Notes under the pieces: model-generated
Told to the model about the DNA's origin: nothing
The model's input: only the letters and a program-made list of their open reading frames with translations
The model's database searches: none
Program-made: the position numbers and the translations under genes
Source of the DNA: Actinomycetota bacterium
GTDB lineage: Bacteria > Actinomycetota > Actinomycetes > Actinomycetales > Dermatophilaceae
Reading direction: 5' to 3'
DNA: 64,000 bases
NCBI GenBank assembly: GCA_020161845.1
Contig: JAIUNK010000001.1
Span: 62,001 to 126,000 of the forward strand
Shown here: positions 1 to 64,000 of the stretch, in pieces
How the letters are laid out: every line of letters begins with the position of its first letter
Position numbering within the stretch: the first letter of the stretch is position 1

Positions 1-443
1 ACGTCCAGGGCCCGCCTGCCCCGCCGAGCGCCCAGCCTCCGGAGTCGAGGGCCAGCCTCCGGTGTCGAGTGCCCGCCTCCGGTGTCGAGGGCCAGCCTTG
101 ATGCCGAGGGCCAGTGCACCGGTGCTGGCCCTCGGCCGTAACGCTGGCCCTGGGGGGTGACGGACCGGGCGACGACGGCGGACGCACGCAGGTCGTGGAC
201 GGCGGCGGTCCGTCCATCTGATGGAGGTCCTGATCCGCCGGTACGCGTCATTCGGCATCGAGGGCCAGCCTTGATGCCGAGGGCCAGTGCGCAGGTGCTG
301 GCCCTCGGCCTTAGCGCTGGCCTTCGGCGGGGAAGGCTGGCCTCGACGTAACGCTGGCCCTCGGCCTTAACGCTGGCCCTCGGCGGCGAAGGCTGGCCTT
401 CGACGGGGCGGACGCGCGGCGACAGGGCGGGACGAGGACCGCC
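1..443. repeat. Intergenic GGCCAGC/GCTGGCC repeat cluster with hairpins
   Basis: No gene is supported in these 443 bases. Variants of a GAGGGCCAGC unit and its complement recur throughout. A unit of about 65 bases at 85-150 recurs at 258-323, offset by 173 bases. Each copy contains a perfect 11-bp stem (104-114 with 125-135, and 277-287 with 298-308) around a 10-base loop. A 17-base unit also repeats with a 19-base period at 349-365 and 368-384. The short open frame at 157-351 is a by-product of the repeats. The function is unknown; the cluster could be terminators for the converging upstream gene or a REP-like element. Confidence 0.7.
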
Positions 444-932
444 TCAGCGGGCGACGCCACACGCGGCGGCGGCGTCCACCAGGGACTGCTTCAGGGCGGC
501 GCGCTGGGCGTCGGTGAGGCGTCCGAAGGGACGGGTGAGCTCCGTGCCGGCGAGGCACTGCTGCTGCTCGACGCTCAGGGACGCCCAGCCGAAGCCCAGG
601 CGGTCGCGCCCGGCGAGCTTGTCGGGAAGTTCGACCCCGCACTCCTTCAGCGCGGCGCGCACCTGGCCGGCGAGCTCGGTGCGCTGGGCATCGCTCAGCG
701 CGCCCTTGGGACGCTGGAGTCCCGCGTCGGCGAGGCACCGGCGCTGGTCAACGGTCAGGGCACGGTAGAACCAGGCCACGCCCGCGCCCCGGGACGCCGC
801 CGTGCCCGCGGCCGTGGACGCGGTGGGCGACGGTGTCGGCGTGGACGGGTCCGCTGCGGCCTGGCCGGCGTACAGGACGCCTCCGGCGACCACGACGGCG
901 GCGCCCGCGACGATGGACCTGACGAACCTCAT
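444..932 (-). CDS. Secreted protein with two Cys-containing repeats, unknown function
   Basis: This encodes 162 residues starting at the ATG ending at 932, which has a GGAGGGG ribosome site 5-6 bases upstream and an N-terminal signal peptide (MRFVRSIVAGAAVVVAGG, then an AQAAA-type cleavage region). A Ser/Thr/Pro/Ala linker follows. The mature part contains two similar units of about 50 residues. Each has an L(T/S)V(D/E)Q start, a Q..CLA core, a (L/T)(S/T)DAQR(T/A) helix and a C-terminal (E/A)CGV, so there are two cysteines per unit. I do not recognise the family. The gene is divergent from the adjacent response regulator. A longer frame reaching 1238 lacks these start features. Confidence 0.7.
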   Translation of the reverse strand: MRFVRSIVAGAAVVVAGGVLYAGQAAADPSTPTPSPTASTAAGTAASRGAGVAWFYRALTVDQRRCLADAGLQRPKGALSDAQRTELAGQVRAALKECGVELPDKLAGRDRLGFGWASLSVEQQQCLAGTELTRPFGRLTDAQRAALKQSLVDAAAACGVAR

Positions 933-1068
933 GACTTCCCCTCCCGGTGTGCTTTCGTGACGAGCCTGGCGGCCCCGGCTGGAGTCGGCGTCAAGGAAAG
1001 CTGGAGATCTGCTGGAAGCCGGTGCGGGTCGGCTCGTCCGCGGTGGCGCTTGCTGGCATCTTGTACCC

Positions 1069-1755
1069 GTGGAGACAGCCGGCCCCCGCGTGCTCGTGGT
1101 TGACGACGAGGAGAACATCTCGTTCCTCGTCGGCGCAGCCCTGCGGCTCCAGGGCTGCACGGTGGAGTCCGCCGCCACCGGAGCGGCGGCGCTGGCCGCG
1201 GCCGCCACGCTCGACCCGCAGGTCGTCGTGCTCGACATCCAGCTGCCCGACCTCGACGGCTACGAGGTGCTGCGCCGGCTGCGCGCTACGGGCAGCCAGG
1301 CGGCGGTGATCTTCCTGACCGCGCGCGGGACGACGTCCGACCGCGTACGCGGGCTGACCTCCGGCGGCGACGACTACGTGGTGAAGCCCTTCGCGCTGGA
1401 GGAGCTGGTCGCGCGCGTCCAGGTGGCGCTGCGACGCCGCGGCGGCCAGCCGGAGCCGTCCCGCTGGCAGGTGGCCGACCTGGTGCTGGACGCCGACGCC
1501 CACCGGGTCTGGCGGGGCGGGCGCGAGCTCACGCTGTCCGCCACCGAGTTCAAGCTGCTCGCCTGCCTGATGGCCAACGCCGGACGCGTGGTGACCCGCG
1601 GCCAGATCCTCGACCAGGTCTGGCAGTACGACTTCGGTGGCGAGTCGGCGATCATCGAGTCCTTCATCTCCAGCCTGCGCAAGAAGGTGGACGCCCAGGA
1701 GCCGCGGCTGATCCACACGGTGCGCGGCATCGGGTACGCCGTCCGGGAGTCGTGA
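1069..1755 (+). CDS. OmpR/PhoB-family DNA-binding response regulator
   Basis: This 228-residue protein has an N-terminal receiver domain with the acidic pair DDEE at residues 12-15, the phosphoacceptor Asp near residue 56 (VVVLDIQLPDLDG), Thr near 84 and Lys near 106 (DDYVVKPF). A C-terminal winged-helix domain (about 130-226) ends with the family signature HTVRGIGYAV. It is the transcriptional output of the sensor kinase whose start overlaps its stop codon. The start is GTG with no visible Shine-Dalgarno sequence, and a weak CATCTT box lies 6 bases upstream, so the mRNA may be leaderless. The stimulus cannot be read from the sequence. Confidence 0.92.
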   Translation: METAGPRVLVVDDEENISFLVGAALRLQGCTVESAATGAAALAAAATLDPQVVVLDIQLPDLDGYEVLRRLRATGSQAAVIFLTARGTTSDRVRGLTSGGDDYVVKPFALEELVARVQVALRRRGGQPEPSRWQVADLVLDADAHRVWRGGRELTLSATEFKLLACLMANAGRVVTRGQILDQVWQYDFGGESAIIESFISSLRKKVDAQEPRLIHTVRGIGYAVRES

Positions 1756-3107
1756 TGACCCTGCGCCGCCGGCTCGTCGTGGCGATCAGCACGCTGCTGG
1801 TCGTCGTCGCGCTGGCGTTCGCCGGCGTGGCCCTCGTGCAGCGGTCGTACCTCGTCTCGCAGGTGGACGAGCGCCTCCGCGTCCTCTCGGCGAACACGAA
1901 GGCGCTGGTCGCGGTCTCCACCCGGGCGGAGGCAGGGACGGGCGCCGCAGCAGACCTGCTCACCGACGTCTACGTCGGCATCCACAAGCTGAACGGGACG
2001 CTGAACACGGTGCTCGCCCCCGACGCGGAGCCGGGCCTGGTGCCGGTGCTGCTGGGCAACGAGCGGGACGCCGGCCCGGTGACCCGTGCCACGACCGGGG
2101 GGTCGGGCGAGCGGGTCCGGCTGGTCGAGGCGCCGCTGGCCCAGCGGACGGTGGTCGTCGCCCTGTCGATGGACGGGGTGGAGGCGGCCTCGCGCCGGCT
2201 GGTCATCGCCCTCGGGCTGGCGTGGCTCGCGGTGGCGGCGATCACCCTGCTTGTGAGCTACTGGGTGGACCGGCTGGGGTTGCGCCCGATCGCCCGGCTG
2301 ACCGCGGCGGCAGAGCACGTCACCGCCACCGGGGGACGCGACCCCGTCCTTGTCGAGACCGACCACCCGGCGACGGAGGCGGGACGGCTGGGGGCCGCCT
2401 TCAACGCGATGGTCACCACCACGTCCGCCGGCCAGGAGCAGCTGCGCCGCTTCGTCGCCGACGCCAGCCACGAGCTGCGGACGCCGCTGACGACCCTGCG
2501 GGGCTACTCCTCGCTCTACGCCCAGGGCGGCCTGGTCGGCGAGGAGCAGGTTGCGGACGCGATGCGCCGGATCAACGCGGAGGCCGGTCGCATGGGACGG
2601 ATCGTCGACGACCTGCTGGACCTGACGGCGCTGAGCGACGGCGCCGCGCTGGACCTGCGTCCGCTCGAACTGGGCGAGGTGCTGGAGGACCTGGCCGCCG
2701 ACCTGCGGGTGCGTGAGCCGGGACGCCGGGTGACCGTCCAGCGGTCGGGGGCCACCGGCGTGCTGGCCGACTCCGACCGTCTTCGCCAGGCGCTGACCGC
2801 CCTGGTGGCCAACGCGGTGAAGTACTCCGACGACGGCACGCCCGTCACCCTCTCGGCCGAGCAGCGGGGACCCGTGGTCCGTGTCCTGGTTGCCGATCGC
2901 GGTCGCGGCATCCCGCCCCAGGAGCTGCCCCGGGTGTTCGACCGCTTCTACCGGGTGCGGGACACCGGTGAGCGGGGGTCCGGCCTGGGCCTGGCCATCG
3001 TGGCGGCCATCGTGACCGCGCACCGGGGGCGCTACGGTGTGGACTCCGTCCCCGGTCATGGCTCGACGTTCTGGATCGAGCTGCCGGGTCGTCCCGCACG
3101 GCCCTGA
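1752..3107 (+). CDS. Membrane sensor histidine kinase
   Basis: This 451-residue class I histidine kinase partners the preceding regulator. Membrane segments lie at about residues 8-28 and 151-172 and flank an extracytoplasmic sensor of about 120 residues. A HAMP linker follows, then the H-box ASHELRTPLTTL with phosphoacceptor His240. The catalytic domain has the N-box NAVKYS, the G1 box DRGRGIPP, FDRFYR and the G2 box GSGLGLAIV. GTG at 1752 overlaps the regulator's TGA, and ATG at 1755 is equally possible. The stop-start overlap implies translational coupling. No ligand can be inferred. Confidence 0.93.
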   Translation: MMTLRRRLVVAISTLLVVVALAFAGVALVQRSYLVSQVDERLRVLSANTKALVAVSTRAEAGTGAAADLLTDVYVGIHKLNGTLNTVLAPDAEPGLVPVLLGNERDAGPVTRATTGGSGERVRLVEAPLAQRTVVVALSMDGVEAASRRLVIALGLAWLAVAAITLLVSYWVDRLGLRPIARLTAAAEHVTATGGRDPVLVETDHPATEAGRLGAAFNAMVTTTSAGQEQLRRFVADASHELRTPLTTLRGYSSLYAQGGLVGEEQVADAMRRINAEAGRMGRIVDDLLDLTALSDGAALDLRPLELGEVLEDLAADLRVREPGRRVTVQRSGATGVLADSDRLRQALTALVANAVKYSDDGTPVTLSAEQRGPVVRVLVADRGRGIPPQELPRVFDRFYRVRDTGERGSGLGLAIVAAIVTAHRGRYGVDSVPGHGSTFWIELPGRPARP

Positions 3108-3131
3108 CCGGCGGGCGACGCAGCGTTCGTG

Positions 3132-3147
3132 ATACCCTAGGGGGTAT
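3132..3147 (+). promoter_or_regulatory. CsoR/CstR-type operator upstream of thioredoxin gene
   Basis: The near-palindrome ATACCCTAGGGGGTAT lies 17 bases before the thioredoxin start and overlaps where the promoter -10 should be. The same 16 bases recur before the sulfide:quinone oxidoreductase gene at 5622-5637. Such G/C-tract palindromes with ATAC/GTAT ends are the known operators of the CsoR/CstR repressor family, and a member of that family is encoded 460 bases downstream. The site is followed by a GAAGGAG ribosome site. Confidence 0.8.
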
Positions 3148-3164
3148 ACAGAGAAGGAGTTCGC

Positions 3165-3542
3165 ATGGCCACCACCACCCTGACCGCCGCCAACTTCGAG
3201 CAGACCGTGTCGGACAACGACATCGTGCTCGTCGACTTCTGGGCCGCCTGGTGCGGACCGTGCCGGATGTTCGCGCCGGTGTTCGAGGCGGCCTCGGAGC
3301 AGCACCCCGACCTGGTGTTCGGCAAGGTCGACACGGAGGCCGAGCGTGAGCTCGCCGGTGCCGCCCGGATCATGTCCATCCCGACCCTGATGGTGTTCCG
3401 CGAGGGCATCCTCGTCTACGCCCAGCCCGGCGCGATGCCCGCGCCCGCGCTGGAGGAGCTGATCGGCGCCGTCCGCGCCGCAGACATGGACGCCGTTCGC
3501 GCCGAATTGGCCGAGCAGCAGGCCGCGGAGACGACCGCATGA
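3165..3542 (+). CDS. Thioredoxin-family protein
   Basis: This 125-residue cytoplasmic thioredoxin-fold protein has the redox-active motif WCGPC near residues 28-32, in the context FWAAWCGPCRMF. The cis-proline region IPTLMVF follows at about residues 67-73. The C-terminus carries a short Ala/Glu-rich extension. It follows the operator at 3132 and its stop is close to the CstR-like repressor gene. With the sulfide:quinone oxidoreductase nearby, a role in reducing protein persulfides or polysulfides is more likely than general thioredoxin duty, but that is inferred from context. Confidence 0.9.
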   Translation: MATTTLTAANFEQTVSDNDIVLVDFWAAWCGPCRMFAPVFEAASEQHPDLVFGKVDTEAERELAGAARIMSIPTLMVFREGILVYAQPGAMPAPALEELIGAVRAADMDAVRAELAEQQAAETTA

Positions 3543-3607
3543 GCCCCTCGGCCCATACTCCGGCCGGTATGATCGCTCTCATCCGCCAGACCGAAGGGGC
3601 CGCAAGC

Positions 3608-3871
3608 ATGCAACTCGACACCGACGAGCTCAGCGGAGTGCTCAAGCGGCTGAAGCGGGCGCAGGGACAGATCGGCGGCATCATCCGCATGATCGAGGAC
3701 GGACGCGACTGCGCCGACATCGTCACCCAGCTCGCCGCGGTCTCCAAGGCCCTCGACCGGGCCGGCTTCGCCGTCATCGCGGCCGGCCTGCGCCAGTGCA
3801 TCACCGAATCCGGCCCCGAGGGCGGCGTCGACACCGCCTCCCTGGAGAAGCTCTTCCTCTCGCTGGCCTGA
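3608..3871 (+). CDS. cstR: CsoR-family repressor, CstR-like persulfide sensor
   Basis: This 87-residue all-helical metal-sensitive repressor family protein is full length for the family. The conserved cysteines are Cys35 (DGRDCADIV) and Cys64 (GLRQCITE). Copper-sensing CsoR proteins carry a His four residues before the second Cys; here that position is Gly60. Two Cys without the His is the pattern of CstR, which senses reactive sulfur by forming inter-subunit sulfur links. A start at 3539, overlapping the thioredoxin stop, would add 23 residues without family support, so the ATG at 3608 after an AAGGGG site is preferred. It probably represses its own operon and the oxidoreductase. Confidence 0.85.
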   Translation: MQLDTDELSGVLKRLKRAQGQIGGIIRMIEDGRDCADIVTQLAAVSKALDRAGFAVIAAGLRQCITESGPEGGVDTASLEKLFLSLA

Positions 3872-3893
3872 ACGGCCCGCACCCGACGCGACA

Positions 3894-3925
3894 CGAGGCT
3901 GCCACCCGCACGGGTGGCAGCCTCG
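3894..3925. terminator. Bidirectional hairpin terminator
   Basis: A perfect 14-bp stem (3894-3907 with 3912-3925) encloses a GCAC tetraloop between the convergent cstR and 59-residue genes. There is no long T run, as is usual in high-GC actinobacteria. Confidence 0.8.
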
Positions 3926-3944
3926 TTCGTCGTCCGGGACGGGC

Positions 3945-4124
3945 CTAGTGGTGGCCCTTGATCACCATCCGCATGATCCGGGAGTTGAACGCCAGGAACC
4001 GGGTGAACTGGAACGGCAGGTTGCGCCGCATGTCCAGGGTCTTCTTCGTCGGCAGGGGGGCACTGGAGAGGTCGACCACGGGGTCGCCGCCGCCGGTGGG
4101 CTCGTGCATGGTCAGGTGTGTCAT
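3945..4124 (-). CDS. 59-residue basic protein downstream of sulfide:quinone oxidoreductase
   Basis: The ATG lies two bases beyond the stop of the oxidoreductase gene, so the two are cotranscribed and probably coupled. The protein starts MTHLTMHEPT, has an acidic/neutral first half and a basic, aromatic second half (MRRNLPFQF, FLAFNSRIMRM, then IKGHH). The second half could form an amphipathic membrane-surface helix. I do not recognise a family. Its position suggests an accessory or membrane-docking role for the oxidoreductase, but no residue motif proves it. High coding quality and tight spacing support a real gene. Confidence 0.65.
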   Translation of the reverse strand: MTHLTMHEPTGGGDPVVDLSSAPLPTKKTLDMRRNLPFQFTRFLAFNSRIMRMVIKGHH

Positions 4125-4126
4125 GG

Positions 4127-5581
4127 TCACTCCGGAATCAGCTGCCAGCCCGGACGGGCCTTGGCCTTGTAGAGGAAGAGGTAGTGGAGCATCAGCTTCA
4201 CCCAGTGGCCGTGCAGGCCGAGCTCGCCGCGGGTCTCCCGCTCGTCGCGTCCGGTGGTGAAGCGCTGGTAGTCGGGCACGACCGGCAGCATGGTCATCGC
4301 CGCCGCGGAACCCTTCGTGAGGCCGGTGCCGGCCGACGCGACGCACGCCGCGCCCATCCGCGCCATGGAGGCGGTGTGCGCCGGGGCGCCGGGACCGTTC
4401 TTGATGCGGTCGGCGATGGTCATGGCGACGGTCTTGCCCATCACGCCCGACGGCATGCCCGTGCGGGGCGGGGAGGGCGCGATCATCGTCCCGTTCGCCG
4501 ACTTCCTGGGCCGTGAGATCTGGTGGGGAGGAGCGAACGCGATGCCGACCGCCCAGACGTTGTCGTAGCCCGGCGCGGCATAGGTGGTGGGCCAGTCCTC
4601 CGCGCGCCACTCCTCGTAGGGCTTGGCGGTGTAGTCGGCGTCCACCTTCATGAAGCCGGACGGGGCGAAGAGCTCGGCGGTGATGTCGTTGTCGTCGGCG
4701 TCGAACGCCTTCAGCGGCACGCCGCCGAACGGCGGGATGAGCATCGCGAAGTCGAAGCCGAGCGTGTGCGTGGTGCCGTCGAGCGTCTCGTAGTGGATCA
4801 GCCCGTCCTCGACCCTCGACACGTGCGCCCCGAGGATCGCCTCGACGTTGCGCTCGCGGAACAGGGAGCCCGTCCACAGCTCGCTGGTGGTCTGGAAGCC
4901 CTGCTGGTCGAACACCATGCCGTCGACGCCGAAGTCGCCCAGGGCCGCCTCGTTGGTCAGGTAGACCACCCGGGCGAGGTCACGGACGCCGGCCTCGCGC
5001 AGTTCGTGGTCGACGTTGAACACGTACTCGAACGCCGCGCCCTCACAGGTGCAGGTGCCGTGCCCCATGCCGATCACCAGGGTCTGCGGGGTGCCGGTCT
5101 TCAGCACCGCGATCACCTCGCGCAGCTTCTCGTTGGCCTCGACGGCGTGGTCGGCCGTGCACACCGACTGGGTGTAGCCGCCGGGACCCATGCCCTCGGT
5201 GGCCTCGAACCGCAGCTTCGGGCCGGTCGCGTTGATCAGGTAGTCGTAGCGGATCCGCTGGGTCGTCCCCGCCTTGTCCGGCGAGGTGAACTCGATGTCG
5301 ACCGCGCCGCGGGAGTCGTCCCGGTCGCCCTTCGGCCGGATCGCGACCGCCTTCGCCTGGTGGAAGCCGATGCCCTTCCTCGCGTACACCGGGGCGAGTG
5401 GGAACACCACGTCGGACTTGCCCATCTCGCCCACGCCCACCCAGATGTTGGACGGGATCCAGTTCCACTGGGAGTTCGGCGACACCACGGTGACGGTGTG
5501 CTGCCTGCCCAACAGGCGACGGAGGTGCAGTGCGGCGGTATGGCCTGACACCCCCGCTCCCAGAATGACGACCTCTGCCAT
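4127..5581 (-). CDS. sqr: Sulfide:quinone oxidoreductase-like FAD enzyme
   Basis: This 484-residue flavoprotein would oxidise sulfide to persulfide or polysulfide and pass electrons to the quinone pool at the membrane. The N-terminus carries the dinucleotide-binding motif VVILGAGVSG. Redox Cys candidates are in the CTCEGAAFEY segment (about residues 176-178) and in MGAACVASAG near 430. The C-terminus is amphipathic (WVKLMLHYLFLYKAK), as in membrane-anchored SQR. The start at 5581 has an AGAAGGAG ribosome site 6 bases upstream; the longer frame from 5623 would run into the operator. The CstR-type operator 41 bases upstream places it in the same regulon as the thioredoxin-cstR pair. The alternative is a related type II NADH dehydrogenase-like enzyme. 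Confidence 0.88.
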   Translation of the reverse strand: MAEVVILGAGVSGHTAALHLRRLLGRQHTVTVVSPNSQWNWIPSNIWVGVGEMGKSDVVFPLAPVYARKGIGFHQAKAVAIRPKGDRDDSRGAVDIEFTSPDKAGTTQRIRYDYLINATGPKLRFEATEGMGPGGYTQSVCTADHAVEANEKLREVIAVLKTGTPQTLVIGMGHGTCTCEGAAFEYVFNVDHELREAGVRDLARVVYLTNEAALGDFGVDGMVFDQQGFQTTSELWTGSLFRERNVEAILGAHVSRVEDGLIHYETLDGTTHTLGFDFAMLIPPFGGVPLKAFDADDNDITAELFAPSGFMKVDADYTAKPYEEWRAEDWPTTYAAPGYDNVWAVGIAFAPPHQISRPRKSANGTMIAPSPPRTGMPSGVMGKTVAMTIADRIKNGPGAPAHTASMARMGAACVASAGTGLTKGSAAAMTMLPVVPDYQRFTTGRDERETRGELGLHGHWVKLMLHYLFLYKAKARPGWQLIPE

Positions 5582-5621
5582 TACCACTCCTTCTGCCGGC
5601 AGCTCCGCCGACGACCGAAGC

Positions 5622-5637
5622 ATACCCTAGGGGGTAT
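5622..5637 (-). promoter_or_regulatory. Second CstR-type operator, upstream of sqr
   Basis: The sequence is base-for-base identical to the element at 3132-3147 and lies 41 bases upstream of the chosen sqr start. The shared operator joins the two divergently oriented units into one regulon. Confidence 0.8.
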
Positions 5638-5782
5638 CCTGTCCGTGCGTCGAGACGAGCCTGCTCCGTTCCTCCCACGCTAGTGGCGACCGGCGTCGCG
5701 CGCCGGGGGTTCTGTGGACTCGTCGCTGGGCACACACTGCGGGCGTCGGCAAGAATGACCGCACAGAGAAGAGGGAGATGTG

Positions 5783-6337
5783 ATGCGAAGGCTGATCACC
5801 GGCGTGGCGATCCTGGTGGCCCTCGCGGGCGCCACCGGCTGCGCGAGTACCACCCCGGGCGCACCGGCGCCGACGGGGTCGGCGGCCGGGACGGCGTCCG
5901 CGGGAGACACGTCCATGCTCATCGTCGAGAGCCCGTGGGTGCGCACCACCACCGGCGCCAAGGACGCGAGCATGACCGGAGCCTTCATGACCATCGTCAA
6001 CTCCGGTGAGACGGACGTGAAGCTGGTCGGCGCCGACTACACAGACGCCGGTATGGTGCAGGTGCACGAGATGGTGATGAAGGACGGCGCCATGGTGATG
6101 CAGGAGGCGAAGGACGGCGCGGTCGTCCCCGCCGGCAGCCACCTGCACCTCGCCCCGGGCGGCTACCACGTGATGCTGATGATGCTGAAGAAGGAACTGG
6201 CGGTCGGCGACGAGGTGAACCTCACCCTGCACTTCTCCGACGGCAGCTCGCTGCCGGTCACCGCGCCGGTGAAGGAATTCGTCGAGGAGGAGGACCACTA
6301 CCACTCCCCGATGCCGAGCATGAGCCCGTCGGCCTGA
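5783..6337 (+). CDS. PCu(A)C-type periplasmic copper chaperone lipoprotein
   Basis: This 184-residue protein has a lipobox (ALAGATGC) after a short signal, then a low-complexity linker. The PCu(A)C domain shows the Cu(I)-binding His/Met pattern: VHEMVMKDGAMVMQ, followed by the second cluster HLHLAPGGYHVML. Such proteins carry copper outside the membrane, typically to respiratory oxidases. The C-terminus adds a His/Met-rich tail (EEEDHYHSPMPSM). The ATG at 5783 is preferred over GTG at 5780 because of spacing to GAGGGAG. The stop overlaps the start of the DyP peroxidase gene, so the two are co-expressed. Confidence 0.88.
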   Translation: MRRLITGVAILVALAGATGCASTTPGAPAPTGSAAGTASAGDTSMLIVESPWVRTTTGAKDASMTGAFMTIVNSGETDVKLVGADYTDAGMVQVHEMVMKDGAMVMQEAKDGAVVPAGSHLHLAPGGYHVMLMMLKKELAVGDEVNLTLHFSDGSSLPVTAPVKEFVEEEDHYHSPMPSMSPSA

Positions 6338-7584
6338 TGCCGGACGAGCCGGGCGTGCCGCCGGCCGGGGACGGGATGGAGCCCGGCCTCGGCCGCCGAC
6401 GGCTGTTCGGCTACGCCGGAGCGGCCGGTGCCGGGGCGCTGGCGGGCGGCCTCGCCGGTGCCGCCGTGGCGCGCGCGGGCGCCCCTGCGTCCGCGCCGGT
6501 CGAGACGGTCGTCCGCAGGGACTACTCACCGCACGAGGTGCACCAGGCCGGGATCGTCACCCCCACCCCCGCGGTCACCCGCCTGCTGGCGTTCACCCTG
6601 CACGACCTGGCCGTGGAGCCCCTGGTGAAGCTACTCAAGCTGTGGAGCGGCGACATCCAGGCCGCCATGGCCGGCACGCCGGTGCCGGGCGATCCGACGC
6701 CCGAACTGGCCCGCTCAGGGGTCTCGCTGAGCGTCACGGTGGGGCTGGGGCCGCGCGTGTTCACCCTGCCGGGCCTGCTGCGGCGGCGTCCCGACGGCTT
6801 CGTCGAGATCCCGGCGATGCGCCACGACCGGCTCCAGGACCGCTGGAACGGTGGCGACGTGCTCGCGATCGTGGCCGCGGACGACGCCACCACCGTGGAC
6901 TACGTCGCCCGTCGCCTCACCCGCGACGCGGCCACCTTCGCACGCCCGGCCTGGGTGCAGGAGGGCTCCTGGCGGGGCACGGACGCCGGCGGGACGCCGG
7001 TGACGGGGCGCAACCTCTTCGGCCAGCTCGACGGGACCGGCAACCCGACCGGCCCCGACCTCGACGCCGCGGTGTGGGCCGACGACCCCCTGCCGTGGTT
7101 CGCCGGCGGCACCTGCCTGGTCGTGCGCCGCATCGAGATGGACCTCGACTTCTGGGACCGGACCACCCGCGACCGCCAGGAGAAGGTGATCGGACGGCGG
7201 CTGGACACCGGCGCCCCGCTCACCGGGACCCTCGAGACCGACGCGCTCGACCTGGGCGCGACGGACGCCGCCGGTGCGCCGGTGATCGCCCTCGATGCGC
7301 ACGCGCGCCGCTCGCACCCGCTGGAGAACAACGGCCGCCGGATCCTGCGCCGCGGCCTGAACTACACCCTCACCGAGGCCACCGGGGACGGCCCGGCGAC
7401 CTCCGCGGGCCTGGTGTTCCTCGCCTTCTGCGCCAACATCGCCCAGCAGTTCGTGCCCATCCAGAACAGGCTCGACGCCGGCGACGCCCTCAACGACTGG
7501 ACGCACGCCGTCGGCTCGGCGGTGTTCGCGATCCCTGGCGGGTTCGGCAAGGGCGACTGGATCGCGCGCGGGCTCTTCGAGTAG
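6337..7584 (+). CDS. Tat-exported DyP-type heme peroxidase
   Basis: This 415-residue protein begins with a twin-arginine style leader (GRRRLFGYAGAAGAGA, then a hydrophobic Ala/Gly stretch). The DyP signature GQLDGTGNP (a GxxDG motif with catalytic Asp) is near residues 227-235. The proximal heme-ligand His is in the HARRSHPLENNGRRILRRG segment. The C-terminal FCANIAQQFVPIQ and GGFGKGDW are typical of the EfeB/DypA group. It would oxidise substrates with peroxide outside the membrane. TGATG overlap with the copper-chaperone gene shows an operon; no iron-transport genes (efeU, efeO) are present. Confidence 0.9.
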   Translation: MPDEPGVPPAGDGMEPGLGRRRLFGYAGAAGAGALAGGLAGAAVARAGAPASAPVETVVRRDYSPHEVHQAGIVTPTPAVTRLLAFTLHDLAVEPLVKLLKLWSGDIQAAMAGTPVPGDPTPELARSGVSLSVTVGLGPRVFTLPGLLRRRPDGFVEIPAMRHDRLQDRWNGGDVLAIVAADDATTVDYVARRLTRDAATFARPAWVQEGSWRGTDAGGTPVTGRNLFGQLDGTGNPTGPDLDAAVWADDPLPWFAGGTCLVVRRIEMDLDFWDRTTRDRQEKVIGRRLDTGAPLTGTLETDALDLGATDAAGAPVIALDAHARRSHPLENNGRRILRRGLNYTLTEATGDGPATSAGLVFLAFCANIAQQFVPIQNRLDAGDALNDWTHAVGSAVFAIPGGFGKGDWIARGLFE

Positions 7585-7585
7585 C

Positions 7586-8092
7586 TCAGGGGTGGCGGGC
7601 GGTGAACAGCCGGGCCTCCGCCAGCGCCGACCAGCCGCCGAAGAACTCCAGTCCGACCAGCGTGGCCGGGGGGAAGTTGTACCGGATCATCGACAACGCC
7701 TCACCGCTGGAGTGCCGGCGGTCGGCGAGGCTGCTGGCCAGGGCCGGGATGCCCGGCGCGTGGCCGACCACCAGGACCGTCAGTACCCGGTCCTCGACCC
7801 CGGACAGTTCGGCGAGGAGCTGGCGGGTGCCGGCGTTGTACAGCCGGTCGAGGTAGCGGATCGGGGCGCGCAGGTTCAGCAGCTCCGTGGTCTGGCGGGC
7901 CCTGGTGGCGGACGAGCTGAGCACGAGCTCGACCCGTTGCGGGCCGAGCACCTCACCGACCTCGCGCGCCTGCGCCCGTCCCTTCGGGCTGAGCTCCCGG
8001 GAGACGTCCCGGGCGTCCAGGCCGTGGTTGGCGGCGTCCGCGTGGCGCAGCAGGTACAGCCGGTGTGCCTTCGGTTCGCCGCGGGTGGCCAT
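7586..8092 (-). CDS. SixA-like histidine phosphatase
   Basis: This 168-residue histidine-phosphatase superfamily protein carries the RHG-type catalytic motif (YLLRHADA, about residues 13-20) with the phosphoenzyme His. The second catalytic His is in the VVGHAPGIP segment. The short single-domain form without a cap matches the SixA branch, which removes phosphate from phosphohistidine proteins. The natural substrate is not evident. It lies 14 bases beyond the pyrophosphatase stop on the same strand and is likely in its operon. Confidence 0.85.
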   Translation of the reverse strand: MATRGEPKAHRLYLLRHADAANHGLDARDVSRELSPKGRAQAREVGEVLGPQRVELVLSSSATRARQTTELLNLRAPIRYLDRLYNAGTRQLLAELSGVEDRVLTVLVVGHAPGIPALASSLADRRHSSGEALSMIRYNFPPATLVGLEFFGGWSALAEARLFTARHP

Positions 8093-8106
8093 CTAGATCG
8101 TCGGGC

Positions 8107-8667
8107 TCAGTCCCTGGTGAACTCGTTCTCGTAGGAGGTTCCTCGCGCGCGCTCCCAGCTGGAGCGGATCTCCATCTCGGCCTCGGCGCGGCCGACCCAG
8201 ACCGCACCCTCGACGGACTTGCCGGGCTCGAGGTCCTTGTAGACGGAGAAGAAGTGCTCGATCTCGAGCAGGGCGAGGTTGGCCAGGTCGGTGAGTTCCT
8301 TGAGGTTCTGCTGGCGCTGGTCGGCGACCGGGATGCACAGCACCTTGTCGTCGCCGCCCATCTCGTCCTTCATGCGGAACATGCCGATCGCGCGGCATTC
8401 GATGAGGGCGCCGGGGAAAGTGGCCTCGGGAACCAGCACCATGGCGTCCAGCGGGTCGCCGTCCTGGCCGAGGGTGCCCTCGATGAAGCCGTAGTCGTTC
8501 GGGTACTGGGTCGAGGTGAACAGCGTCCGGTCCAGCCGGATGCGGCCGGTGTGGTGGTCCATCTCGTACTTGTTCTTGGTGCCCTTCGGGATCTCGATCG
8601 TGACGTCGAAGTGGAGGCTCGGCTGAATCTTGGGGCGTGCAAAGCTGGGGCGTTCCGTCGGAGTCAT
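8107..8667 (-). CDS. ppa: Inorganic pyrophosphatase (family I)
   Basis: This 186-residue cytoplasmic enzyme hydrolyses pyrophosphate to phosphate and so drives biosynthetic reactions. Family I signatures are visible: [11 protein letters not shown] near the N-terminus, then [11 protein letters not shown], and the metal-binding [10 protein letters not shown]. The length is normal. The ATG at 8667 is chosen because the conserved fold starts soon after; the longer frame to 8847 is arginine-rich and lies over the divergent gene. It is followed by the SixA-like gene. Confidence 0.93.
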
Positions 8668-8738
8668 CTGAGCCTCTCTGTCATGATGGGTTCTCGATGT
8701 GTGAGCCGAGCCTATCGCTAGCCGGGGCCCCGACAAGG

Positions 8739-10076
8739 GTGGGGTCACCCCGGCGACGTCCCGGACGGGCCGGCCCCGGCGTGATCGCCGCCGCCGTGTG
8801 CGCCGTCCTCCTCGCCGGCTGCACCCCCGCCTCCGCCGGTCCTGCACAGGGCCCGGCGGCCGTCCGGCCCACCGCCCCGGACGCCTCCCCGGCGTCCGCG
8901 ACGCCGGCTCCCGTCCCCGATCCGGAGAAGCTCGCCGCCCGGCTGGCGAAGGTCTCGCGGACCGGTATCGCCCGGAGCGGGATCGCCGTCCTGGCCGACG
9001 ACGGCGCCGTGCTCGCCGACCGTGGTGCCGACCGTCCCCTCGCCCCGGCCTCGACGCTGAAACTGCTGACCACCCTCGCCGCCGTGGACACCCTCGGCGC
9101 CGACCACACCTTCACCACGAGCGTGGTCAGCCCGTCAAAGGGACGGATCGTGCTGGTCGGGGGCGGCGACCCGCTGCTCACGGACAAGACCTCCACCTCG
9201 GCCACCAAGCCCGCCTCGCTCCAGGCGCTCGCCGTGCACACGGCGGAGGCGCTGGCGGCGTCCGGGGTGACGAAGGTGCGCCTGGGCTACGACGACTCGC
9301 TGTTCTCCGGCCCGGACTTCAACCCGGCGTGGAAGTCGCGCTGGCGCGGCTACCTGTCCCGGGTGACCCCGCTGATGGTGGGGGAGGGCCGCTTCGACCA
9401 GTGGCGCTCCGACCCGGAGCCGGCGCTCACCGCGGCCACCGCCTTCGCGAAGCGGCTGCAGAAGCAGGGCATCCGGGTCACCGTTGTCGGACAGCAGGAG
9501 GCTCCCGACGGGGCGGCAACGGTGGCGTCGGTGTCCTCGGCGCCGCTGTCGGCCGTCATCGCGCGCACCCTGCGGCTCAGCGACAACTCCGCCGCGGAGG
9601 TCCTCGCGCGCCACGTGGCCCTCGCCACCGGCCGGACGCCGAGCTTCGCCGGCGCCACCGCCGCGATCACGGCCTGGCTGAAGGACCACGACCTGTGGGA
9701 CGACGGCATGGTGCTGCGCGACGGCAGCGGCCTGTCCGACCGCTCGCGCGTGACGCCGTCCGTGCTGGCCCGGGGCCTCCTGCTCGCCGTGCACACCCCG
9801 GAACTCCGCGCGGTGGCCGACGGGCTCCCCGTGGCCGGAGAGAACGGGACGCTGAAGGACCGGTTCGACGACAGCTCGGAGGCGATCGCCCGGGGCAACG
9901 TCCGCGCGAAGACCGGGACGCTGGCCGGCGTGGCCAGCCTGGCCGGCTACCTGACCACGGCGGACGGCGCCCGGCTGGTCTTCGCCGCGATGGCCAACGG
10001 GACCGCGGGGCAGAACACCGCCTACAACTGGCTCGACCGCTCCGCCGCCGCGCTCGTGCGCTGCGGCTGCCGCTGA
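8739..10076 (+). CDS. dacB: D-alanyl-D-alanine carboxypeptidase/endopeptidase (PBP4, S13)
   Basis: This enzyme trims or cleaves peptidoglycan cross-links outside the membrane. The S13 motifs are SxxK (PASTLKLLT), SxN ([13 protein letters not shown]) and KTG ([10 protein letters not shown]). The N-terminus is a lipoprotein signal ([14 protein letters not shown]) followed by a Pro/Ala/Ser linker. GTG at 8739 gives a standard signal; ATG at 8697 is possible but would leave only 29 bases to the divergent ppa start. With the GTG start it has 445 residues. About 45 bases separate it from the downstream metalloprotease-like gene. Confidence 0.88.
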
Positions 10077-10111
10077 CCCCGCGCGTCCTCCTGCGGCTCC
10101 CGGCCGCGCCG

Positions 10112-10117
10112 TAGGGT
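10112..10117 (+). promoter_or_regulatory. -10 box of a leaderless promoter
   Basis: TAGGGT ends 6 bases before the ATG at 10124, so transcription should start at or next to the start codon; there is no Shine-Dalgarno sequence. Confidence 0.6.
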
Positions 10118-10123
10118 GGAGCC

Positions 10124-11095
10124 ATGGAGCACCTGCCCGTCGTCGACTGGCCCTTCGCAGCGAGCACCGGCAGGGCGCTCGTCCACCCGGGGCCGGACGC
10201 CGGCCCGTCCGAGATCGCCGGCCTGGTCGCCGACCTGCGCGACGCCGCGTCCCGGGCGACCGGACACGTCGCGGAGGTGACCCGGCTGGAGCGTCCCGCG
10301 CCCGCGGAGGTGCTCGTGGTCGACCGGGCCAGCTGGGTCACGGCGGTGTGCGGCTCGGCGAGTGCCATGCTGGCCGGCGTCGGCGCCCACGAGCCCGACT
10401 CGGCGGTGGCCCGCGTCCGCGCCCGTGCCCTGGGCGCCCAGGCCGGTGGCGTGTTCGCCCTCGTCGCGGCGCGCATCCTCGGCCAGTTCGACCCGTTCTC
10501 CGACCCGTCGCGGCTGCTGCTCGTCGCCCCCAACGTCCTGCTGGTCGAGCGCGAGCTCGGCGCGGTCCCGTCCGACTTCCGGCTGTGGGTGTGCCTGCAC
10601 GAGGAGACCCACCGGTTCCAGTTCGGGCACGCCCCGTGGCTGCGCGGGCACCTTCTCGGCCTGTTCGCCGAGCTCCTCGAGGGTGACGAGCTGCGGTTCG
10701 GCTGGCCGGAGGCGGGACGCCCGACGAGCGTGCGTGACCTCATCGCCAACCCTGCGCAGCGGGAGGCCTTCGACCAGGTGACGGCGGTCATGTCGCTGAT
10801 GGAGGGCCACGCCGACGTGATGATGGACCGCGTCGGCACGGCGGTCGTGCCGAGCTACCCGGCGATCCGCAGGGCCTTCGAGTCGCGCCGTGACCAGAAG
10901 GGGTGGGGCAGCTGGGTGCGCCGGCTCCTCGGCTTCGACCTCAAGCGCGAGCAGTACCGCGACGGTGCGGGGTTCTGCCGCCAGGTGATCGACGCCGCCG
11001 GCGTCGAGACCCTCAACCGGGCGTTCGAGGCGCCCGGACTGCTGCCGACGCTCCACGAGGTGCACGACCCGCAGCTGTGGCTGCACCGGATCTGA
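10124..11095 (+). CDS. DUF2342 zincin-like protein
   Basis: This 323-residue protein of an actinobacterial family is annotated as zinc-dependent metalloprotease or F420-biosynthesis-associated. A gluzincin-like metal site is visible: HEETHRFQF (HExxH) near residue 160, and the downstream acidic segment MEGHADVMMD near 225-235. There is no signal peptide, so it is cytoplasmic. Its stop overlaps the tilS start (TGATG), and the zincin-tilS-hpt-ftsH order is common in actinobacteria. The activity is not established by the sequence. Confidence 0.85.
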   Translation: MEHLPVVDWPFAASTGRALVHPGPDAGPSEIAGLVADLRDAASRATGHVAEVTRLERPAPAEVLVVDRASWVTAVCGSASAMLAGVGAHEPDSAVARVRARALGAQAGGVFALVAARILGQFDPFSDPSRLLLVAPNVLLVERELGAVPSDFRLWVCLHEETHRFQFGHAPWLRGHLLGLFAELLEGDELRFGWPEAGRPTSVRDLIANPAQREAFDQVTAVMSLMEGHADVMMDRVGTAVVPSYPAIRRAFESRRDQKGWGSWVRRLLGFDLKREQYRDGAGFCRQVIDAAGVETLNRAFEAPGLLPTLHEVHDPQLWLHRI

Positions 11096-12069
11096 TGGCC
11101 CGTCGGGCGCTCGGGCCCGCGACCCTCGAGGTGGTGCGGGCGGTCGAGGCTGCCCTCACCGGCCCGGCCCTCGTCGCCTGCTCCGGCGGACCCGACTCGC
11201 TGGCGCTGGCCGCGGCGGCCGCCGTGGTGGCGCGGCGCACCGGCGTCGTCGTGCGCGCGGCCGTGGTCGACCACGGCCTCCAGCCGGGCTCGGACGCGGT
11301 GGCCGCACTGGTCGCCGAGCGGCTTGCCGGGCTGGGAATGCCGGCCCGGGTGCTCACGGTCGAGGTGGACGCCTCCGGAGAGGGTCCGGAGGCCGCAGCG
11401 CGCCACGCGCGCTACGCGGCGCTGGAGGAGGCCGCCGGAGGTGACGACCTGCTGCTGGGCCACACTCTCGACGACCAGGCGGAGACCGTCCTGCTGGGGC
11501 TGGCCCGGGGGTCGGGCGCACGGTCGCTCGCCGGGATGCCGGCGCGCCGCGGGCGCGTCGTCCGTCCGCTGCTCGGGGTGCGCGCCGCGACCACCCGGAG
11601 GGCCTGCGCGGAACTGGGCCTCGAGCCGTGGCTCGACCCGCACAACGCGGACGACCGCTTCACGCGGGTGAGGGTCCGTGCGCGCGTGCTGCCCCTGCTC
11701 GAGGCCGAGCTCGGGCCCGGCATCGCCGAGGCGCTCGCCCGCTCCGCCACGCTCGTCCGCGCCGACGCCGACCTCCTGGACGCCCTCGCCGCCGCCGAAC
11801 GGGCGTCCCACCCGGAGCCGGAACCGGCCTGCGACTGGCTGGCGTCGCTGCCGCCCGCGCTGCGGGGACGCGTCCTGCGGGACTGGCTGCGCGAGGCCGG
11901 CGCCGCCGACGTGACGGCGGGGCACGTCGCGGCCGTGGACGCGCTGGTCACCGCCTGGCACGGCCAGCGCGGGGCGGACGTGCCCGGGCTGCGGGTGCGG
12001 CGCGTCGACGGCCGCCTGCGGGTTTCACCGCCGGGGCCGGGGCGACCGCCGGCTTCGTCACGGGGGTAA
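11095..12069 (+). CDS. tilS: tRNA(Ile)-lysidine synthase
   Basis: This 324-residue N-type ATP pyrophosphatase converts C34 of the tRNA-Ile CAU anticodon to lysidine, so the tRNA reads AUA. The PP-loop is SGGPDSLAL near residues 26-34. A second family motif is GHTLDDQAETVLLGLARGSG, with the PLL region (VVRPLLGVR) following. The C-terminal domain is short, as in actinobacterial forms. The start codon overlaps the previous stop. Upstream in-frame codons lie inside the preceding gene and were rejected. Confidence 0.92.
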   Translation: MARRALGPATLEVVRAVEAALTGPALVACSGGPDSLALAAAAAVVARRTGVVVRAAVVDHGLQPGSDAVAALVAERLAGLGMPARVLTVEVDASGEGPEAAARHARYAALEEAAGGDDLLLGHTLDDQAETVLLGLARGSGARSLAGMPARRGRVVRPLLGVRAATTRRACAELGLEPWLDPHNADDRFTRVRVRARVLPLLEAELGPGIAEALARSATLVRADADLLDALAAAERASHPEPEPACDWLASLPPALRGRVLRDWLREAGAADVTAGHVAAVDALVTAWHGQRGADVPGLRVRRVDGRLRVSPPGPGRPPASSRG

Positions 12070-12072
12070 GGT
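12067..12072 (+). promoter_or_regulatory. -10 box of a leaderless promoter for hpt
   Basis: TAAGGT overlaps the tilS stop and ends 6 bases before the GTG of hpt, predicting a leaderless hpt transcript besides read-through from tilS. Confidence 0.55.
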
Positions 12073-12078
12073 CTCCGC

Positions 12079-12630
12079 GTGGATTCCGCTGACATCACCG
12101 CCGACCTGTCCGAGGTCCTCTACACCAAGGCCGACATCGAGACCCGCCTCGCCGAGATCGGCGCGCAGGTCGACCGCGACTACGCCGGCAAGAACCCCCT
12201 GCTGGTGGGCGTGCTGAACGGCGCGGTGATGGTCATGGCCGACCTGTCCCGCACGCTGCACATCGACTGCGCGATGGACTGGATGGCGATCTCCTCCTAC
12301 GGCATGGGCACCCAGTCCTCCGGCGTGGTGCGCATCCTCAAGGACCTCTCCACCGACCTCGAGGGACGCCACGTGCTGGTGGTGGAGGACATCATCGACA
12401 CCGGGCTCACGCTGACCTACCTCATGCAGAACCTCGCGTCCCGCAACCCGGCGAGCCTGGAGATCATGGCGATGTTCCGCAAGCCGGACGCCATGAAGGC
12501 CGAGATCGACGTGAAGTACATCGGCTTCGACCTGCCCAACCAGTTCGTCGTGGGCTACGGCCTGGACTACGCGGGCCGCTACCGCAACCTCACCGACGTC
12601 GGGATCCTGGCCCCTCACGTCTACAGCTGA
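12079..12630 (+). CDS. hpt: Hypoxanthine phosphoribosyltransferase
   Basis: This 183-residue purine-salvage enzyme joins hypoxanthine or guanine to PRPP. The PRPP-binding loop VLVVEDIIDTGLTL is near residues 96-109. PLLVGVLNGAVMVMADL and the C-terminal VVGYGLDYAGRYRNL are typical of bacterial HPRT. The GTG start directly follows a -10 box. It sits between tilS and ftsH, a conserved order. Confidence 0.94.
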   Translation: MDSADITADLSEVLYTKADIETRLAEIGAQVDRDYAGKNPLLVGVLNGAVMVMADLSRTLHIDCAMDWMAISSYGMGTQSSGVVRILKDLSTDLEGRHVLVVEDIIDTGLTLTYLMQNLASRNPASLEIMAMFRKPDAMKAEIDVKYIGFDLPNQFVVGYGLDYAGRYRNLTDVGILAPHVYS

Positions 12631-12723
12631 CCCCGCCCCGACCAGCGGGCGGGACCGCCGGAGCCGGTTGCGCGCTTCGGTATCGTCCTATGTGCGCAAC
12701 CGCGCCGCTGACGAAGGCAGGTA

Positions 12724-15009
<2,286 letters not shown>

Positions 15010-15010
15010 G

Positions 15011-15571
15011 GTGGGCATCGACCTGGAGCGGGTGGCGGCAGCCGTCCGCGAGATCCTGATCGGCGTCGGGGAGGACCCCGATCGCGATGGCCTGCGCGAC
15101 ACCCCGATGCGGGTGGCGAAGGCGTACGGCGAGATGTTCAGCGGGCTGCGGTCCGACCCGGCGGAGGTGCTCTCGACCACCTTCGACCTCGGGCACGACG
15201 AGATGGTGCTGGTGCGTGACATCGAGGTGTGGAGCACGTGCGAGCACCACCTCCTGCCGTTCACCGGCGTGGCCCACGTCGGCTACATCCCCTCGCACGG
15301 ACGCATCACCGGGCTCAGCAAGCTCGCGCGGCTCGTCGACGCCTTCGCCAAGCGGCCGCAGGTGCAGGAGCGCCTGACGTCCGAGGTGGCGGACGCCCTG
15401 GTCGAGCACCTCAGCCCGCAGGGCGTGATCGTGGTGATCGAGTGCGAGCACCTGTGCATGACGATGCGTGGCGTCCGCAAGCCCGGCGCGAAGACCGTCA
15501 CGAGCGCCGTCCGCGGCGTGATGGCGAACCCCGCCACCCGCGCAGAGGCGATGAGCCTGATCATCGGCTGA
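15011..15571 (+). CDS. folE: GTP cyclohydrolase I
   Basis: This 186-residue enzyme performs the first step of folate synthesis, GTP to dihydroneopterin triphosphate. The zinc ligands appear in [10 protein letters not shown] and in [24 protein letters not shown] and [11 protein letters not shown] are family signatures. GTG at 15011 is chosen because the conserved helix follows directly and a GGAG lies upstream; longer frames run into ftsH. It opens the ftsH-adjacent folate cluster, followed after 263 bases by folP. Confidence 0.94.
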
Positions 15572-15647
15572 ACCCGCACCACCCCCGCCGCCCGCCCCAC
15601 CCCGTCCCCGCCCCCTCCCCCTCCCCACCCCGCGTTTGCTGCCGATC

Positions 15648-15685
15648 GCAACTCCCGCTACCGGAATTCCGGTAGCGGGAGTTGC
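15648..15685. repeat. 38-bp perfect palindrome between folE and folP
   Basis: Nineteen bases (15648-15666) are followed directly by their exact complement (15667-15685), with no spacer and GGAATTCC at the centre. It lies within a C/G-rich intergenic stretch 77 bases after folE. It may act as a terminator for folE in cruciform or RNA-hairpin form, or be a mobile REP-like unit; no T run follows. Confidence 0.8.
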
Positions 15686-15822
15686 ATTCGGGGGCGAACG
15701 CGGACCTGGGGGGCGGGCCGGGTGGGCGAACGCCGGGCCAATGCCGGGCTGGTGGGACGGCGGAAGGAGAGGCGGAGAGCCGGGCGGAAAGGGGGCGGAG
15801 AGCGGGAGAGGGTGGGGTTCGT

Positions 15823-15828
15823 TAGGCT
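15823..15828 (+). promoter_or_regulatory. -10 box of a leaderless promoter for folP
   Basis: TAGGCT ends 6 bases before the folP GTG at 15835, with no ribosome site between. Confidence 0.6.
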
Positions 15829-15834
15829 TTCGCG

Positions 15835-16689
15835 GTGACCACGCTGCCGCAGCCCGGACGCACCCTGGTGATGGGGATCCTCAACGTCACCCCGGACTCG
15901 TTCTCCGACGGTGGCGAGTTCCTGGCCGTGGAGGCGGCGGTCGCGCACGGGCTGGCCCTGCACGCCGAGGGGGCCGACATCGTGGACGTGGGGGGCGAGT
16001 CCACCCGTCCCGGCGCCCAGCGTGCGGACGTGGAGACCGAACTGGCGCGGGTCGTTCCGGTCGTCGAGCGGCTCTCCGCCGCCGGCGTGCCGGTGTCGGT
16101 CGACACCATGCGCGCGGCGGTGGCCGCGGCGGCCGTCCACGCCGGCGCCGTGCTGGTGAACGACGTCTCCGGCGGGCTCGCGGACCCCGCGATGCTGCCG
16201 ACCGTGGCCGACCTCGGGGCGTCGTACGTCGCCATGCACTGGCGCGGCCACTCCGAGACGATGTCTGACCTCGCCGTCTACGACGACGTCGTGATCGACG
16301 TCTGCGCGGAACTTTCCGAACGACTCGCCGCCGCGCTCGCCGCGGGCATCCGGCGTGACCGGGTGGTGCTCGACCCGGGCCTCGGCTTCGCGAAGACCGC
16401 CGCGCACAACTGGGCGCTGCTGGGCCGGCTGGACGCCCTCGCGGCCCTCGGCCAGCCCCTGCTCGTGGGCGCCTCCCGCAAGCGCTTCCTCGGTGCCCTG
16501 CTCGCCGAGGGCGACGACCCGCGCCCTGTCCGCGAGCGTGAGGACGCCGGCGTCGCCATCACGGCGCTGGTCGCGGCGGCCGGCGCCTGGGGCGTGCGGA
16601 CGCACACGGCCCGGCCCCACCGGGACGCGATCGCCGTCGCCGGGCGCCTGGCGGCGGAGCCCCAGCGGGAGGGACGCGCCGGACGGTAG
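15835..16689 (+). CDS. folP: Dihydropteroate synthase
   Basis: This 284-residue TIM-barrel enzyme condenses dihydropterin pyrophosphate with p-aminobenzoate; it is the sulfonamide target. Both family signatures are present: MGILNVTPDSFSDGGEF at about residues 13-29 and DIVDVGGESTRPGA at about 48-61. VNDVSGG, DPGLGFAKT and GASRKRFLG follow in the standard order. The leaderless start suggests its own promoter, with folB, folK and a DUF3180 gene behind it. Confidence 0.95.
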   Translation: MTTLPQPGRTLVMGILNVTPDSFSDGGEFLAVEAAVAHGLALHAEGADIVDVGGESTRPGAQRADVETELARVVPVVERLSAAGVPVSVDTMRAAVAAAAVHAGAVLVNDVSGGLADPAMLPTVADLGASYVAMHWRGHSETMSDLAVYDDVVIDVCAELSERLAAALAAGIRRDRVVLDPGLGFAKTAAHNWALLGRLDALAALGQPLLVGASRKRFLGALLAEGDDPRPVREREDAGVAITALVAAAGAWGVRTHTARPHRDAIAVAGRLAAEPQREGRAGR

Positions 16690-16713
16690 GGTCGGCGCAG
16701 AGGAGGTGGCTGC

Positions 16714-17079
16714 ATGGACCGTCCCGACCAGATCAGGTTGACCGGCCTGGAGGTGACCGCGCGCCACGGCGTGTACGCGGAGGAGAAGGTCACTCCGCAG
16801 CTGTTCGTGATCGACCTGTGCTGCAGCCTGCGTCCCCGTCCCGACACCGACGACCTGGCCACCACCGTCGACTACTCCGAGCTCGCGCAGCGGGTCGCCC
16901 GCGTCGCCGGGGAGGGATCGCTCGACCTGATCGAGACCCTCGCCGAGCGGGTCGCCCAGACCTGCCTGGCGGAGGAACTGGTGGTCGCGGTCGAGGTGAC
17001 CGTCCACAAGCCGCAGGCGCCGCTGCCGGTCCCGGTGGCGGACGTCGCCGTCAGCATCACCAGGAGGAAGCCCGCATGA
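16714..17079 (+). CDS. folB: Dihydroneopterin aldolase
   Basis: This 121-residue enzyme removes glycolaldehyde from dihydroneopterin. Family motifs are TGLEVTARHGVYAEEK near the start, TVDYSELA in the middle, and the lysine-bearing VEVTVHKPQAPLP near the end. A GAGGAGG ribosome site precedes the ATG. Its stop overlaps the folK start. Confidence 0.93.
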   Translation: MDRPDQIRLTGLEVTARHGVYAEEKVTPQLFVIDLCCSLRPRPDTDDLATTVDYSELAQRVARVAGEGSLDLIETLAERVAQTCLAEELVVAVEVTVHKPQAPLPVPVADVAVSITRRKPA

Positions 17080-17612
17080 CCTACCTCGACGTCGACACCC
17101 TGTCCGGCATGGCGCCGCTGAGGGTCGCGGTGTTCTCCCTGGGGTCGAACCTCGGTGACCGCTTCGAGTACCTCCAGGGCGCCGTCGGTGCCCTGCGCGC
17201 CACCCCCGGCCTGAAGATCACCGGCGTGTCCTCGGTCTACGAGACCACGCCCGTCGGGCTGGTCGAACAACCCGACTTCCTGAACATCGTGGTGGTCACC
17301 GAGTCCACGCTGCCGTCCATGGTGATGCTCGAGCGCGCCCTGGCGATCGAGGACGCGTACTCGCGCGTCCGCGTCGTACCCGGGGGGCCGCGCACTGTCG
17401 ACGTCGACCTGATCGCGGTCGGCGACCGGGTGCTGAACGGCGAGAACCTCACGCTTCCTCATCCGCGAGCCCACGAGCGGGCGTTCGTGCTGGCGCCCTG
17501 GCTCGAGGTCGAGCCGGAGGCGGAGCTGGTCGGGCACGGCCGGGTGGCCGACCTGCTGGCCGGGCTGGACGCCACCGGCGTGCGCCGGCGCGACGACCTC
17601 CGGGTGGAGTGA
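17076..17612 (+). CDS. folK: HPPK: hydroxymethyldihydropterin pyrophosphokinase
   Basis: This 178-residue enzyme transfers pyrophosphate from ATP to 6-hydroxymethyldihydropterin, making the folP substrate. Signatures are FSLGSNLGDR, VYETTPVG, the catalytic stretch RTVDVDLIAVGD, and LPHPRAHERAFVLAP. ATG overlaps the folB stop, with AGGAGGAAG just upstream. The first 15 residues are an extension before the fold. Confidence 0.94.
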   Translation: MTYLDVDTLSGMAPLRVAVFSLGSNLGDRFEYLQGAVGALRATPGLKITGVSSVYETTPVGLVEQPDFLNIVVVTESTLPSMVMLERALAIEDAYSRVRVVPGGPRTVDVDLIAVGDRVLNGENLTLPHPRAHERAFVLAPWLEVEPEAELVGHGRVADLLAGLDATGVRRRDDLRVE

Positions 17613-18133
17613 TGCCCCCGTCCGTTCGCAGCCCGGGGACGGTGCGCCCGACCGGTTGGCAGGCGGTCGGCGTCGCCGTGGTGGTCGGCGCCGGCATCGG
17701 CTGGTCGCTGTTCACGGCCCTGGACAAGTTCGGGGTGGAGCTGCCGCGCCTCCCGCTGATGGTCACCCTGGCGATCGCCGTCCTCGCTGCCGTGGTGGGG
17801 ACGCAGGCCGTGCTGGCCCACCGGATGATCCAGGTGCGGCGCCAACCGGTCCCTCCCGGACGCGCGGTCGCCCTCCTCGTGCTGGGCAAGTCCTGCCTGC
17901 TCGCCGGCGCCGGGCTCGCCGGCGGCTATGCCGCGGTGGCGGCCTACTTCTGGTCGCGCCTGGAGGCCAGCCTGCCCAGGGAGATCGTCGTGAGTTCCGC
18001 CGCGGCCGTGGTGGCGAGTGTCGCGCTCGGCATCGCCGGTGCGTTCCTGGAACGTGCGTGCCGAATTCCGGGTCCCCCGGACGAGGACGCCACGCCGCCC
18101 GACATTCCGGGAAGTGCGGATACCCCTAGCTAG
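17612..18133 (+). CDS. DUF3180 membrane protein
   Basis: This 173-residue protein has about four membrane helices (near residues 16-34, 46-66, 88-108 and 124-146) and a short polar tail. DUF3180 proteins are found directly after folK across actinobacteria; no activity is known. Start ATG 17612 and GTG 17609 both overlap the folK stop, so it is translationally coupled to the folate genes. Confidence 0.85.
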   Translation: MPPSVRSPGTVRPTGWQAVGVAVVVGAGIGWSLFTALDKFGVELPRLPLMVTLAIAVLAAVVGTQAVLAHRMIQVRRQPVPPGRAVALLVLGKSCLLAGAGLAGGYAAVAAYFWSRLEASLPREIVVSSAAAVVASVALGIAGAFLERACRIPGPPDEDATPPDIPGSADTPS

Positions 18134-18136
18134 ACT
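18131..18136 (+). promoter_or_regulatory. -10 box of a leaderless promoter
   Basis: TAGACT overlaps the DUF3180 stop and ends 7 bases before the GTG at 18144. Confidence 0.55.
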
Positions 18137-18143
18137 CCGGGGC

Positions 18144-18728
18144 GTGAATACCGCCGTCACGCCGAGAAAAGCGAATCCTTCCCCGCTGCGCCGTTACGCG
18201 TGGCTCTCGTTGCTCTCCACGGCCGTCGTCGCAGTTGCCGCCGCTTTCGGCGGGGTCTGGATGGTTCGTGCCGGGGTCGCGGTTGCCGTGATCGGTGGCT
18301 TCCTCGCCTGTGGTTTCGCCTGGCGCGAACTCCGGGTGACGCGAACCACGATGATGGCCCAGCAGTCCGCCGATTCCCGGCGGGCTGGGGAGAAGCTGCA
18401 CGCCGAGCGCGTCCAGCATGTCCGGTTGCTCCAGGTGCTCCAGGCCCGAAACGGCGAGCTGCGCAGCAAGCTGACGATGTCCCGGGCAGAGTCCGCCCGG
18501 CTGGCGCAGGAGGCCGCCCAGCTGCGCGGCGACAAGGCCGCGCTCCAGGTGCAGCTCTCCGAGCACCAGGCCGCGGCGGAAGCGGAGGTCCTCGCCCTGC
18601 CGCGCCGGGTTTCCGGACGCGGTGACGCGGTCGACCTGTGGGACGGCGACGCCGCCCCCACCGTGGTCGAACTGCAGGCGCTGGCCAACCCGCCGGAGTT
18701 CCCCGGCGAGCAGCGCCAGCACGCCTGA
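18144..18728 (+). CDS. Membrane-anchored coiled-coil protein, unknown function
   Basis: This 194-residue protein has two closely spaced membrane helices (about residues 18-38 and 41-60) followed by a long heptad-type helix (about 70-155, e.g. LLQVLQARNGELRSKL and AQLRGDKAALQVQL). The C-terminus is short and polar. I recognise no family. The topology, a membrane hairpin with a cytoplasmic coiled coil, resembles cell-envelope or division scaffolds, but that is a guess. It has its own probable promoter. Confidence 0.7.
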   Translation: MNTAVTPRKANPSPLRRYAWLSLLSTAVVAVAAAFGGVWMVRAGVAVAVIGGFLACGFAWRELRVTRTTMMAQQSADSRRAGEKLHAERVQHVRLLQVLQARNGELRSKLTMSRAESARLAQEAAQLRGDKAALQVQLSEHQAAAEAEVLALPRRVSGRGDAVDLWDGDAAPTVVELQALANPPEFPGEQRQHA

Positions 18729-19008
18729 GCCCCGCCTCCTCAGCGCGACGGCGCGCGCCGGTGCAATAGTGCTTATCCGCGCCTGGTGACGCCCTGATTC
18801 CCGGCGTGCGGAATTGGGTGCCGGCGTCCCCGCGATTCGACCGGTGAGACCCGGTGACCGCCCGCACAGCCGTGGGGGTTTGCGCGGCGATAAATGGGGA
18901 ATAGACCCCGGTCAGTTTGCGGGAAGTGCACCCAGGTATATGCTGGCGTCACTATTGGGGCAGCCAATAACCAAGTCGCGCTGCGACGACTTCTTCGAAA
19001 GGACCGAC

Positions 19009-19341
19009 ATGGCCAAGCGGGTGCAGGTCATCCACACTGACGACATCGATGGGAGCGAAGCCGCCGAGACGATCGCCTTCGCCCTCGACGGAATCAACTA
19101 CAGCATCGATCTCTCCACAGAGAACGCCAAGAAGCTGAGGGACGCATTTGCGCCCTTCATCGCCGCCGGCGAGCGCGACCGGAACAGTTCCGCCCGGCGC
19201 GCCGGCTCCAGCCGCCGCAAGTCCTCCGGCACCGCCGCCACGGATATCCGCGCCTGGGCCGCAGCCCAGGGAATGCAGGTCTCCGCGCGTGGCCGCGTCT
19301 CCGCCGAGGTCCGCGAGGCCTACGAGCGCGCTCACAGCTGA
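19009..19341 (+). CDS. lsr2: Lsr2 nucleoid-associated protein
   Basis: This 110-residue H-NS-like protein coats AT-rich DNA and silences foreign genes. The N-terminal dimerisation domain starts MAKRVQVIHTDDIDGSEA and includes ALDGINYSIDLS. A Ser/Arg-rich linker follows. The C-terminal DNA-binding domain has the AT-hook-like RGR within VSARGRVSAEV. A GAAAGGA ribosome site precedes the ATG. The 280 bases upstream hold no gene; a TATATGCT element near 18937 may be part of its promoter. Confidence 0.95.
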   Translation: MAKRVQVIHTDDIDGSEAAETIAFALDGINYSIDLSTENAKKLRDAFAPFIAAGERDRNSSARRAGSSRRKSSGTAATDIRAWAAAQGMQVSARGRVSAEVREAYERAHS

Positions 19342-19369
19342 CCCGGAGAAGTCGCAGCAACCCGCCCTT

Positions 19370-19403
19370 CCGCCCCCGGCTCGCACCGTCGAGCCGGGGG
19401 CGG
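19370..19403 (+). terminator. Hairpin terminator after lsr2
   Basis: A 14-bp stem (19370-19383 with 19390-19403) with a 6-base loop lies 28 bases beyond the lsr2 stop. Confidence 0.7.
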
Positions 19404-19573
19404 GCTGCGTCCACCGGCCGGGCAGTGGAGGGGTCCGCCGGCACCGATTGAGCCGCGGGCGAACAGCGGAACGAATGGGTGGGGGCCTGCGTTGACTAAG
19501 CTGAAGAGGCGAGCCAGGCCGGAATCCACCGATTCACGCTGTGCTTGCTCCGCCGGAATGAAGGAGTCCCAGC

Positions 19574-22069
<2,496 letters not shown>

Positions 22070-22080
22070 CCTGACACGGA

Positions 22081-22113
22081 CGAGGGCCCGACCAGGTGAT
22101 GGTCGGGCCCTCG
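22081..22113. terminator. Bidirectional hairpin terminator
   Basis: A perfect 14-bp stem (22081-22094 with 22100-22113) and a 5-base loop lie between convergent clpC and the DUF4190 gene. Confidence 0.8.
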
Positions 22114-22138
22114 TCGCGTCCGGGGAGGCGTCGGCCGG

Positions 22139-22981
22139 TTACGGCCCGAAGGTGGCCAGCGCGCCGATCATCAGCAGGACGAACAGCACGCCGAGGCCCA
22201 GCAGGGCCGTGCCGATGATGCCGAGCACCAGCCCGGCGGTGAGCATGCCGCTGGGGCGCCAGCGCGCCGGGTCGTAGGACATCTCCCTGCGACCGCGGGC
22301 GGCGAGGTACCAGGCGATCGGGGCCAGCGGCCCGAAGGCCACGATGCCCAGGATCCCCAGCACCATGGAGATGGCCGCGTTGGGGTGCGGGGACGCCGGC
22401 GCGCCCCGGTAGCCGTAGTCGTGGGCGACCGGGTCGATGATCGCCGGCTGCCACGCCTGGCCGGCGTAGCCGCTCGCGGCGTAGGTGGGGTACGGCTGGT
22501 TCCCGATGCTGGCGGCCGGGCCGTTCGGCTCGGGGTAGGCGTCCGCGTACGGCGGCTGCGCGTAGGTGGCCGCGGGACGGGTGGGTGCCACGGTGGGCGG
22601 CGCCGTCCACGACGGGGCGGGACGGGGGTAGTCTGCCGGCGCGCCGTACCCGCCGACGGAGGGCTGCGCGGGGAAGGCCGACCCGGCCGGAGCGGGCGGC
22701 GCCGGAGCAGGCGGGGCCGGAGTCGCCGGGGACGGTGCCGCCGGGACAGACGGGATCGGCTGGGTCGCCACGATGTCGGGGAGCGGACGGGTGGGCTCGG
22801 CGGCCCGCGCCTGGCCGAGGCCGGGGCCCGACGCCCAGGGGTCCAGGGTCGCCAGCGGGTCGACGAGCGTCTCCTCCGGCAACGGCGGGAGGGCGGGCTG
22901 GGCGAAGCCGGCGTCGGGTACCAGCGGGATCGTCTGCTCCGCCGGGCTGCCGCCTGCCTGGCCGGCGTTGGTGTCGGTCAT
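22139..22981 (-). CDS. DUF4190 membrane protein with long proline-rich cytoplasmic region
   Basis: This 280-residue protein has about 190 residues of Pro/Ala/Gly/Tyr-rich low complexity followed by a DUF4190 module of two hydrophobic helices (AISMVLGILGIVAFGPLAPIAW and LTAGLVLGIIGTALLGLG) around the GRREM turn. DUF4190 proteins are common, functionally unassigned actinobacterial membrane proteins. The start has a GGAG site upstream. Confidence 0.82.
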   Translation of the reverse strand: MTDTNAGQAGGSPAEQTIPLVPDAGFAQPALPPLPEETLVDPLATLDPWASGPGLGQARAAEPTRPLPDIVATQPIPSVPAAPSPATPAPPAPAPPAPAGSAFPAQPSVGGYGAPADYPRPAPSWTAPPTVAPTRPAATYAQPPYADAYPEPNGPAASIGNQPYPTYAASGYAGQAWQPAIIDPVAHDYGYRGAPASPHPNAAISMVLGILGIVAFGPLAPIAWYLAARGRREMSYDPARWRPSGMLTAGLVLGIIGTALLGLGVLFVLLMIGALATFGP

Positions 22982-23089
22982 TCGTCACTCCGCGAATCGG
23001 TCTGTGGTCGGACCCACGCTACCCGGTCCGTGCTCGGCGCAGGCAGCCCTGCCCCGGCGTGGTGCGGCCGGGCCGGGCGCCCGGCGACC

Positions 23090-23095
23090 TAGCCT
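23090..23095 (+). promoter_or_regulatory. -10 box of a leaderless promoter
   Basis: TAGCCT ends 6 bases before the ATG at 23102. Confidence 0.55.
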
Positions 23096-23101
23096 GAGGC
23101 C

Positions 23102-23728
23102 ATGGGTTCGCTGTTCCATCCGGTCGGCTCCCAGCCGCCGTGGGTCTACTGGGCGCGGCGCGGCGCCCTGGTGCTGGCAGCGGTGGCGCTGATCGCGGCC
23201 GGCATCTGGGTGTTCCGTCCGCAGGCGCCCGGCCCCGTCGCGGCCGAACCGGCCGGCCCGAGTGCCCCGGTCACCACCGCGCCGACGCCGACGGAATCGG
23301 CCTCACCGAGCGCCTCGCCGACGCCGACCGGGCCGCTGGCCTGCGACGCCACGAACTCGAGCCTCACGCTCGCCGGCTACCAGAAGGTGAAGCAGGACGC
23401 GAAGCAGCCGTTCCGGCTGGCCGTGACGAACAACGGCGGCGACCCCTGCGTGCTCAACCTCTCGGCCTCCACCCTCAGCCTGACCGTGACCAGCGGCACC
23501 GACCGCATCTGGACCACCGAGCACTGCGCGAAGTGGGTGCCGACCCACAAGACGACCCTGACGTCGAAGAAGTCCTACGAGTTCAGCATCACCTGGCCGG
23601 TGGCGCGGTCCGCGGCCGGCTGCAAGACGGCCAAGGCTGTGCTGGGGACGGGCACCTACGTGGCCTCGGCCGCCTTCGCGGACAACGCCAAGGCGCGCCA
23701 GGTGTTCGTGGTCAGCAAGGCCTCCTGA
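23102..23728 (+). CDS. Membrane-anchored extracytoplasmic protein, unknown function
   Basis: This 208-residue protein has one membrane helix (about residues 22-40), a Pro/Thr/Ser-rich stalk (45-77) and a beta-rich domain with four cysteines (LACDAT, DPCVLN, EHCAKW, AGCKTA), likely forming two disulfides. It resembles actinobacterial immunoglobulin-like envelope proteins of the DUF4232 kind, without firm assignment. It is convergent with radA. Confidence 0.7.
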   Translation: MGSLFHPVGSQPPWVYWARRGALVLAAVALIAAGIWVFRPQAPGPVAAEPAGPSAPVTTAPTPTESASPSASPTPTGPLACDATNSSLTLAGYQKVKQDAKQPFRLAVTNNGGDPCVLNLSASTLSLTVTSGTDRIWTTEHCAKWVPTHKTTLTSKKSYEFSITWPVARSAAGCKTAKAVLGTGTYVASAAFADNAKARQVFVVSKAS

Positions 23729-23734
23729 GCCCGG

Positions 23735-25171
23735 TCACGCCCCGGGTTCGAGCCAGCCGCCGTCGAGCACGGTGAAGCGGGGGCGGACGCCGTCGGACCG
23801 CTCCGGCGCACCGCCGCGCTGACGCAGGCCGAGCATGCTGAGCGCGGCCGCGACGCTCGCCGCCTCGACCACCTGGATGCCCTGCACGCGCGTGCTCACC
23901 CCGGGCGGGACGATGGCCACCGGGAACCCCAGGCGTGCCGCCTCGGCGAGGCGGCGTTCGAGGCCGGGCACACGGCGCAGCTCGCCCGACAGCCCGACCT
24001 CGCCCAGGGCGACCAGCGGGCGGTCGAAGGCGTGGTCCTGGGCGGCCGAGGCTACGGCGATGGCTGTGGCCAGGTCGGTGGCGGGGTCGGAGATCCGCGC
24101 CCCGCCCACGGTGGAGACGTAGACCTCCCTGGTGTGCAGGCGCACGCCGGCCCGCCGCTGGAGGACGGCGAGGATCATCGCCACCCGGGTGCCCTCCACG
24201 CCGTGGGTGACCCGTCGTGGCACCGGCGCGGCGCTCGGGGCGACGAGGGCTTGCACCTCGGTGAGCAGGGGACGGCGTCCCGCGAGCGAGATCGTCAGGC
24301 AGGTGCCCGGCGTCGGCTCGCCGTGGTGGGACGTGAACAGCCCGCTGGGGTCGGTGACCTCCCGGATCCCCGACTCCACCATCTCGAAGCAGCCCACCTC
24401 GTCGGCCGGGCCGAACCGGTTCTTGGTGGCCCGCAGCATCCGGAAACCCCCGTTGCGGTCGCCCTCGAAGGACAGCACGACGTCGACCAGGTGCTCCAGC
24501 GTGCGTGGGCCGGCGACCGTACCCTCCTTGGTGACGTGCCCGATCAGCACCACCGGCATGCCGCGCCGCTTGGCCACCCGCACCAGCGCAGCGGTGACCT
24601 CCTTGACCTGGGCGACCCCGCCCGCGACCGCGTCCACCCCGGGCACCTGCACGGTCTGCACCGAGTCGAGCACCAGCAGTTCGGGCTCCAACTGTTCGAC
24701 GTGGCCGAGCACGATCCCCAAGTCGTCCTCCGCCGCCAGGTACAGCCCCTCGACCACCGCGGAGGTGCGCTCGGCCCGCAGCCGCACCTGGGCCGCCGAC
24801 TCCTCTGCCGTGATGTAGAGGGTGCGCCGCCCCGTCCGTGCCCAGCGGTTGGCCACCTCGAGCAGCAGGGTGGACTTGCCCACCCCCGGTTCGCCGGCCA
24901 GCAGGATCACCGCCCCCGGCGTGATTCCCGTTCCGAGCACCCGGTCGAGCTCGCCGATGCGGGTGGGGACGGCGCGCGCGTCGTCGAGCGGGACGCGCCC
25001 GATCGGGAGCGCGGACTCCGTCGGGGCGGAGGAGGCGACGCGGGTGGTGGTGGGTGCCCCGGACTGCGCGACGCTGCCCCACGCCTGGCACTCCCCGCAG
25101 CGCCCGACCCAGCGCGGCGCCGTCCAGCCGCACTCGGAGCAGCGGTAGGGGGCACTCGCGTTCTTCGCCAT
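23735..25171 (-). CDS. radA: DNA repair protein RadA
   Basis: This 478-residue RecA-like ATPase helps process recombination intermediates. It has an N-terminal four-Cys zinc finger (CSECGW, CGECQAW), Walker A GEPGVGKST, Walker B LLVLDSVQTV and the RadA-specific KNRFG motif near residue 254. A Lon-like C-terminal domain follows. The ATG at 25171 directly follows a TAGCGT box, so the transcript is probably leaderless. Confidence 0.95.
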   Translation of the reverse strand: MAKNASAPYRCSECGWTAPRWVGRCGECQAWGSVAQSGAPTTTRVASSAPTESALPIGRVPLDDARAVPTRIGELDRVLGTGITPGAVILLAGEPGVGKSTLLLEVANRWARTGRRTLYITAEESAAQVRLRAERTSAVVEGLYLAAEDDLGIVLGHVEQLEPELLVLDSVQTVQVPGVDAVAGGVAQVKEVTAALVRVAKRRGMPVVLIGHVTKEGTVAGPRTLEHLVDVVLSFEGDRNGGFRMLRATKNRFGPADEVGCFEMVESGIREVTDPSGLFTSHHGEPTPGTCLTISLAGRRPLLTEVQALVAPSAAPVPRRVTHGVEGTRVAMILAVLQRRAGVRLHTREVYVSTVGGARISDPATDLATAIAVASAAQDHAFDRPLVALGEVGLSGELRRVPGLERRLAEAARLGFPVAIVPPGVSTRVQGIQVVEAASVAAALSMLGLRQRGGAPERSDGVRPRFTVLDGGWLEPGA

Positions 25172-25177
25172 GAGCCC

Positions 25178-25183
25178 ACGCTA
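25178..25183 (-). promoter_or_regulatory. -10 box of a leaderless promoter for radA
   Basis: On the minus strand TAGCGT ends 6 bases before the radA ATG. Confidence 0.6.
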
Positions 25184-25221
25184 GGGGCGGGCACTGACAG
25201 TGCTGTGCCCGGGCGAGGAGG

Positions 25222-25857
25222 CTAGATCTTGATCTTGCCGTTCGGCGTGATGAAGGTGGCCGACATGATGCCCGGCTGGCCGTTCTGAGAGCTGAACTTG
25301 ATGCGGACGCCGTCGAACTCGTCGCCGACCCGGTGGCCGAGCCACTCCTCCACGCGGGAGCGGCTGCCGGAGATCTCGATCCGGTCGAGCCGGATGTCGC
25401 CCTTCAGCGCGCTCGGGAGCACGGACGGGTCGGAGTCCCACTTGATGAAGTACGGCAGCTGCGGGTCGCTGATGAGGCCCTTGACCCCGATCTGGCGCCA
25501 CTCGAGCAGGCGGCCGTCGGGGAAGTGGCGGGAGCCGGTGACGGCCTCCCGCTCGAGCCGCTCCTCGAAGGGGGCGAGGTCGTCGACGGACACCACCCAG
25601 CCGAGCCAGCCGCCGCCCATCTCCGAGCGCGCGCGCACGGCCTGGCCGAACGCGGCCTTCTCCGCCGCGGGGTGCTCCAGCACTTCGACGACCTCGAGAT
25701 AACGGTCATCGGCCAGCGGGAGGATGTGGTTACGGGTGCCGAACCTGGGGTGGAAACCTCCGTCGCGGAACCGCTCACCGAGCAGGGCACCGAGACGCTC
25801 GGTCTCCGCGGCAAGCCCGGCCGATCCCACCGCGAAGGTCAGATGATCGACGTGCAT
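25222..25857 (-). CDS. VOC-superfamily (glyoxalase-like) protein
   Basis: This 211-residue protein starts MHVDHLTFAVGS, a classical first strand of the vicinal-oxygen-chelate fold. The HILPLADDRYLEVVEVLEHP segment supplies a further metal or ligand side, and a second half-module follows with DGVRIKFSSQNG. The substrate is not predictable. It is divergent from the sugar-isomerase-like gene, with leaderless promoters facing away from each other. Confidence 0.78.
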   Translation of the reverse strand: MHVDHLTFAVGSAGLAAETERLGALLGERFRDGGFHPRFGTRNHILPLADDRYLEVVEVLEHPAAEKAAFGQAVRARSEMGGGWLGWVVSVDDLAPFEERLEREAVTGSRHFPDGRLLEWRQIGVKGLISDPQLPYFIKWDSDPSVLPSALKGDIRLDRIEISGSRSRVEEWLGHRVGDEFDGVRIKFSSQNGQPGIMSATFITPNGKIKI

Positions 25858-25863
25858 GCCCCC

Positions 25864-25869
25864 ATTGTG
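25864..25869 (-). promoter_or_regulatory. -10 box of a leaderless promoter
   Basis: On the minus strand CACAAT ends 6 bases before the ATG at 25857. Confidence 0.5.
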
Positions 25870-25948
25870 ACGATCTGCCTTTCCAGACGCGAATCGGGGC
25901 GGGGCCGTCCCACGCGGACGGACCCCGGCGGGCCCCGTCCACGCCGCC

Positions 25949-25954
25949 TACCAT
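25949..25954 (+). promoter_or_regulatory. -10 box of a leaderless promoter
   Basis: TACCAT ends 6 bases before the GTG at 25961. Confidence 0.55.
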
Positions 25955-25960
25955 GGACGC

Positions 25961-26776
25961 GTGCCGCACCGACCAGCCCCTTCGCCGCGGGTGCTGCTGT
26001 CGACGTCCTCGGTCTACCCGGAGTCGACCGCCGCGGCGTTCAGCCTCGCGCGGGAGCTGGGCTACGACGGCCTGGAGCTCATGGTGGGCACCGACCCCAC
26101 GTCTGCCGACGTCGACGCGGTCGAACGCCTGTCCGACTACCACGAGGTGCGGGTGCACGCGGTGCACGCGCCCACCCTGCTGCTCACCCAGCGCGTGTGG
26201 GGCCCCGACCCCTGGGAGAAGCTCGACCGGGCGGCGATGGCGGCCCACCAGCTGGGGGCGGACGTGGTCGTCGTGCACCCGCCGTTCCGGTGGCAGCGCG
26301 GCTACGCCTCCGGCTTCACCGAGGGGGTGCGGCGGCTCGAGGCCACCACCGGCATCACGATCGGGGTGGAGAACATGTACCCATGGAGGGGCCCGGGCGG
26401 CGGTGACGTCCGCGCCTACTCGCCCAGCTGGGACGTGTCGCAGCTCGACTGCGAGCACCTCACCCTCGACCTGTCCCACGCGGCCACGGCCCGGCAGTCG
26501 TCGGTCGAGCTGGTGCGCGACTGGGGCGAGCGCCTCGCGCACGTGCACCTCACCGACGGCACCAACGGCGCAGCGGACGACCACCTGCTGCCCGGGGAGG
26601 GCGACCAGGACGCCGCCGGCGTGCTCGCCGAGCTCGCGGCCCTCCGTTTCGGTGGGCACGTCGTCGTCGAGGTGGGCACCCGCGGGCTGACCCGCGCCGA
26701 GCGCCGCACCGCCCTCGCAGGCAGCCTCGCCTTCGCCCGGGAACACCTGGCGTCCCCGGTCGGGCAGGCACGGTGA
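25961..26776 (+). CDS. Sugar phosphate isomerase/epimerase-like TIM barrel
   Basis: This 271-residue protein of the AP-endonuclease-2 superfamily has a TIM-barrel pattern: STSSVYPES, YDGLELMVG, VVVHPPFRWQ, IGVENMYPW, LTLDLSHA, LAHVHLTDG and HVVVEVGTRG. These supply Glu, His and Asp metal ligands as in xylose-isomerase-like enzymes. The substrate is unknown. The stop overlaps the start of the CPBP gene. Confidence 0.8.
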   Translation: MPHRPAPSPRVLLSTSSVYPESTAAAFSLARELGYDGLELMVGTDPTSADVDAVERLSDYHEVRVHAVHAPTLLLTQRVWGPDPWEKLDRAAMAAHQLGADVVVVHPPFRWQRGYASGFTEGVRRLEATTGITIGVENMYPWRGPGGGDVRAYSPSWDVSQLDCEHLTLDLSHAATARQSSVELVRDWGERLAHVHLTDGTNGAADDHLLPGEGDQDAAGVLAELAALRFGGHVVVEVGTRGLTRAERRTALAGSLAFAREHLASPVGQAR

Positions 26777-27552
26777 GCGGCGACACCGCACCGACAGCGG
26801 TTCTGCCGGCCACCGACCGCGTCCGCCCCGGGATCGAGCTGCTGCTGGTGCTCGGCGTCTCGCTCGGGCAGTCGGCGGTCTACTCGGTGCTGTCGATCAT
26901 CGAGAAGCTGACCCGCGGCCAGGCGCTGAACCAGCAGACCACCACGATCAACAACCAGGTGGTTCCCGACCGTCCCTGGCTCGACCTCGCCTACCAGCTG
27001 GCCGGCATCGCGTTCCCGCTCGTGCCGGCGCTGCTGGCGCTCTACCTGCTCCAGCGCACCGCCGACCGTCACCGGATCGGCTTCGACCTGCGCCGGCCGC
27101 GCTTCGACCTCGGCTGGGGCTTCGCCCTGGCCGCGGCGATCGGCATCCCCGGCCTCGGCCTGTACCTGGTTGCGCGGACCTTCGGCCTCAACACGACGGT
27201 CGCCCCCGCGAACCTCGGCGAGAACTGGTGGACGGTGCCCGTGCTCATCGGCGCGGCCGCCATGAACGCCGTGCTCGAGGAGGTCGTGATCGTCGGCTTC
27301 TGGTTCGTGCGCGCCCGGCAGCTCGCCTGGCCGATGTGGGTGGTGCTGCTCACCTCGGCGCTGGTGCGGGGCAGCTACCACCTCTACCAGGGCTTCGGCG
27401 GCTTCGTCGGCAACATCGTGATGGGCGTGGTGTTCGGCCTTGCCTACCTCCGGTTCAGACGGGTGGGCCCGCTCGTGGCCGCCCACTTCCTGCTGGACCT
27501 GGTGGCGTTCGTCGGTTACTCGCTGCTGGCCCCCTACGTCGACTGGCTGTAG
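26773..27552 (+). CDS. CPBP-family intramembrane protease-like protein
   Basis: This 259-residue protein has about seven to eight membrane helices. The CPBP/Abi motif 1 reads NAVLEEVVIVGF: the Glu pair is present, but the usual Arg five residues after the first Glu is Val, as in many actinobacterial members. The conserved His are in SSYHLYQG-like SYHLYQGFGG and in AAHFLLDLVAF. The family includes CAAX-type proteases; the substrate is unknown. GTG overlaps the preceding stop. Confidence 0.82.
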   Translation: MSGDTAPTAVLPATDRVRPGIELLLVLGVSLGQSAVYSVLSIIEKLTRGQALNQQTTTINNQVVPDRPWLDLAYQLAGIAFPLVPALLALYLLQRTADRHRIGFDLRRPRFDLGWGFALAAAIGIPGLGLYLVARTFGLNTTVAPANLGENWWTVPVLIGAAAMNAVLEEVVIVGFWFVRARQLAWPMWVVLLTSALVRGSYHLYQGFGGFVGNIVMGVVFGLAYLRFRRVGPLVAAHFLLDLVAFVGYSLLAPYVDWL

Positions 27553-27579
27553 TTCCCCTGCGCCGCGGGTGCCGGTGGC

Positions 27580-27585
27580 TACGCT
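27580..27585 (+). promoter_or_regulatory. -10 box of a leaderless promoter
   Basis: TACGCT ends 6 bases before the ATG at 27592. Confidence 0.55.
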
Positions 27586-27591
27586 CTCCCC

Positions 27592-29828
<2,237 letters not shown>

Positions 29829-29832
<4 letters not shown>

Positions 29833-30578
29833 CCGCGTCCGGCGCGGCACCGTTCTGGCTGACGGTGTTCCTGGACTACCCCGCCGGTGAGTTCGACGCC
29901 GGGGTGGGCTTCTGGTGCGCCGCGACGGGCTACGCGCTGTCCGTGCCCCGTGGGGAGGCGGGGGAGTTCGCGACGCTCGTCCCGCCGTCCGGCGACGACT
30001 TCCTGAAGGTCCAGCGGCTCGGCGAAGGGGCCACGCGGCTGCACCTGGACGTGCACGTGGACGACCCGTGGAGCAGGGCGGAGTCGCTCGAGGCCGCCGG
30101 TGGTGAGCTCGTGGAGGAGTCCCCGCACGGCTACGTGGTGATGCGGTCGCCGGCCGGCTTCACGTTCTGCCTGGTGCGGCACCCCTCGTCCCGCGTGGCG
30201 CCGGTGACCCGGTGGCCGGCGGGGCACCACAGCCGGGTGAGCCGCTTCTGCCTTGACGTGCCGCGCAAGCGGTACGCCGAGGAGGTCGCGTTCTTCCAGG
30301 AGTTGCTCGGTGGGGAGTGGGTCGAGGTGGACGAGCCGGAGACCGCGCTGCGTCCGGCCGCCGGCTGGCCCCTGGACGTCCGCCTCCAGCCCGCGGAGGT
30401 CGCCAGCACGGTGACCTCGCACCTGCACATCGCCACCGACGACCTCGCGGCGGAGGTGGAGCGGCTGGAGTCCTCCGGCGCTCGCGCGCGCGCCGTGCGG
30501 ACGGGGAAGGCGATCCTCGAGGCACCCGGGGGCTCCGCGCTCTGCGTGGTCGAGATCTCGGCGGACGATCTGCCGTGA
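29829..30578 (+). CDS. Two-module VOC-superfamily protein
   Basis: This 249-residue protein has two glyoxalase-type half-domains. The first has FWLTVFLDYPAG, LHLDVHVDDPW and YVVMRSPAGFTFCLV; the second has RFCLDVP, HLHIATDDL and ILEAPGGSALCVVE. Many actinobacterial paralogues are annotated only as VOC or glyoxalase. The gene overlaps proC upstream and the PfkB gene downstream by four bases each. Confidence 0.78.
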
Positions 30579-31411
30579 GCGTCGGCGGCCTGTTCGTCGG
30601 ACTGGCCACGCTCGATGTCGTCCAGCGCGTGGACCGGCTGCCCGGGGCCGACGAGAAGACCGTCGCCGGGGAGTCGTGGCTGGCCGCCGGGGGGCCGGCG
30701 GCGGTGGCGGCCATCGCGTTCGCCGCGCTCGGCGGGCACGCCCGGTTGTGGACTGCGATCGGCACCTCCCCTGCGGGGCGACTCGTCGCGGACGACCTGG
30801 CCTCGGCCGGGGTCGAGGTGGTCGACGTCGCCCCGCCGGGCTTCGAACTGGCCCCGTCGACGGTGCTGCTCGGGGCCGGCTCCGGCGAGCGGGCCGTGGT
30901 GAGCGGCTCGGGGCGGCCGGTGGCCTTCGGGAAGATCGCGGGCCCCGACCTGTCCGGGGTGGACGTCGTCCTGGTCGACGGCCACCACGAGCCGTTGTGC
31001 CGTTCGGCAGCGCTGGCCGCGGGGTCCGTGCCGGTGGTGGTGGACGCGGGCTCCCACAAGCCGGTGTTCGACGACGTGCTCGCGTTCGCCACGGACGTGA
31101 TCTGCTCGGCCGACTACGTGCACCCGGCCGGACTGGCCCCCCGCGAGCTGCTCGCGTCCGGGCCGCGGCTGGTGGCGGTGAGCCACGGTGGCTCGCCGCT
31201 GGAGTGGTGGACGGCGGAGGCGTCCGGGACCGTGGTTCCCGAGCTGGTGACCGCCGTCGACACGGTCGGCGCGGGCGACGTGCTGCACGGCGCGTACTGC
31301 CACGGCCTGGCGTCCGGACTGGATCGGGTGGCCGCCCTGGAGCGTGCGGTGGCGGCGGCCACGGAACGCGTCCGGCACCTGGGGCCGTTCGCGTGGCGCG
31401 CTGCGCTGTGA
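30575..31411 (+). CDS. PfkB-family carbohydrate kinase
   Basis: This 278-residue ribokinase-like kinase has the PfkB signature with catalytic Asp in DTVGAGDVLHGAYCHGLA near residues 228-245. The N-terminal substrate lobe begins FVGLATLDVVQRVDRLPGADEKT and has the GG of LAAGGPAAVAA. The substrate may be a sugar or nucleoside. The GTG start overlaps the VOC gene stop. Confidence 0.85.
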   Translation: MSVGGLFVGLATLDVVQRVDRLPGADEKTVAGESWLAAGGPAAVAAIAFAALGGHARLWTAIGTSPAGRLVADDLASAGVEVVDVAPPGFELAPSTVLLGAGSGERAVVSGSGRPVAFGKIAGPDLSGVDVVLVDGHHEPLCRSAALAAGSVPVVVDAGSHKPVFDDVLAFATDVICSADYVHPAGLAPRELLASGPRLVAVSHGGSPLEWWTAEASGTVVPELVTAVDTVGAGDVLHGAYCHGLASGLDRVAALERAVAAATERVRHLGPFAWRAAL

Positions 31412-31434
31412 ATGGGCACGGGCCGTGCGCTGTA

Positions 31435-31448
31435 CGAACGTATGTTCG
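31435..31448 (+). promoter_or_regulatory. LexA/SOS box upstream of HNH gene
   Basis: CGAAC-N4-GTTCG matches the actinobacterial LexA operator. A GATAAT -10-like element at 31448-31453 abuts it, so bound LexA would block that promoter. A second, leaderless-type CATACT box at 31524-31529 lies 6 bases before the start codon. Confidence 0.7.
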
Positions 31449-31535
31449 ATAATCTCAGTTGATTTTCAGGTCTACTAGGGCGGTTACCGGCTCCGATCGG
31501 CAGGAACTGTCAGTGGCGACCCGCATACTTGACGC

Positions 31536-32888
31536 ATGAGTGCACGTGGGATGATCCCTGCCGGTGACGTGCTGGCCGAGATCGACGGGCTTCTGGACCG
31601 GGTCGATCCCGACCGGTCCGGGTTCGACCCGCGTTCGCGCCTGAGGCTTGCCGAGGCGGCACGCCGAGTGGCCGGCCGCATCGACGCCCTGTCGAAGCTC
31701 CTGATCGGTGAAGCCGACCGCACCGAGTCGTCGATGCGTGCCGCCGGGACGCCGATGTCGTCCTGGCTGGCCACCGAGGGGAACCTCTCGAGGAGGGAGT
31801 CCGCGGGACTGCTGCATCGGGCGAAGGCGATCACCCGGCACCCCGGCGTCGGTGAAGCGGCGATGGCCGGACGGGTGAGTGCCGGGCAGGCGGCTGCGAT
31901 GGTCACCGTCCTGGACGGGCTCGCCGGGCAACTCGACCCCGGACAGGCGTCCGCGGCGGAGCGGATGCTGGTGGAGCTGGCGCGCTCGCTCGACGCCGAT
32001 CGGCTCGCGAAGGCTGCTCCTCGCGTCCTCGCCGCGGTCGCACCCGAGGGGGCGGACGAACTCACCGGGCGAAGGCTGCAGGCCGAGGCTGAGTCGGCCC
32101 ACCGGGGGCGTTCGCTGCGGTTCTTCCGGGATGGCGGGTCCGTGCGTTTCGATGGCTCGCTGCCGCGAGTGGAGGCCGAGCAGTGGATGACGCTGCTGGA
32201 CGCCCACGCGGAGTCACTGCGCCGCACGGCCCTGGAGGCGCGTGACCCCTTGGAGGGAATGCCGAGCCCGGAGCAGCGGCGCGCCGACGCTCTGGTAGCG
32301 ATGGTCAGGGCCCACCAGGTGGGGAGGCAGGCCCCGGCGTCCGGGGGAGACCGTCCGCGGGTGCTGGTGCGGCTCGACTACGAGAGGCTCCTTCGCGGGG
32401 CGGCCCTGGCCGGACTGATCGCCGACGGCGAGCGACTGTCCGCGGGCGAGCTGCGCCGGCTGTGCTGCGACGCTGGGCTCGTGCCGGCGGTCCTGGGCGG
32501 TCCGTCCGAGGTGCTCGACGTCGGCCGCGAGCACCGCCTGGTGACGCCGGCCCTGCGGACGGCTCTCGTGGCCAGGGACGGTGGCTGTGCATTCCCGTCC
32601 TGCCAGGCGCGGCCCGCAGTGTGCGAGGCGCACCACATCACCCCGTGGTGGGCGGGCGGCCCGACGGCATTGTCGAACCTTGTCCTTCTGTGCCATCACC
32701 ACCATGCGCTGGTCGAACCGGCCAAGTACGGCCTCCGCGACCAGTGGGAGATCCGGATCGCGGCGGACGGGGTGCCCGAGGCGATTCCCCCAGCCCGTTT
32801 CCGGACCGACCGGCGACCGCTGCGGCACCAGCGCCACCTTGTCGACGGTCCTCCGCCTGCGGCCGGGCGCCCGCCGCCGGCGGCCTGA
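31536..32888 (+). CDS. DUF222 and HNH endonuclease domain protein
   Basis: This 450-residue protein belongs to the large actinobacterial DUF222/13E12 group. The N-terminal DUF222 helical region (about residues 1-300) is followed by an HNH nuclease domain: RDGGCAFPSCQARPAVCEAHHITPWWAGGPT, then NLVLLCHHHHALVE, with zinc-binding Cys and catalytic His. Members are present in many copies per genome and some are SOS-induced; the SOS box upstream fits. Whether it acts as a mobile or repair nuclease is unknown. Confidence 0.88.
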   Translation: MSARGMIPAGDVLAEIDGLLDRVDPDRSGFDPRSRLRLAEAARRVAGRIDALSKLLIGEADRTESSMRAAGTPMSSWLATEGNLSRRESAGLLHRAKAITRHPGVGEAAMAGRVSAGQAAAMVTVLDGLAGQLDPGQASAAERMLVELARSLDADRLAKAAPRVLAAVAPEGADELTGRRLQAEAESAHRGRSLRFFRDGGSVRFDGSLPRVEAEQWMTLLDAHAESLRRTALEARDPLEGMPSPEQRRADALVAMVRAHQVGRQAPASGGDRPRVLVRLDYERLLRGAALAGLIADGERLSAGELRRLCCDAGLVPAVLGGPSEVLDVGREHRLVTPALRTALVARDGGCAFPSCQARPAVCEAHHITPWWAGGPTALSNLVLLCHHHHALVEPAKYGLRDQWEIRIAADGVPEAIPPARFRTDRRPLRHQRHLVDGPPPAAGRPPPAA

Positions 32889-32895
32889 GCCTGCG

Positions 32896-33765
32896 TCAGG
32901 CCACGTCCGCCGGGGGTGCCCAGGCGAGCCGCACGGTGTCCCCGGGGCGGCACTGGGCGAGGCGGTCGATGCTCGCCTCGGTGAGCACGGCGACGACCGG
33001 GTAGCCGCCGGTGGTGGGGTGGTCCGGGCCGAAGACCACCGGCTGCCCGGACGGCGGCACCTGCACGGCGCCGCGGACCAGCGGCTCGCTGGGCAACTCC
33101 CGCTCGCCGGTGCGCGCCAGTGCGGGCCCGGTGAGCCGGACGCCGACCCGGTTGCTCTCGGGCGAGACCTGCCACTCCCCGGCGAGCAGGGCGGGGTCGG
33201 AGAGCCAGTCGGTGCGTGGGCCCGGAAGCAGGTCGAGCACGGCGGGCGAGCCGGGCGCGGCGGGGGGCCAGCCACCGAGGGTCGGGCCTGAGGCGTCCCG
33301 GGCCGGGTCGAGGACGCCGACCGGCAGGACGTCGCCGGCGCGCAGCCGCGCGGGTCCAAGGCCCGACAGCAGGTCGGTGGACCGCGACCCGAGCACCGGC
33401 GGCACGTCGATCCCGCCGGCGACCGAGAGGTAGCTGCGCAGCCCACGGGACGGCAGTCCCAGCCGGAGCTCGTCGCCGGCGGCGAGCTCGATCGGCACGC
33501 CCCAGGACACCGCCGTCCCGTTCACGGACGCCGGGCACTCGGCGCCGGTGAGCGCCACCCGGTGGTCCCGGTCCATGCGCGCCGCCATCCCGCCCAGGGT
33601 GATCTCGATCGACGCGCACCCGATGTCGTTGCCGACGAGCCGCGCGCCCTCGGCGAACGCGCCCCGGTCGAACACGCCGGACGCGCTCACGCCGACCGCG
33701 GCCAGCCCCGGACGCCCGGCGTCCTCGACCAGTGCCAGCGGGCCGGGCCTGAGGATCTCGATCAT
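32896..33765 (-). CDS. pxpC: 5-oxoprolinase subunit PxpC
   Basis: This 289-residue biotin-dependent-carboxyltransferase-like subunit of the PxpABC complex hydrolyses 5-oxoproline to glutamate with ATP. Its start (MIEILRPGPLALVEDAGRPG) is the family signature. It also shows YLSVAGGIDVPPVLGSRSTD and FGPDHPTTGGYPVVAVL. The ATG at 33765 overlaps the pxpB stop. It is the last gene of the operon and is convergent with the HNH gene. Confidence 0.92.
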   Translation of the reverse strand: MIEILRPGPLALVEDAGRPGLAAVGVSASGVFDRGAFAEGARLVGNDIGCASIEITLGGMAARMDRDHRVALTGAECPASVNGTAVSWGVPIELAAGDELRLGLPSRGLRSYLSVAGGIDVPPVLGSRSTDLLSGLGPARLRAGDVLPVGVLDPARDASGPTLGGWPPAAPGSPAVLDLLPGPRTDWLSDPALLAGEWQVSPESNRVGVRLTGPALARTGERELPSEPLVRGAVQVPPSGQPVVFGPDHPTTGGYPVVAVLTEASIDRLAQCRPGDTVRLAWAPPADVA

Positions 33766-34361
33766 GCCTGGAACCTCACCCACCAGCCCGGGCGCAGCAG
33801 CGCCGGCGGTGTCCGCTCGAGGTCCCACAACGTCACCGACGTGCGGCCGATCAGCTGCCAGCCGCCCGGCGACGGGCGCGGGTAGATGCCCGAGTACGCG
33901 CCGGCGAGCCCGACCGAACCGGCCGGCACGACGGTCCGCGGGGTCGCCCTGCGGGGCACCACCAGCCGGGGATCACCGCCGTCGAGGTAGGCGAAGCCCG
34001 GCGCGAACCCGCCGAAGGCGACCCGCCACGGTGTGTCGGTGTGAGCCGCCACGACCTGGTCCTCGGACAGCCCGGCGAGCGCTGCCACCTCGGCCAGGTC
34101 CTCCCCGTCGTAGCGCACCGGCACGACCACCGTCCGCTCGGCCCGGGGCGCCGGCGCGGCGGGCAGCGGGCCGGCCAGGATGCGGGACACCTCCCGGCGC
34201 AGCCCGCCGAGCAGGTCCGGGGACGCGGCGCGCACCAGCACCGTCCGCGCCGCCGGGACGACCTCCGCAGGCAGGGACGCGAGCGCACCCGTGACGCCGG
34301 CCACCTGGTCCGGCTCGCACTCCACGAGCAGCGCACACTCGCCGAAGGGCAGCAGCCTCAC
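33762..34361 (-). CDS. pxpB: 5-oxoprolinase subunit PxpB
   Basis: This 199-residue subunit (KipI-like) has the family stretch LLPFGECALLVE at the N-terminus, then VPVRYDGEDLAEVA and FAPGFAYLDGGDPRL, and SVGLAGAYSGIYPRPSPGGWQLIGRT near the C-terminus. GTG at 34361 overlaps the pxpA stop. The longer frame upstream lies inside pxpA. Confidence 0.92.
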   Translation of the reverse strand: MRLLPFGECALLVECEPDQVAGVTGALASLPAEVVPAARTVLVRAASPDLLGGLRREVSRILAGPLPAAPAPRAERTVVVPVRYDGEDLAEVAALAGLSEDQVVAAHTDTPWRVAFGGFAPGFAYLDGGDPRLVVPRRATPRTVVPAGSVGLAGAYSGIYPRPSPGGWQLIGRTSVTLWDLERTPPALLRPGWWVRFQA

Positions 34362-35113
34362 GCGAACGCCCGCACGTCGACCCCGCCCTCCTCGAGCGCC
34401 GCGCGCACGGCTCGCGCCATGGCCACGGCGTTGGGGGAGTCCCCGTGGACGCACACCGACTCGGCGGCCACCGCCACCCGGCGTCCGTCCACCGCCTCCA
34501 CCGTGCCGGTGGTGGCGAGCTCGACCATGCGCGCGGCGACCAGCCCGGCGTCCCGCAGCACCGCGCCGGGCTCACCGCGGGGCACCAGCCCGCCGTCCCC
34601 GGTGTAGGCGCGGTCGGCGAAGGCCTCGGTGACGGTGCGCAGCCCGGCCGCGGCCGCCAGGCGGGTGGCCAGTGTGTCGGGCAGGCCGAGCAGCGCCAGC
34701 GAGGGGTCGAAGGACGCGATCGCCGACACCACGGCACCGGCCTGGCCGGCGTCGGTCGTGATCGCGTGGTAGAGCGCGCCGTGCGGCTTCACGTACGCCA
34801 GGCGCGTGCCCGCCACCTGGCAGGCCGCGGCGAGAGCACCGAGCTGGTACACCGTCTCCGCCCGCAGCTCCGCGGGCGCGACGTCGAGGGAGCGCCGCCC
34901 GAAGCCGTCGCGGTCGCGGTAGCCGATGTGGGCCCCGACGACCACTCCGCTCGCGGCGGCCTGTTCCACCGTCCGCGCCATCACCAGCGGGTCGCCGGCA
35001 TGGAAGCCGCACGCGATGTTGGCGCTCGTGACGACGTCGAGCAGGGCCGCGTCATCGCCCATCGTCCACGCGCCGTACGACTCCCCGAGGTCGGCGTTCA
35101 GGTCGATGCGCAT
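34358..35113 (-). CDS. pxpA: 5-oxoprolinase subunit PxpA (LamB/YcsF family)
   Basis: This 251-residue subunit starts MRIDLNADLGESYG, the LamB/YcsF hallmark, and continues with TSANIACGFHAGDP, HIGYRDRDGFGRR and YVKPHGALYH. It leads the pxpA-B-C operon on the minus strand. The very long frame extending to 36505 is an antisense artefact; this ATG is the only one that starts the family domain. Confidence 0.93.
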   Translation of the reverse strand: MRIDLNADLGESYGAWTMGDDAALLDVVTSANIACGFHAGDPLVMARTVEQAAASGVVVGAHIGYRDRDGFGRRSLDVAPAELRAETVYQLGALAAACQVAGTRLAYVKPHGALYHAITTDAGQAGAVVSAIASFDPSLALLGLPDTLATRLAAAAGLRTVTEAFADRAYTGDGGLVPRGEPGAVLRDAGLVAARMVELATTGTVEAVDGRRVAVAAESVCVHGDSPNAVAMARAVRAALEEGGVDVRAFA

Positions 35114-35240
35114 GGCATCAGCGTCCCGCCTCGCCCGCGGCGTTGTCGAGCGGCCAGCGTCGCGGACGGAAGCCGTCTTGATGAGATCGTGACCGGATTG
35201 CTCTTGACCCAGGTTCGTTGCGTGTCGCAACATATAGTCA

Positions 35241-35266
35241 TCGAAACGCTTCGACGAAGCGCTTCG
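35241..35266 (+). promoter_or_regulatory. Overlapping LacI-type operators
   Basis: Two CG-centred palindromes abut: TCGAAACGCTTCGA (35241-35254, one mismatched pair) and CGAAGCGCTTCG (35255-35266, perfect). They lie 25 bases before the LacI-family gene, whose start has an AGGAGG site. The form is typical of LacI-family autoregulation and control of the downstream sugar operon. Confidence 0.75.
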
Positions 35267-35290
35267 ACGAAGCTCTCGAGGAGGTGAGCA

Positions 35291-36319
35291 GTGGCAACGA
35301 TCGCCGACGTGGCGCGCGAGGCAGGGGTCTCGGTATCCACCGTGTCCTACGCCCTCTCCGGCGCCCGCCCGATCCGTCCGGAGACCCGCGAGCGCATCCA
35401 GGAGTCGATGAGGCGGCTCGGGTTCCAGCCCAACGCGATGGCCCGGTCGCTGGCCTCGCGGCGCAGCAAGGTGATCGCGCTGATCTACCCCCAGTTCGGC
35501 GACGGCGTGGGCGGGACGGTGGGCGAGTTCGTCCGCGCCGCGGCGGAACGCTCCCGCGAGCAGGGCTACCAGCTCGTGCTGTGGCCCTTCGAGGTCGGCC
35601 AGGCCAAGGAGGTCCGCAACCTCGCGCGGCAGGGCATGGCCGACGGCGTCCTCGTGATGGAGGTCGTGCTCGACGACCAGCGCATCGACGTCCTCGAGGC
35701 CGCGCAGGTGCCCTACGTGATGATCGGCCGCACGCGCGACGTCCAGCACCGTCCCAGCGTCGACATCGACTTCGACGCCACCGTCGAGCGGGCCATCGAG
35801 CACCTCGTCGGCCTCGGCCACCGGCACATCGCCTTCATCAACCACTCCCAGGAGCGCATCGACGCCGGCTACGGCCCGGCCGTCCGCGCCGCCGTCGCGT
35901 TCGACCGGGCGATGGCCGGGCACGGGCTGGAGCCGCTCGCCCGGGCGTGCGCCGAGTCGCCGGTCGTCGGACGCGAGGTGACCGCCGACCTGCTGGCCTC
36001 CGAGCCCCGGCTGACCGCGATCGTCACGATGAACGAGCTCGCCACCTTCGGCGTCTACGCCGAGCTCCAGCACCGCGGCCTGGCCATCCCGCACGACGTC
36101 TCGGTGCTGGGCATCGTCACCTCGCCGGGCGTCGGCGTCCTGACCTACCCGCCGCTGTCCACCATGCACGCTCCCGGCGCCGAACTCGGCCGCCTCGCCG
36201 TCGACCGGCTGCTCGACCAGCTCTCCGACGGCCGCCACCCCCTCCCCAATCAACTCATTCCCTGCGTGCTCGAGCCGGGGATGAGCCTTGGTCCAGCCAG
36301 GACCGAACCGGACGCCTGA
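35291..36319 (+). CDS. LacI-family transcriptional regulator of the sugar operon
   Basis: This 342-residue repressor has the N-terminal helix-turn-helix TIADVAREAGVSVSTVSYALSG and hinge helix (FQPNAMARSLASRRSK), followed by a periplasmic-binding-protein-like effector domain. It probably binds the palindromes just upstream and responds to a sugar imported by the next genes. The spacing of 49 bases to the binding-protein gene and lack of an obvious terminator suggest cotranscription. Confidence 0.92.
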   Translation: MATIADVAREAGVSVSTVSYALSGARPIRPETRERIQESMRRLGFQPNAMARSLASRRSKVIALIYPQFGDGVGGTVGEFVRAAAERSREQGYQLVLWPFEVGQAKEVRNLARQGMADGVLVMEVVLDDQRIDVLEAAQVPYVMIGRTRDVQHRPSVDIDFDATVERAIEHLVGLGHRHIAFINHSQERIDAGYGPAVRAAVAFDRAMAGHGLEPLARACAESPVVGREVTADLLASEPRLTAIVTMNELATFGVYAELQHRGLAIPHDVSVLGIVTSPGVGVLTYPPLSTMHAPGAELGRLAVDRLLDQLSDGRHPLPNQLIPCVLEPGMSLGPARTEPDA

Positions 36320-36368
36320 CCAGGTCTCCGTCCCCGCCGGATCCCCGGCTCCACCGAAAGGACACGCA

Positions 36369-37691
36369 ATGAAGCGAAACATGGGCGTGACGCTCGTCGC
36401 AGCCGCGGCGACGCTAACCCTCGCCCTGACTGCCTGCTCCAGCGCAGGTTCGGCTCCCTCGGCCGGCGGCTCGAGCGCCGCGAGCGAGCCGAAGACGCTG
36501 ACCATCTGGGACTACGAGAGTGACGAGTCGGCGATGGGCCAGGCCTGGGCGAAGGCCGTCGAGATCTTCAAGGCCAAGCACCCCGACGTCACCGTCAAGG
36601 AGGAGGCGCAGACCTTCGAGCAGATCCAGAAGAACGCCAAGATCGTGCTCACCGGCGACTCCGTGCCCGACGTCATGGAGTACAACAAGGGCAACGCCAC
36701 CGCCGGCCAGCTGGCCGCGCAGGGCCTGATCACCCCGCTCACCGACGCCGCCAAGCAGTACGGCTGGGAGAGCAAGCTCGCCGGCTCGCTGGCCACCACG
36801 GCGAAGTACAACGACAAGGGCCTGATGGGCTCGGGCGAGTGGTACGGCGTCCCGAACTACGGCGAGTTCGTCGGGGTCTACTACAACAAGGACCTGTTCG
36901 CGAAGTACGACCTGCAGGTGCCGACCACCATGGACGAGTTCGTGAAGGTCATGGACACCTTCAAGGCCAAGGGCGTCACCCCGCTGGCGACCGCCGGCGC
37001 GGAGTACCCGCTCGGCCAGCTCTGGTACGAGCTCGTGCTGGCGAACGCCGACCGGTCCTTCGTGAACGACTACCAGCTGTTCGCCAACGACGTGGACTTC
37101 CAGGGCGCCCAGATGACCGCGGGTACCACCGCGCTGAAGGACTGGATCTCCAAGGGCTACATCGACAAGAACGTGGCCGCGCTGAAGGCCGAGGACATGG
37201 GCGTGTCCTTCATCAAGGGCAAGTACCCGATGATGGTCTCCGGCTCCTGGTGGTTCGGCCGCCTGGCCACCGAGATGAAGGCCGACTGGGGCATGTTCAC
37301 CTTCCCGGGCAACGCCCTGCACCCGGGCTCGTCCGGCAACATCTGGGTGATCCCGACCAAGGCGAAGTCGCCCGAGCTGGCCAAGGAGTTCATCGACATC
37401 ACGCTGAGCCCCGAGGTGCAGAACGTGCTGGCAGAGAAGGGTGGCCTCCCGGTCGCCGGTGACACCTCCGTGATCACCGACGCGAAGGTCAAGGAGCTCA
37501 CCACGAACTTCGACTCGATCCTCAAGCAGGACGGGCTGGCGTTCTACCCCGACTGGCCGGTGCCGGGCTACTACGACGTGATCGTGGCGCAGCTCCAGGC
37601 CCTCGCCAACGGCAACAAGGACGTCCCGGCGACCCTCGAGGGCCTCGGCAAGGCCTACGCCCAGGGCAAGGACGACCTGCTCAACGGCTGA
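36369..37691 (+). CDS. ABC sugar-binding lipoprotein
   Basis: This 440-residue extracytoplasmic solute-binding protein of the family 1 (maltose-type) group has a lipobox in LTLALTACSS. The mature domain contains LTIWDYESDES, PDVMEYNKGN, YGVPNYGEFVGVYYNKDLF and MMVSGSWWFG, typical of oligosaccharide binders. The ATG at 36369 follows GAAAGGA. It delivers substrate to the two permeases downstream. No ATPase gene is in the operon, so a shared MsiK-type ATPase is expected. Confidence 0.9.
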   Translation: MKRNMGVTLVAAAATLTLALTACSSAGSAPSAGGSSAASEPKTLTIWDYESDESAMGQAWAKAVEIFKAKHPDVTVKEEAQTFEQIQKNAKIVLTGDSVPDVMEYNKGNATAGQLAAQGLITPLTDAAKQYGWESKLAGSLATTAKYNDKGLMGSGEWYGVPNYGEFVGVYYNKDLFAKYDLQVPTTMDEFVKVMDTFKAKGVTPLATAGAEYPLGQLWYELVLANADRSFVNDYQLFANDVDFQGAQMTAGTTALKDWISKGYIDKNVAALKAEDMGVSFIKGKYPMMVSGSWWFGRLATEMKADWGMFTFPGNALHPGSSGNIWVIPTKAKSPELAKEFIDITLSPEVQNVLAEKGGLPVAGDTSVITDAKVKELTTNFDSILKQDGLAFYPDWPVPGYYDVIVAQLQALANGNKDVPATLEGLGKAYAQGKDDLLNG

Positions 37692-37754
37692 ACACGGCGT
37701 GCGGGGTGGGCCAGGCGCCCACCCCGCCCCGGTTCGCACGACAGCGAGGAAGAG

Positions 37755-38684
37755 ATGGCTACCACCGACACGACAACGAGGCGCAGGGCCACCTGGGTCC
37801 CCTACCTGCCGTACCTGATCCCCGGCGCGCTCGCCTTCCTGCTGGTCATCGGCTACCCGCTGGTGATGAACGTCTACTACAGCCTGTTCAAGTGGAAGGG
37901 CGGCCTGGCGCCGATGCGCTGGTACGGTCTGGGCAACTACGCCGACCTGCTGGCCGACGAGGCCTTCTGGACGTCGTTCCGCAACTCGATCTCGATGGTC
38001 GTGGCGATGGTCGTCGTGCCGACCGTGATCGGGCTCGTCCTGGCCGCGGTGCTCTTCGACTACCTCGGACGGCGGTTCGGTGCCCGCGTCGCCTCGGTGC
38101 TGCGGGCCACCTACTACCTGCCGCAGATCCTGCCGGTCGCGGTGGCGGGCGTGGTGTGGAACTGGATCCTGAACGCCCAGGACGGCGCGGTCAACGTCAT
38201 CCTCACCAACCTCGGCGTGACCGATCCGCCCGACTGGCTCGGCAACCCGCAGCTCGCGATGCCGAGCGTCATGCTGGTGCTGATCTGGGTGCAGATCGGC
38301 TACCCCGTGGTGATCTTCATGGCCGCCCTCCAGCGGGTCGACCCCGAGCTGTACGAGGCCGCGGAGCTCGACGGCGCCAACTGGTGGGCCCGGCTGCGCG
38401 CGATCACCCTGCCGCAGATCAAGCCGGAAACCTTCGTGGTCACGCTGACCTGCACGGTCGCGGCACTGAAGGTGTTCGCCCCGGTCTACGTGCTCACCCG
38501 CGGCGGCCCCGAGGGGACGACGCTGGTGCCCAGCTACTACTCGTTCCTCAACTTCTTCGACAAGTCGAAGGTGGGCTACGGGGCAGCCGTGGCCACCGTC
38601 CTCACCATCGTGATCATCATCGTCGCCACCGTCATCCTGCAGTTCCAGGCGCGGGCCGAGCGGCGCGAGAGGGAGGGACGCTGA
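37755..38684 (+). CDS. ABC sugar permease (first membrane subunit)
   Basis: This 309-residue MalF-type permease has about six membrane helices and the cytoplasmic EAA loop YEAAELDGANWWARLRAITLPQ near residues 200-221. An AGGAAGAG site precedes the ATG. The stop overlaps the second permease start. Confidence 0.92.
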   Translation: MATTDTTTRRRATWVPYLPYLIPGALAFLLVIGYPLVMNVYYSLFKWKGGLAPMRWYGLGNYADLLADEAFWTSFRNSISMVVAMVVVPTVIGLVLAAVLFDYLGRRFGARVASVLRATYYLPQILPVAVAGVVWNWILNAQDGAVNVILTNLGVTDPPDWLGNPQLAMPSVMLVLIWVQIGYPVVIFMAALQRVDPELYEAAELDGANWWARLRAITLPQIKPETFVVTLTCTVAALKVFAPVYVLTRGGPEGTTLVPSYYSFLNFFDKSKVGYGAAVATVLTIVIIIVATVILQFQARAERREREGR

Positions 38685-39583
38685 TGTCCACCACCACCGC
38701 AACCACGCCGGTCGTCGTGAAGGGCACGGCCGTGCCGGGCAACAAGGTGGACGCGCGCCTGCACCGGGGGGTGGGACGCTGGTTCGTCCTGGCCGCCGCC
38801 GGGCTGTTCGCGCTGGCCATGCTCGCCCCGTTCGTGATCATGGCGATGAACGCCTTCAAGTCCTCGGCCGACTACTCCCAGAACGGGCCGCTCAGCCTGC
38901 CGACGGCCTTCTACACCGACGGCCTGGTCAACTTCTGGAACCGCACGCAGTTCCCGCTGAAGCTGCTCAACTCGATCATGATCTCGGGGCTGGTGGCCGT
39001 GTTCGGCACCTTCCTCTCCCTGATCACCGCCTACGCGATCGGCATCGGGCGGGTGAAGGGCAGGGTGTGGATCATCGCGGTGTTCCTGATCGCCAACATG
39101 CTGCCGCAGGAGGCGATCATCTACCCGCTGTTCACCATGGCCAACGCGGTCGGGCTGTCGAACTCGCAGTGGTCGGTGATCATCATCTTCACCGTGATCC
39201 AGTCCGCCTTCGGCATCTACCTGCTGTCCTCGGTGCTGAGCACCTTCCCGGTGGAGCTCCTCGAGGCCGCGGCACTCGACGGGGCGGGACGGTTCCGCAT
39301 CCTGTGGTCGGTGGTCTACCCGATCCTGCGGCCCACGCTCGGCGTGCTGATGGTGTTCTTCTTCATCTGGACGTGGAACGAGTTCTTCATCCCGCTGGTG
39401 ATGCTCACCTCGAACGCCACCCAGACCGTCCCGATCGCGCTCGCCTCGCTGCAGGGCGACCGGATGATGGACGCCCCCACGACCAACGCCGGGGCCCTGG
39501 TCTCGCTGCTGCCGGCGCTGCTCTTCTTCCTCATCTTCCAGCGGACCCTCACCCGCGGCGTCACCGCCGGCGCGGTGAAGTGA
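38684..39583 (+). CDS. ABC sugar permease (second membrane subunit)
   Basis: This 299-residue MalG-type permease has about six membrane helices and the EAA loop LLEAAALDGAGRFRILWSVVYP near residues 195-216. TGATG overlap with the first permease shows coupling. The partner ATPase is missing from the locus. Confidence 0.92.
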   Translation: MSTTTATTPVVVKGTAVPGNKVDARLHRGVGRWFVLAAAGLFALAMLAPFVIMAMNAFKSSADYSQNGPLSLPTAFYTDGLVNFWNRTQFPLKLLNSIMISGLVAVFGTFLSLITAYAIGIGRVKGRVWIIAVFLIANMLPQEAIIYPLFTMANAVGLSNSQWSVIIIFTVIQSAFGIYLLSSVLSTFPVELLEAAALDGAGRFRILWSVVYPILRPTLGVLMVFFFIWTWNEFFIPLVMLTSNATQTVPIALASLQGDRMMDAPTTNAGALVSLLPALLFFLIFQRTLTRGVTAGAVK

Positions 39584-39611
39584 CCGGCCACCACCGAATC
39601 GAAAGACGCCC

Positions 39612-41888
39612 ATGAAGTTCACCGACGGGTACTGGGCCATCCGGCCCGAGTACACCCCCCTGTACGCGGTCGAGGTCGACGACGTCCGCATCGACCCGGC
39701 CGCCGGCACCATGACCGTGTACGCGCCGACGTCCCGGATCCGGGGCCGCGGTGACGTGCTCAACCGCCCGATGCTCACCATCACCTACGCGTCGCCCGCG
39801 CCCGGGGTGATCAGCACCCGCATCGTCCACCACGACGGACGGCGGCCCGTCGGCCCGTCCTTCGCCCTGCACCGCCGCGAGGGCTTCGTGCCGGAGGTGG
39901 AGCTGGGCGAGGACGTCGCCGTGCTGCGCTCCGGCGAGCTGGAGGTCCGGGTGCCGCGGCGCGGCTCGTGGCGGGCGGACTTCGTCTCCGGGGGACGGGT
40001 GCTGACCTCCTCGCTGGCCAAGTCGGTCGGCGCCATGCAGCACAGCGACGGCCGCGAGTTCGTGCACGAGCAGCTCTCGCTCGAGCCGGGGGAGCAGGTG
40101 TACGGCCTCGGCGAGCGGTTCGGCGCCTTCACCAAGAACGGCCAGGTCGTCGACATCTGGAACGAGGACGGGGGCACCTCCAGCGAGCAGGCGTACAAGA
40201 GCGTCCCGTTCTACCTGACCAGCCGTGGCTACGGCGTCTTCACCGACCATCCCGAGCGCGTCTCCTACGAGGTGGGCTCGGAGGTGAACACCCGCGTCCA
40301 GTTCTCGGTGGAGGGGCAGTCGCTGTCCTACCACGTGATCGCCGGGCCCACCCCCAAGGATGTACTGCGCCGCTACACCGCGCTCACCGGACGCCCGGCG
40401 CGCCTGCCGGCCTGGTCGTTCGGGCTGTGGCTGACCACGTCGTTCACCACCAGCTACGACGAGGCGACCGTCTCGAGCTTCATCGACGGCATGGCCGAGC
40501 GCGAACTGCCGCTGTCGGTGTTCCACTTCGACTGCTTCTGGATGCGCGAGTACCAGTGGTGCGACTTCGAGTGGGACCCGCGCACCTTCCCCGACCCGGT
40601 CGGCATGCTCGCCCGGCTGAAGGAGAAGGGGGTGCGCATCTGCGTGTGGATCAACCCCTACATCGCACAGCGCTCCGCGCTGTTCGCCGAGGGCGCGGAG
40701 AAGGGCTACCTGCTGCATACCACGTCCGGCGACGTGTGGCAGTGGGACAAGTGGCAGGCCGGCATGGGGCTGGTGGACTTCACCAACCCGGAGGCCCGCG
40801 CCTGGTTCCAGGGCAAGCTGAAGGTGCTGCTCGACCAGGGCGTGGACGCGTTCAAGACCGACTTCGGCGAGCGCATCCCCGCCACGGACGTCGCCTGGCA
40901 CGACGGCTCCGACCCGCAGCGGATGCACAACTACTACGCGCACCTCTACAACAGCTGCGTCCACGAGCTGCTCGTGGCCGAGCGCGGCGAGGGCGAGGCC
41001 GTCCTCTTCGCGCGCTCCGCCACGGCCGGCGGCCAGCAGTTCCCCGTCCACTGGGGCGGCGACTGCGACTCCACCTACGCCTCGATGGCCGAGTCGCTGC
41101 GGGGCGGGCTGTCGCTGGCCCTGTCCGGGTTCGGCTACTGGAGCCACGACATCGGCGGGTTCGAGGGCACCCCGGACACGGGCGTGTTCAAGCGGTGGCT
41201 GCCCTTCGGGCTGCTCTCCTCGCACTCCCGGCTGCACGGGTCCGGGTCGTACCGGGTGCCGTGGGCCTTCGACGAGGAGGCCGTGGAGGTCACCCGCCGG
41301 TTCACCCGGCTGAAGCTCTCGCTGATGCCCTACCTGGGCGGGATCGCCGCGCAGGCCAGCGACGAGGGCATCGCGATGATGCGCCCGATGGTGCTGGAGT
41401 TCCCGCAGGACCGTGGCACCCACACCGTCGACACCCAGTTCATGCTCGGCGACGCGCTCTGCGTCTCCCCGGTGTTCCGGGCCGACGGGGTGGGGGAGAC
41501 CTACCTGCCGGCCGGCCGGTGGACGCACCTGCTCGACGGCTCGGTGGCCGAGGGGCCGGCCTGGACGTCGCGCACCTACGGCTTCGACTCCCTCGGGGTG
41601 TACGTGCGGCCCGGCACGGTGCTGCCGGTCGGCGCGGTGCAGGACAGCCCCGAGTACGCATGGGCCGAGGACGTGACGCTGCGGCTCTACGAGCTCCCGG
41701 ACGGCTACGACCGCACGCTGGTCGTGCCCGGGGGAACCGGGAGCGCGGCCACCTTCCGGGTGCGGCGCAGCGGCGCGGAGGTCGTCGTGAGCAGTGACGA
41801 CGCCCCCGCCGGCTGGTCGGTCGCGGTCGCGGGCGGCGCGCCGTCGGCCACCGCGCACGGGCCGGGCACCGTGCGGGTGGAGGCCTGA
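39612..41888 (+). CDS. yicI: GH31 alpha-xylosidase (YicI type)
   Basis: This 758-residue enzyme releases alpha-linked xylose from xyloglucan fragments such as isoprimeverose. The catalytic nucleophile Asp is about residue 417 in [10 protein letters not shown] and the acid/base Asp about 484 in HWGGDCDS. The adjoining segments ([59 protein letters not shown]) match the YicI branch rather than alpha-glucosidases. No signal peptide, so it acts on imported sugar. The following GH1 gene is one base downstream. Confidence 0.9.
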
Positions 41889-41889
41889 G

Positions 41890-43317
41890 GTGGACGCGGT
41901 GACCTTCGGCCCGGGGTTCCGGTTCGGCTCGGCGACCGCTGCCTACCAGATCGAGGGGGCGGCGTCCGAGGACGGCCGCGGACCCTCGATCTGGGACACC
42001 TACAGCCACACCCCCGGCGCCACGGAGTACGGCGACACCGGGGACGTGGCCTGCGACCACTACCACCGCTGGCGCGAGGACCTCGGGCACATCACCGCCC
42101 TCGGGCTGGACTGCTACCGGCTGTCGATCTCCTGGCCGCGGGTGCAGCCGGGGGGCACCGGGGCGCTGAACGAGGCCGGCGTCGCGTTCTACCGCGACCT
42201 GCTGGACGCCCTCCGGGCGGCCGGCGTCGAGCCGTGGGTGACGCTCTACCACTGGGACCTCCCCCAGGAACTGGAGGACGCCGGCGGCTGGGCGAACCGC
42301 GACACCGCGCTGGCCTTCGCCGAGTACGCGCGGCTGATGGCCACCGAGCTCGGCGAGCGCGTGCACACCTGGACGACCCTGAACGAGCCGTGGTGCTCCG
42401 CCTACCTCGGGTACGCCTCCGGCGTCCATGCGCCCGGGCGCACCGAGCCGGTGGCAGCGCTGCGGGCCGTCCACCACCTCAACCTCGCGCACGGCCTGGC
42501 CGCCGCGGCCATCCGCGACGTGCTCGGCGCGCAGTCACGGGTGTCGGTCACCCTCAACCTGCACGCGCTGCGCGCGGCCGACCCGGGCAGCGCGGCCGAC
42601 CTCGACGCGGTCCGCCAGATCGACGCGGTGGGCAACCGGGCGTTCACCGGGCCGATGCTGGAGGGCGCCTACCCCGACGACCTGCTGGCCGACACCGCCG
42701 GGCTCACCGACTGGGACTTCGTCCTGCCGGGCGACCTGGCGGCGATCCGGCAGCCGCTCGCGGCCCTGGGCGTCAACTACTACGCCACGACGATGGTCCG
42801 CCACGCCCCGGACGGCGACACGACCTCCGACAACTCCGGGCACAGGGAGTCCGCGTCCTCGCCCTGGGTCGGGGCCGACCGGGTCGCCTTCGTCACCGAG
42901 CCCGGGCCCCACACCGAGATGGGCTGGAACATCGCCCCCGAGGGGCTGACCACGCTGCTGCTCGACCTCCACCGGCGCTACCCCGGGCTGCCGCTGGTGA
43001 TCACGGAGAACGGCGCGGCCTTCGACGACCACGTGGACGCGGACGGCCGCGTCCGCGACGTCCAGCGGGTGTCCTACGTGCACGACCACCTCGCCGCCGT
43101 GGCCGCGGCGATGGACGCCGGGGCCGACGTGCGCGGCTACTTCCTGTGGTCCCTGCTGGACAACTTCGAATGGGCGTGGGGCTACTCGCGGCGCTTCGGC
43201 ATCATCCGGGTGGACTTCGACACCCTGGAACGCGCCTGGAAGGACTCGGCGCACTGGTACGCCCGGCTGCTCGCCGAGCGGACACTGCCCCCGGTGTCGG
43301 CGGCCGGTCCCGCCTGA
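41890..43317 (+). CDS. GH1 beta-glucosidase
   Basis: This 475-residue TIM-barrel glycosidase has the acid/base Glu about residue 166 ([11 protein letters not shown]) and the nucleophile Glu about 373 ([10 protein letters not shown]). The N-terminal signature [15 protein letters not shown] and the C-terminal [21 protein letters not shown] are standard. It lacks a signal peptide. With the alpha-xylosidase it could split imported isoprimeverose-type disaccharides to glucose and xylose. GTG 41890 is one base after the previous stop; GTG 41899 is also possible. Confidence 0.92.
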
Positions 43318-43346
43318 GCGGCCTCTGCGGCGGCACAATCGGGGGC

Positions 43347-44165
43347 ATGCACGCCGCCGCCTACCTGCCCGCCATCATGGACGCCCTCGGCCGGGAGTAC
43401 CCGCACGGCTGGCGGCACTCGGCCGCCGGGCCGGTCGTGCTGGAACCCCGCCGGGCCCACCCGGCCTTCCACGGCTGCTACGACTGGCACTCCGCCGTGC
43501 ACATGCACTGGGCGCTGGTGCGCCTGCTGCGGGACGGGACGGACGCCCCCGGCGCCCGGGCGCTGCTGGACGACCACCTGAACCCGGACGCGATCGCCGG
43601 CGAGCTGGCCTACCTCGCCGCGGACCCGCTGTTCGAGCGTCCCTACGGCTGGGGCTGGGCGCTGGAGCTGGCGGAGGAGGTGACCGGCTGGGACGACCCG
43701 GACGCGACCCGCTGGGCCGCGGCGCTGCGGCCCCTCGCCGACCTGCTGGCCGCGCGGTTCGTCGGCTGGCTGCCCGGCATGGCCCGTCCCGTGCGGGCGG
43801 GGATGCACCTCAACAGCGCCTTCGGGCTCACGCGGGCCCTGCGCTGGGCACGCCGCAGCGAGCGGGACGGGGATCCCGCGCTGCTGGCGGCCGTCACCGA
43901 CGCCGCGTCCCGCTGGTACGGCACCGACGCCGGCTACGACAACCGCTGGGAGCCCGACGGCTGGGACTTCCTCTCCCCCGGGCTGGCGGAGGCCGACCTG
44001 ATGGCGGGACTGCTGCCGTCCCCGCGGTTCGAGGAGTGGCTGGACGCCTTCCTGCCGTCCCTTGCTGCCGGCGAGCTCGGCGCCTGGGCCGAACCGGTGG
44101 CCGGTGGTGACCGCAGCGACGGGCAGGTGGCCCACCTCGACGGGCTCAACCTCCACCGCGCCGGG
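43347..44165 (+). pseudogene. DUF2891 protein, 3' end missing at the join to foreign sequence
   Basis: The first about 273 residues follow the DUF2891 pattern (RRAHPAFHGCYDWHSAVHMHW near the start; GWLPGMARPVRAGMHLNSAF; PDGWDFLSPGLAEADLM; VAHLDGLNLHRA). DUF2891 proteins usually have 330-350 residues, and the match stops exactly where the base composition falls (about 44161-44171). The reading frame then runs into AT-richer sequence without family similarity. The coding is intact before the join, so this is probably a full gene cut by the assembly, not a decayed one. A CACAAT box 7 bases before the ATG suggests a leaderless start. Confidence 0.8.
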
Positions 44166-44798
44166 GTGCTCAAAATACGTGTACTCCCCGTTTCGATAAA
44201 CAAAGGCCCGGATCGGTTCCAATTCGGAACCGCACGTGCCGACCACGACTCCGGCCCCATTGATGGAACTTGCCTGCGTGAAGGAGAATTCACCCACAGC
44301 AGCATCGGGAAGGGTGACAATGACCCCGTGCTTGGTACGCGTGTACGAATGAAGACGCGTCAGGTCATCGAGCAGATAATACGCCACCACGTCCTCCCGA
44401 TTGTTGACTCCGATAATGCCGGTCACGGGGGCTCCCGGCACATTCACCACCGTCAATCGCTCGTCAGCGAGGATGAACCCCGATTGCAGCAGAAATTCCG
44501 TTTCGGAAGGCTGGGTTGCAAACCCTCCCACCAGGGTTCCCTTATCATTGACTCCCAGCAACTCCGTCCAACCACCTTCCTCGACCGGAAGTTGTCCCGG
44601 GATCGACAGGGCGGTGGCTTCGTATTGTTTGGCGGGCAGGATTTTCACTCCTTGCTCAGCCGGCTTCTTTCCCTCGGCATCCGACCCGGCAAGCCCGGCG
44701 CCACTGATCGCCAGAAGGGTTAGGACGCCGAGCGATAGGGTACGCAGGGCCCGGGTGGGAGAGGAGAAACGTTGGATCGAATGAGAGTGTGACTTCAT
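44165..44798 (-). CDS. Exported HAF-like repeat protein, C-terminus missing
   Basis: About 210 residues start with a signal peptide (MKSHSHSIQRFSSPTRALRT then a hydrophobic run LGVLTLLAISGAGLAG). Repeated units of the kind GVNDKGTLVGGF, GVNNREDVVAYY and SINGAGVVVGTC, plus FVYRNGEYTYFEHPGA, match the HAF/PEP-CTERM-like extracellular repeat proteins. The frame continues into the actinobacterial side without the repeat, so the C-terminus is lost at the join. The function is unknown. Confidence 0.65.
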
Positions 44799-45090
44799 GG
44801 GGTCAAGGTGGAATGCAGTCCCGGCTTTCACGCACCAGAACGACTCCGATTTATTGCGTTGCTGTCTGGCCCCGAGGCAGGAAAGCCAGCGCTCCTAACG
44901 ACCAACTCCCGCCGATTGCTGAAGCACCACGCTTCCCTTTTGGGGATTCACCTCGGTATACGGAATTTCATCTTCAAACCCGCCAACCCGTTTCAAAGTT
45001 CTTCAATCCACTTCACCATGAAGCACGGATACTGCAGAATCTCCAGCCGATCTCCCCGAATGCGTCCCGGCCCGCTCACAACCGTCTAGC

Positions 45091-45834
45091 CTAATGGAAA
45101 TCCCTCGGGAGAAGCCGAAGGAAGGGCCAAGAGCTCACCCGTTTGGACAAGAGAGGGAACGAAACCGCATCCAACGACGGCCTCAAAAACGCGCGTGTCC
45201 GAAAAACTGAAAGCCCACGATTGCGTTCGATTACAAAGAGGAGGTCTCCGGTGACCTCAACATCCAAGGCCTCTCCGTCCAACTGGATATCTGCAAGTCG
45301 GGTGACCTGCTCGGGATAACTGACGTCCACGATGGTTACGCCCCAGTTTTGCGCACAATACGCCCATCCTCCCGAGACGTTCAGGGACCTCATATTGGAG
45401 AACAGTTCCAGTTCCCCCCGCAGTTCCGGCTGCCGCGGATCGGACACATCCAAGAGTTGTAGGCGTGAATAGTTGGCGACATAGGCAAGCCGGTTGGCGA
45501 GGTGTACCGCAGAGGTGCTCCGATGCTGATTCCAGGATGCGATCGGCTCGATGCGGTCCGGGCGGCTGACGTCGACCACTTGAATCGGTTCTTCGAAGAT
45601 CGAGCAATAGACTAGGGAATCGGCGACCGCAGCACCTCTGACCCAGCTGGAGGTGCCATACCGCCCCAACTCCACAGGAAATTGCGGATTAGAGACATCC
45701 ACGATGATCAGACCGGAAGAGTCGGCTAGGTAGGCCCGCCCGGACTGTACGGAGATATCAACGACATTGCCCGGCGTGTCGAAGCTTCCCACTTGTCGGG
45801 GCGCCGAGGGTTGGCTCACGTCGACAATGGTCAT
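45091..45834 (-). CDS. LVIVD-repeat beta-propeller protein, N-terminus missing
   Basis: This is a 247-residue C-terminal part of an LVIVD-repeat protein. Successive units read MTIVDVSQPSAP, GLIIVDVSNPQFP, PIQVVDVSRPDRI, RLQLLDVSDPRQP and GVTIVDVSYPEQV. The apparent start Met is inside the first repeat motif, so the true N-terminus lies upstream and is cut at about 45835. Such proteins are exported in Planctomycetes and Verrucomicrobia; their role is unknown. Confidence 0.7.
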   Translation of the reverse strand: MTIVDVSQPSAPRQVGSFDTPGNVVDISVQSGRAYLADSSGLIIVDVSNPQFPVELGRYGTSSWVRGAAVADSLVYCSIFEEPIQVVDVSRPDRIEPIASWNQHRSTSAVHLANRLAYVANYSRLQLLDVSDPRQPELRGELELFSNMRSLNVSGGWAYCAQNWGVTIVDVSYPEQVTRLADIQLDGEALDVEVTGDLLFVIERNRGLSVFRTRAFLRPSLDAVSFPLLSKRVSSWPFLRLLPRDFH

Positions 45835-45839
45835 TCGTC

Positions 45840-46092
45840 CTGGCCCTCCCCACTGTCGGGCGTGAAGCAGATCCAGGCCCCAGTCTTATTCGCGTGGGGC
45901 GGCCAGGATGACCGGATTGATCCCGCCGACGGCCATCGGTTTGTCGAGGCGCTGCAACGGGAAGGCAAGGTGCACCGGTCCATCTTCGAGGCGGACGAGG
46001 GACACGGATTCGAGTCGCCCGCCAACGTCGAAGAGTTCTTCGGGGCCGTGGAGGGCTTTGTGGCCGAGCACCTCCGAATCAGCGGCCAGTAG
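45840..46092 (+). CDS. C-terminal fragment of an S9 peptidase-like alpha/beta hydrolase
   Basis: About 80 residues begin SPLSGVKQIQAPVLFAWGGQDDRIDPADG and end near GHGFESPANVEEFFGAVEGFVAEHL. This is the last part of a prolyl-oligopeptidase-type catalytic domain, with the catalytic Asp in GGQDDR and His in DEGHGF. The serine nucleophile and everything before are absent. The upstream frame is not homologous. Confidence 0.65.
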
Positions 46093-46293
46093 CCGGACGC
46101 GAAACACAAACGGATTCGACGTTTGGCGGAACGACAGGGAATCAGCGTCAACAAGCTGGTCAAGGAATGGGCCACCGTGGCGCTGGCCCAGCACAAGCAA
46201 CTTGACCTACGAGCGGACCGGCTGCATGCGACTGCGAGACGCAGACTAGCGCAGCAACCAGCCGAAATAGACACTCACTCGCTCCAAACATGA
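46093..46293 (+). CDS. Ribbon-helix-helix (CopG/HicB-like) C-terminal fragment
   Basis: The frame reads [35 protein letters not shown], the pattern of a ribbon-helix-helix antitoxin, without its start codon. It follows the S9 stop directly and its own stop overlaps the sulfatase ATG, so the 3' boundary may be either natural or another join. No toxin gene is visible. Confidence 0.35.
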
Positions 46294-46575
46294 AATCCAT
46301 CCTGCGCCTCGCTTCGCTCATCCTTCCGTGGCTGCTGTGTTTTCATTCACGCGCCCCGGCGGCGGACGGGCCCAATATCGTCGTTTTTCTCGCCGATGAC
46401 GCCGGTTGGGGCGATTTCAGCCAGTCCGGGAACCGGCAGGTGAGCACGCCGAACATCGACAGCATCGCGAAAGGCGGCGTTTCACTCGATCGTTTCTTTG
46501 TCTGTCCCGTTTGCTCGCCGACGCGCGCGGAATTCCTCACCGGGCGTTACCATCCCCGTGGCGGCGTTCGCGGTG
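46290..46575 (+). CDS. Sulfatase N-terminal fragment
   Basis: About 95 residues of a type I sulfatase: signal peptide ([20 protein letters not shown]), metal-site stretch [29 protein letters not shown], and the formylglycine motif [13 protein letters not shown] with the Cys that is oxidised in active sulfatases. The next expected residues HPRGGVRGV are present, then the protein changes to unrelated sequence. The remaining three quarters of the enzyme are missing. Confidence 0.75.
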
Positions 46576-47238
46576 TACCTGCCGACGAAGGAGTCCACGG
46601 CCGCCGTCTTGCTGCTGCTCCTGATCGGCGATGTGGTGGGGGTGGCGCGGTACCGGAAGGCCGCCAGTTGGCCGCTGCTGCGCCGACTGCTGCCCAGCGT
46701 GCTCCCCGGGGTGGCCGTCGGTGCGGTGTTCCTGCGCGTCGTGGACGACCACACCCTGCGGCTCTCGATCGGCGTGATCCTCACCGTCATGGTGGCGATC
46801 CAGCTGACGCTGCGGCTGCGCCACCGTCGCCGGACTGACCCCCGCCCGGACGGACCCACCCCACCCGACGTACCGGAGCAACCCCACCGCCTCGCCGGCG
46901 TCGCGGCCGGCATCGCCGCCGGATTCACCACGATGACCGCCAACGCCGCGGGGCCGGTGATGACCCTCTACCTGCTCGCGTGCCGCGTCGACAAGATGGC
47001 GTTCGTCGGGACGAATGCGTGGTTCTTCCTCCTGGTCAACCTCAGCAAGACGCCGTTCAGCGCCGCGCTGGGGCTGTTCCCGGCGTCGACGCTGGCGCTG
47101 ACGGTCGCCTTGGCGCCGTTCGTCCTGGCCGGGACGTGGCTGGGCGTCAAGCTGGTACGTCGGGTCGACCAGCGCACGTTCGACGCGCTGGCGCTGGCCG
47201 CAAGCGCGGTGGCCGCTGTGGCGCTGCTGGTCCGCTGA
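46555..47238 (+). CDS. TauE/SafE-type membrane permease, N-terminus missing
   Basis: These 227 residues are of the sulfite/organosulfonate exporter family: [72 protein letters not shown], and [15 protein letters not shown]. About six helices are seen where the family normally has eight; the first helix and the usual GxGGG-type start are absent because of the join near 46554-46575. The ATG/GTG candidates upstream lie in the sulfatase fragment, so no real start is in the window. Confidence 0.8.
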
Positions 47239-47286
47239 CGCGGTTCCGCTGGTCCGCTGACGCGGTGCTGCTGGTCCGCTGACGCG
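47227..47286 (+). repeat. 22-bp tandem repeat across the tauE stop
   Basis: CTGGTCCGCTGACGCGG occurs at 47227-47243, 47249-47265 and (without the last base) 47271-47286, with a 22-base period. The first copy contains the tauE stop codon. Confidence 0.8.
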
Positions 47287-47440
47287 TTCCCGATCGACGC
47301 GGACGCGGTCCCGCTGGACGTGGACGACCGCTTGAGTCGTGGACGGATGTGTCGATGGGGTGATGCCGGTCCCCTTCCTGCGCGTCGTACGGGCGCCCGC
47401 GCCGGCCCCGCCCGCGCCCCGCAGCGAAGGAGTCCCCTCA

Positions 47441-48202
47441 GTGGACCAGCCCACCATGTTCGTCGAGCCCGCCGAGACCGTCGAGACACTCGACACCGTC
47501 GAGGCCGTCGAGGCCGTCGAGGCTGTCGTCACCGTCGACATCGTCGAGGTCGCGTCCGACGCCGACCTGGCCCAGCAGCCTGACAGCGACCTCGGTCAGC
47601 AGCCCGCCTCCGCGGTCGCCGCGTACTTCGGCGAGACGCAGGAGGAGGCGGAGGCGGCTTTCGTGGCAACCCGCAGCGGCGTCGTCGAGGCCGTCCGCGA
47701 GGTGCTTCCCACGCAGGTCCAGGCCGCCGAAACCGCCCTGGCGGCCCCGGCCGCCGAGGCGTCGACCTATGTGTGGCCAAGCCTGGTCGTCTCCTCGCTC
47801 GCGCTGTCCGCCGAGGGTTACCCGGTGCCGACCGAGGCCGAGGTCGCCGCCCTGTTCGACCGCTGGAACGCCGCGCTGCAGACCGGCGACCCGGCCGAGG
47901 TCGTGGCGCTGTACGCCCCGCAGGCCACGCTGCTGCCGACGCTGTCGCCGACGTTCTGCGACGACCAGCCCAGCAAGATCGAGTACTTCACCGCCTTCCT
48001 GGCCAAGCAGCCCTGGGGGACGGTGACGAACCGGACGATCTACCGCGGTCACGGCATCGCCGTCGACACCGGTCACTACACCTTCCACCTGGCCCTGACC
48101 GGGGATGACGTCGCGGCACGCTACACCTTCACCTACGTCTGGGACGGCGGGCACTGGCTGATCTCCAGCCACCACTCCTCGGCCGAGCCGCAGCGGGCCT
48201 GA
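47441..48202 (+). CDS. NTF2-like (SnoaL/CaMKII-AD type) protein with Val/Glu-rich N-terminal region
   Basis: This 253-residue protein has a C-terminal NTF2-like cone domain (about residues 128-245): VAALFDRWNAALQTGDPAEVVALYAPQATLLPTL, TIYRGHGIAVDTGHYTF, YTFTYVWDGGHWLISSHHSS. This is the SgcJ/CaMKII-association type. The N-terminal 110 residues include a repetitive TVE/AVE stretch (TVETLDTVEAVEAVEAVV). GTG at 47441 with a CGAAGGAG site is preferred over GTG at 47339. The function is unknown. Confidence 0.75.
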   Translation: MDQPTMFVEPAETVETLDTVEAVEAVEAVVTVDIVEVASDADLAQQPDSDLGQQPASAVAAYFGETQEEAEAAFVATRSGVVEAVREVLPTQVQAAETALAAPAAEASTYVWPSLVVSSLALSAEGYPVPTEAEVAALFDRWNAALQTGDPAEVVALYAPQATLLPTLSPTFCDDQPSKIEYFTAFLAKQPWGTVTNRTIYRGHGIAVDTGHYTFHLALTGDDVAARYTFTYVWDGGHWLISSHHSSAEPQRA

Positions 48203-48244
48203 CCGCTGCCCGCCGGGCGAGCGATCAGCCCGAGGGGCTAGCGA

Positions 48245-50269
48245 TCAGCCGATCGGAGCGGGTTCGGTCGCCTCGTCGGTGATCGCCCCGGCGAACTGGC
48301 TGCGGTAGAGCCGCGCGTAGGCGCCGTCCGCCGCGAGCAGCCCCGCGTGCGTGCCCTGCTCGACGATCGCGCCGTCCTCCATCACGAGGATGAGATCGGC
48401 GTCTCGAATGGTAGACAGGCGGTGGGCGATGACGAAGCTGGTCCGGTCGGTACGCAGCGCCGCCATCGCCTGCTGCAGCAGCAGTTCGGTGCGGGTGTCG
48501 ACCGAGCTGGTGGCCTCGTCGAGGATCAGCAGGCTCGGCTGGCTCAGGAACGCCCGCGCGATGGTGATCAGCTGCTTCTCGCCGGCCGACACGTTGGATC
48601 CCTCGTCGTCCAGGACGGTGTCGTAGCCGTCCGGGAGGTGGGCGACGAACCGATCGACGTACGTCGCCTCGGCCGCCGCCCTGATCTCGGCGTCGGTCGC
48701 GCCCGGTTTGCCATAGGCGATGTTGTCGCGGATGGTGCCCTGGAAGAGCCACGTGTCCTGCAGGACCATCCCGATCTGGTCGCGCAGTTCGCGCCGGGGC
48801 ATCGCGGCGATGTCGACGCCGTCCAGGGTGATCCGGCCACCGTCCAGCTCGTAGAACCGCATGATCAGGTTGACCAGCGTGGTCTTGCCCGCCCCGGTCG
48901 GCCCGACGATGGCCACCGTCTGGCCGGGCTCGACGACCAGCGACAGGTCGTGGATCAGCGGCGCGTCGGGTCGGTAGGAGAACGAGACGGCCTCGAACTC
49001 GATCCGGCCGCGGGCCGGGCCGGTGCGTCCGGTGGCGGCCGCCTCCGGGATCTGCTCGGGCGCGTCGAGCAGCTCGAAGACCCGCTCCGCCGACGCGACG
49101 CCGCTCTGCAGCAGGTTCGCCATCGAGGCCACCTGGGTGAGTGGCTGGGTGAACTGGCGGCTGTACTGGATGAAGGCCTGCACCTCGCCCAGGCTCAACG
49201 AGCCGCTGGCCACGCGCAGCCCCCCGACGACGGCGACCCCGACGAAGGACAGGTTCCCGACCAGAAACATCACGGGCATCATCAGGCCCGAGATGAACTG
49301 CGCACCGAATGCGGCGTCGTGCAAGCGCTGATTGGTCGCCTGCATGCTCGCGACGACCTCGCGGCGCCGACCGAAGACCGTCACCAGCTCGTGGCCCGTG
49401 AAGGCCTCCTCGATCGCGCCGTTGAGGTGCCCGGTCTCCGCCCACTGAGCGATGAACTGCCGCTGGCTGCGCTTGCCGATCAGGGCGGTCGCGATGATCG
49501 ACGCCGGGATCGCCACCAGCGCGATTACCGTGAGCAGGGGCGAGACCAGCAGCATCATGACCAGGATGCCGAGGACCGTGACGAGGGAGTTGAGCAGCTG
49601 GCCGAAGGTCTGCTGCAGACTCATACCGAGGTTGTCGATGTCGTTGGTCACCCGCGACAGCAACTCGCCGCGCGGCTGGGCGTCGAAGTAGCTCAGCGGC
49701 AGGGCGTGCAGCTTCTCCTCGACGTCGCGGCGCAGCCGGCGCATCGTCGTCATCGAGATGAGGTTCACCAGCCATCCCGAGGCCCACATGAGTACGGCGG
49801 ACACGGCGTACAGCCCGAGCACGAGCAGCAGCACCCGACCGACGGCGCCGAAGTCGACGCCCTGGCCGGGAACCAGGTCCATCGCGGCGACCATGTCGGC
49901 GAAGGTCCCCTGCCCCTGCGCCCGCAGTCCGGCCACGACCTGGTCCTTGCTCATTCCCGGGGGCAGCTGCCGCCCGATCAGGCCGCTGAAGATGAGGTCC
50001 GTGGCATGGCCGAGCACCCGCGGGCCCACCACCGACAGCGCCACGCTGGCCACGGTCAGCGCCACCGCGACGATGACCTGGGCCCGCATCGGTCCGAGCA
50101 GACCGAGCAGGCGCATTCCGGAGGCGCGGAAGTTCAACGATTTCTGCGCCGGGCCGCCGGCCATCGGGCCGTGGCCGTGACCCGTGGCCGGGCGGCGCGT
50201 GGCCGCCAGCGTCTGACCGGTCGGGTTCTTGGCCGTGCCGCCCTGCGGCGTACCTTCATCCCGTGCCAT
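48245..50269 (-). CDS. ABC exporter half-transporter, second subunit
   Basis: This 674-residue fused membrane/ATPase protein has six membrane helices after a 50-residue hydrophilic N-terminus. The ATPase domain has Walker A GPTGAGKTT, the signature NVSAGEKQLI (Gly-Glu-Lys instead of GGQ), and Walker B LLILDEATSS. With the overlapping first subunit it forms a heterodimeric multidrug-type exporter. The start overlaps the partner's stop by one base. Confidence 0.92.
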   Translation of the reverse strand: MARDEGTPQGGTAKNPTGQTLAATRRPATGHGHGPMAGGPAQKSLNFRASGMRLLGLLGPMRAQVIVAVALTVASVALSVVGPRVLGHATDLIFSGLIGRQLPPGMSKDQVVAGLRAQGQGTFADMVAAMDLVPGQGVDFGAVGRVLLLVLGLYAVSAVLMWASGWLVNLISMTTMRRLRRDVEEKLHALPLSYFDAQPRGELLSRVTNDIDNLGMSLQQTFGQLLNSLVTVLGILVMMLLVSPLLTVIALVAIPASIIATALIGKRSQRQFIAQWAETGHLNGAIEEAFTGHELVTVFGRRREVVASMQATNQRLHDAAFGAQFISGLMMPVMFLVGNLSFVGVAVVGGLRVASGSLSLGEVQAFIQYSRQFTQPLTQVASMANLLQSGVASAERVFELLDAPEQIPEAAATGRTGPARGRIEFEAVSFSYRPDAPLIHDLSLVVEPGQTVAIVGPTGAGKTTLVNLIMRFYELDGGRITLDGVDIAAMPRRELRDQIGMVLQDTWLFQGTIRDNIAYGKPGATDAEIRAAAEATYVDRFVAHLPDGYDTVLDDEGSNVSAGEKQLITIARAFLSQPSLLILDEATSSVDTRTELLLQQAMAALRTDRTSFVIAHRLSTIRDADLILVMEDGAIVEQGTHAGLLAADGAYARLYRSQFAGAITDEATEPAPIG

Positions 50270-52002
50270 CAGGCCGCCTCCTCCGCGCTGAGCTGGGACG
50301 CCACGATCTCGGCGTACGTCGGGCAGGTCGCCACCAGCTCCTCGTGCCGCCCGATCCCGACCACGCGGCCGGCGTCGAGGACGACGATCTGGTCGGCGTC
50401 GGCGATCGTGGAGACCCGCTGGGCCACGATCAGGACCGTGCAGCGCCGGGTCAGCGGCCGCAGCGCCGCGCGCAGCCGGGCGTCGGTGGTCAGGTCGAGC
50501 GCGCTGAAACTGTCGTCGAACAGATAGATCTCCGGCTGGGCGACCAGGGCCCGAGCGATGCACAGGCGTTGTCGCTGGCCGCCGGAGACGTTCGTGCCGC
50601 CCTGGGCGATCGACGCCTCCAGAGCGCCGTCCATCCGCCGCACGAAATCCTCGGCCTGGGCCACGCGCAACGCGGCCCACAGGTCGTCGTCGGTGGCGTC
50701 CGGATTGCCGTAGCGCAGGTTGCTGGCGACGGTGCCGGAGAACAGGTACGGCCGTTGCGGCACGATCGCCACCCGACTCCACAGGTCCGCCGGATCCAGG
50801 TCTCGGACGTCCACGCCGTCGACACACACCCGGCCGCCGGTCGCATCGAACAGCCGCGGGAGCAGGTTGACCAGCGTGGTCTTGCCGGCCCCGGTGCTGC
50901 CGATGACCGCGGTGGTGGTGCCGGGGCGGGCCGTGAACGACACGTCGTGCAACACCGGGGCGTCGGCGCCCGGGTAGGTGAATTCGACCCGGTCCAGCTC
51001 GACAAGACCCTGCGTGTCCCCGATCCGCACGGGCGTCGCGGGCGGCACAACGCTGGAGTCGGTGGTCAGGACCTCCCCGATCCGTTCCGCGGAGACCGCG
51101 GCGCGCGGCACCATCGTGGCCACCATCGTCGCCATCATCACCGACATCAGGATCTGGATGAGATAGCTCATGTACGCGAAGAGGGCGCCCACCAGCATGT
51201 TTCCGCTGTCGACGCGGTGCCCGCCGAACCAGATCACCGCCGTCGTGGACAGGTTCATGATGAGCATGACGATCGGGAACATCAGCACCATCAACCGGCC
51301 GACGCCCAGCCCGGTCTCGGTCAGCGCCTGGTTGGCGGCGGCGAACCGGTCCCGCTCGTGATCCTCCCGCACGAACGCCCGCACCACCCGGATGCCGGTG
51401 ATCTGCTCGCGCATCACCCGGTTCACGGCGTCGATGCGGGTCTGCATCTGCCGGAACAGCGGGACCATCTTGCGCACGACCAGCAGGATCGCGATCGCCA
51501 ACACGGGCACCGCGACCGCGACGAGCCAGGACAGTCCGACGTCCTCGCGCAGCGCCATGATGACGCCGCCGACCATCATGATCGGCGCGCCGACCAGGAT
51601 CACGCAGCCCATGACGACGAGCTGCTGAAGCTGCTGGACGTCGTTCGTGGTGCGCGTGATGAGCGAGGGGGCGCCGAACTGGTTGACCTCGCGGGAGCTG
51701 AACGACATGACGCGCTCGAAGAGGTGCGCCCGAATGTCGCGGCCCATCCCCATCGCCGCGTGGGCGCCGTTCCAGACGGCCGCGATCTGGCACACGGCCT
51801 GGACCACGCTCGCCACGAGCATGATGAGCGAGACGCTCCAGATGTGGCCGGTGTCGCCCTTGGCCACCCCGTTGTCGATGATGTCGGCGTTCAGACTCGG
51901 CAGGAACAGCGACGCGATGGTCGCGATCAACTGCAGCACGACGACGGCAGCCAGATAGCCCCGGTAGGGGCGCAGGTGGTCGCGCAGGACTGTGGTCAGC
52001 AT
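50269..52002 (-). CDS. ABC exporter half-transporter, first subunit
   Basis: This 577-residue subunit has six membrane helices, Walker A GSTGAGKTT, signature NVSGGQRQRL and IYLFDDSFSALD, where the catalytic Glu after Walker B is Asp. One degenerate site of this kind is typical of heterodimeric exporters. The ATG overlaps the TetR gene end by 7 bases. The 1360-residue frame running through both exporter genes is an artefact of a shared frame. Confidence 0.92.
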   Translation of the reverse strand: MLTTVLRDHLRPYRGYLAAVVVLQLIATIASLFLPSLNADIIDNGVAKGDTGHIWSVSLIMLVASVVQAVCQIAAVWNGAHAAMGMGRDIRAHLFERVMSFSSREVNQFGAPSLITRTTNDVQQLQQLVVMGCVILVGAPIMMVGGVIMALREDVGLSWLVAVAVPVLAIAILLVVRKMVPLFRQMQTRIDAVNRVMREQITGIRVVRAFVREDHERDRFAAANQALTETGLGVGRLMVLMFPIVMLIMNLSTTAVIWFGGHRVDSGNMLVGALFAYMSYLIQILMSVMMATMVATMVPRAAVSAERIGEVLTTDSSVVPPATPVRIGDTQGLVELDRVEFTYPGADAPVLHDVSFTARPGTTTAVIGSTGAGKTTLVNLLPRLFDATGGRVCVDGVDVRDLDPADLWSRVAIVPQRPYLFSGTVASNLRYGNPDATDDDLWAALRVAQAEDFVRRMDGALEASIAQGGTNVSGGQRQRLCIARALVAQPEIYLFDDSFSALDLTTDARLRAALRPLTRRCTVLIVAQRVSTIADADQIVVLDAGRVVGIGRHEELVATCPTYAEIVASQLSAEEAA

Positions 52003-52721
52003 GGGGAGGCCTCGGAGCAGAGCGGGGATGGATGGGGGGCCGGCTGGGGTGACTGCGGTGGGGCCGGCAGCCCACCCGCTGGTGGGTGGCTCGATAGGGC
52101 ACCGTCGAGCAGCAGGGCCACGATGCGATCCGGCGCCATGAGGCGGCCGTCGGTGATGCCGCGGTTGCTCCCGGCGAAACACAGATAGCGCATCGCGTCG
52201 ACGAGTTCGTCGACGGGGACGCGCAGTTCGTCCTCGAAGGGGGCGAGGAGCCGCCGGGTGTGCGCCCGGAAATGGGCCGCGCCCAGCGGCTCGGGTGGGT
52301 CGCCGGGGCAGCCGGGGTGCGGGCCATGGGGCGGCGGCCCGAAGACCCCGAGCGGGCCCAGCGTCTCGAAGATCTCGATGAAGCGCTCCCAGAGCAGCGT
52401 CGTGATGGCGAGCAGCGTGTCGCGCAGGGGCTGACCGGCAGGAATGGCGTCCGCGGCGGCGCGGTAGGTGTAGGGGCAGGCGACGGCGCTGATCATCGCC
52501 GTCTGCAAGGCGTCCTTCGTGCCGAAGGCCCGAAAGAGGGTGCCCTCGGCGATCTCTGCGGCGAACGCCAGCTCGCGGGTGCTGGGCATCGCGCCGGTGC
52601 GCCGGACCTGCGCCAACGCGACGTCGATGATGTGGCGGCGCCGCTCCTCCGGGGGCAGCGGATGGGCCCGGGCCCCGTAGGGCCGCGCCGGCGTCGCTCT
52701 CCTGGTCACGCGGCTCATCAT
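51996..52721 (-). CDS. TetR-family regulator of the ABC exporter
   Basis: This is a 241-residue (or 240) repressor. The helix-turn-helix reads STRELAFAAEIAEGTLFRAFGTKDAL at about residues 47-72. A ligand-binding helical domain with a Pro/His-rich loop follows. It lies first in the operon and probably controls itself and the exporter through the palindrome just upstream of its start. The inducer is unknown but probably an exporter substrate. Confidence 0.88.
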   Translation of the reverse strand: MMSRVTRRATPARPYGARAHPLPPEERRRHIIDVALAQVRRTGAMPSTRELAFAAEIAEGTLFRAFGTKDALQTAMISAVACPYTYRAAADAIPAGQPLRDTLLAITTLLWERFIEIFETLGPLGVFGPPPHGPHPGCPGDPPEPLGAAHFRAHTRRLLAPFEDELRVPVDELVDAMRYLCFAGSNRGITDGRLMAPDRIVALLLDGALSSHPPAGGLPAPPQSPQPAPHPSPLCSEASPC

Positions 52722-52724
52722 GGA

Positions 52725-52744
52725 GTGAGTGAGTACTCACTCAC
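52725..52744. promoter_or_regulatory. 20-bp perfect palindromic TetR operator
   Basis: GTGAGTGAGTACTCACTCAC is a perfect 20-base palindrome 4 bases upstream of the TetR start codon. It should overlap the promoter and ribosome site, giving tight autoregulation. Confidence 0.8.
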
Positions 52745-53133
52745 AAACGCGGGGTCGGCATCCTGCCGACCTGCGGTGACGGGGATCCGGGGTCGGACAT
52801 GTTCCGGGGTCGCCGCGCTGGGGCTCACTCGCGGGGGCATCGCCGTGCAGAACCACGCCCGAACCGATATCGCAATGCCCCTACAGCCGCTGCGACCAAC
52901 ACCATCACCGCAGGTCAGAGCGTTGAGCCCGAGCCTGCCCCGGCCATTGCGATATCGGTTCGTGTCACGGTTCGAGGATGCCGTCCCGCATCGCCTGCGG
53001 GCCGCCCTGCGCGGCGGCGCTATCCCAGGGCCGCAGCTGTGGCGCGGGAGCATCCCAGCCCCGGGTGGCGCAGGGCGTGCCGACGCAGGACGCACGTCGT
53101 CACGATCCCACCCACCCCAGCACGAGCGGCGGG
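52745..53133. repeat. 389-base gene-free stretch with an 18-bp inverted repeat
   Basis: No gene is supported here. Eighteen bases at 52860-52877 (CGAACCGATATCGCAATG) recur as their exact complement at 52945-52962, separated by 67 bases. The arms contain GATATC. They could flank a small mobile unit, form a hairpin or be regulator sites. The opposing-strand frames crossing the stretch lack any family motif. Confidence 0.7.
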
Positions 53134-54075
53134 TCAGCCGAGGCCGTTCTTGGTCAACCACTCCTTGGCGACGGCCGCGGGGTCCTTCTTGTCGATGTCG
53201 ACCTGTCCGACCAGGGCGCGCAGCTCGTCGGTCGTCAGCTTGGCCGAGACCCCGTCGAGCGCCGCGGTCACGGTGTCGGTGACGGCCTTCTTCGCCACCA
53301 ACGGCACGACGTTCTGCGTGCCGAACAGTCGCTTGTCGTCCTCCAGGACCACGAAGTTGTTGGCCGTGATCGCCGGGTCGGTGGTGAAGATGTTGGCGGC
53401 CTGGACCTGCCCGTTCTTCAACGCCTGGACCGCGGCCTGGCCGGTCAGCGGGGTGCGGACCTGCTTGAACGTGATCCCGTAGGTCTGGGCCAGCCCCGGC
53501 ACCCCCTGCGGCCGGGTCTTGAACTCATCGGGGGCACCCAAGACCAGGTCGCCGGCCTTGGCCGCCAGGTCGCTCATGGTCTTCAGCTGCAGCCGGTCGG
53601 CGGTCTCCTTGGTGACGGTGATCGAGTCCTTGTCCTCGGCGGCCGACTTCGCCAGCACGGTCAGGTCGGCAGGCAGCAGGGACTTCAGGGCGTCGTAGGT
53701 CTTCGTCGGGTCGTTCTCGGCGAAGTCCTTGTTGTAGAACCGGGCCAGCGCGCCCGTGTACTCCGGGATCACCTGGATCGACCCGTCCTGCATCCCCTTC
53801 ATGTAGGCCTCGCGCGAGCCGATCCGCAGCTTCGTCGAGGCGTTGACGCCCTTCGCCTTCAGCGCCCCCGCGTACAGCTCCGCGAGCAGCGCCGACTCGC
53901 TGAAGTCGGCCGAACCCACCAGCACGGCACCGCCGCCGGTGCCGGTCGCGCCGGTGGCGCCGCCGCTCGTCGTGGTCGCCAGCGGATTGTTGGTGCCGCC
54001 GCCGCAGGCGGCCAGGCTCAGGGTGAGCGCGGCGGCAGCCAGCACGGACAGGATCGGACGGGTCGAGTTGGTCAT
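53134..54075 (-). CDS. Osmoprotectant-binding lipoprotein (OpuCC/OsmF type)
   Basis: This 313-residue substrate-binding protein has a lipobox (LTLSLAACGG). The mature part carries VLVGSADFSESALLAELYAGAL, QVIPEYTGALARFYN and DPAITANNFVVLEDDKRLF, typical of quaternary-ammonium binders for glycine betaine, choline or carnitine. It is the last gene of the four-gene operon, and its ATG overlaps the permease stop. The exact ligand is not decided by the sequence. Confidence 0.88.
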   Translation of the reverse strand: MTNSTRPILSVLAAAALTLSLAACGGGTNNPLATTTSGGATGATGTGGGAVLVGSADFSESALLAELYAGALKAKGVNASTKLRIGSREAYMKGMQDGSIQVIPEYTGALARFYNKDFAENDPTKTYDALKSLLPADLTVLAKSAAEDKDSITVTKETADRLQLKTMSDLAAKAGDLVLGAPDEFKTRPQGVPGLAQTYGITFKQVRTPLTGQAAVQALKNGQVQAANIFTTDPAITANNFVVLEDDKRLFGTQNVVPLVAKKAVTDTVTAALDGVSAKLTTDELRALVGQVDIDKKDPAAVAKEWLTKNGLG

Positions 54076-54860
54076 GACGCTCTCGATTCTCTCGGGGTCG
54101 ACGGATGGCTCGGGGGCGGGACGGAGTTCGTCGCGGTGCCGGCGCCGCGGCGGGTGCGGCTGGTCTGGCGCGCGACGGTACGTCGGGTGCCGCCCAGACC
54201 CGGCGAGACCACGAGCCGGGTCAGTCCGGCCAGGGCCAGGTCCAGCACCAGCGCAAGGGTGGCGACGAGCAGGGCGCCGCCGGCGACCATCGGGTAGTCG
54301 CCGATGTTGAGCCCCTCGGACAGATAGGCGCCCAGGCCGCCGAGGGAGATGTACGCCGCGATCACGGCCGTGCCGACGACCTGCAGGGTCGCGCTTCGGA
54401 CTCCGGAGAGCAACAGCGGCAGAGCACACGGCATCTCGACCCCGAGCAGCACCTGGCGGCCGGTCATGCCCATGCCCTTGGCCGCGTCGCGGGCCGCGGG
54501 GTCGACGGCCTCCACCCCGGCATAGGTGCCGGCGAGCAGCGGCGGCATCGCCAACAGGATGAGCACGATGAGTCCCGGAACCAGGAACGCGGCAGATCCG
54601 CGCAGGTAGGGCCCGAGATAGAGCGCGGCAGCGAAGAGCAGACCGAGGCTGGGGATCGCACGCACCGCGTTGGTCGAGGAGACCAGCCAGCGGGCGCGTC
54701 CGGTGTGCCCGATCCAGAGCCCCAGCGGGATCGCGACCAGGGCCGCGACCAGCAGCGCCAGGAAGGAGTAGCTCAGGTGCTCGCCGAGGCGACTGGGGAT
54801 CCCGTCCGGCCCCGACCAGTGCTCGGGGTCAGTGAGCCAGGCCCAGACCTGCCCGATCAT
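54072..54860 (-). CDS. Osmoprotectant ABC permease (OpuCD-like)
   Basis: This 262-residue permease has about five helices and the EAA-type loop VEAVDPAARDAAKGMGMTGRQVLLGVEMPCALP. Typical segments are AIPSLGLLFAAALYLG and AAYISLGGLGAYLSEG. The C-terminal 50 residues are polar and arginine/proline-rich. Four-base overlaps join it to both neighbours. Confidence 0.88.
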   Translation of the reverse strand: MIGQVWAWLTDPEHWSGPDGIPSRLGEHLSYSFLALLVAALVAIPLGLWIGHTGRARWLVSSTNAVRAIPSLGLLFAAALYLGPYLRGSAAFLVPGLIVLILLAMPPLLAGTYAGVEAVDPAARDAAKGMGMTGRQVLLGVEMPCALPLLLSGVRSATLQVVGTAVIAAYISLGGLGAYLSEGLNIGDYPMVAGGALLVATLALVLDLALAGLTRLVVSPGLGGTRRTVARQTSRTRRGAGTATNSVPPPSHPSTPRESRAS

Positions 54861-55579
54861 GCGGCACCCCCGGCTCGAGGTCCACCGCCGGAACCCGCGC
54901 CGGATCCCGCGTGGGAACCCGGGCCAGAGCCCGGCCGGGCGCCACGACCGGCGCGGGCCCAGGGCGTCAGCAGCCGGGTCACGCCCACGATGACGACGTC
55001 GAACAGCAACGCCAGGACCACGCAGGCGGCGATGCCGACGAGCAGCACCTCCCCGTAGAACCGTTGGTAGCCGTCGGTGAGCAGGGAACCCAACTGGGCG
55101 ACGCCGATCAGCGAGGCCACCGAGACGATGCTGACATTGCTGACCGCGGCGACCCGCAAGCCGGCCGCGATCACCGGGATTGCCAGCGGCAGCTCAACCG
55201 TGACGAGGCGCCGCCACCCGCCGTACCCCATCGCGGTCGCCGCCGCGGCCGTCTCCGCCGGGACCGAGGCCAGACCGTCGGCCACGGACCGCACCAGCAG
55301 CGCGATCGTGTAGATCGTCATCGCGACCAGCACATTCACCGGGTCGAGGATCCGGGTGCCGAGGACGAGCGGGATCAGTACGAACAGCGCCAGGCTGGGA
55401 ATGGTGTAGAGCAGTCCCGTGCCGGTCAGCAGGATCGGTCGCCAGGGCCCGCCCCGCTGCGCGAGCCAGCCCAGCGGCAGCGCCAGGACCAGGCCGATCA
55501 ACAGCGGCACGCCCGCCAGATAGGCGTGTTGGACGGCGAGCCGGCCGACCACGTCGGCGTGCTCCAGGAACCAGGTCAT
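54857..55579 (-). CDS. Osmoprotectant ABC permease (OpuCB-like)
   Basis: This 240-residue permease starts MTWFLEHADVVGRLAVQHAYLAG. It contains TIPSLALFVLIPLVLG and the EAA-type loop VPAETAAAATAMGYGGWRRLVTVELPLAIP. The C-terminus is a Gly/Ser/Arg low-complexity tail. ATG at 55579 overlaps the ATPase stop. Confidence 0.88.
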   Translation of the reverse strand: MTWFLEHADVVGRLAVQHAYLAGVPLLIGLVLALPLGWLAQRGGPWRPILLTGTGLLYTIPSLALFVLIPLVLGTRILDPVNVLVAMTIYTIALLVRSVADGLASVPAETAAAATAMGYGGWRRLVTVELPLAIPVIAAGLRVAAVSNVSIVSVASLIGVAQLGSLLTDGYQRFYGEVLLVGIAACVVLALLFDVVIVGVTRLLTPWARAGRGARPGSGPGSHAGSGAGSGGGPRAGGAA

Positions 55580-56772
55580 CGCCCCGGTCCGTCCGCGCGC
55601 GCCCGCGGCAAGTGGGCTGCGGACGCATCCGCCGGCTCGCCCCGATCGGCGGCGGGACCGTCCGGCCCGGGGACATCGGCGGCTCCTGCGGGGCTGCGCG
55701 GTGAGTCCAGGGATTCGACGAGGTCGGCGACCCGGACGGTGCCCACCAGGGCTCCGGCCTGGTCCACGACGACGCCGCGGCGCGACGGTGAGGACAGCGC
55801 CGCGTCGAGATAGGTGCGCAGCGGGCCACCCAGCGTGGCCACCGTGCCGCCCAGGTCGAGGTCCTCGTGCCGGGGCGGGGCCTGGGTCCGGTCGGCACGG
55901 GTCCAGCCCAGTGGGCGGCGGCGCTCGTCGACGACCAGCACCCAGCCGTCCGCGCCGCACCCGCTGGTGGACTCGCCGAGCTGGGTCACCCCCTCGGGCT
56001 GCGGCGCGATCATCCCCGGCGCGGGGACGAAGCCGAGCGCCCGATAGCCGCGATCGCGGCCCACAAAGCTCGCCACGAAATCGTCGGCCGGGTTGGCCAG
56101 CAGCGTCGCCGGGTCGGCGACCTGGGCGAGCCGGCCCCCCACCCGCAGCACCGCCACCTGGTCCCCGAGCCGAATGGCCTCGTCGATGTCGTGGGTGACG
56201 AACAGGATCGTCTTGTGCAACTCACGCTGCAGGGCCAACAGGTCGACCTGGAGCTGGTCGCGCACGACCGGGTCGACGGCGCTGAACGGCTCGTCCATGA
56301 GCAGCACGGGCGGGTCCGCGGCCAGCGCTCGCGCCACCCCGACGCGCTGCTGCTGACCACCGGAGAGCTGCGCGGGGTAGCGGCGGGCCAGGCTGGGGTC
56401 GAGGCCGACCCGCTCCAGCAGCTGCCGGGCCCGGTCGCGGGCCTGCGCCTTCGGCGTGCCGAGCAGCAGCGGGACGGTCATCACGTTGCGTTCGACGGTC
56501 AGGTGCGGGAAGAGTCCACCGTGCTGAATGACGTAACCGATGCCGCGCCGGAGTCGGGCCGCATCCAGACTCGCGGTATCCGCCCCGCCGACGGTGATCC
56601 GCCCCGCGCTCGGCTCGACCATCCGGTTGACCATCCGCAGCGACGTCGTCTTGCCGCAGCCCGACGGCCCCACCAGGACAGTGACCTGACCCTCGGGAGC
56701 CGTGAGCGTGAGGCCGTCGACCGCGGGCGGTCCCGTGGCATACCGCTTGGTGACGTCCTCGAAGCGGATCAT
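55576..56772 (-). CDS. Osmoprotectant ABC ATPase (OpuCA-like) with CBS region
   Basis: This 398-residue protein leads the operon. The ATPase domain has Walker A GPSGCGKTT, signature LSGGQQQRVGVARAL and Walker B VLLMDEPFSAVD. A C-terminal CBS region (about residues 250-360) ends with RRGVVVDQAGALVGTVRVADLVE; in related systems CBS domains sense ionic strength. A TAGGTT box 7 bases before the ATG suggests a leaderless operon start. Confidence 0.9.
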   Translation of the reverse strand: MIRFEDVTKRYATGPPAVDGLTLTAPEGQVTVLVGPSGCGKTTSLRMVNRMVEPSAGRITVGGADTASLDAARLRRGIGYVIQHGGLFPHLTVERNVMTVPLLLGTPKAQARDRARQLLERVGLDPSLARRYPAQLSGGQQQRVGVARALAADPPVLLMDEPFSAVDPVVRDQLQVDLLALQRELHKTILFVTHDIDEAIRLGDQVAVLRVGGRLAQVADPATLLANPADDFVASFVGRDRGYRALGFVPAPGMIAPQPEGVTQLGESTSGCGADGWVLVVDERRRPLGWTRADRTQAPPRHEDLDLGGTVATLGGPLRTYLDAALSSPSRRGVVVDQAGALVGTVRVADLVESLDSPRSPAGAADVPGPDGPAADRGEPADASAAHLPRARADGPGR

Positions 56773-56779
56773 GCGATGC

Positions 56780-56785
56780 AACCTA
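56780..56785 (-). promoter_or_regulatory. -10 box before the osmoprotectant operon
   Basis: On the minus strand TAGGTT ends 7 bases before the opuCA-like ATG. Confidence 0.45.
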
Positions 56786-56843
56786 TCGGCGGGGATCGAC
56801 AACTGCGCGCTGGGGCACCAACGTTGGACGGGCCCCGCGGGCG

Positions 56844-57422
56844 TCAGGCCGGCCCGTCGAGGTGGCGGACGATGCGCGCCGGGTTCCCGACGGCCACGAC
56901 ATTTGCGGGAAGGTCCTTGGTGACCACCGCGCCCGATCCGACCACCGTGTTGTCGCCGATCGTCACGCCGGGCAACACGATGACCCCACCGCCGAGCCAG
57001 ACGTTGTCGCCGATCGTGATCGGGCTGGCCGCCTCCCACTTGTTCCGCCGCGCCACCGGCTCCAGCGGGTGCCAGGCGGTGAGCAGCTGCACATTGGGGG
57101 CTATCTGACAGTCCGCACCGATCGTGATGGCCGCGACGTCCAGCGCGACGAGGTTGTAGTTCGCGAAGGTGCCCGACCCGATCGAGACGTTCCGGCCGTA
57201 GTCGAGCAGGATCGGGGGCCGAATCACCACCCCCTCCCCGCAGGACCCGAGCAGTTCGCGCAGCAGGGCGGCGCGCGCCTCGCCGTCCCGGGCCGAGCTG
57301 GCGTTGTAGGCCTCCTGCAGGTCCATGCAGCGCAGGTGCGCGGCGGCCAGCTCGGGGTCGTCGGCGAGGTAGAGGTCCCCGGCGGTCATCCGCTCGGCCA
57401 TGGATCGCGTGTCCTGGGTCAT
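56844..57422 (-). CDS. Maltose/galactoside-type O-acetyltransferase
   Basis: This 192-residue left-handed beta-helix acetyltransferase starts with MTAGDLYLADDPEL after a short extension and shows hexapeptide repeats (ISIGSGTFANYN-like VSIGSGTFANYN, ITIGADCQIAPNVQLLT, ITIGDNVWLGGGVIVLPGVTIGDNTVVGSGAVVTKDLPAN). The catalytic His is in AWHPLEPVARR. It acetylates sugars from acetyl-CoA; the natural substrate is unknown. Met 57422 is chosen over upstream in-frame codons. Confidence 0.85.
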   Translation of the reverse strand: MTQDTRSMAERMTAGDLYLADDPELAAAHLRCMDLQEAYNASSARDGEARAALLRELLGSCGEGVVIRPPILLDYGRNVSIGSGTFANYNLVALDVAAITIGADCQIAPNVQLLTAWHPLEPVARRNKWEAASPITIGDNVWLGGGVIVLPGVTIGDNTVVGSGAVVTKDLPANVVAVGNPARIVRHLDGPA

Positions 57423-57665
57423 GGGTCCCAGCCAAACACACGGCGTACGACGGCCCCGACGCACCGCCGACGGGGGCACCCACCGCGGCCCCGCCCCACT
57501 CCGAGCCGCGCCCGAATTCCTTGACCCTTCAACACGATTCCCTGACCGAACCGAGAAGCTGACATATCCCGCTACGCGCGGGTCAGCTGATTCACTGCCG
57601 TCTGTAGCACGCGTGATCGGGGGCACCATCGACGTCGTACCCCTCCCCCTGTGTGTACGACGCGT

Positions 57666-57700
57666 GGCGGGCGCCCCGACCCCCTCCTGGGGCGCCCGCC
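57666..57700 (-). terminator. Hairpin terminator downstream of dcd
   Basis: A perfect 12-bp stem (57666-57677 with 57689-57700) with an 11-base loop lies 17 bases past the dcd stop. The rest of 57423-57665 contains no supportable gene. Confidence 0.7.
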
Positions 57701-57716
57701 CACTGCCTCCCGCGGC

Positions 57717-58307
57717 TCAGCGCGGGTCGGTCGGGAGCTGCGTGCGGTGGAAGTTGGCGTGCGCCCGGCTGGCGGTCGGCCCGCGCTGCCCCTGGTAGTG
57801 ACTGCCCGGCTGGCCGGAGCCATAGGGATGTTCCGCCGCCGAGCTGAGCCGGAAGAAACACAGCTGGCCGATCTTCATCCCTGGCCACAGCTTGATCGGC
57901 AGCGTCGCGACGTTGGACAGCTCGAGCGTGACGTGCCCGGTGAAGCCGGGGTCGACGAAGCCGGCGGTGGCGTGGGTGAGCAGGCCGAGGCGGCCCAGGC
58001 TCGACTTGCCCTCGACCCGGGCGGCGAGATCGTCGGGGAGGGTGATCTGCTCGTACGTCGAGCCGAGCACGAATTCTCCCGGGTGCAGCACGAACGCCTC
58101 GGCCGGGTCGACCTCGACGAGGCGGGTCAGGTCGGGCTGGTGCTCGGCGGGGTCGATATAGGGGTACTTGTGGTTGTCGAACAGCCGGAAGAAACGGTCC
58201 AGTCGCACGTCCACGCTGGAGGGCTGGACCATCCCCGGCTCGTACGGGTCCAGGCCCACCCGTCCCGTCTCGATCTCGGCGCGGATGTCGCGGTCGGAGA
58301 GCAGCAC
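57717..58307 (-). CDS. dcd: dCTP deaminase
   Basis: This 196-residue enzyme deaminates dCTP towards dTTP synthesis. The start [21 protein letters not shown] is typical. The active-site segment is [27 protein letters not shown], and [28 protein letters not shown] follows. The actinobacterial form can be bifunctional (dCTP deaminase/dUTPase), but the sequence alone does not settle this. GTG at 58307 directly follows a -10 box. Confidence 0.93.
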
Positions 58308-58313
58308 GCAGCC

Positions 58314-58319
58314 AACGTA
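58314..58319 (-). promoter_or_regulatory. -10 box of a leaderless promoter for dcd
   Basis: On the minus strand TACGTT ends 6 bases before the dcd GTG. Confidence 0.55.
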
Positions 58320-58501
58320 CGGCACGGCACGCGCCGCGGGGCCGACCGCGACGCCCCTCGCGAACGGTTCGAAGCACCGGGTGCGCTGGGCTAGAGTGGG
58401 TGCCGACCTCGTACGACGAGTGTCCGGGACACCCGGCAGCGTGCGGCGAGGCGCCCCGGCCGATCCGGCGGACACCGCTAAATCCGCAGGTCAACGGCTT
58501 C

Positions 58502-58575
58502 GCGAGTGTAGCTCAATGGTAGAGCGCCAGCTTCCCAAGCTGGACACGCGGGTTCGATTCCCGTCACTCGCTCCA
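58502..58575 (+). tRNA. tRNA-Gly (anticodon CCC)
   Basis: The 74 bases fold as a cloverleaf: acceptor GCGAGTG pairs with CACTCGC, the D loop contains AGCTCAATGGTAGAGC, the anticodon stem CCAGC/GCTGG encloses TTCCCAA, and the T arm contains GGTTCGATTCC. The CCA end is encoded. The divergent dcd-tRNA-Gly arrangement is common in actinobacteria. Confidence 0.95.
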
Positions 58576-58593
58576 GGGATGGCCAGGCTCCGG

Positions 58594-58638
58594 ACGCCGC
58601 AGGTTCCCCACTCGCCACAGAGTGTCTACCTGCGGCGT
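58594..58638 (+). terminator. Hairpin after tRNA-Gly
   Basis: An 11-bp stem (58594-58604 with 58628-58638) with a 23-base loop lies 19 bases past the tRNA end. Confidence 0.5.
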
Positions 58639-58739
58639 TCGTCATGATTCGGACCCGTTGCGGTCGGCGCGTGTGCCATGTGGACGGATGTCCAGCGCGC
58701 CTGCGTTGGTCACGGTTCTTCCTCACATACCGTAGCCAT

Positions 58740-59615
58740 GTGACAGGTAACGAAGACGAGATGAGCTTGCCGCAAAGACTCTTGTCCATAGCTTGCCGCA
58801 TCGCGATAGACCGCCAACCACCGATGAGGGAGCTCGGGCAACAGTTGAGGACCGAAGCGAATTGTTGGACTAGGAGCGGTCGCCGACCATCAGCGAACCT
58901 AATCCTTCTCGCTGCAGAACTCGACCGCCAGGCATCAACGAACCCCGCCGAGGGTAAAGTCGAACAACTGACGTCGGAGCTCATCGCCCTTTCGATAAAT
59001 GAGCGCAACCCTTCGCCACCGGCACCTCGGCACGAGTCCGAGCTCGCAGCTCACGCACAGGGCTTCAAGAGGGCCGCTGGCGACGAGATGAGAAGAGCGA
59101 CCGTCATGTTCGCCTTGGCGGGGGCCGCGAGCCTAAGCGCCATCGGCGCCAGCTTCTACGCGTCAACCATACCGCCATTTTCGGACACTAATACCCCCTG
59201 GCGACTCATCTTTCCTGGGTCAATTGCGCTCGTTTCTCTCGCGGCTGCAGTGATTCTTCTAGTCGCCGGCAAGAACTCCCACCGAAGATCAACACGCAAT
59301 GACGCCACTGGCTCGGCACTGGCGGCCCTAGAGTCCTATTTGGCTCCACTGCCCGAGCCGGCACAATACTTGATTCGCGCTACGATGACGACCAACTTGC
59401 TCCAGGTGTCGGGAACCGACGCAGACTTATTGATGTTGAACTCCTGGCCGAGCCCATCTGACCTCATGACAACCATCTATGGCTACGCCGAAAGCTCCGA
59501 ATCAGGAGGCAGCGCCGACGCAGATCGGCAGGGACAAGCGGCTCCTACATCTTTGAATGAACCGGCCCCGGATCCGGGGGAAGATGAAGATCACCCTTCC
59601 CCCGCGACCGCGTGA
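58740..59615 (+). CDS. Two-helix membrane protein of unknown function in lower-GC patch
   Basis: This 291-residue protein begins at a GTG that directly follows TACCGT, a leaderless arrangement; ATG 58761 is the alternative. A polar N-terminal half (about residues 1-115) precedes two membrane helices (about 122-142 and 156-177) and a polar C-terminal domain ending in an acidic tail. I recognise no family. Its GC content is lower than that of dcd or the kinases, and the gene overlaps the convergent membrane gene by 71 bases. It may be horizontally acquired. Confidence 0.65.
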   Translation: MTGNEDEMSLPQRLLSIACRIAIDRQPPMRELGQQLRTEANCWTRSGRRPSANLILLAAELDRQASTNPAEGKVEQLTSELIALSINERNPSPPAPRHESELAAHAQGFKRAAGDEMRRATVMFALAGAASLSAIGASFYASTIPPFSDTNTPWRLIFPGSIALVSLAAAVILLVAGKNSHRRSTRNDATGSALAALESYLAPLPEPAQYLIRATMTTNLLQVSGTDADLLMLNSWPSPSDLMTTIYGYAESSESGGSADADRQGQAAPTSLNEPAPDPGEDEDHPSPATA

Positions 59616-60477
59616 ACACCTTCAGGTAGTCATCATCTCTGCCGAAATGAACGTAATCAGTAAGCGCTGACCACATCTGCCGCTCGGCGGCAGGATCCTC
59701 TGGAACCGAAATTTGCAACCGCTTCGCAAACTCCCCCCGCGTGAGATGCAGAAGAGCTTGAACAGACCAGCGCCACTCAAGAATGTTCATCACAGCTTGT
59801 GAGTAGCATGGCGGAATCAACAGCAAACACAGTCCTCCAAGTGCCAGAGCGATCCACACCTCGTTTACGATGGGGATGGAGGCTACGCATAGCACGGCGA
59901 GCAGGCTCAGGTGCGCCAGGGAGCAGACGAAGAAGTCGACGGCAGCCCGGGTGTCCTGCGTCGACTTGCGAACGTCGTCAATCGCCAACGCCTGCAGTTC
60001 ATACCAAAACGTTTGGGTGTCGATCCCGAATCGCGACACTCCATACTTCTCCATCGATTTTAGGGCATTACCCATTCTAGTCGGCATAATGTCTGCGATC
60101 GACTCGGGGTACAGTTTCAACTTCTCTGTTGCACTAGCCCTGAGAATGGGATTGACACTATCGGCCAAGACGGAGAGCTTGATGAACTCTCGCCTTTGAC
60201 GTCTCGTCAATCTCTTCTTCATTCGCGCCGGAAGCGTATATCCCTCCAAAAGCCTATATAGAGGCCTGGAGGCGTATGCGAAAGTCACGGATAAGCTCAG
60301 TGTAGCGAGAACAAACAAGGCGCTGCCGACGACGACCCCGGGCTCGACTCGAAATTGACTTTTCGCATTCCCCAGGATAACGGATGCGTATAGGCCGCAC
60401 ACAAGCGAACTCGGAAGCAGCCAGGCGTAGACAAATTGGGCAAGGCCTGACGTCAGGGCCTTGAACAGATCTCCCAT
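59545..60477 (-). CDS. Multi-helix membrane protein, possibly DUF6338-like
   Basis: This 310-residue protein has two N-terminal membrane helices (about residues 12-34 and 45-69), a basic cytoplasmic stretch (ARMKKRLTRRQRREF), and two more helices (about 182-204 and 207-228). The N-terminus and the C-terminal VFTRSRGKGDLHL resemble DUF6338-type membrane proteins; I am not certain. Its ATG immediately follows the stop of the 45-residue proline-rich gene, so they are one operon. The codon use is less GC-rich than in the neighbours. Confidence 0.65.
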   Translation of the reverse strand: MGDLFKALTSGLAQFVYAWLLPSSLVCGLYASVILGNAKSQFRVEPGVVVGSALFVLATLSLSVTFAYASRPLYRLLEGYTLPARMKKRLTRRQRREFIKLSVLADSVNPILRASATEKLKLYPESIADIMPTRMGNALKSMEKYGVSRFGIDTQTFWYELQALAIDDVRKSTQDTRAAVDFFVCSLAHLSLLAVLCVASIPIVNEVWIALALGGLCLLLIPPCYSQAVMNILEWRWSVQALLHLTRGEFAKRLQISVPEDPAAERQMWSALTDYVHFGRDDDYLKVFTRSRGKGDLHLPPDPGPVHSKM

Positions 60478-60615
60478 TTAGGATCGAGGTGAGCGCTTGT
60501 TGACATTCGGCCTGGGTAGCGGCTTGGGCTGCACCGGCGGGGGCGGCTGCACCCAAGGTTGACTGGGCTTCCGCTTGCCCTGCGGGTTCGCGTCTCCATA
60601 CGGTCGCGCATTCAC
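60478..60615 (-). CDS. 45-residue proline-rich basic microprotein
   Basis: A GTG that follows TAGGAT by 6 bases opens a frame of 45 codons whose TAA touches the ATG of the membrane gene with no gap. The protein begins MNARPYGDANPQGKRKPSQP and ends with proline/lysine/arginine repeats (VQPPPPVQPKPLPRP). There is no membrane helix. The exact promoter and operon spacing support translation; the family is unknown. It could bind the cytoplasmic face of the next protein, which is inference. Confidence 0.55.
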   Translation of the reverse strand: MNARPYGDANPQGKRKPSQPWVQPPPPVQPKPLPRPNVNKRSPRS

Positions 60616-60621
60616 GCTGAA

Positions 60622-60627
60622 ATCCTA
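60622..60627 (-). promoter_or_regulatory. -10 box of a leaderless promoter
   Basis: On the minus strand TAGGAT ends 6 bases before the GTG at 60615. Confidence 0.55.
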
Positions 60628-61193
60628 ACGTAGACGCGAGCCCCTAAGGAAGGACTTTGTGGCGCCGCATTTGCAGCCATACTTCTCTCGTCGTTGGGGG
60701 CTGAGCCTGACTCCTCCGCCGCATCTCAGCCGGGACCGCCATGAATCCCTGCCGGCAGCCTGAGGGTCTGTGGCCCCACTCGGAGCCAGGCGGCCGCAGC
60801 AGAATCGCAGGTGCTCCTCTTAGGGCCCGTCGGGCATGCCGGCGACGCCCGGCACGCGGGCGGTGTGCCCCCATTCGGCCGACGTAGCCTCCGCCTCCGA
60901 CGGCCCCGCCAGTCCCCGCTGAGCCGAGGTGACCGGGTGACCGGCCCAGAATCCGCCGCCGAATCCGCGCCGATGCACCGGCGTGTCTACCGCGATCCAG
61001 AGCCCTGAGCTGGCCGAGGCGCTGGCCCGCGCGGACCGGCTCCGACGTGCCGGGCCTGGAGCTGGGCGACGTCCACGTGCGGGACCGGATCCCCGGCAAG
61101 TTCCTTCTCGCCATGGACACGGTGTATGCGCTGACGGCCGCAACCTCGTGATGGGAGCCGGGGAGACCGTCGGGATCGTCGGTGCGGCTGCGG
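60628..61193. other. 566 bases without a supportable gene, possible gene remnant
   Basis: No intact gene is seen. On the plus strand a stretch ending with a TGA at 61149-61151 reads VPGLELGDVHVRDRIPGK then FLLAMDTVYALTAATS, which looks like the end of a degraded coding sequence; upstream the frame is interrupted. The antisense frame at 60644-61120 is arginine-rich and lacks motifs. Confidence 0.4.
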
Positions 61194-63221
61194 TCAGCCG
61201 GGGCGCGGTGTGGACCGCCGGGTGCCCGGACGGTCGGCCTGCGGGAGCAGCAGCTCGATCGTGGTCCCGCCCCAGTCGTTGCCGCGAGCGCCGATCGTGC
61301 CGCCGTGCCGCGCGACGATGGAGCGGCACAGCGCCAGCCCGAGGCCGGTGCCCTCCTGCACCGCGGCCCCGCGGGCGGTGCGGCCGAACGGTGCGAACAT
61401 GTCCTCGGCGTCCCCCTCGTCCATGCCGATCCCCCGGTCCGCCACCTCGATGGCGACCCAGCCGGGCGGGTGGCCGGCGGCGGCGCTGACGACGACGTAC
61501 GCCGGGTCGCCGGGCCGGGCGTATTTCACCGAGTTCCCGATGATGTTGGCGAACACCTGCCGCAAGAGGGCCTCGTCGGCGCGGACCCAGGCGGGGGCCG
61601 GCGCCTCGATGGTCGGGCCCGCCTCCAGCCCGGCGTACATGGCGGCGACCGAGCCCACCACCTCGGCGAGGTCGACATCCTCGATGCGCAGCACCCCCTC
61701 CCGCCCCACCGCGTAGCCGAGGTGGTCCTCGATGACCTGCCGCATCCGCCGGCTGGCGGACCGCGCGGCGGTCAGCGCCTCGCGCACCGGGACGGGATCC
61801 CGGCCGAGGTCGAATCGTGCCGCGTCCAGCCACAGGGCGACGGCGCTGAGCGGGTTGCGCAGGTCATGGGCCACGACGCCGGCGAAGGCCTCTAGCTCGC
61901 GGCGTCGCTCCAACGCCGACGTCTCGTCGGTGAGCAGCACCAACGACGAGCCGGCCGTGCCGGTGCGCAGCTCGCGGCACGTCGCGACCAGCGCCCGCAG
62001 CTCGCCGCCGTCGCCCGGGGCGGTCAGCGCCACCCGCACGGAGCCCTGCAGCCGCACGGGCCCGGGCGCCTCCAACACCGCGATCTCGCCGCCGCGCAGC
62101 GGCCGCCCGCCCTCCCCGAACAGCCGGTAGCGCCCGGTCCACCCCGGCGCATCCGCGACGTCGAGCGGCGGCCCCAGCAGGGCTCGGGCCGCCGGGTTGA
62201 CCAGCAGCGTCCCCCCGGCGTGGTCGGTGATCAGCACCCCGTCGGCCATCGCCGAGATCACCGCGTCCAGCACGGCGCTCTGGGCGGCCGCTCGCCGCGT
62301 GAACCGGTCCAGCTCCTGGTCCAGGACCGCATTGCGGTCCCGCATCAGCGCCAGGCCCATCGCGAACAGGAGGGCCGCCAGCGCCGTGACGTGCAGCGTC
62401 GCCGGTCGCATCGGGTCGTCGGCGCCGGTCCAGCCGGGAAAGGCGTACGGCGCGAGCCAGACCAGCACGCCCAGCCCGGACGCCGCGAAGGCCGCCCAGC
62501 GCGGCGTGAGGGTCAGGCCGATGGTCAGCGCCGGCAGCAGCGCGAGCCACATCAGCGGCATGCCGGGGTTCAGACCGGCCACCACCAGGGCGAACAGGCT
62601 GGCCGGCAGCCCCAGCATCGCGACCGCCGGCTGGTCGAGGCGGACGTGCTCCCGCATCGGATGCGCCCAGGCCAGGCCGATCACCGCGCCGATGCAGACC
62701 CGGGTGGTCCACCCTGCGGCGTACCAGACCAGCAGCCCCGCACTCCACGGCCACGGTTCCACCGGCCCGGCCCCGAGCATCGCGCCGACCGCGACCACGA
62801 CCCCCGCCAGCAGCGTGATCAGGGCCAGCCCGACAAGCCGTCGGGGCCGGTCCGGGAACCAGTGCTGCGGACTCACCCAGCGCCGGTAGCACCACAGCAC
62901 CGCGGTGATCGCGCCGAGTTCGGCGGCGCCCCAGGCGGCCGCACGAAACCAGTCGACCTCGAACAGCACCCCCAGCAGCACGAAGATGCCCCACAGCCCG
63001 GCCAGCGCCGTCAGGAAGCCGCGCCGCGACCCGATCACCGCGCCCCCGGGCCACAGCAACGACAGCAGGACGACGGTGGCGCCCGGCACCGGCCACCCCC
63101 AGGTGGCCCGGGTCTCCAGGTCGGCGGCCACGAAGCCGAGGACGGTGCAGGCGACGTACACCAGGCTCACCAGCACGGCCAGCCGCCGTGCGGACCAGCC
63201 GAACACCCGCCCCCGGTTCAC
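61194..63221 (-). CDS. Multi-helix sensor histidine kinase with MASE1-like N-terminus and PAS-type domain
   Basis: This 675-residue kinase has about eight to nine membrane helices in the first 300 residues, resembling MASE1-type sensors. A PAS-type segment (AVISAMADGVLITDHAGGTLLVNPAARALLG) follows, then the H-box FAGVVAHDLRNPLSAVALWL with phosphoacceptor His. The ATPase domain has the N-box NIIGNSVKYARPG, DRGIGMDE, FAPFGRT and GTGLGLALCR. GTG 63221 overlaps the stop of the next upstream kinase-like gene by four bases. No response regulator is in view. Confidence 0.88.
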   Translation of the reverse strand: MNRGRVFGWSARRLAVLVSLVYVACTVLGFVAADLETRATWGWPVPGATVVLLSLLWPGGAVIGSRRGFLTALAGLWGIFVLLGVLFEVDWFRAAAWGAAELGAITAVLWCYRRWVSPQHWFPDRPRRLVGLALITLLAGVVVAVGAMLGAGPVEPWPWSAGLLVWYAAGWTTRVCIGAVIGLAWAHPMREHVRLDQPAVAMLGLPASLFALVVAGLNPGMPLMWLALLPALTIGLTLTPRWAAFAASGLGVLVWLAPYAFPGWTGADDPMRPATLHVTALAALLFAMGLALMRDRNAVLDQELDRFTRRAAAQSAVLDAVISAMADGVLITDHAGGTLLVNPAARALLGPPLDVADAPGWTGRYRLFGEGGRPLRGGEIAVLEAPGPVRLQGSVRVALTAPGDGGELRALVATCRELRTGTAGSSLVLLTDETSALERRRELEAFAGVVAHDLRNPLSAVALWLDAARFDLGRDPVPVREALTAARSASRRMRQVIEDHLGYAVGREGVLRIEDVDLAEVVGSVAAMYAGLEAGPTIEAPAPAWVRADEALLRQVFANIIGNSVKYARPGDPAYVVVSAAAGHPPGWVAIEVADRGIGMDEGDAEDMFAPFGRTARGAAVQEGTGLGLALCRSIVARHGGTIGARGNDWGGTTIELLLPQADRPGTRRSTPRPG

Positions 63222-64000
63222 GAGTCGACTCCGACGCCGGGCAGGGTGAACCGGAGGGTGGCTCGGCCCGGGCCGACGTCCCGGTCGAACCGGCCCCCGT
63301 GCCGCGCGACGGTCGCCCGGCACAGCGACTCCGCCAGGCTCGGGCGCCGGGCTCCCGGCACCCCCGACGCGGGCCGGGCCGGGGGCACCTCGCCGGCCTG
63401 CGCGCCGGCCGGCTCACCGGCCTGGTCGCCGGCCTGGTCCCCGGCCTGGTCGGCGGCCGCGTCGGCGCGGCCGGAGGCGACCAGGAGCACCTCGATCGAG
63501 CCGTCCTCGAGCGGTCGGCTGCTCAGCTGGACCCTCGGCCGCGGGCGCCGCGCCAACTCCTCCACGGCCACCGCGAGCGCGTTCGCGAAGAGGCCGGGGA
63601 TCAGGTGGGCGTCGACCACGACGCGGTGCGGCATCGCGACGGTCAGGTCCGCCTCGCGGTCCTCGCCCTGGTGGGCCTGGCTCAGGTCGGCGCCGACCTG
63701 CGCCAACTCCAGCACCCGGTCGGCCGGCCCGTCGCCCCGGGAGACGGCCCGCACGAGGTAGTCCTCGATCGAGGACCGCATCATCGCCACGGCTTCCTGC
63801 GCGTGGTCGATCCGGGCGCGGACGACGTCCTCGGGAGACGTCCCCGGCCCCGCCGGGCTCGCGTCGGTAGCATCCAGCGCCGCGGCGGCGTCCAGCGTCA
63901 GGTCGATCCGGCGGTCCAGCACGGTGAGCGGCCCGGTCAGGTCGCTGGCCACGGCCGTGGCGAACCACTCCAGCCGCTGAAATCTGGAGTGCTCCGCGGT
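63218..64000 (-). CDS. Degenerate histidine-kinase-like protein, partial at window edge
   Basis: The frame is open to the last base, so the N-terminus lies outside the window. The helical DHp-like region reads FQRLEWFATAVASDLTGPLTVLDRR, where kinases have SHDL; here the phosphoacceptor His position is Ser. An ATPase-like fold with an N-box-like FANALAVAVEELARR and a C-terminal RPSLAESLCRATVARHGGRF follows, but typical G1/G2 glycines are weak. A linker repeats DQAGDQAGDQAG. It is translationally coupled to the complete kinase downstream and may regulate it. Confidence 0.7.
   Translation of the reverse strand, partial: TAEHSRFQRLEWFATAVASDLTGPLTVLDRRIDLTLDAAAALDATDASPAGPGTSPEDVVRARIDHAQEAVAMMRSSIEDYLVRAVSRGDGPADRVLELAQVGADLSQAHQGEDREADLTVAMPHRVVVDAHLIPGLFANALAVAVEELARRPRPRVQLSSRPLEDGSIEVLLVASGRADAAADQAGDQAGDQAGEPAGAQAGEVPPARPASGVPGARRPSLAESLCRATVARHGGRFDRDVGPGRATLRFTLPGVGVDS

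Follow-up and report, generated by a model that had tools for sequence, protein, structure and literature searches.

Gene content of the locus

The window (the whole stretch of DNA analysed here, 64,000 nt) covers positions 62001–126000 of contig C28 (276,559 bp) in assembly G000, which comprises 4,392,256 bases in 82 contigs and is rated 100% complete and 4.4% contaminated. Between a DUF2891 gene and a TauE gene, both truncated, lies a block of ~2.4 kb carrying pieces of five genes: HAF-repeat, LVIVD, S9 hydrolase, HicB-like and sulfatase (Table 1). Its computed GC is 0.59, compared with 0.72 and 0.71 in the 30 kb to its left and right, which bears out the first-pass annotation in describing an AT-richer block between the two flanks.

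Table 1. Features of the window (coordinates are window positions).
Feature	Coordinates	Strand	Evidence or remark
Left half of window	1..44171		Actinobacterium other than the assembly's main organism; part of C28 ~16.3–106.2 kb
DUF2891 gene lacking about 50 residues at its 3' end	43347..44171	+	PF11199 8–274 of 325, E 8.5e-91
Left join, DUF2891 to HAF-repeat gene	44168..44186		DUF2891 profile ends about 44168; HAF match ends 44184–44186
HAF-repeat protein gene, 5' part	44172..44831	-	TIGR02913, 24.1 bits vs cut-off 22.65
LVIVD-repeat protein gene, probably 3' part	45091..45882	-	PF08309, 97.8 bits, three stretches
S9/dienelactone-type hydrolase gene, 3' end (last ~80 residues)	45850..46092	+	PF00326 134–211 of 213, E 2.1e-9
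Internal join, LVIVD/S9 hydrolase	45850..45882		Homology from both sides may overlap; weak
HicB-like gene, 3' part	46096..46293	+	PF05534 29–49 of 51, E 0.0022, 18.3 bits vs cut-off 21: weak, below curated cut-off
Sulfatase gene, 5' part (first ~96 residues)	46290..46577	+	PF00884 1–67 of 301
Right join	46558..46577		20 nt that read as native in two frames: RGGVRGV (sulfatase) and VAAFAVY (TauE)
TauE gene lacking about 45 residues at its 5' end	46558..47238	+	PF01925 (E 2e-32) only from profile position 26
Right half of window	46558..64000		Main organism of the assembly

What is missing from the DUF2891 gene? The PF11199 match runs to residue 274 of the 275 in the frame (window about 44168), and among the 28 other genomes searched the family was found in six, all six matches extending to profile position 324–325. 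The 3' loss that had been placed near 44165 is therefore real and falls at about 44171, the profile stopping at 274 of 325. A second DUF2891 piece is absent from the assembly in searches at E up to 10, and since the missing end was not found there, the left join has no matching half. Directly before the truncated gene, in the genome of the left half, stand a GH31-like and a GH1 glycosidase (window 39612–43317), of which the GH1 enzyme has a Pfam match and the GH31-like one was judged from its translation.

The pieces inside the block are of uneven quality. In the HAF-repeat frame TIGR02913 covers 30 of 39 positions and reaches residue 216 of 220, 4 residues short of the join; the score is a sum to which single stretches each contribute less than the cut-off, and the frame has no Pfam match. 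The LVIVD frame has an ATG (45834) and a stop. Extending the frames into 45850–45882 adds about 2 bits to each of the two matches that meet there (LVIVD 95.4 to 97.8, S9 hydrolase 35.5 to 37.6), a weak gain, and the gain on the LVIVD side suggests that this gene was likely cut upstream. A search for the LVIVD fragment in the genome contigs gave 50 pattern matches, none of which was confirmed, and the single PHROGs match, to the same piece, is weak (E 0.0033). The LVIVD and HAF-repeat pieces share a strand, one gene ending before the next begins, and may form one contiguous stretch; the stop of the HicB-like gene overlaps the sulfatase start (ATGA). Because of these two pairings, the block is counted as at least three source pieces. 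It has no blastn match among plasmids.

The block had been ascribed to Verrucomicrobia/Planctomycetes-type genes, none of them complete. The first part of this description holds for the sulfatase, the sole piece assigned to a lineage: among the best 80 of at least 442 confirmed loci (at least 591 stretches), 79 are titled with Planctomycetota or Verrucomicrobiota taxa, as judged from the names, and one is an ‘uncultured bacterium’. The second part is shown for the sulfatase and the hydrolase and is likely for the remaining pieces.

The right join and the split TauE gene

On the sulfatase side of the right join, 80 homologous loci were compared by tblastn. All 80 gave a hit and in 75 the alignment extended to the final one or two residues of the fragment, with G95 conserved in 74 of 75 homologues and V96 in 72 of 73. 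The register of TauE was read from 10 loci (L012–L021), a set that omits the locus of the window itself, the weak L022 and three matches to which no locus belongs. In this frame V46558 is conserved in 8 of 9 homologues and both F46567 and A46570 in 10 of 10, with P46555 in 0 of 8. As conserved residues of both proteins occur there, the 20 nt at 46558–46577 look native to both genes. The earlier claim that TauE loses its 5' end near 46555 thus stands as to the truncation, the PF01925 match setting in so late in the profile, but not as to the point, as the join is a zone of 20 nt.

But where is the rest of TauE? With the full TauE protein of the same-genus genome G001 as query, residues 5–46 were found on another contig of the assembly, at C27:3877–4002 on the minus strand (E 1.4e-7). 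This piece and the one in the window can be placed on a single set of 10 homologues in a common register and with no gap; on the G001 protein the C27 piece ends A-V-A where the window piece starts V-A. Further along, C27 5.7–14.9 kb (minus strand) carries the genes that lie directly left of the TauE locus in G003, another member of the genus; part of this region also has a 69% match on C38. Given the TauE 5' end and these G003-like neighbours, C27, read in reverse from ~3890 and running into C28 at 46558, is the natural upstream continuation of TauE.

On C27 itself something else adjoins the TauE start, at about 3890. The stretch C27:1–3890 (L174) holds mutY and ftsY, both above an NCBIfam cut-off, along with a long unnamed frame, and in tetranucleotides it correlates with the remainder of C27 at 0.37, for what is a short sample of 3.9 kb. 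From gene content and composition we infer that this extension is foreign; judged from the gene types it looks proteobacterial, and C27 is probably a second chimeric contig of the assembly. As the two parts of TauE lie apart, with different foreign-looking genes adjoining each, a single biological event hardly fits. A reciprocal exchange, with the DUF2891 end now lying beside the TauE start, was considered as well and is out, as there is no second DUF2891 piece and the part of C27 adjoining the TauE start holds other genes.

Probable mixture of two organisms on one contig

Do the two halves of the window belong to the same genome? Profiles of GC and tetranucleotides had been proposed as a check by the first-pass annotation; GC drops in the block, and the tetranucleotide composition of the flanking halves switches at it. 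The tetranucleotide comparison used 6-kb non-overlapping windows and references of equal size, each tested window being left out of its reference. All 14 left windows and 25 of 26 right windows matched their own side, the one exception being a right window that matched the left reference; in a version with overlapping windows the counts were 28/28 and 54/54. Control cuts placed within the right half or within the left half gave 8/13, 7/13, 5/7 and 5/7. Because the control cuts lack a comparable switch, the change is located at the block and does not reflect a general drift along the contig.

The right half fits the main organism of the assembly. From window 48267 onwards it is mostly colinear with G003, from 3.111 to about 3.30 Mb, with a few hits off the diagonal and 65–85% identity over hits longer than 200 nt (the map covers 440 kb of the 3.63-Mb G003 genome, at E 1e-20 and with rows below 150 bits dropped). 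Its composition also correlates better with C27, C42 and C44 than that of the left half does. The order of genes at 46558–52100 varies within the genus: TauE, a SnoaL-type gene and ABC transporter genes here; ABC, TauE, SnoaL in G001; and ABC, SnoaL in G003, where no TauE match exists in the whole genome. Two further features of the right half are recorded here. One is a stretch of low GC (0.58) at window 58576–60500, which adjoins a tRNA-Gly gene (58502–58575). Its two long frames have no Pfam or PHROGs match, the stretch has no match among plasmids, and the sole repeat of the tRNA-Gly region found is a weak 18-nt one (78%) at 60573; it may be a genuine island linked to the tRNA gene or a further misjoin. 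The other lies outside the window at C28:240543–242784 (L046), where two adjacent stretches, in a patch of lower GC, match one site at 3.073 Mb among the G003 stretches compared.

Several single-copy genes occur twice in the assembly, the extra copy lying in the left half of the contig. The assembly has two topA loci, one at C28:44508–47336, in the left half of the contig and outside the window, and one on C44; each of the 28 other genomes has one, double hits there being adjacent pieces. Since tmk and holB follow topA on both C28 and C44, they are doubled too. Two radA genes are present, at C28:85738–87171 (window 23738–25171) and on C50, the other genomes having one in 27 cases and none in one; among the four markers, radA alone falls inside the window. 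All the extra copies lie within C28 16–106 kb. The topA gene of C44 is 82.5–84.8% identical to those of the three genus mates (G001–G003) and groups with them at an SH-aLRT of 100, whereas that of C28 shows 61–63% identity to the copies of the genus and, in a quick tree rooted at the midpoint (30 rows assembled from tblastn pieces), falls outside the family as sampled. When the C28 copy was held with the genus, the AU test did not reject the resulting quick tree (p 0.125), so this test alone does not exclude the gene from the genus. The bin is also large: the three genus mates have genomes of 3.5–3.6 Mb compared with 4.39 Mb for this assembly, or ~0.8 Mb more. The very start of C28 (L034, 1–16300) is again unlike the rest of the contig. 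Its first 1.4 kb encode TrcR (PF06242), which we take to be an alphaproteobacterial family, and a type I restriction system and a DUF2130 gene lie at 7.4–15.5 kb, in DNA of lower GC.

These results bear out the claim that DUF2891 and TauE are not remains of one locus: they are different genes, in stretches of different genomes.

How did the arrangement arise?

The block is almost certainly an artefact of assembly, in a bin that is composite. The doubled topA, tmk, holB and radA and the composition switch indicate that more than one genome contributed to this contig. Of the two genes cut at the outer joins, TauE has its counterpart piece on C27, and none was found for DUF2891. A shared word is present at the right join, where it measures 20 nt, and there is only a hint of one at 45850–45882. 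The split of TauE, the doubled markers, the switch in composition and the overlapping homology at the right join together support the first-pass view of a misassembled contig with two unrelated halves.

What would such a misassembly look like? Words of about 20 nt, identical by chance between unrelated genes, would open a path through the assembly graph, leading from an actinobacterium of another lineage (1–44171) through at least three low-GC gene pieces to TauE in the main actinobacterium (from 46558). C27 would be the true upstream sequence of TauE, itself wrongly extended into DNA of another organism, and the 20-nt joining word would be the trace expected from a de Bruijn graph step with k near 21. 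We infer that a small-k graph step made the joins and that the reads came from a mixed sample. Assemblers that start with small k have been described, as have graphs that are linked through shared k-mers and yield chimeric contigs (PMC7299287). In the GUNC paper, misassembly and mis-binning are both given as sources of chimeric genomes, the former relatively rare and the latter commoner, and 8.0% of metagenome-assembled genomes in GTDB are reported to be contaminated (PMC8201837). Since its authors call misassembly relatively rare, the prior for a chimera within a contig is not high (PMC8201837).

The locus resembles the chimeric metagenome contigs of these sources in uniting fragments of several source genomes in one contig (PMC8201837, PMC7299287). 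It differs in that no fewer than three small pieces separate the two long stretches and that the other half of one join was traced to a second contig. The likeness to a mis-binned, composite genome is also clear, the bin having extra markers and ~0.8 Mb more than its genus mates, but mis-binning alone leaves contigs intact and here the lineage changes within a contig.

Could the chimera have been present before assembly? Chimeric molecules made in the test tube, by whole-genome amplification or by ligation during library preparation, would have been reported faithfully by the assembler. A block that is a mosaic of several short pieces would suit this origin, amplification chimeras are also guided by short shared words, and the results obtained here give no clean separation from a computational misjoin. 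However, a rare molecule would presumably need enough coverage to enter a 277-kb contig, and the 20 nt shared at the right join are a natural length for the words of a graph assembler. This origin is considered very unlikely.

A second possibility is that the chromosome is real: a break would have been patched with several scraps of captured environmental DNA, joining a foreign 90-kb island of actinobacterial core genome to the host. Filler DNA at breaks is a known phenomenon, the two actinobacterial parts have similar GC (0.72 and 0.71), and the AU result leaves room for the C28 topA to belong with the genus. If true, this would be a case of multi-fragment foreign filler DNA captured at a rearrangement breakpoint. 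The price is high, however, as it requires a second topA–tmk–holB and radA set, a TauE gene divided between two contigs, with other foreign genes adjoining each half, and a lost DUF2891 end, and no direct word of 5–15 nt is common to the two ends. We regard this as extremely unlikely. Ordinary horizontal transfer, with a mobile element inserted into a host, would account for the GC drop and the foreign-looking genes, but its probability is negligible: as had been claimed, no recombinase, integrase or transposase is among the families that the block's frames match in Pfam and NCBIfam, no target duplication was seen in the search for direct words of 5–15 nt common to both block ends close to the joins, and there is no empty site, because DUF2891 and TauE on the flanks are unlike genes that come from separate genomes. 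The block thus resembles a genomic island in being a lower-GC stretch with foreign-looking genes, and departs from one in having no mobility genes, no end repeats (direct words) and no common flanking locus.

Consequences for the use of the assembly

A misassembly of this kind is ordinary, and it is important for data quality only. New here are the 5' piece of TauE located on C27, the second copies of marker genes, the composition comparison with its control cuts, and the word of 20 nt at the right join. The locus can also serve as a clean worked example, in which a split gene was followed to both of its contigs, markers are duplicated and the joining word is known. As a data-quality warning, genes across the block are not to be trusted. 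The warning extends beyond the block: the 277-kb contig mixes at least three, perhaps five, source genomes, and the assembly appears to represent its species in a reference collection. Statements on gene content, claims of transfer and trees that use the left 106 kb of C28 (topA, radA and others) under the name of this species would be wrong.
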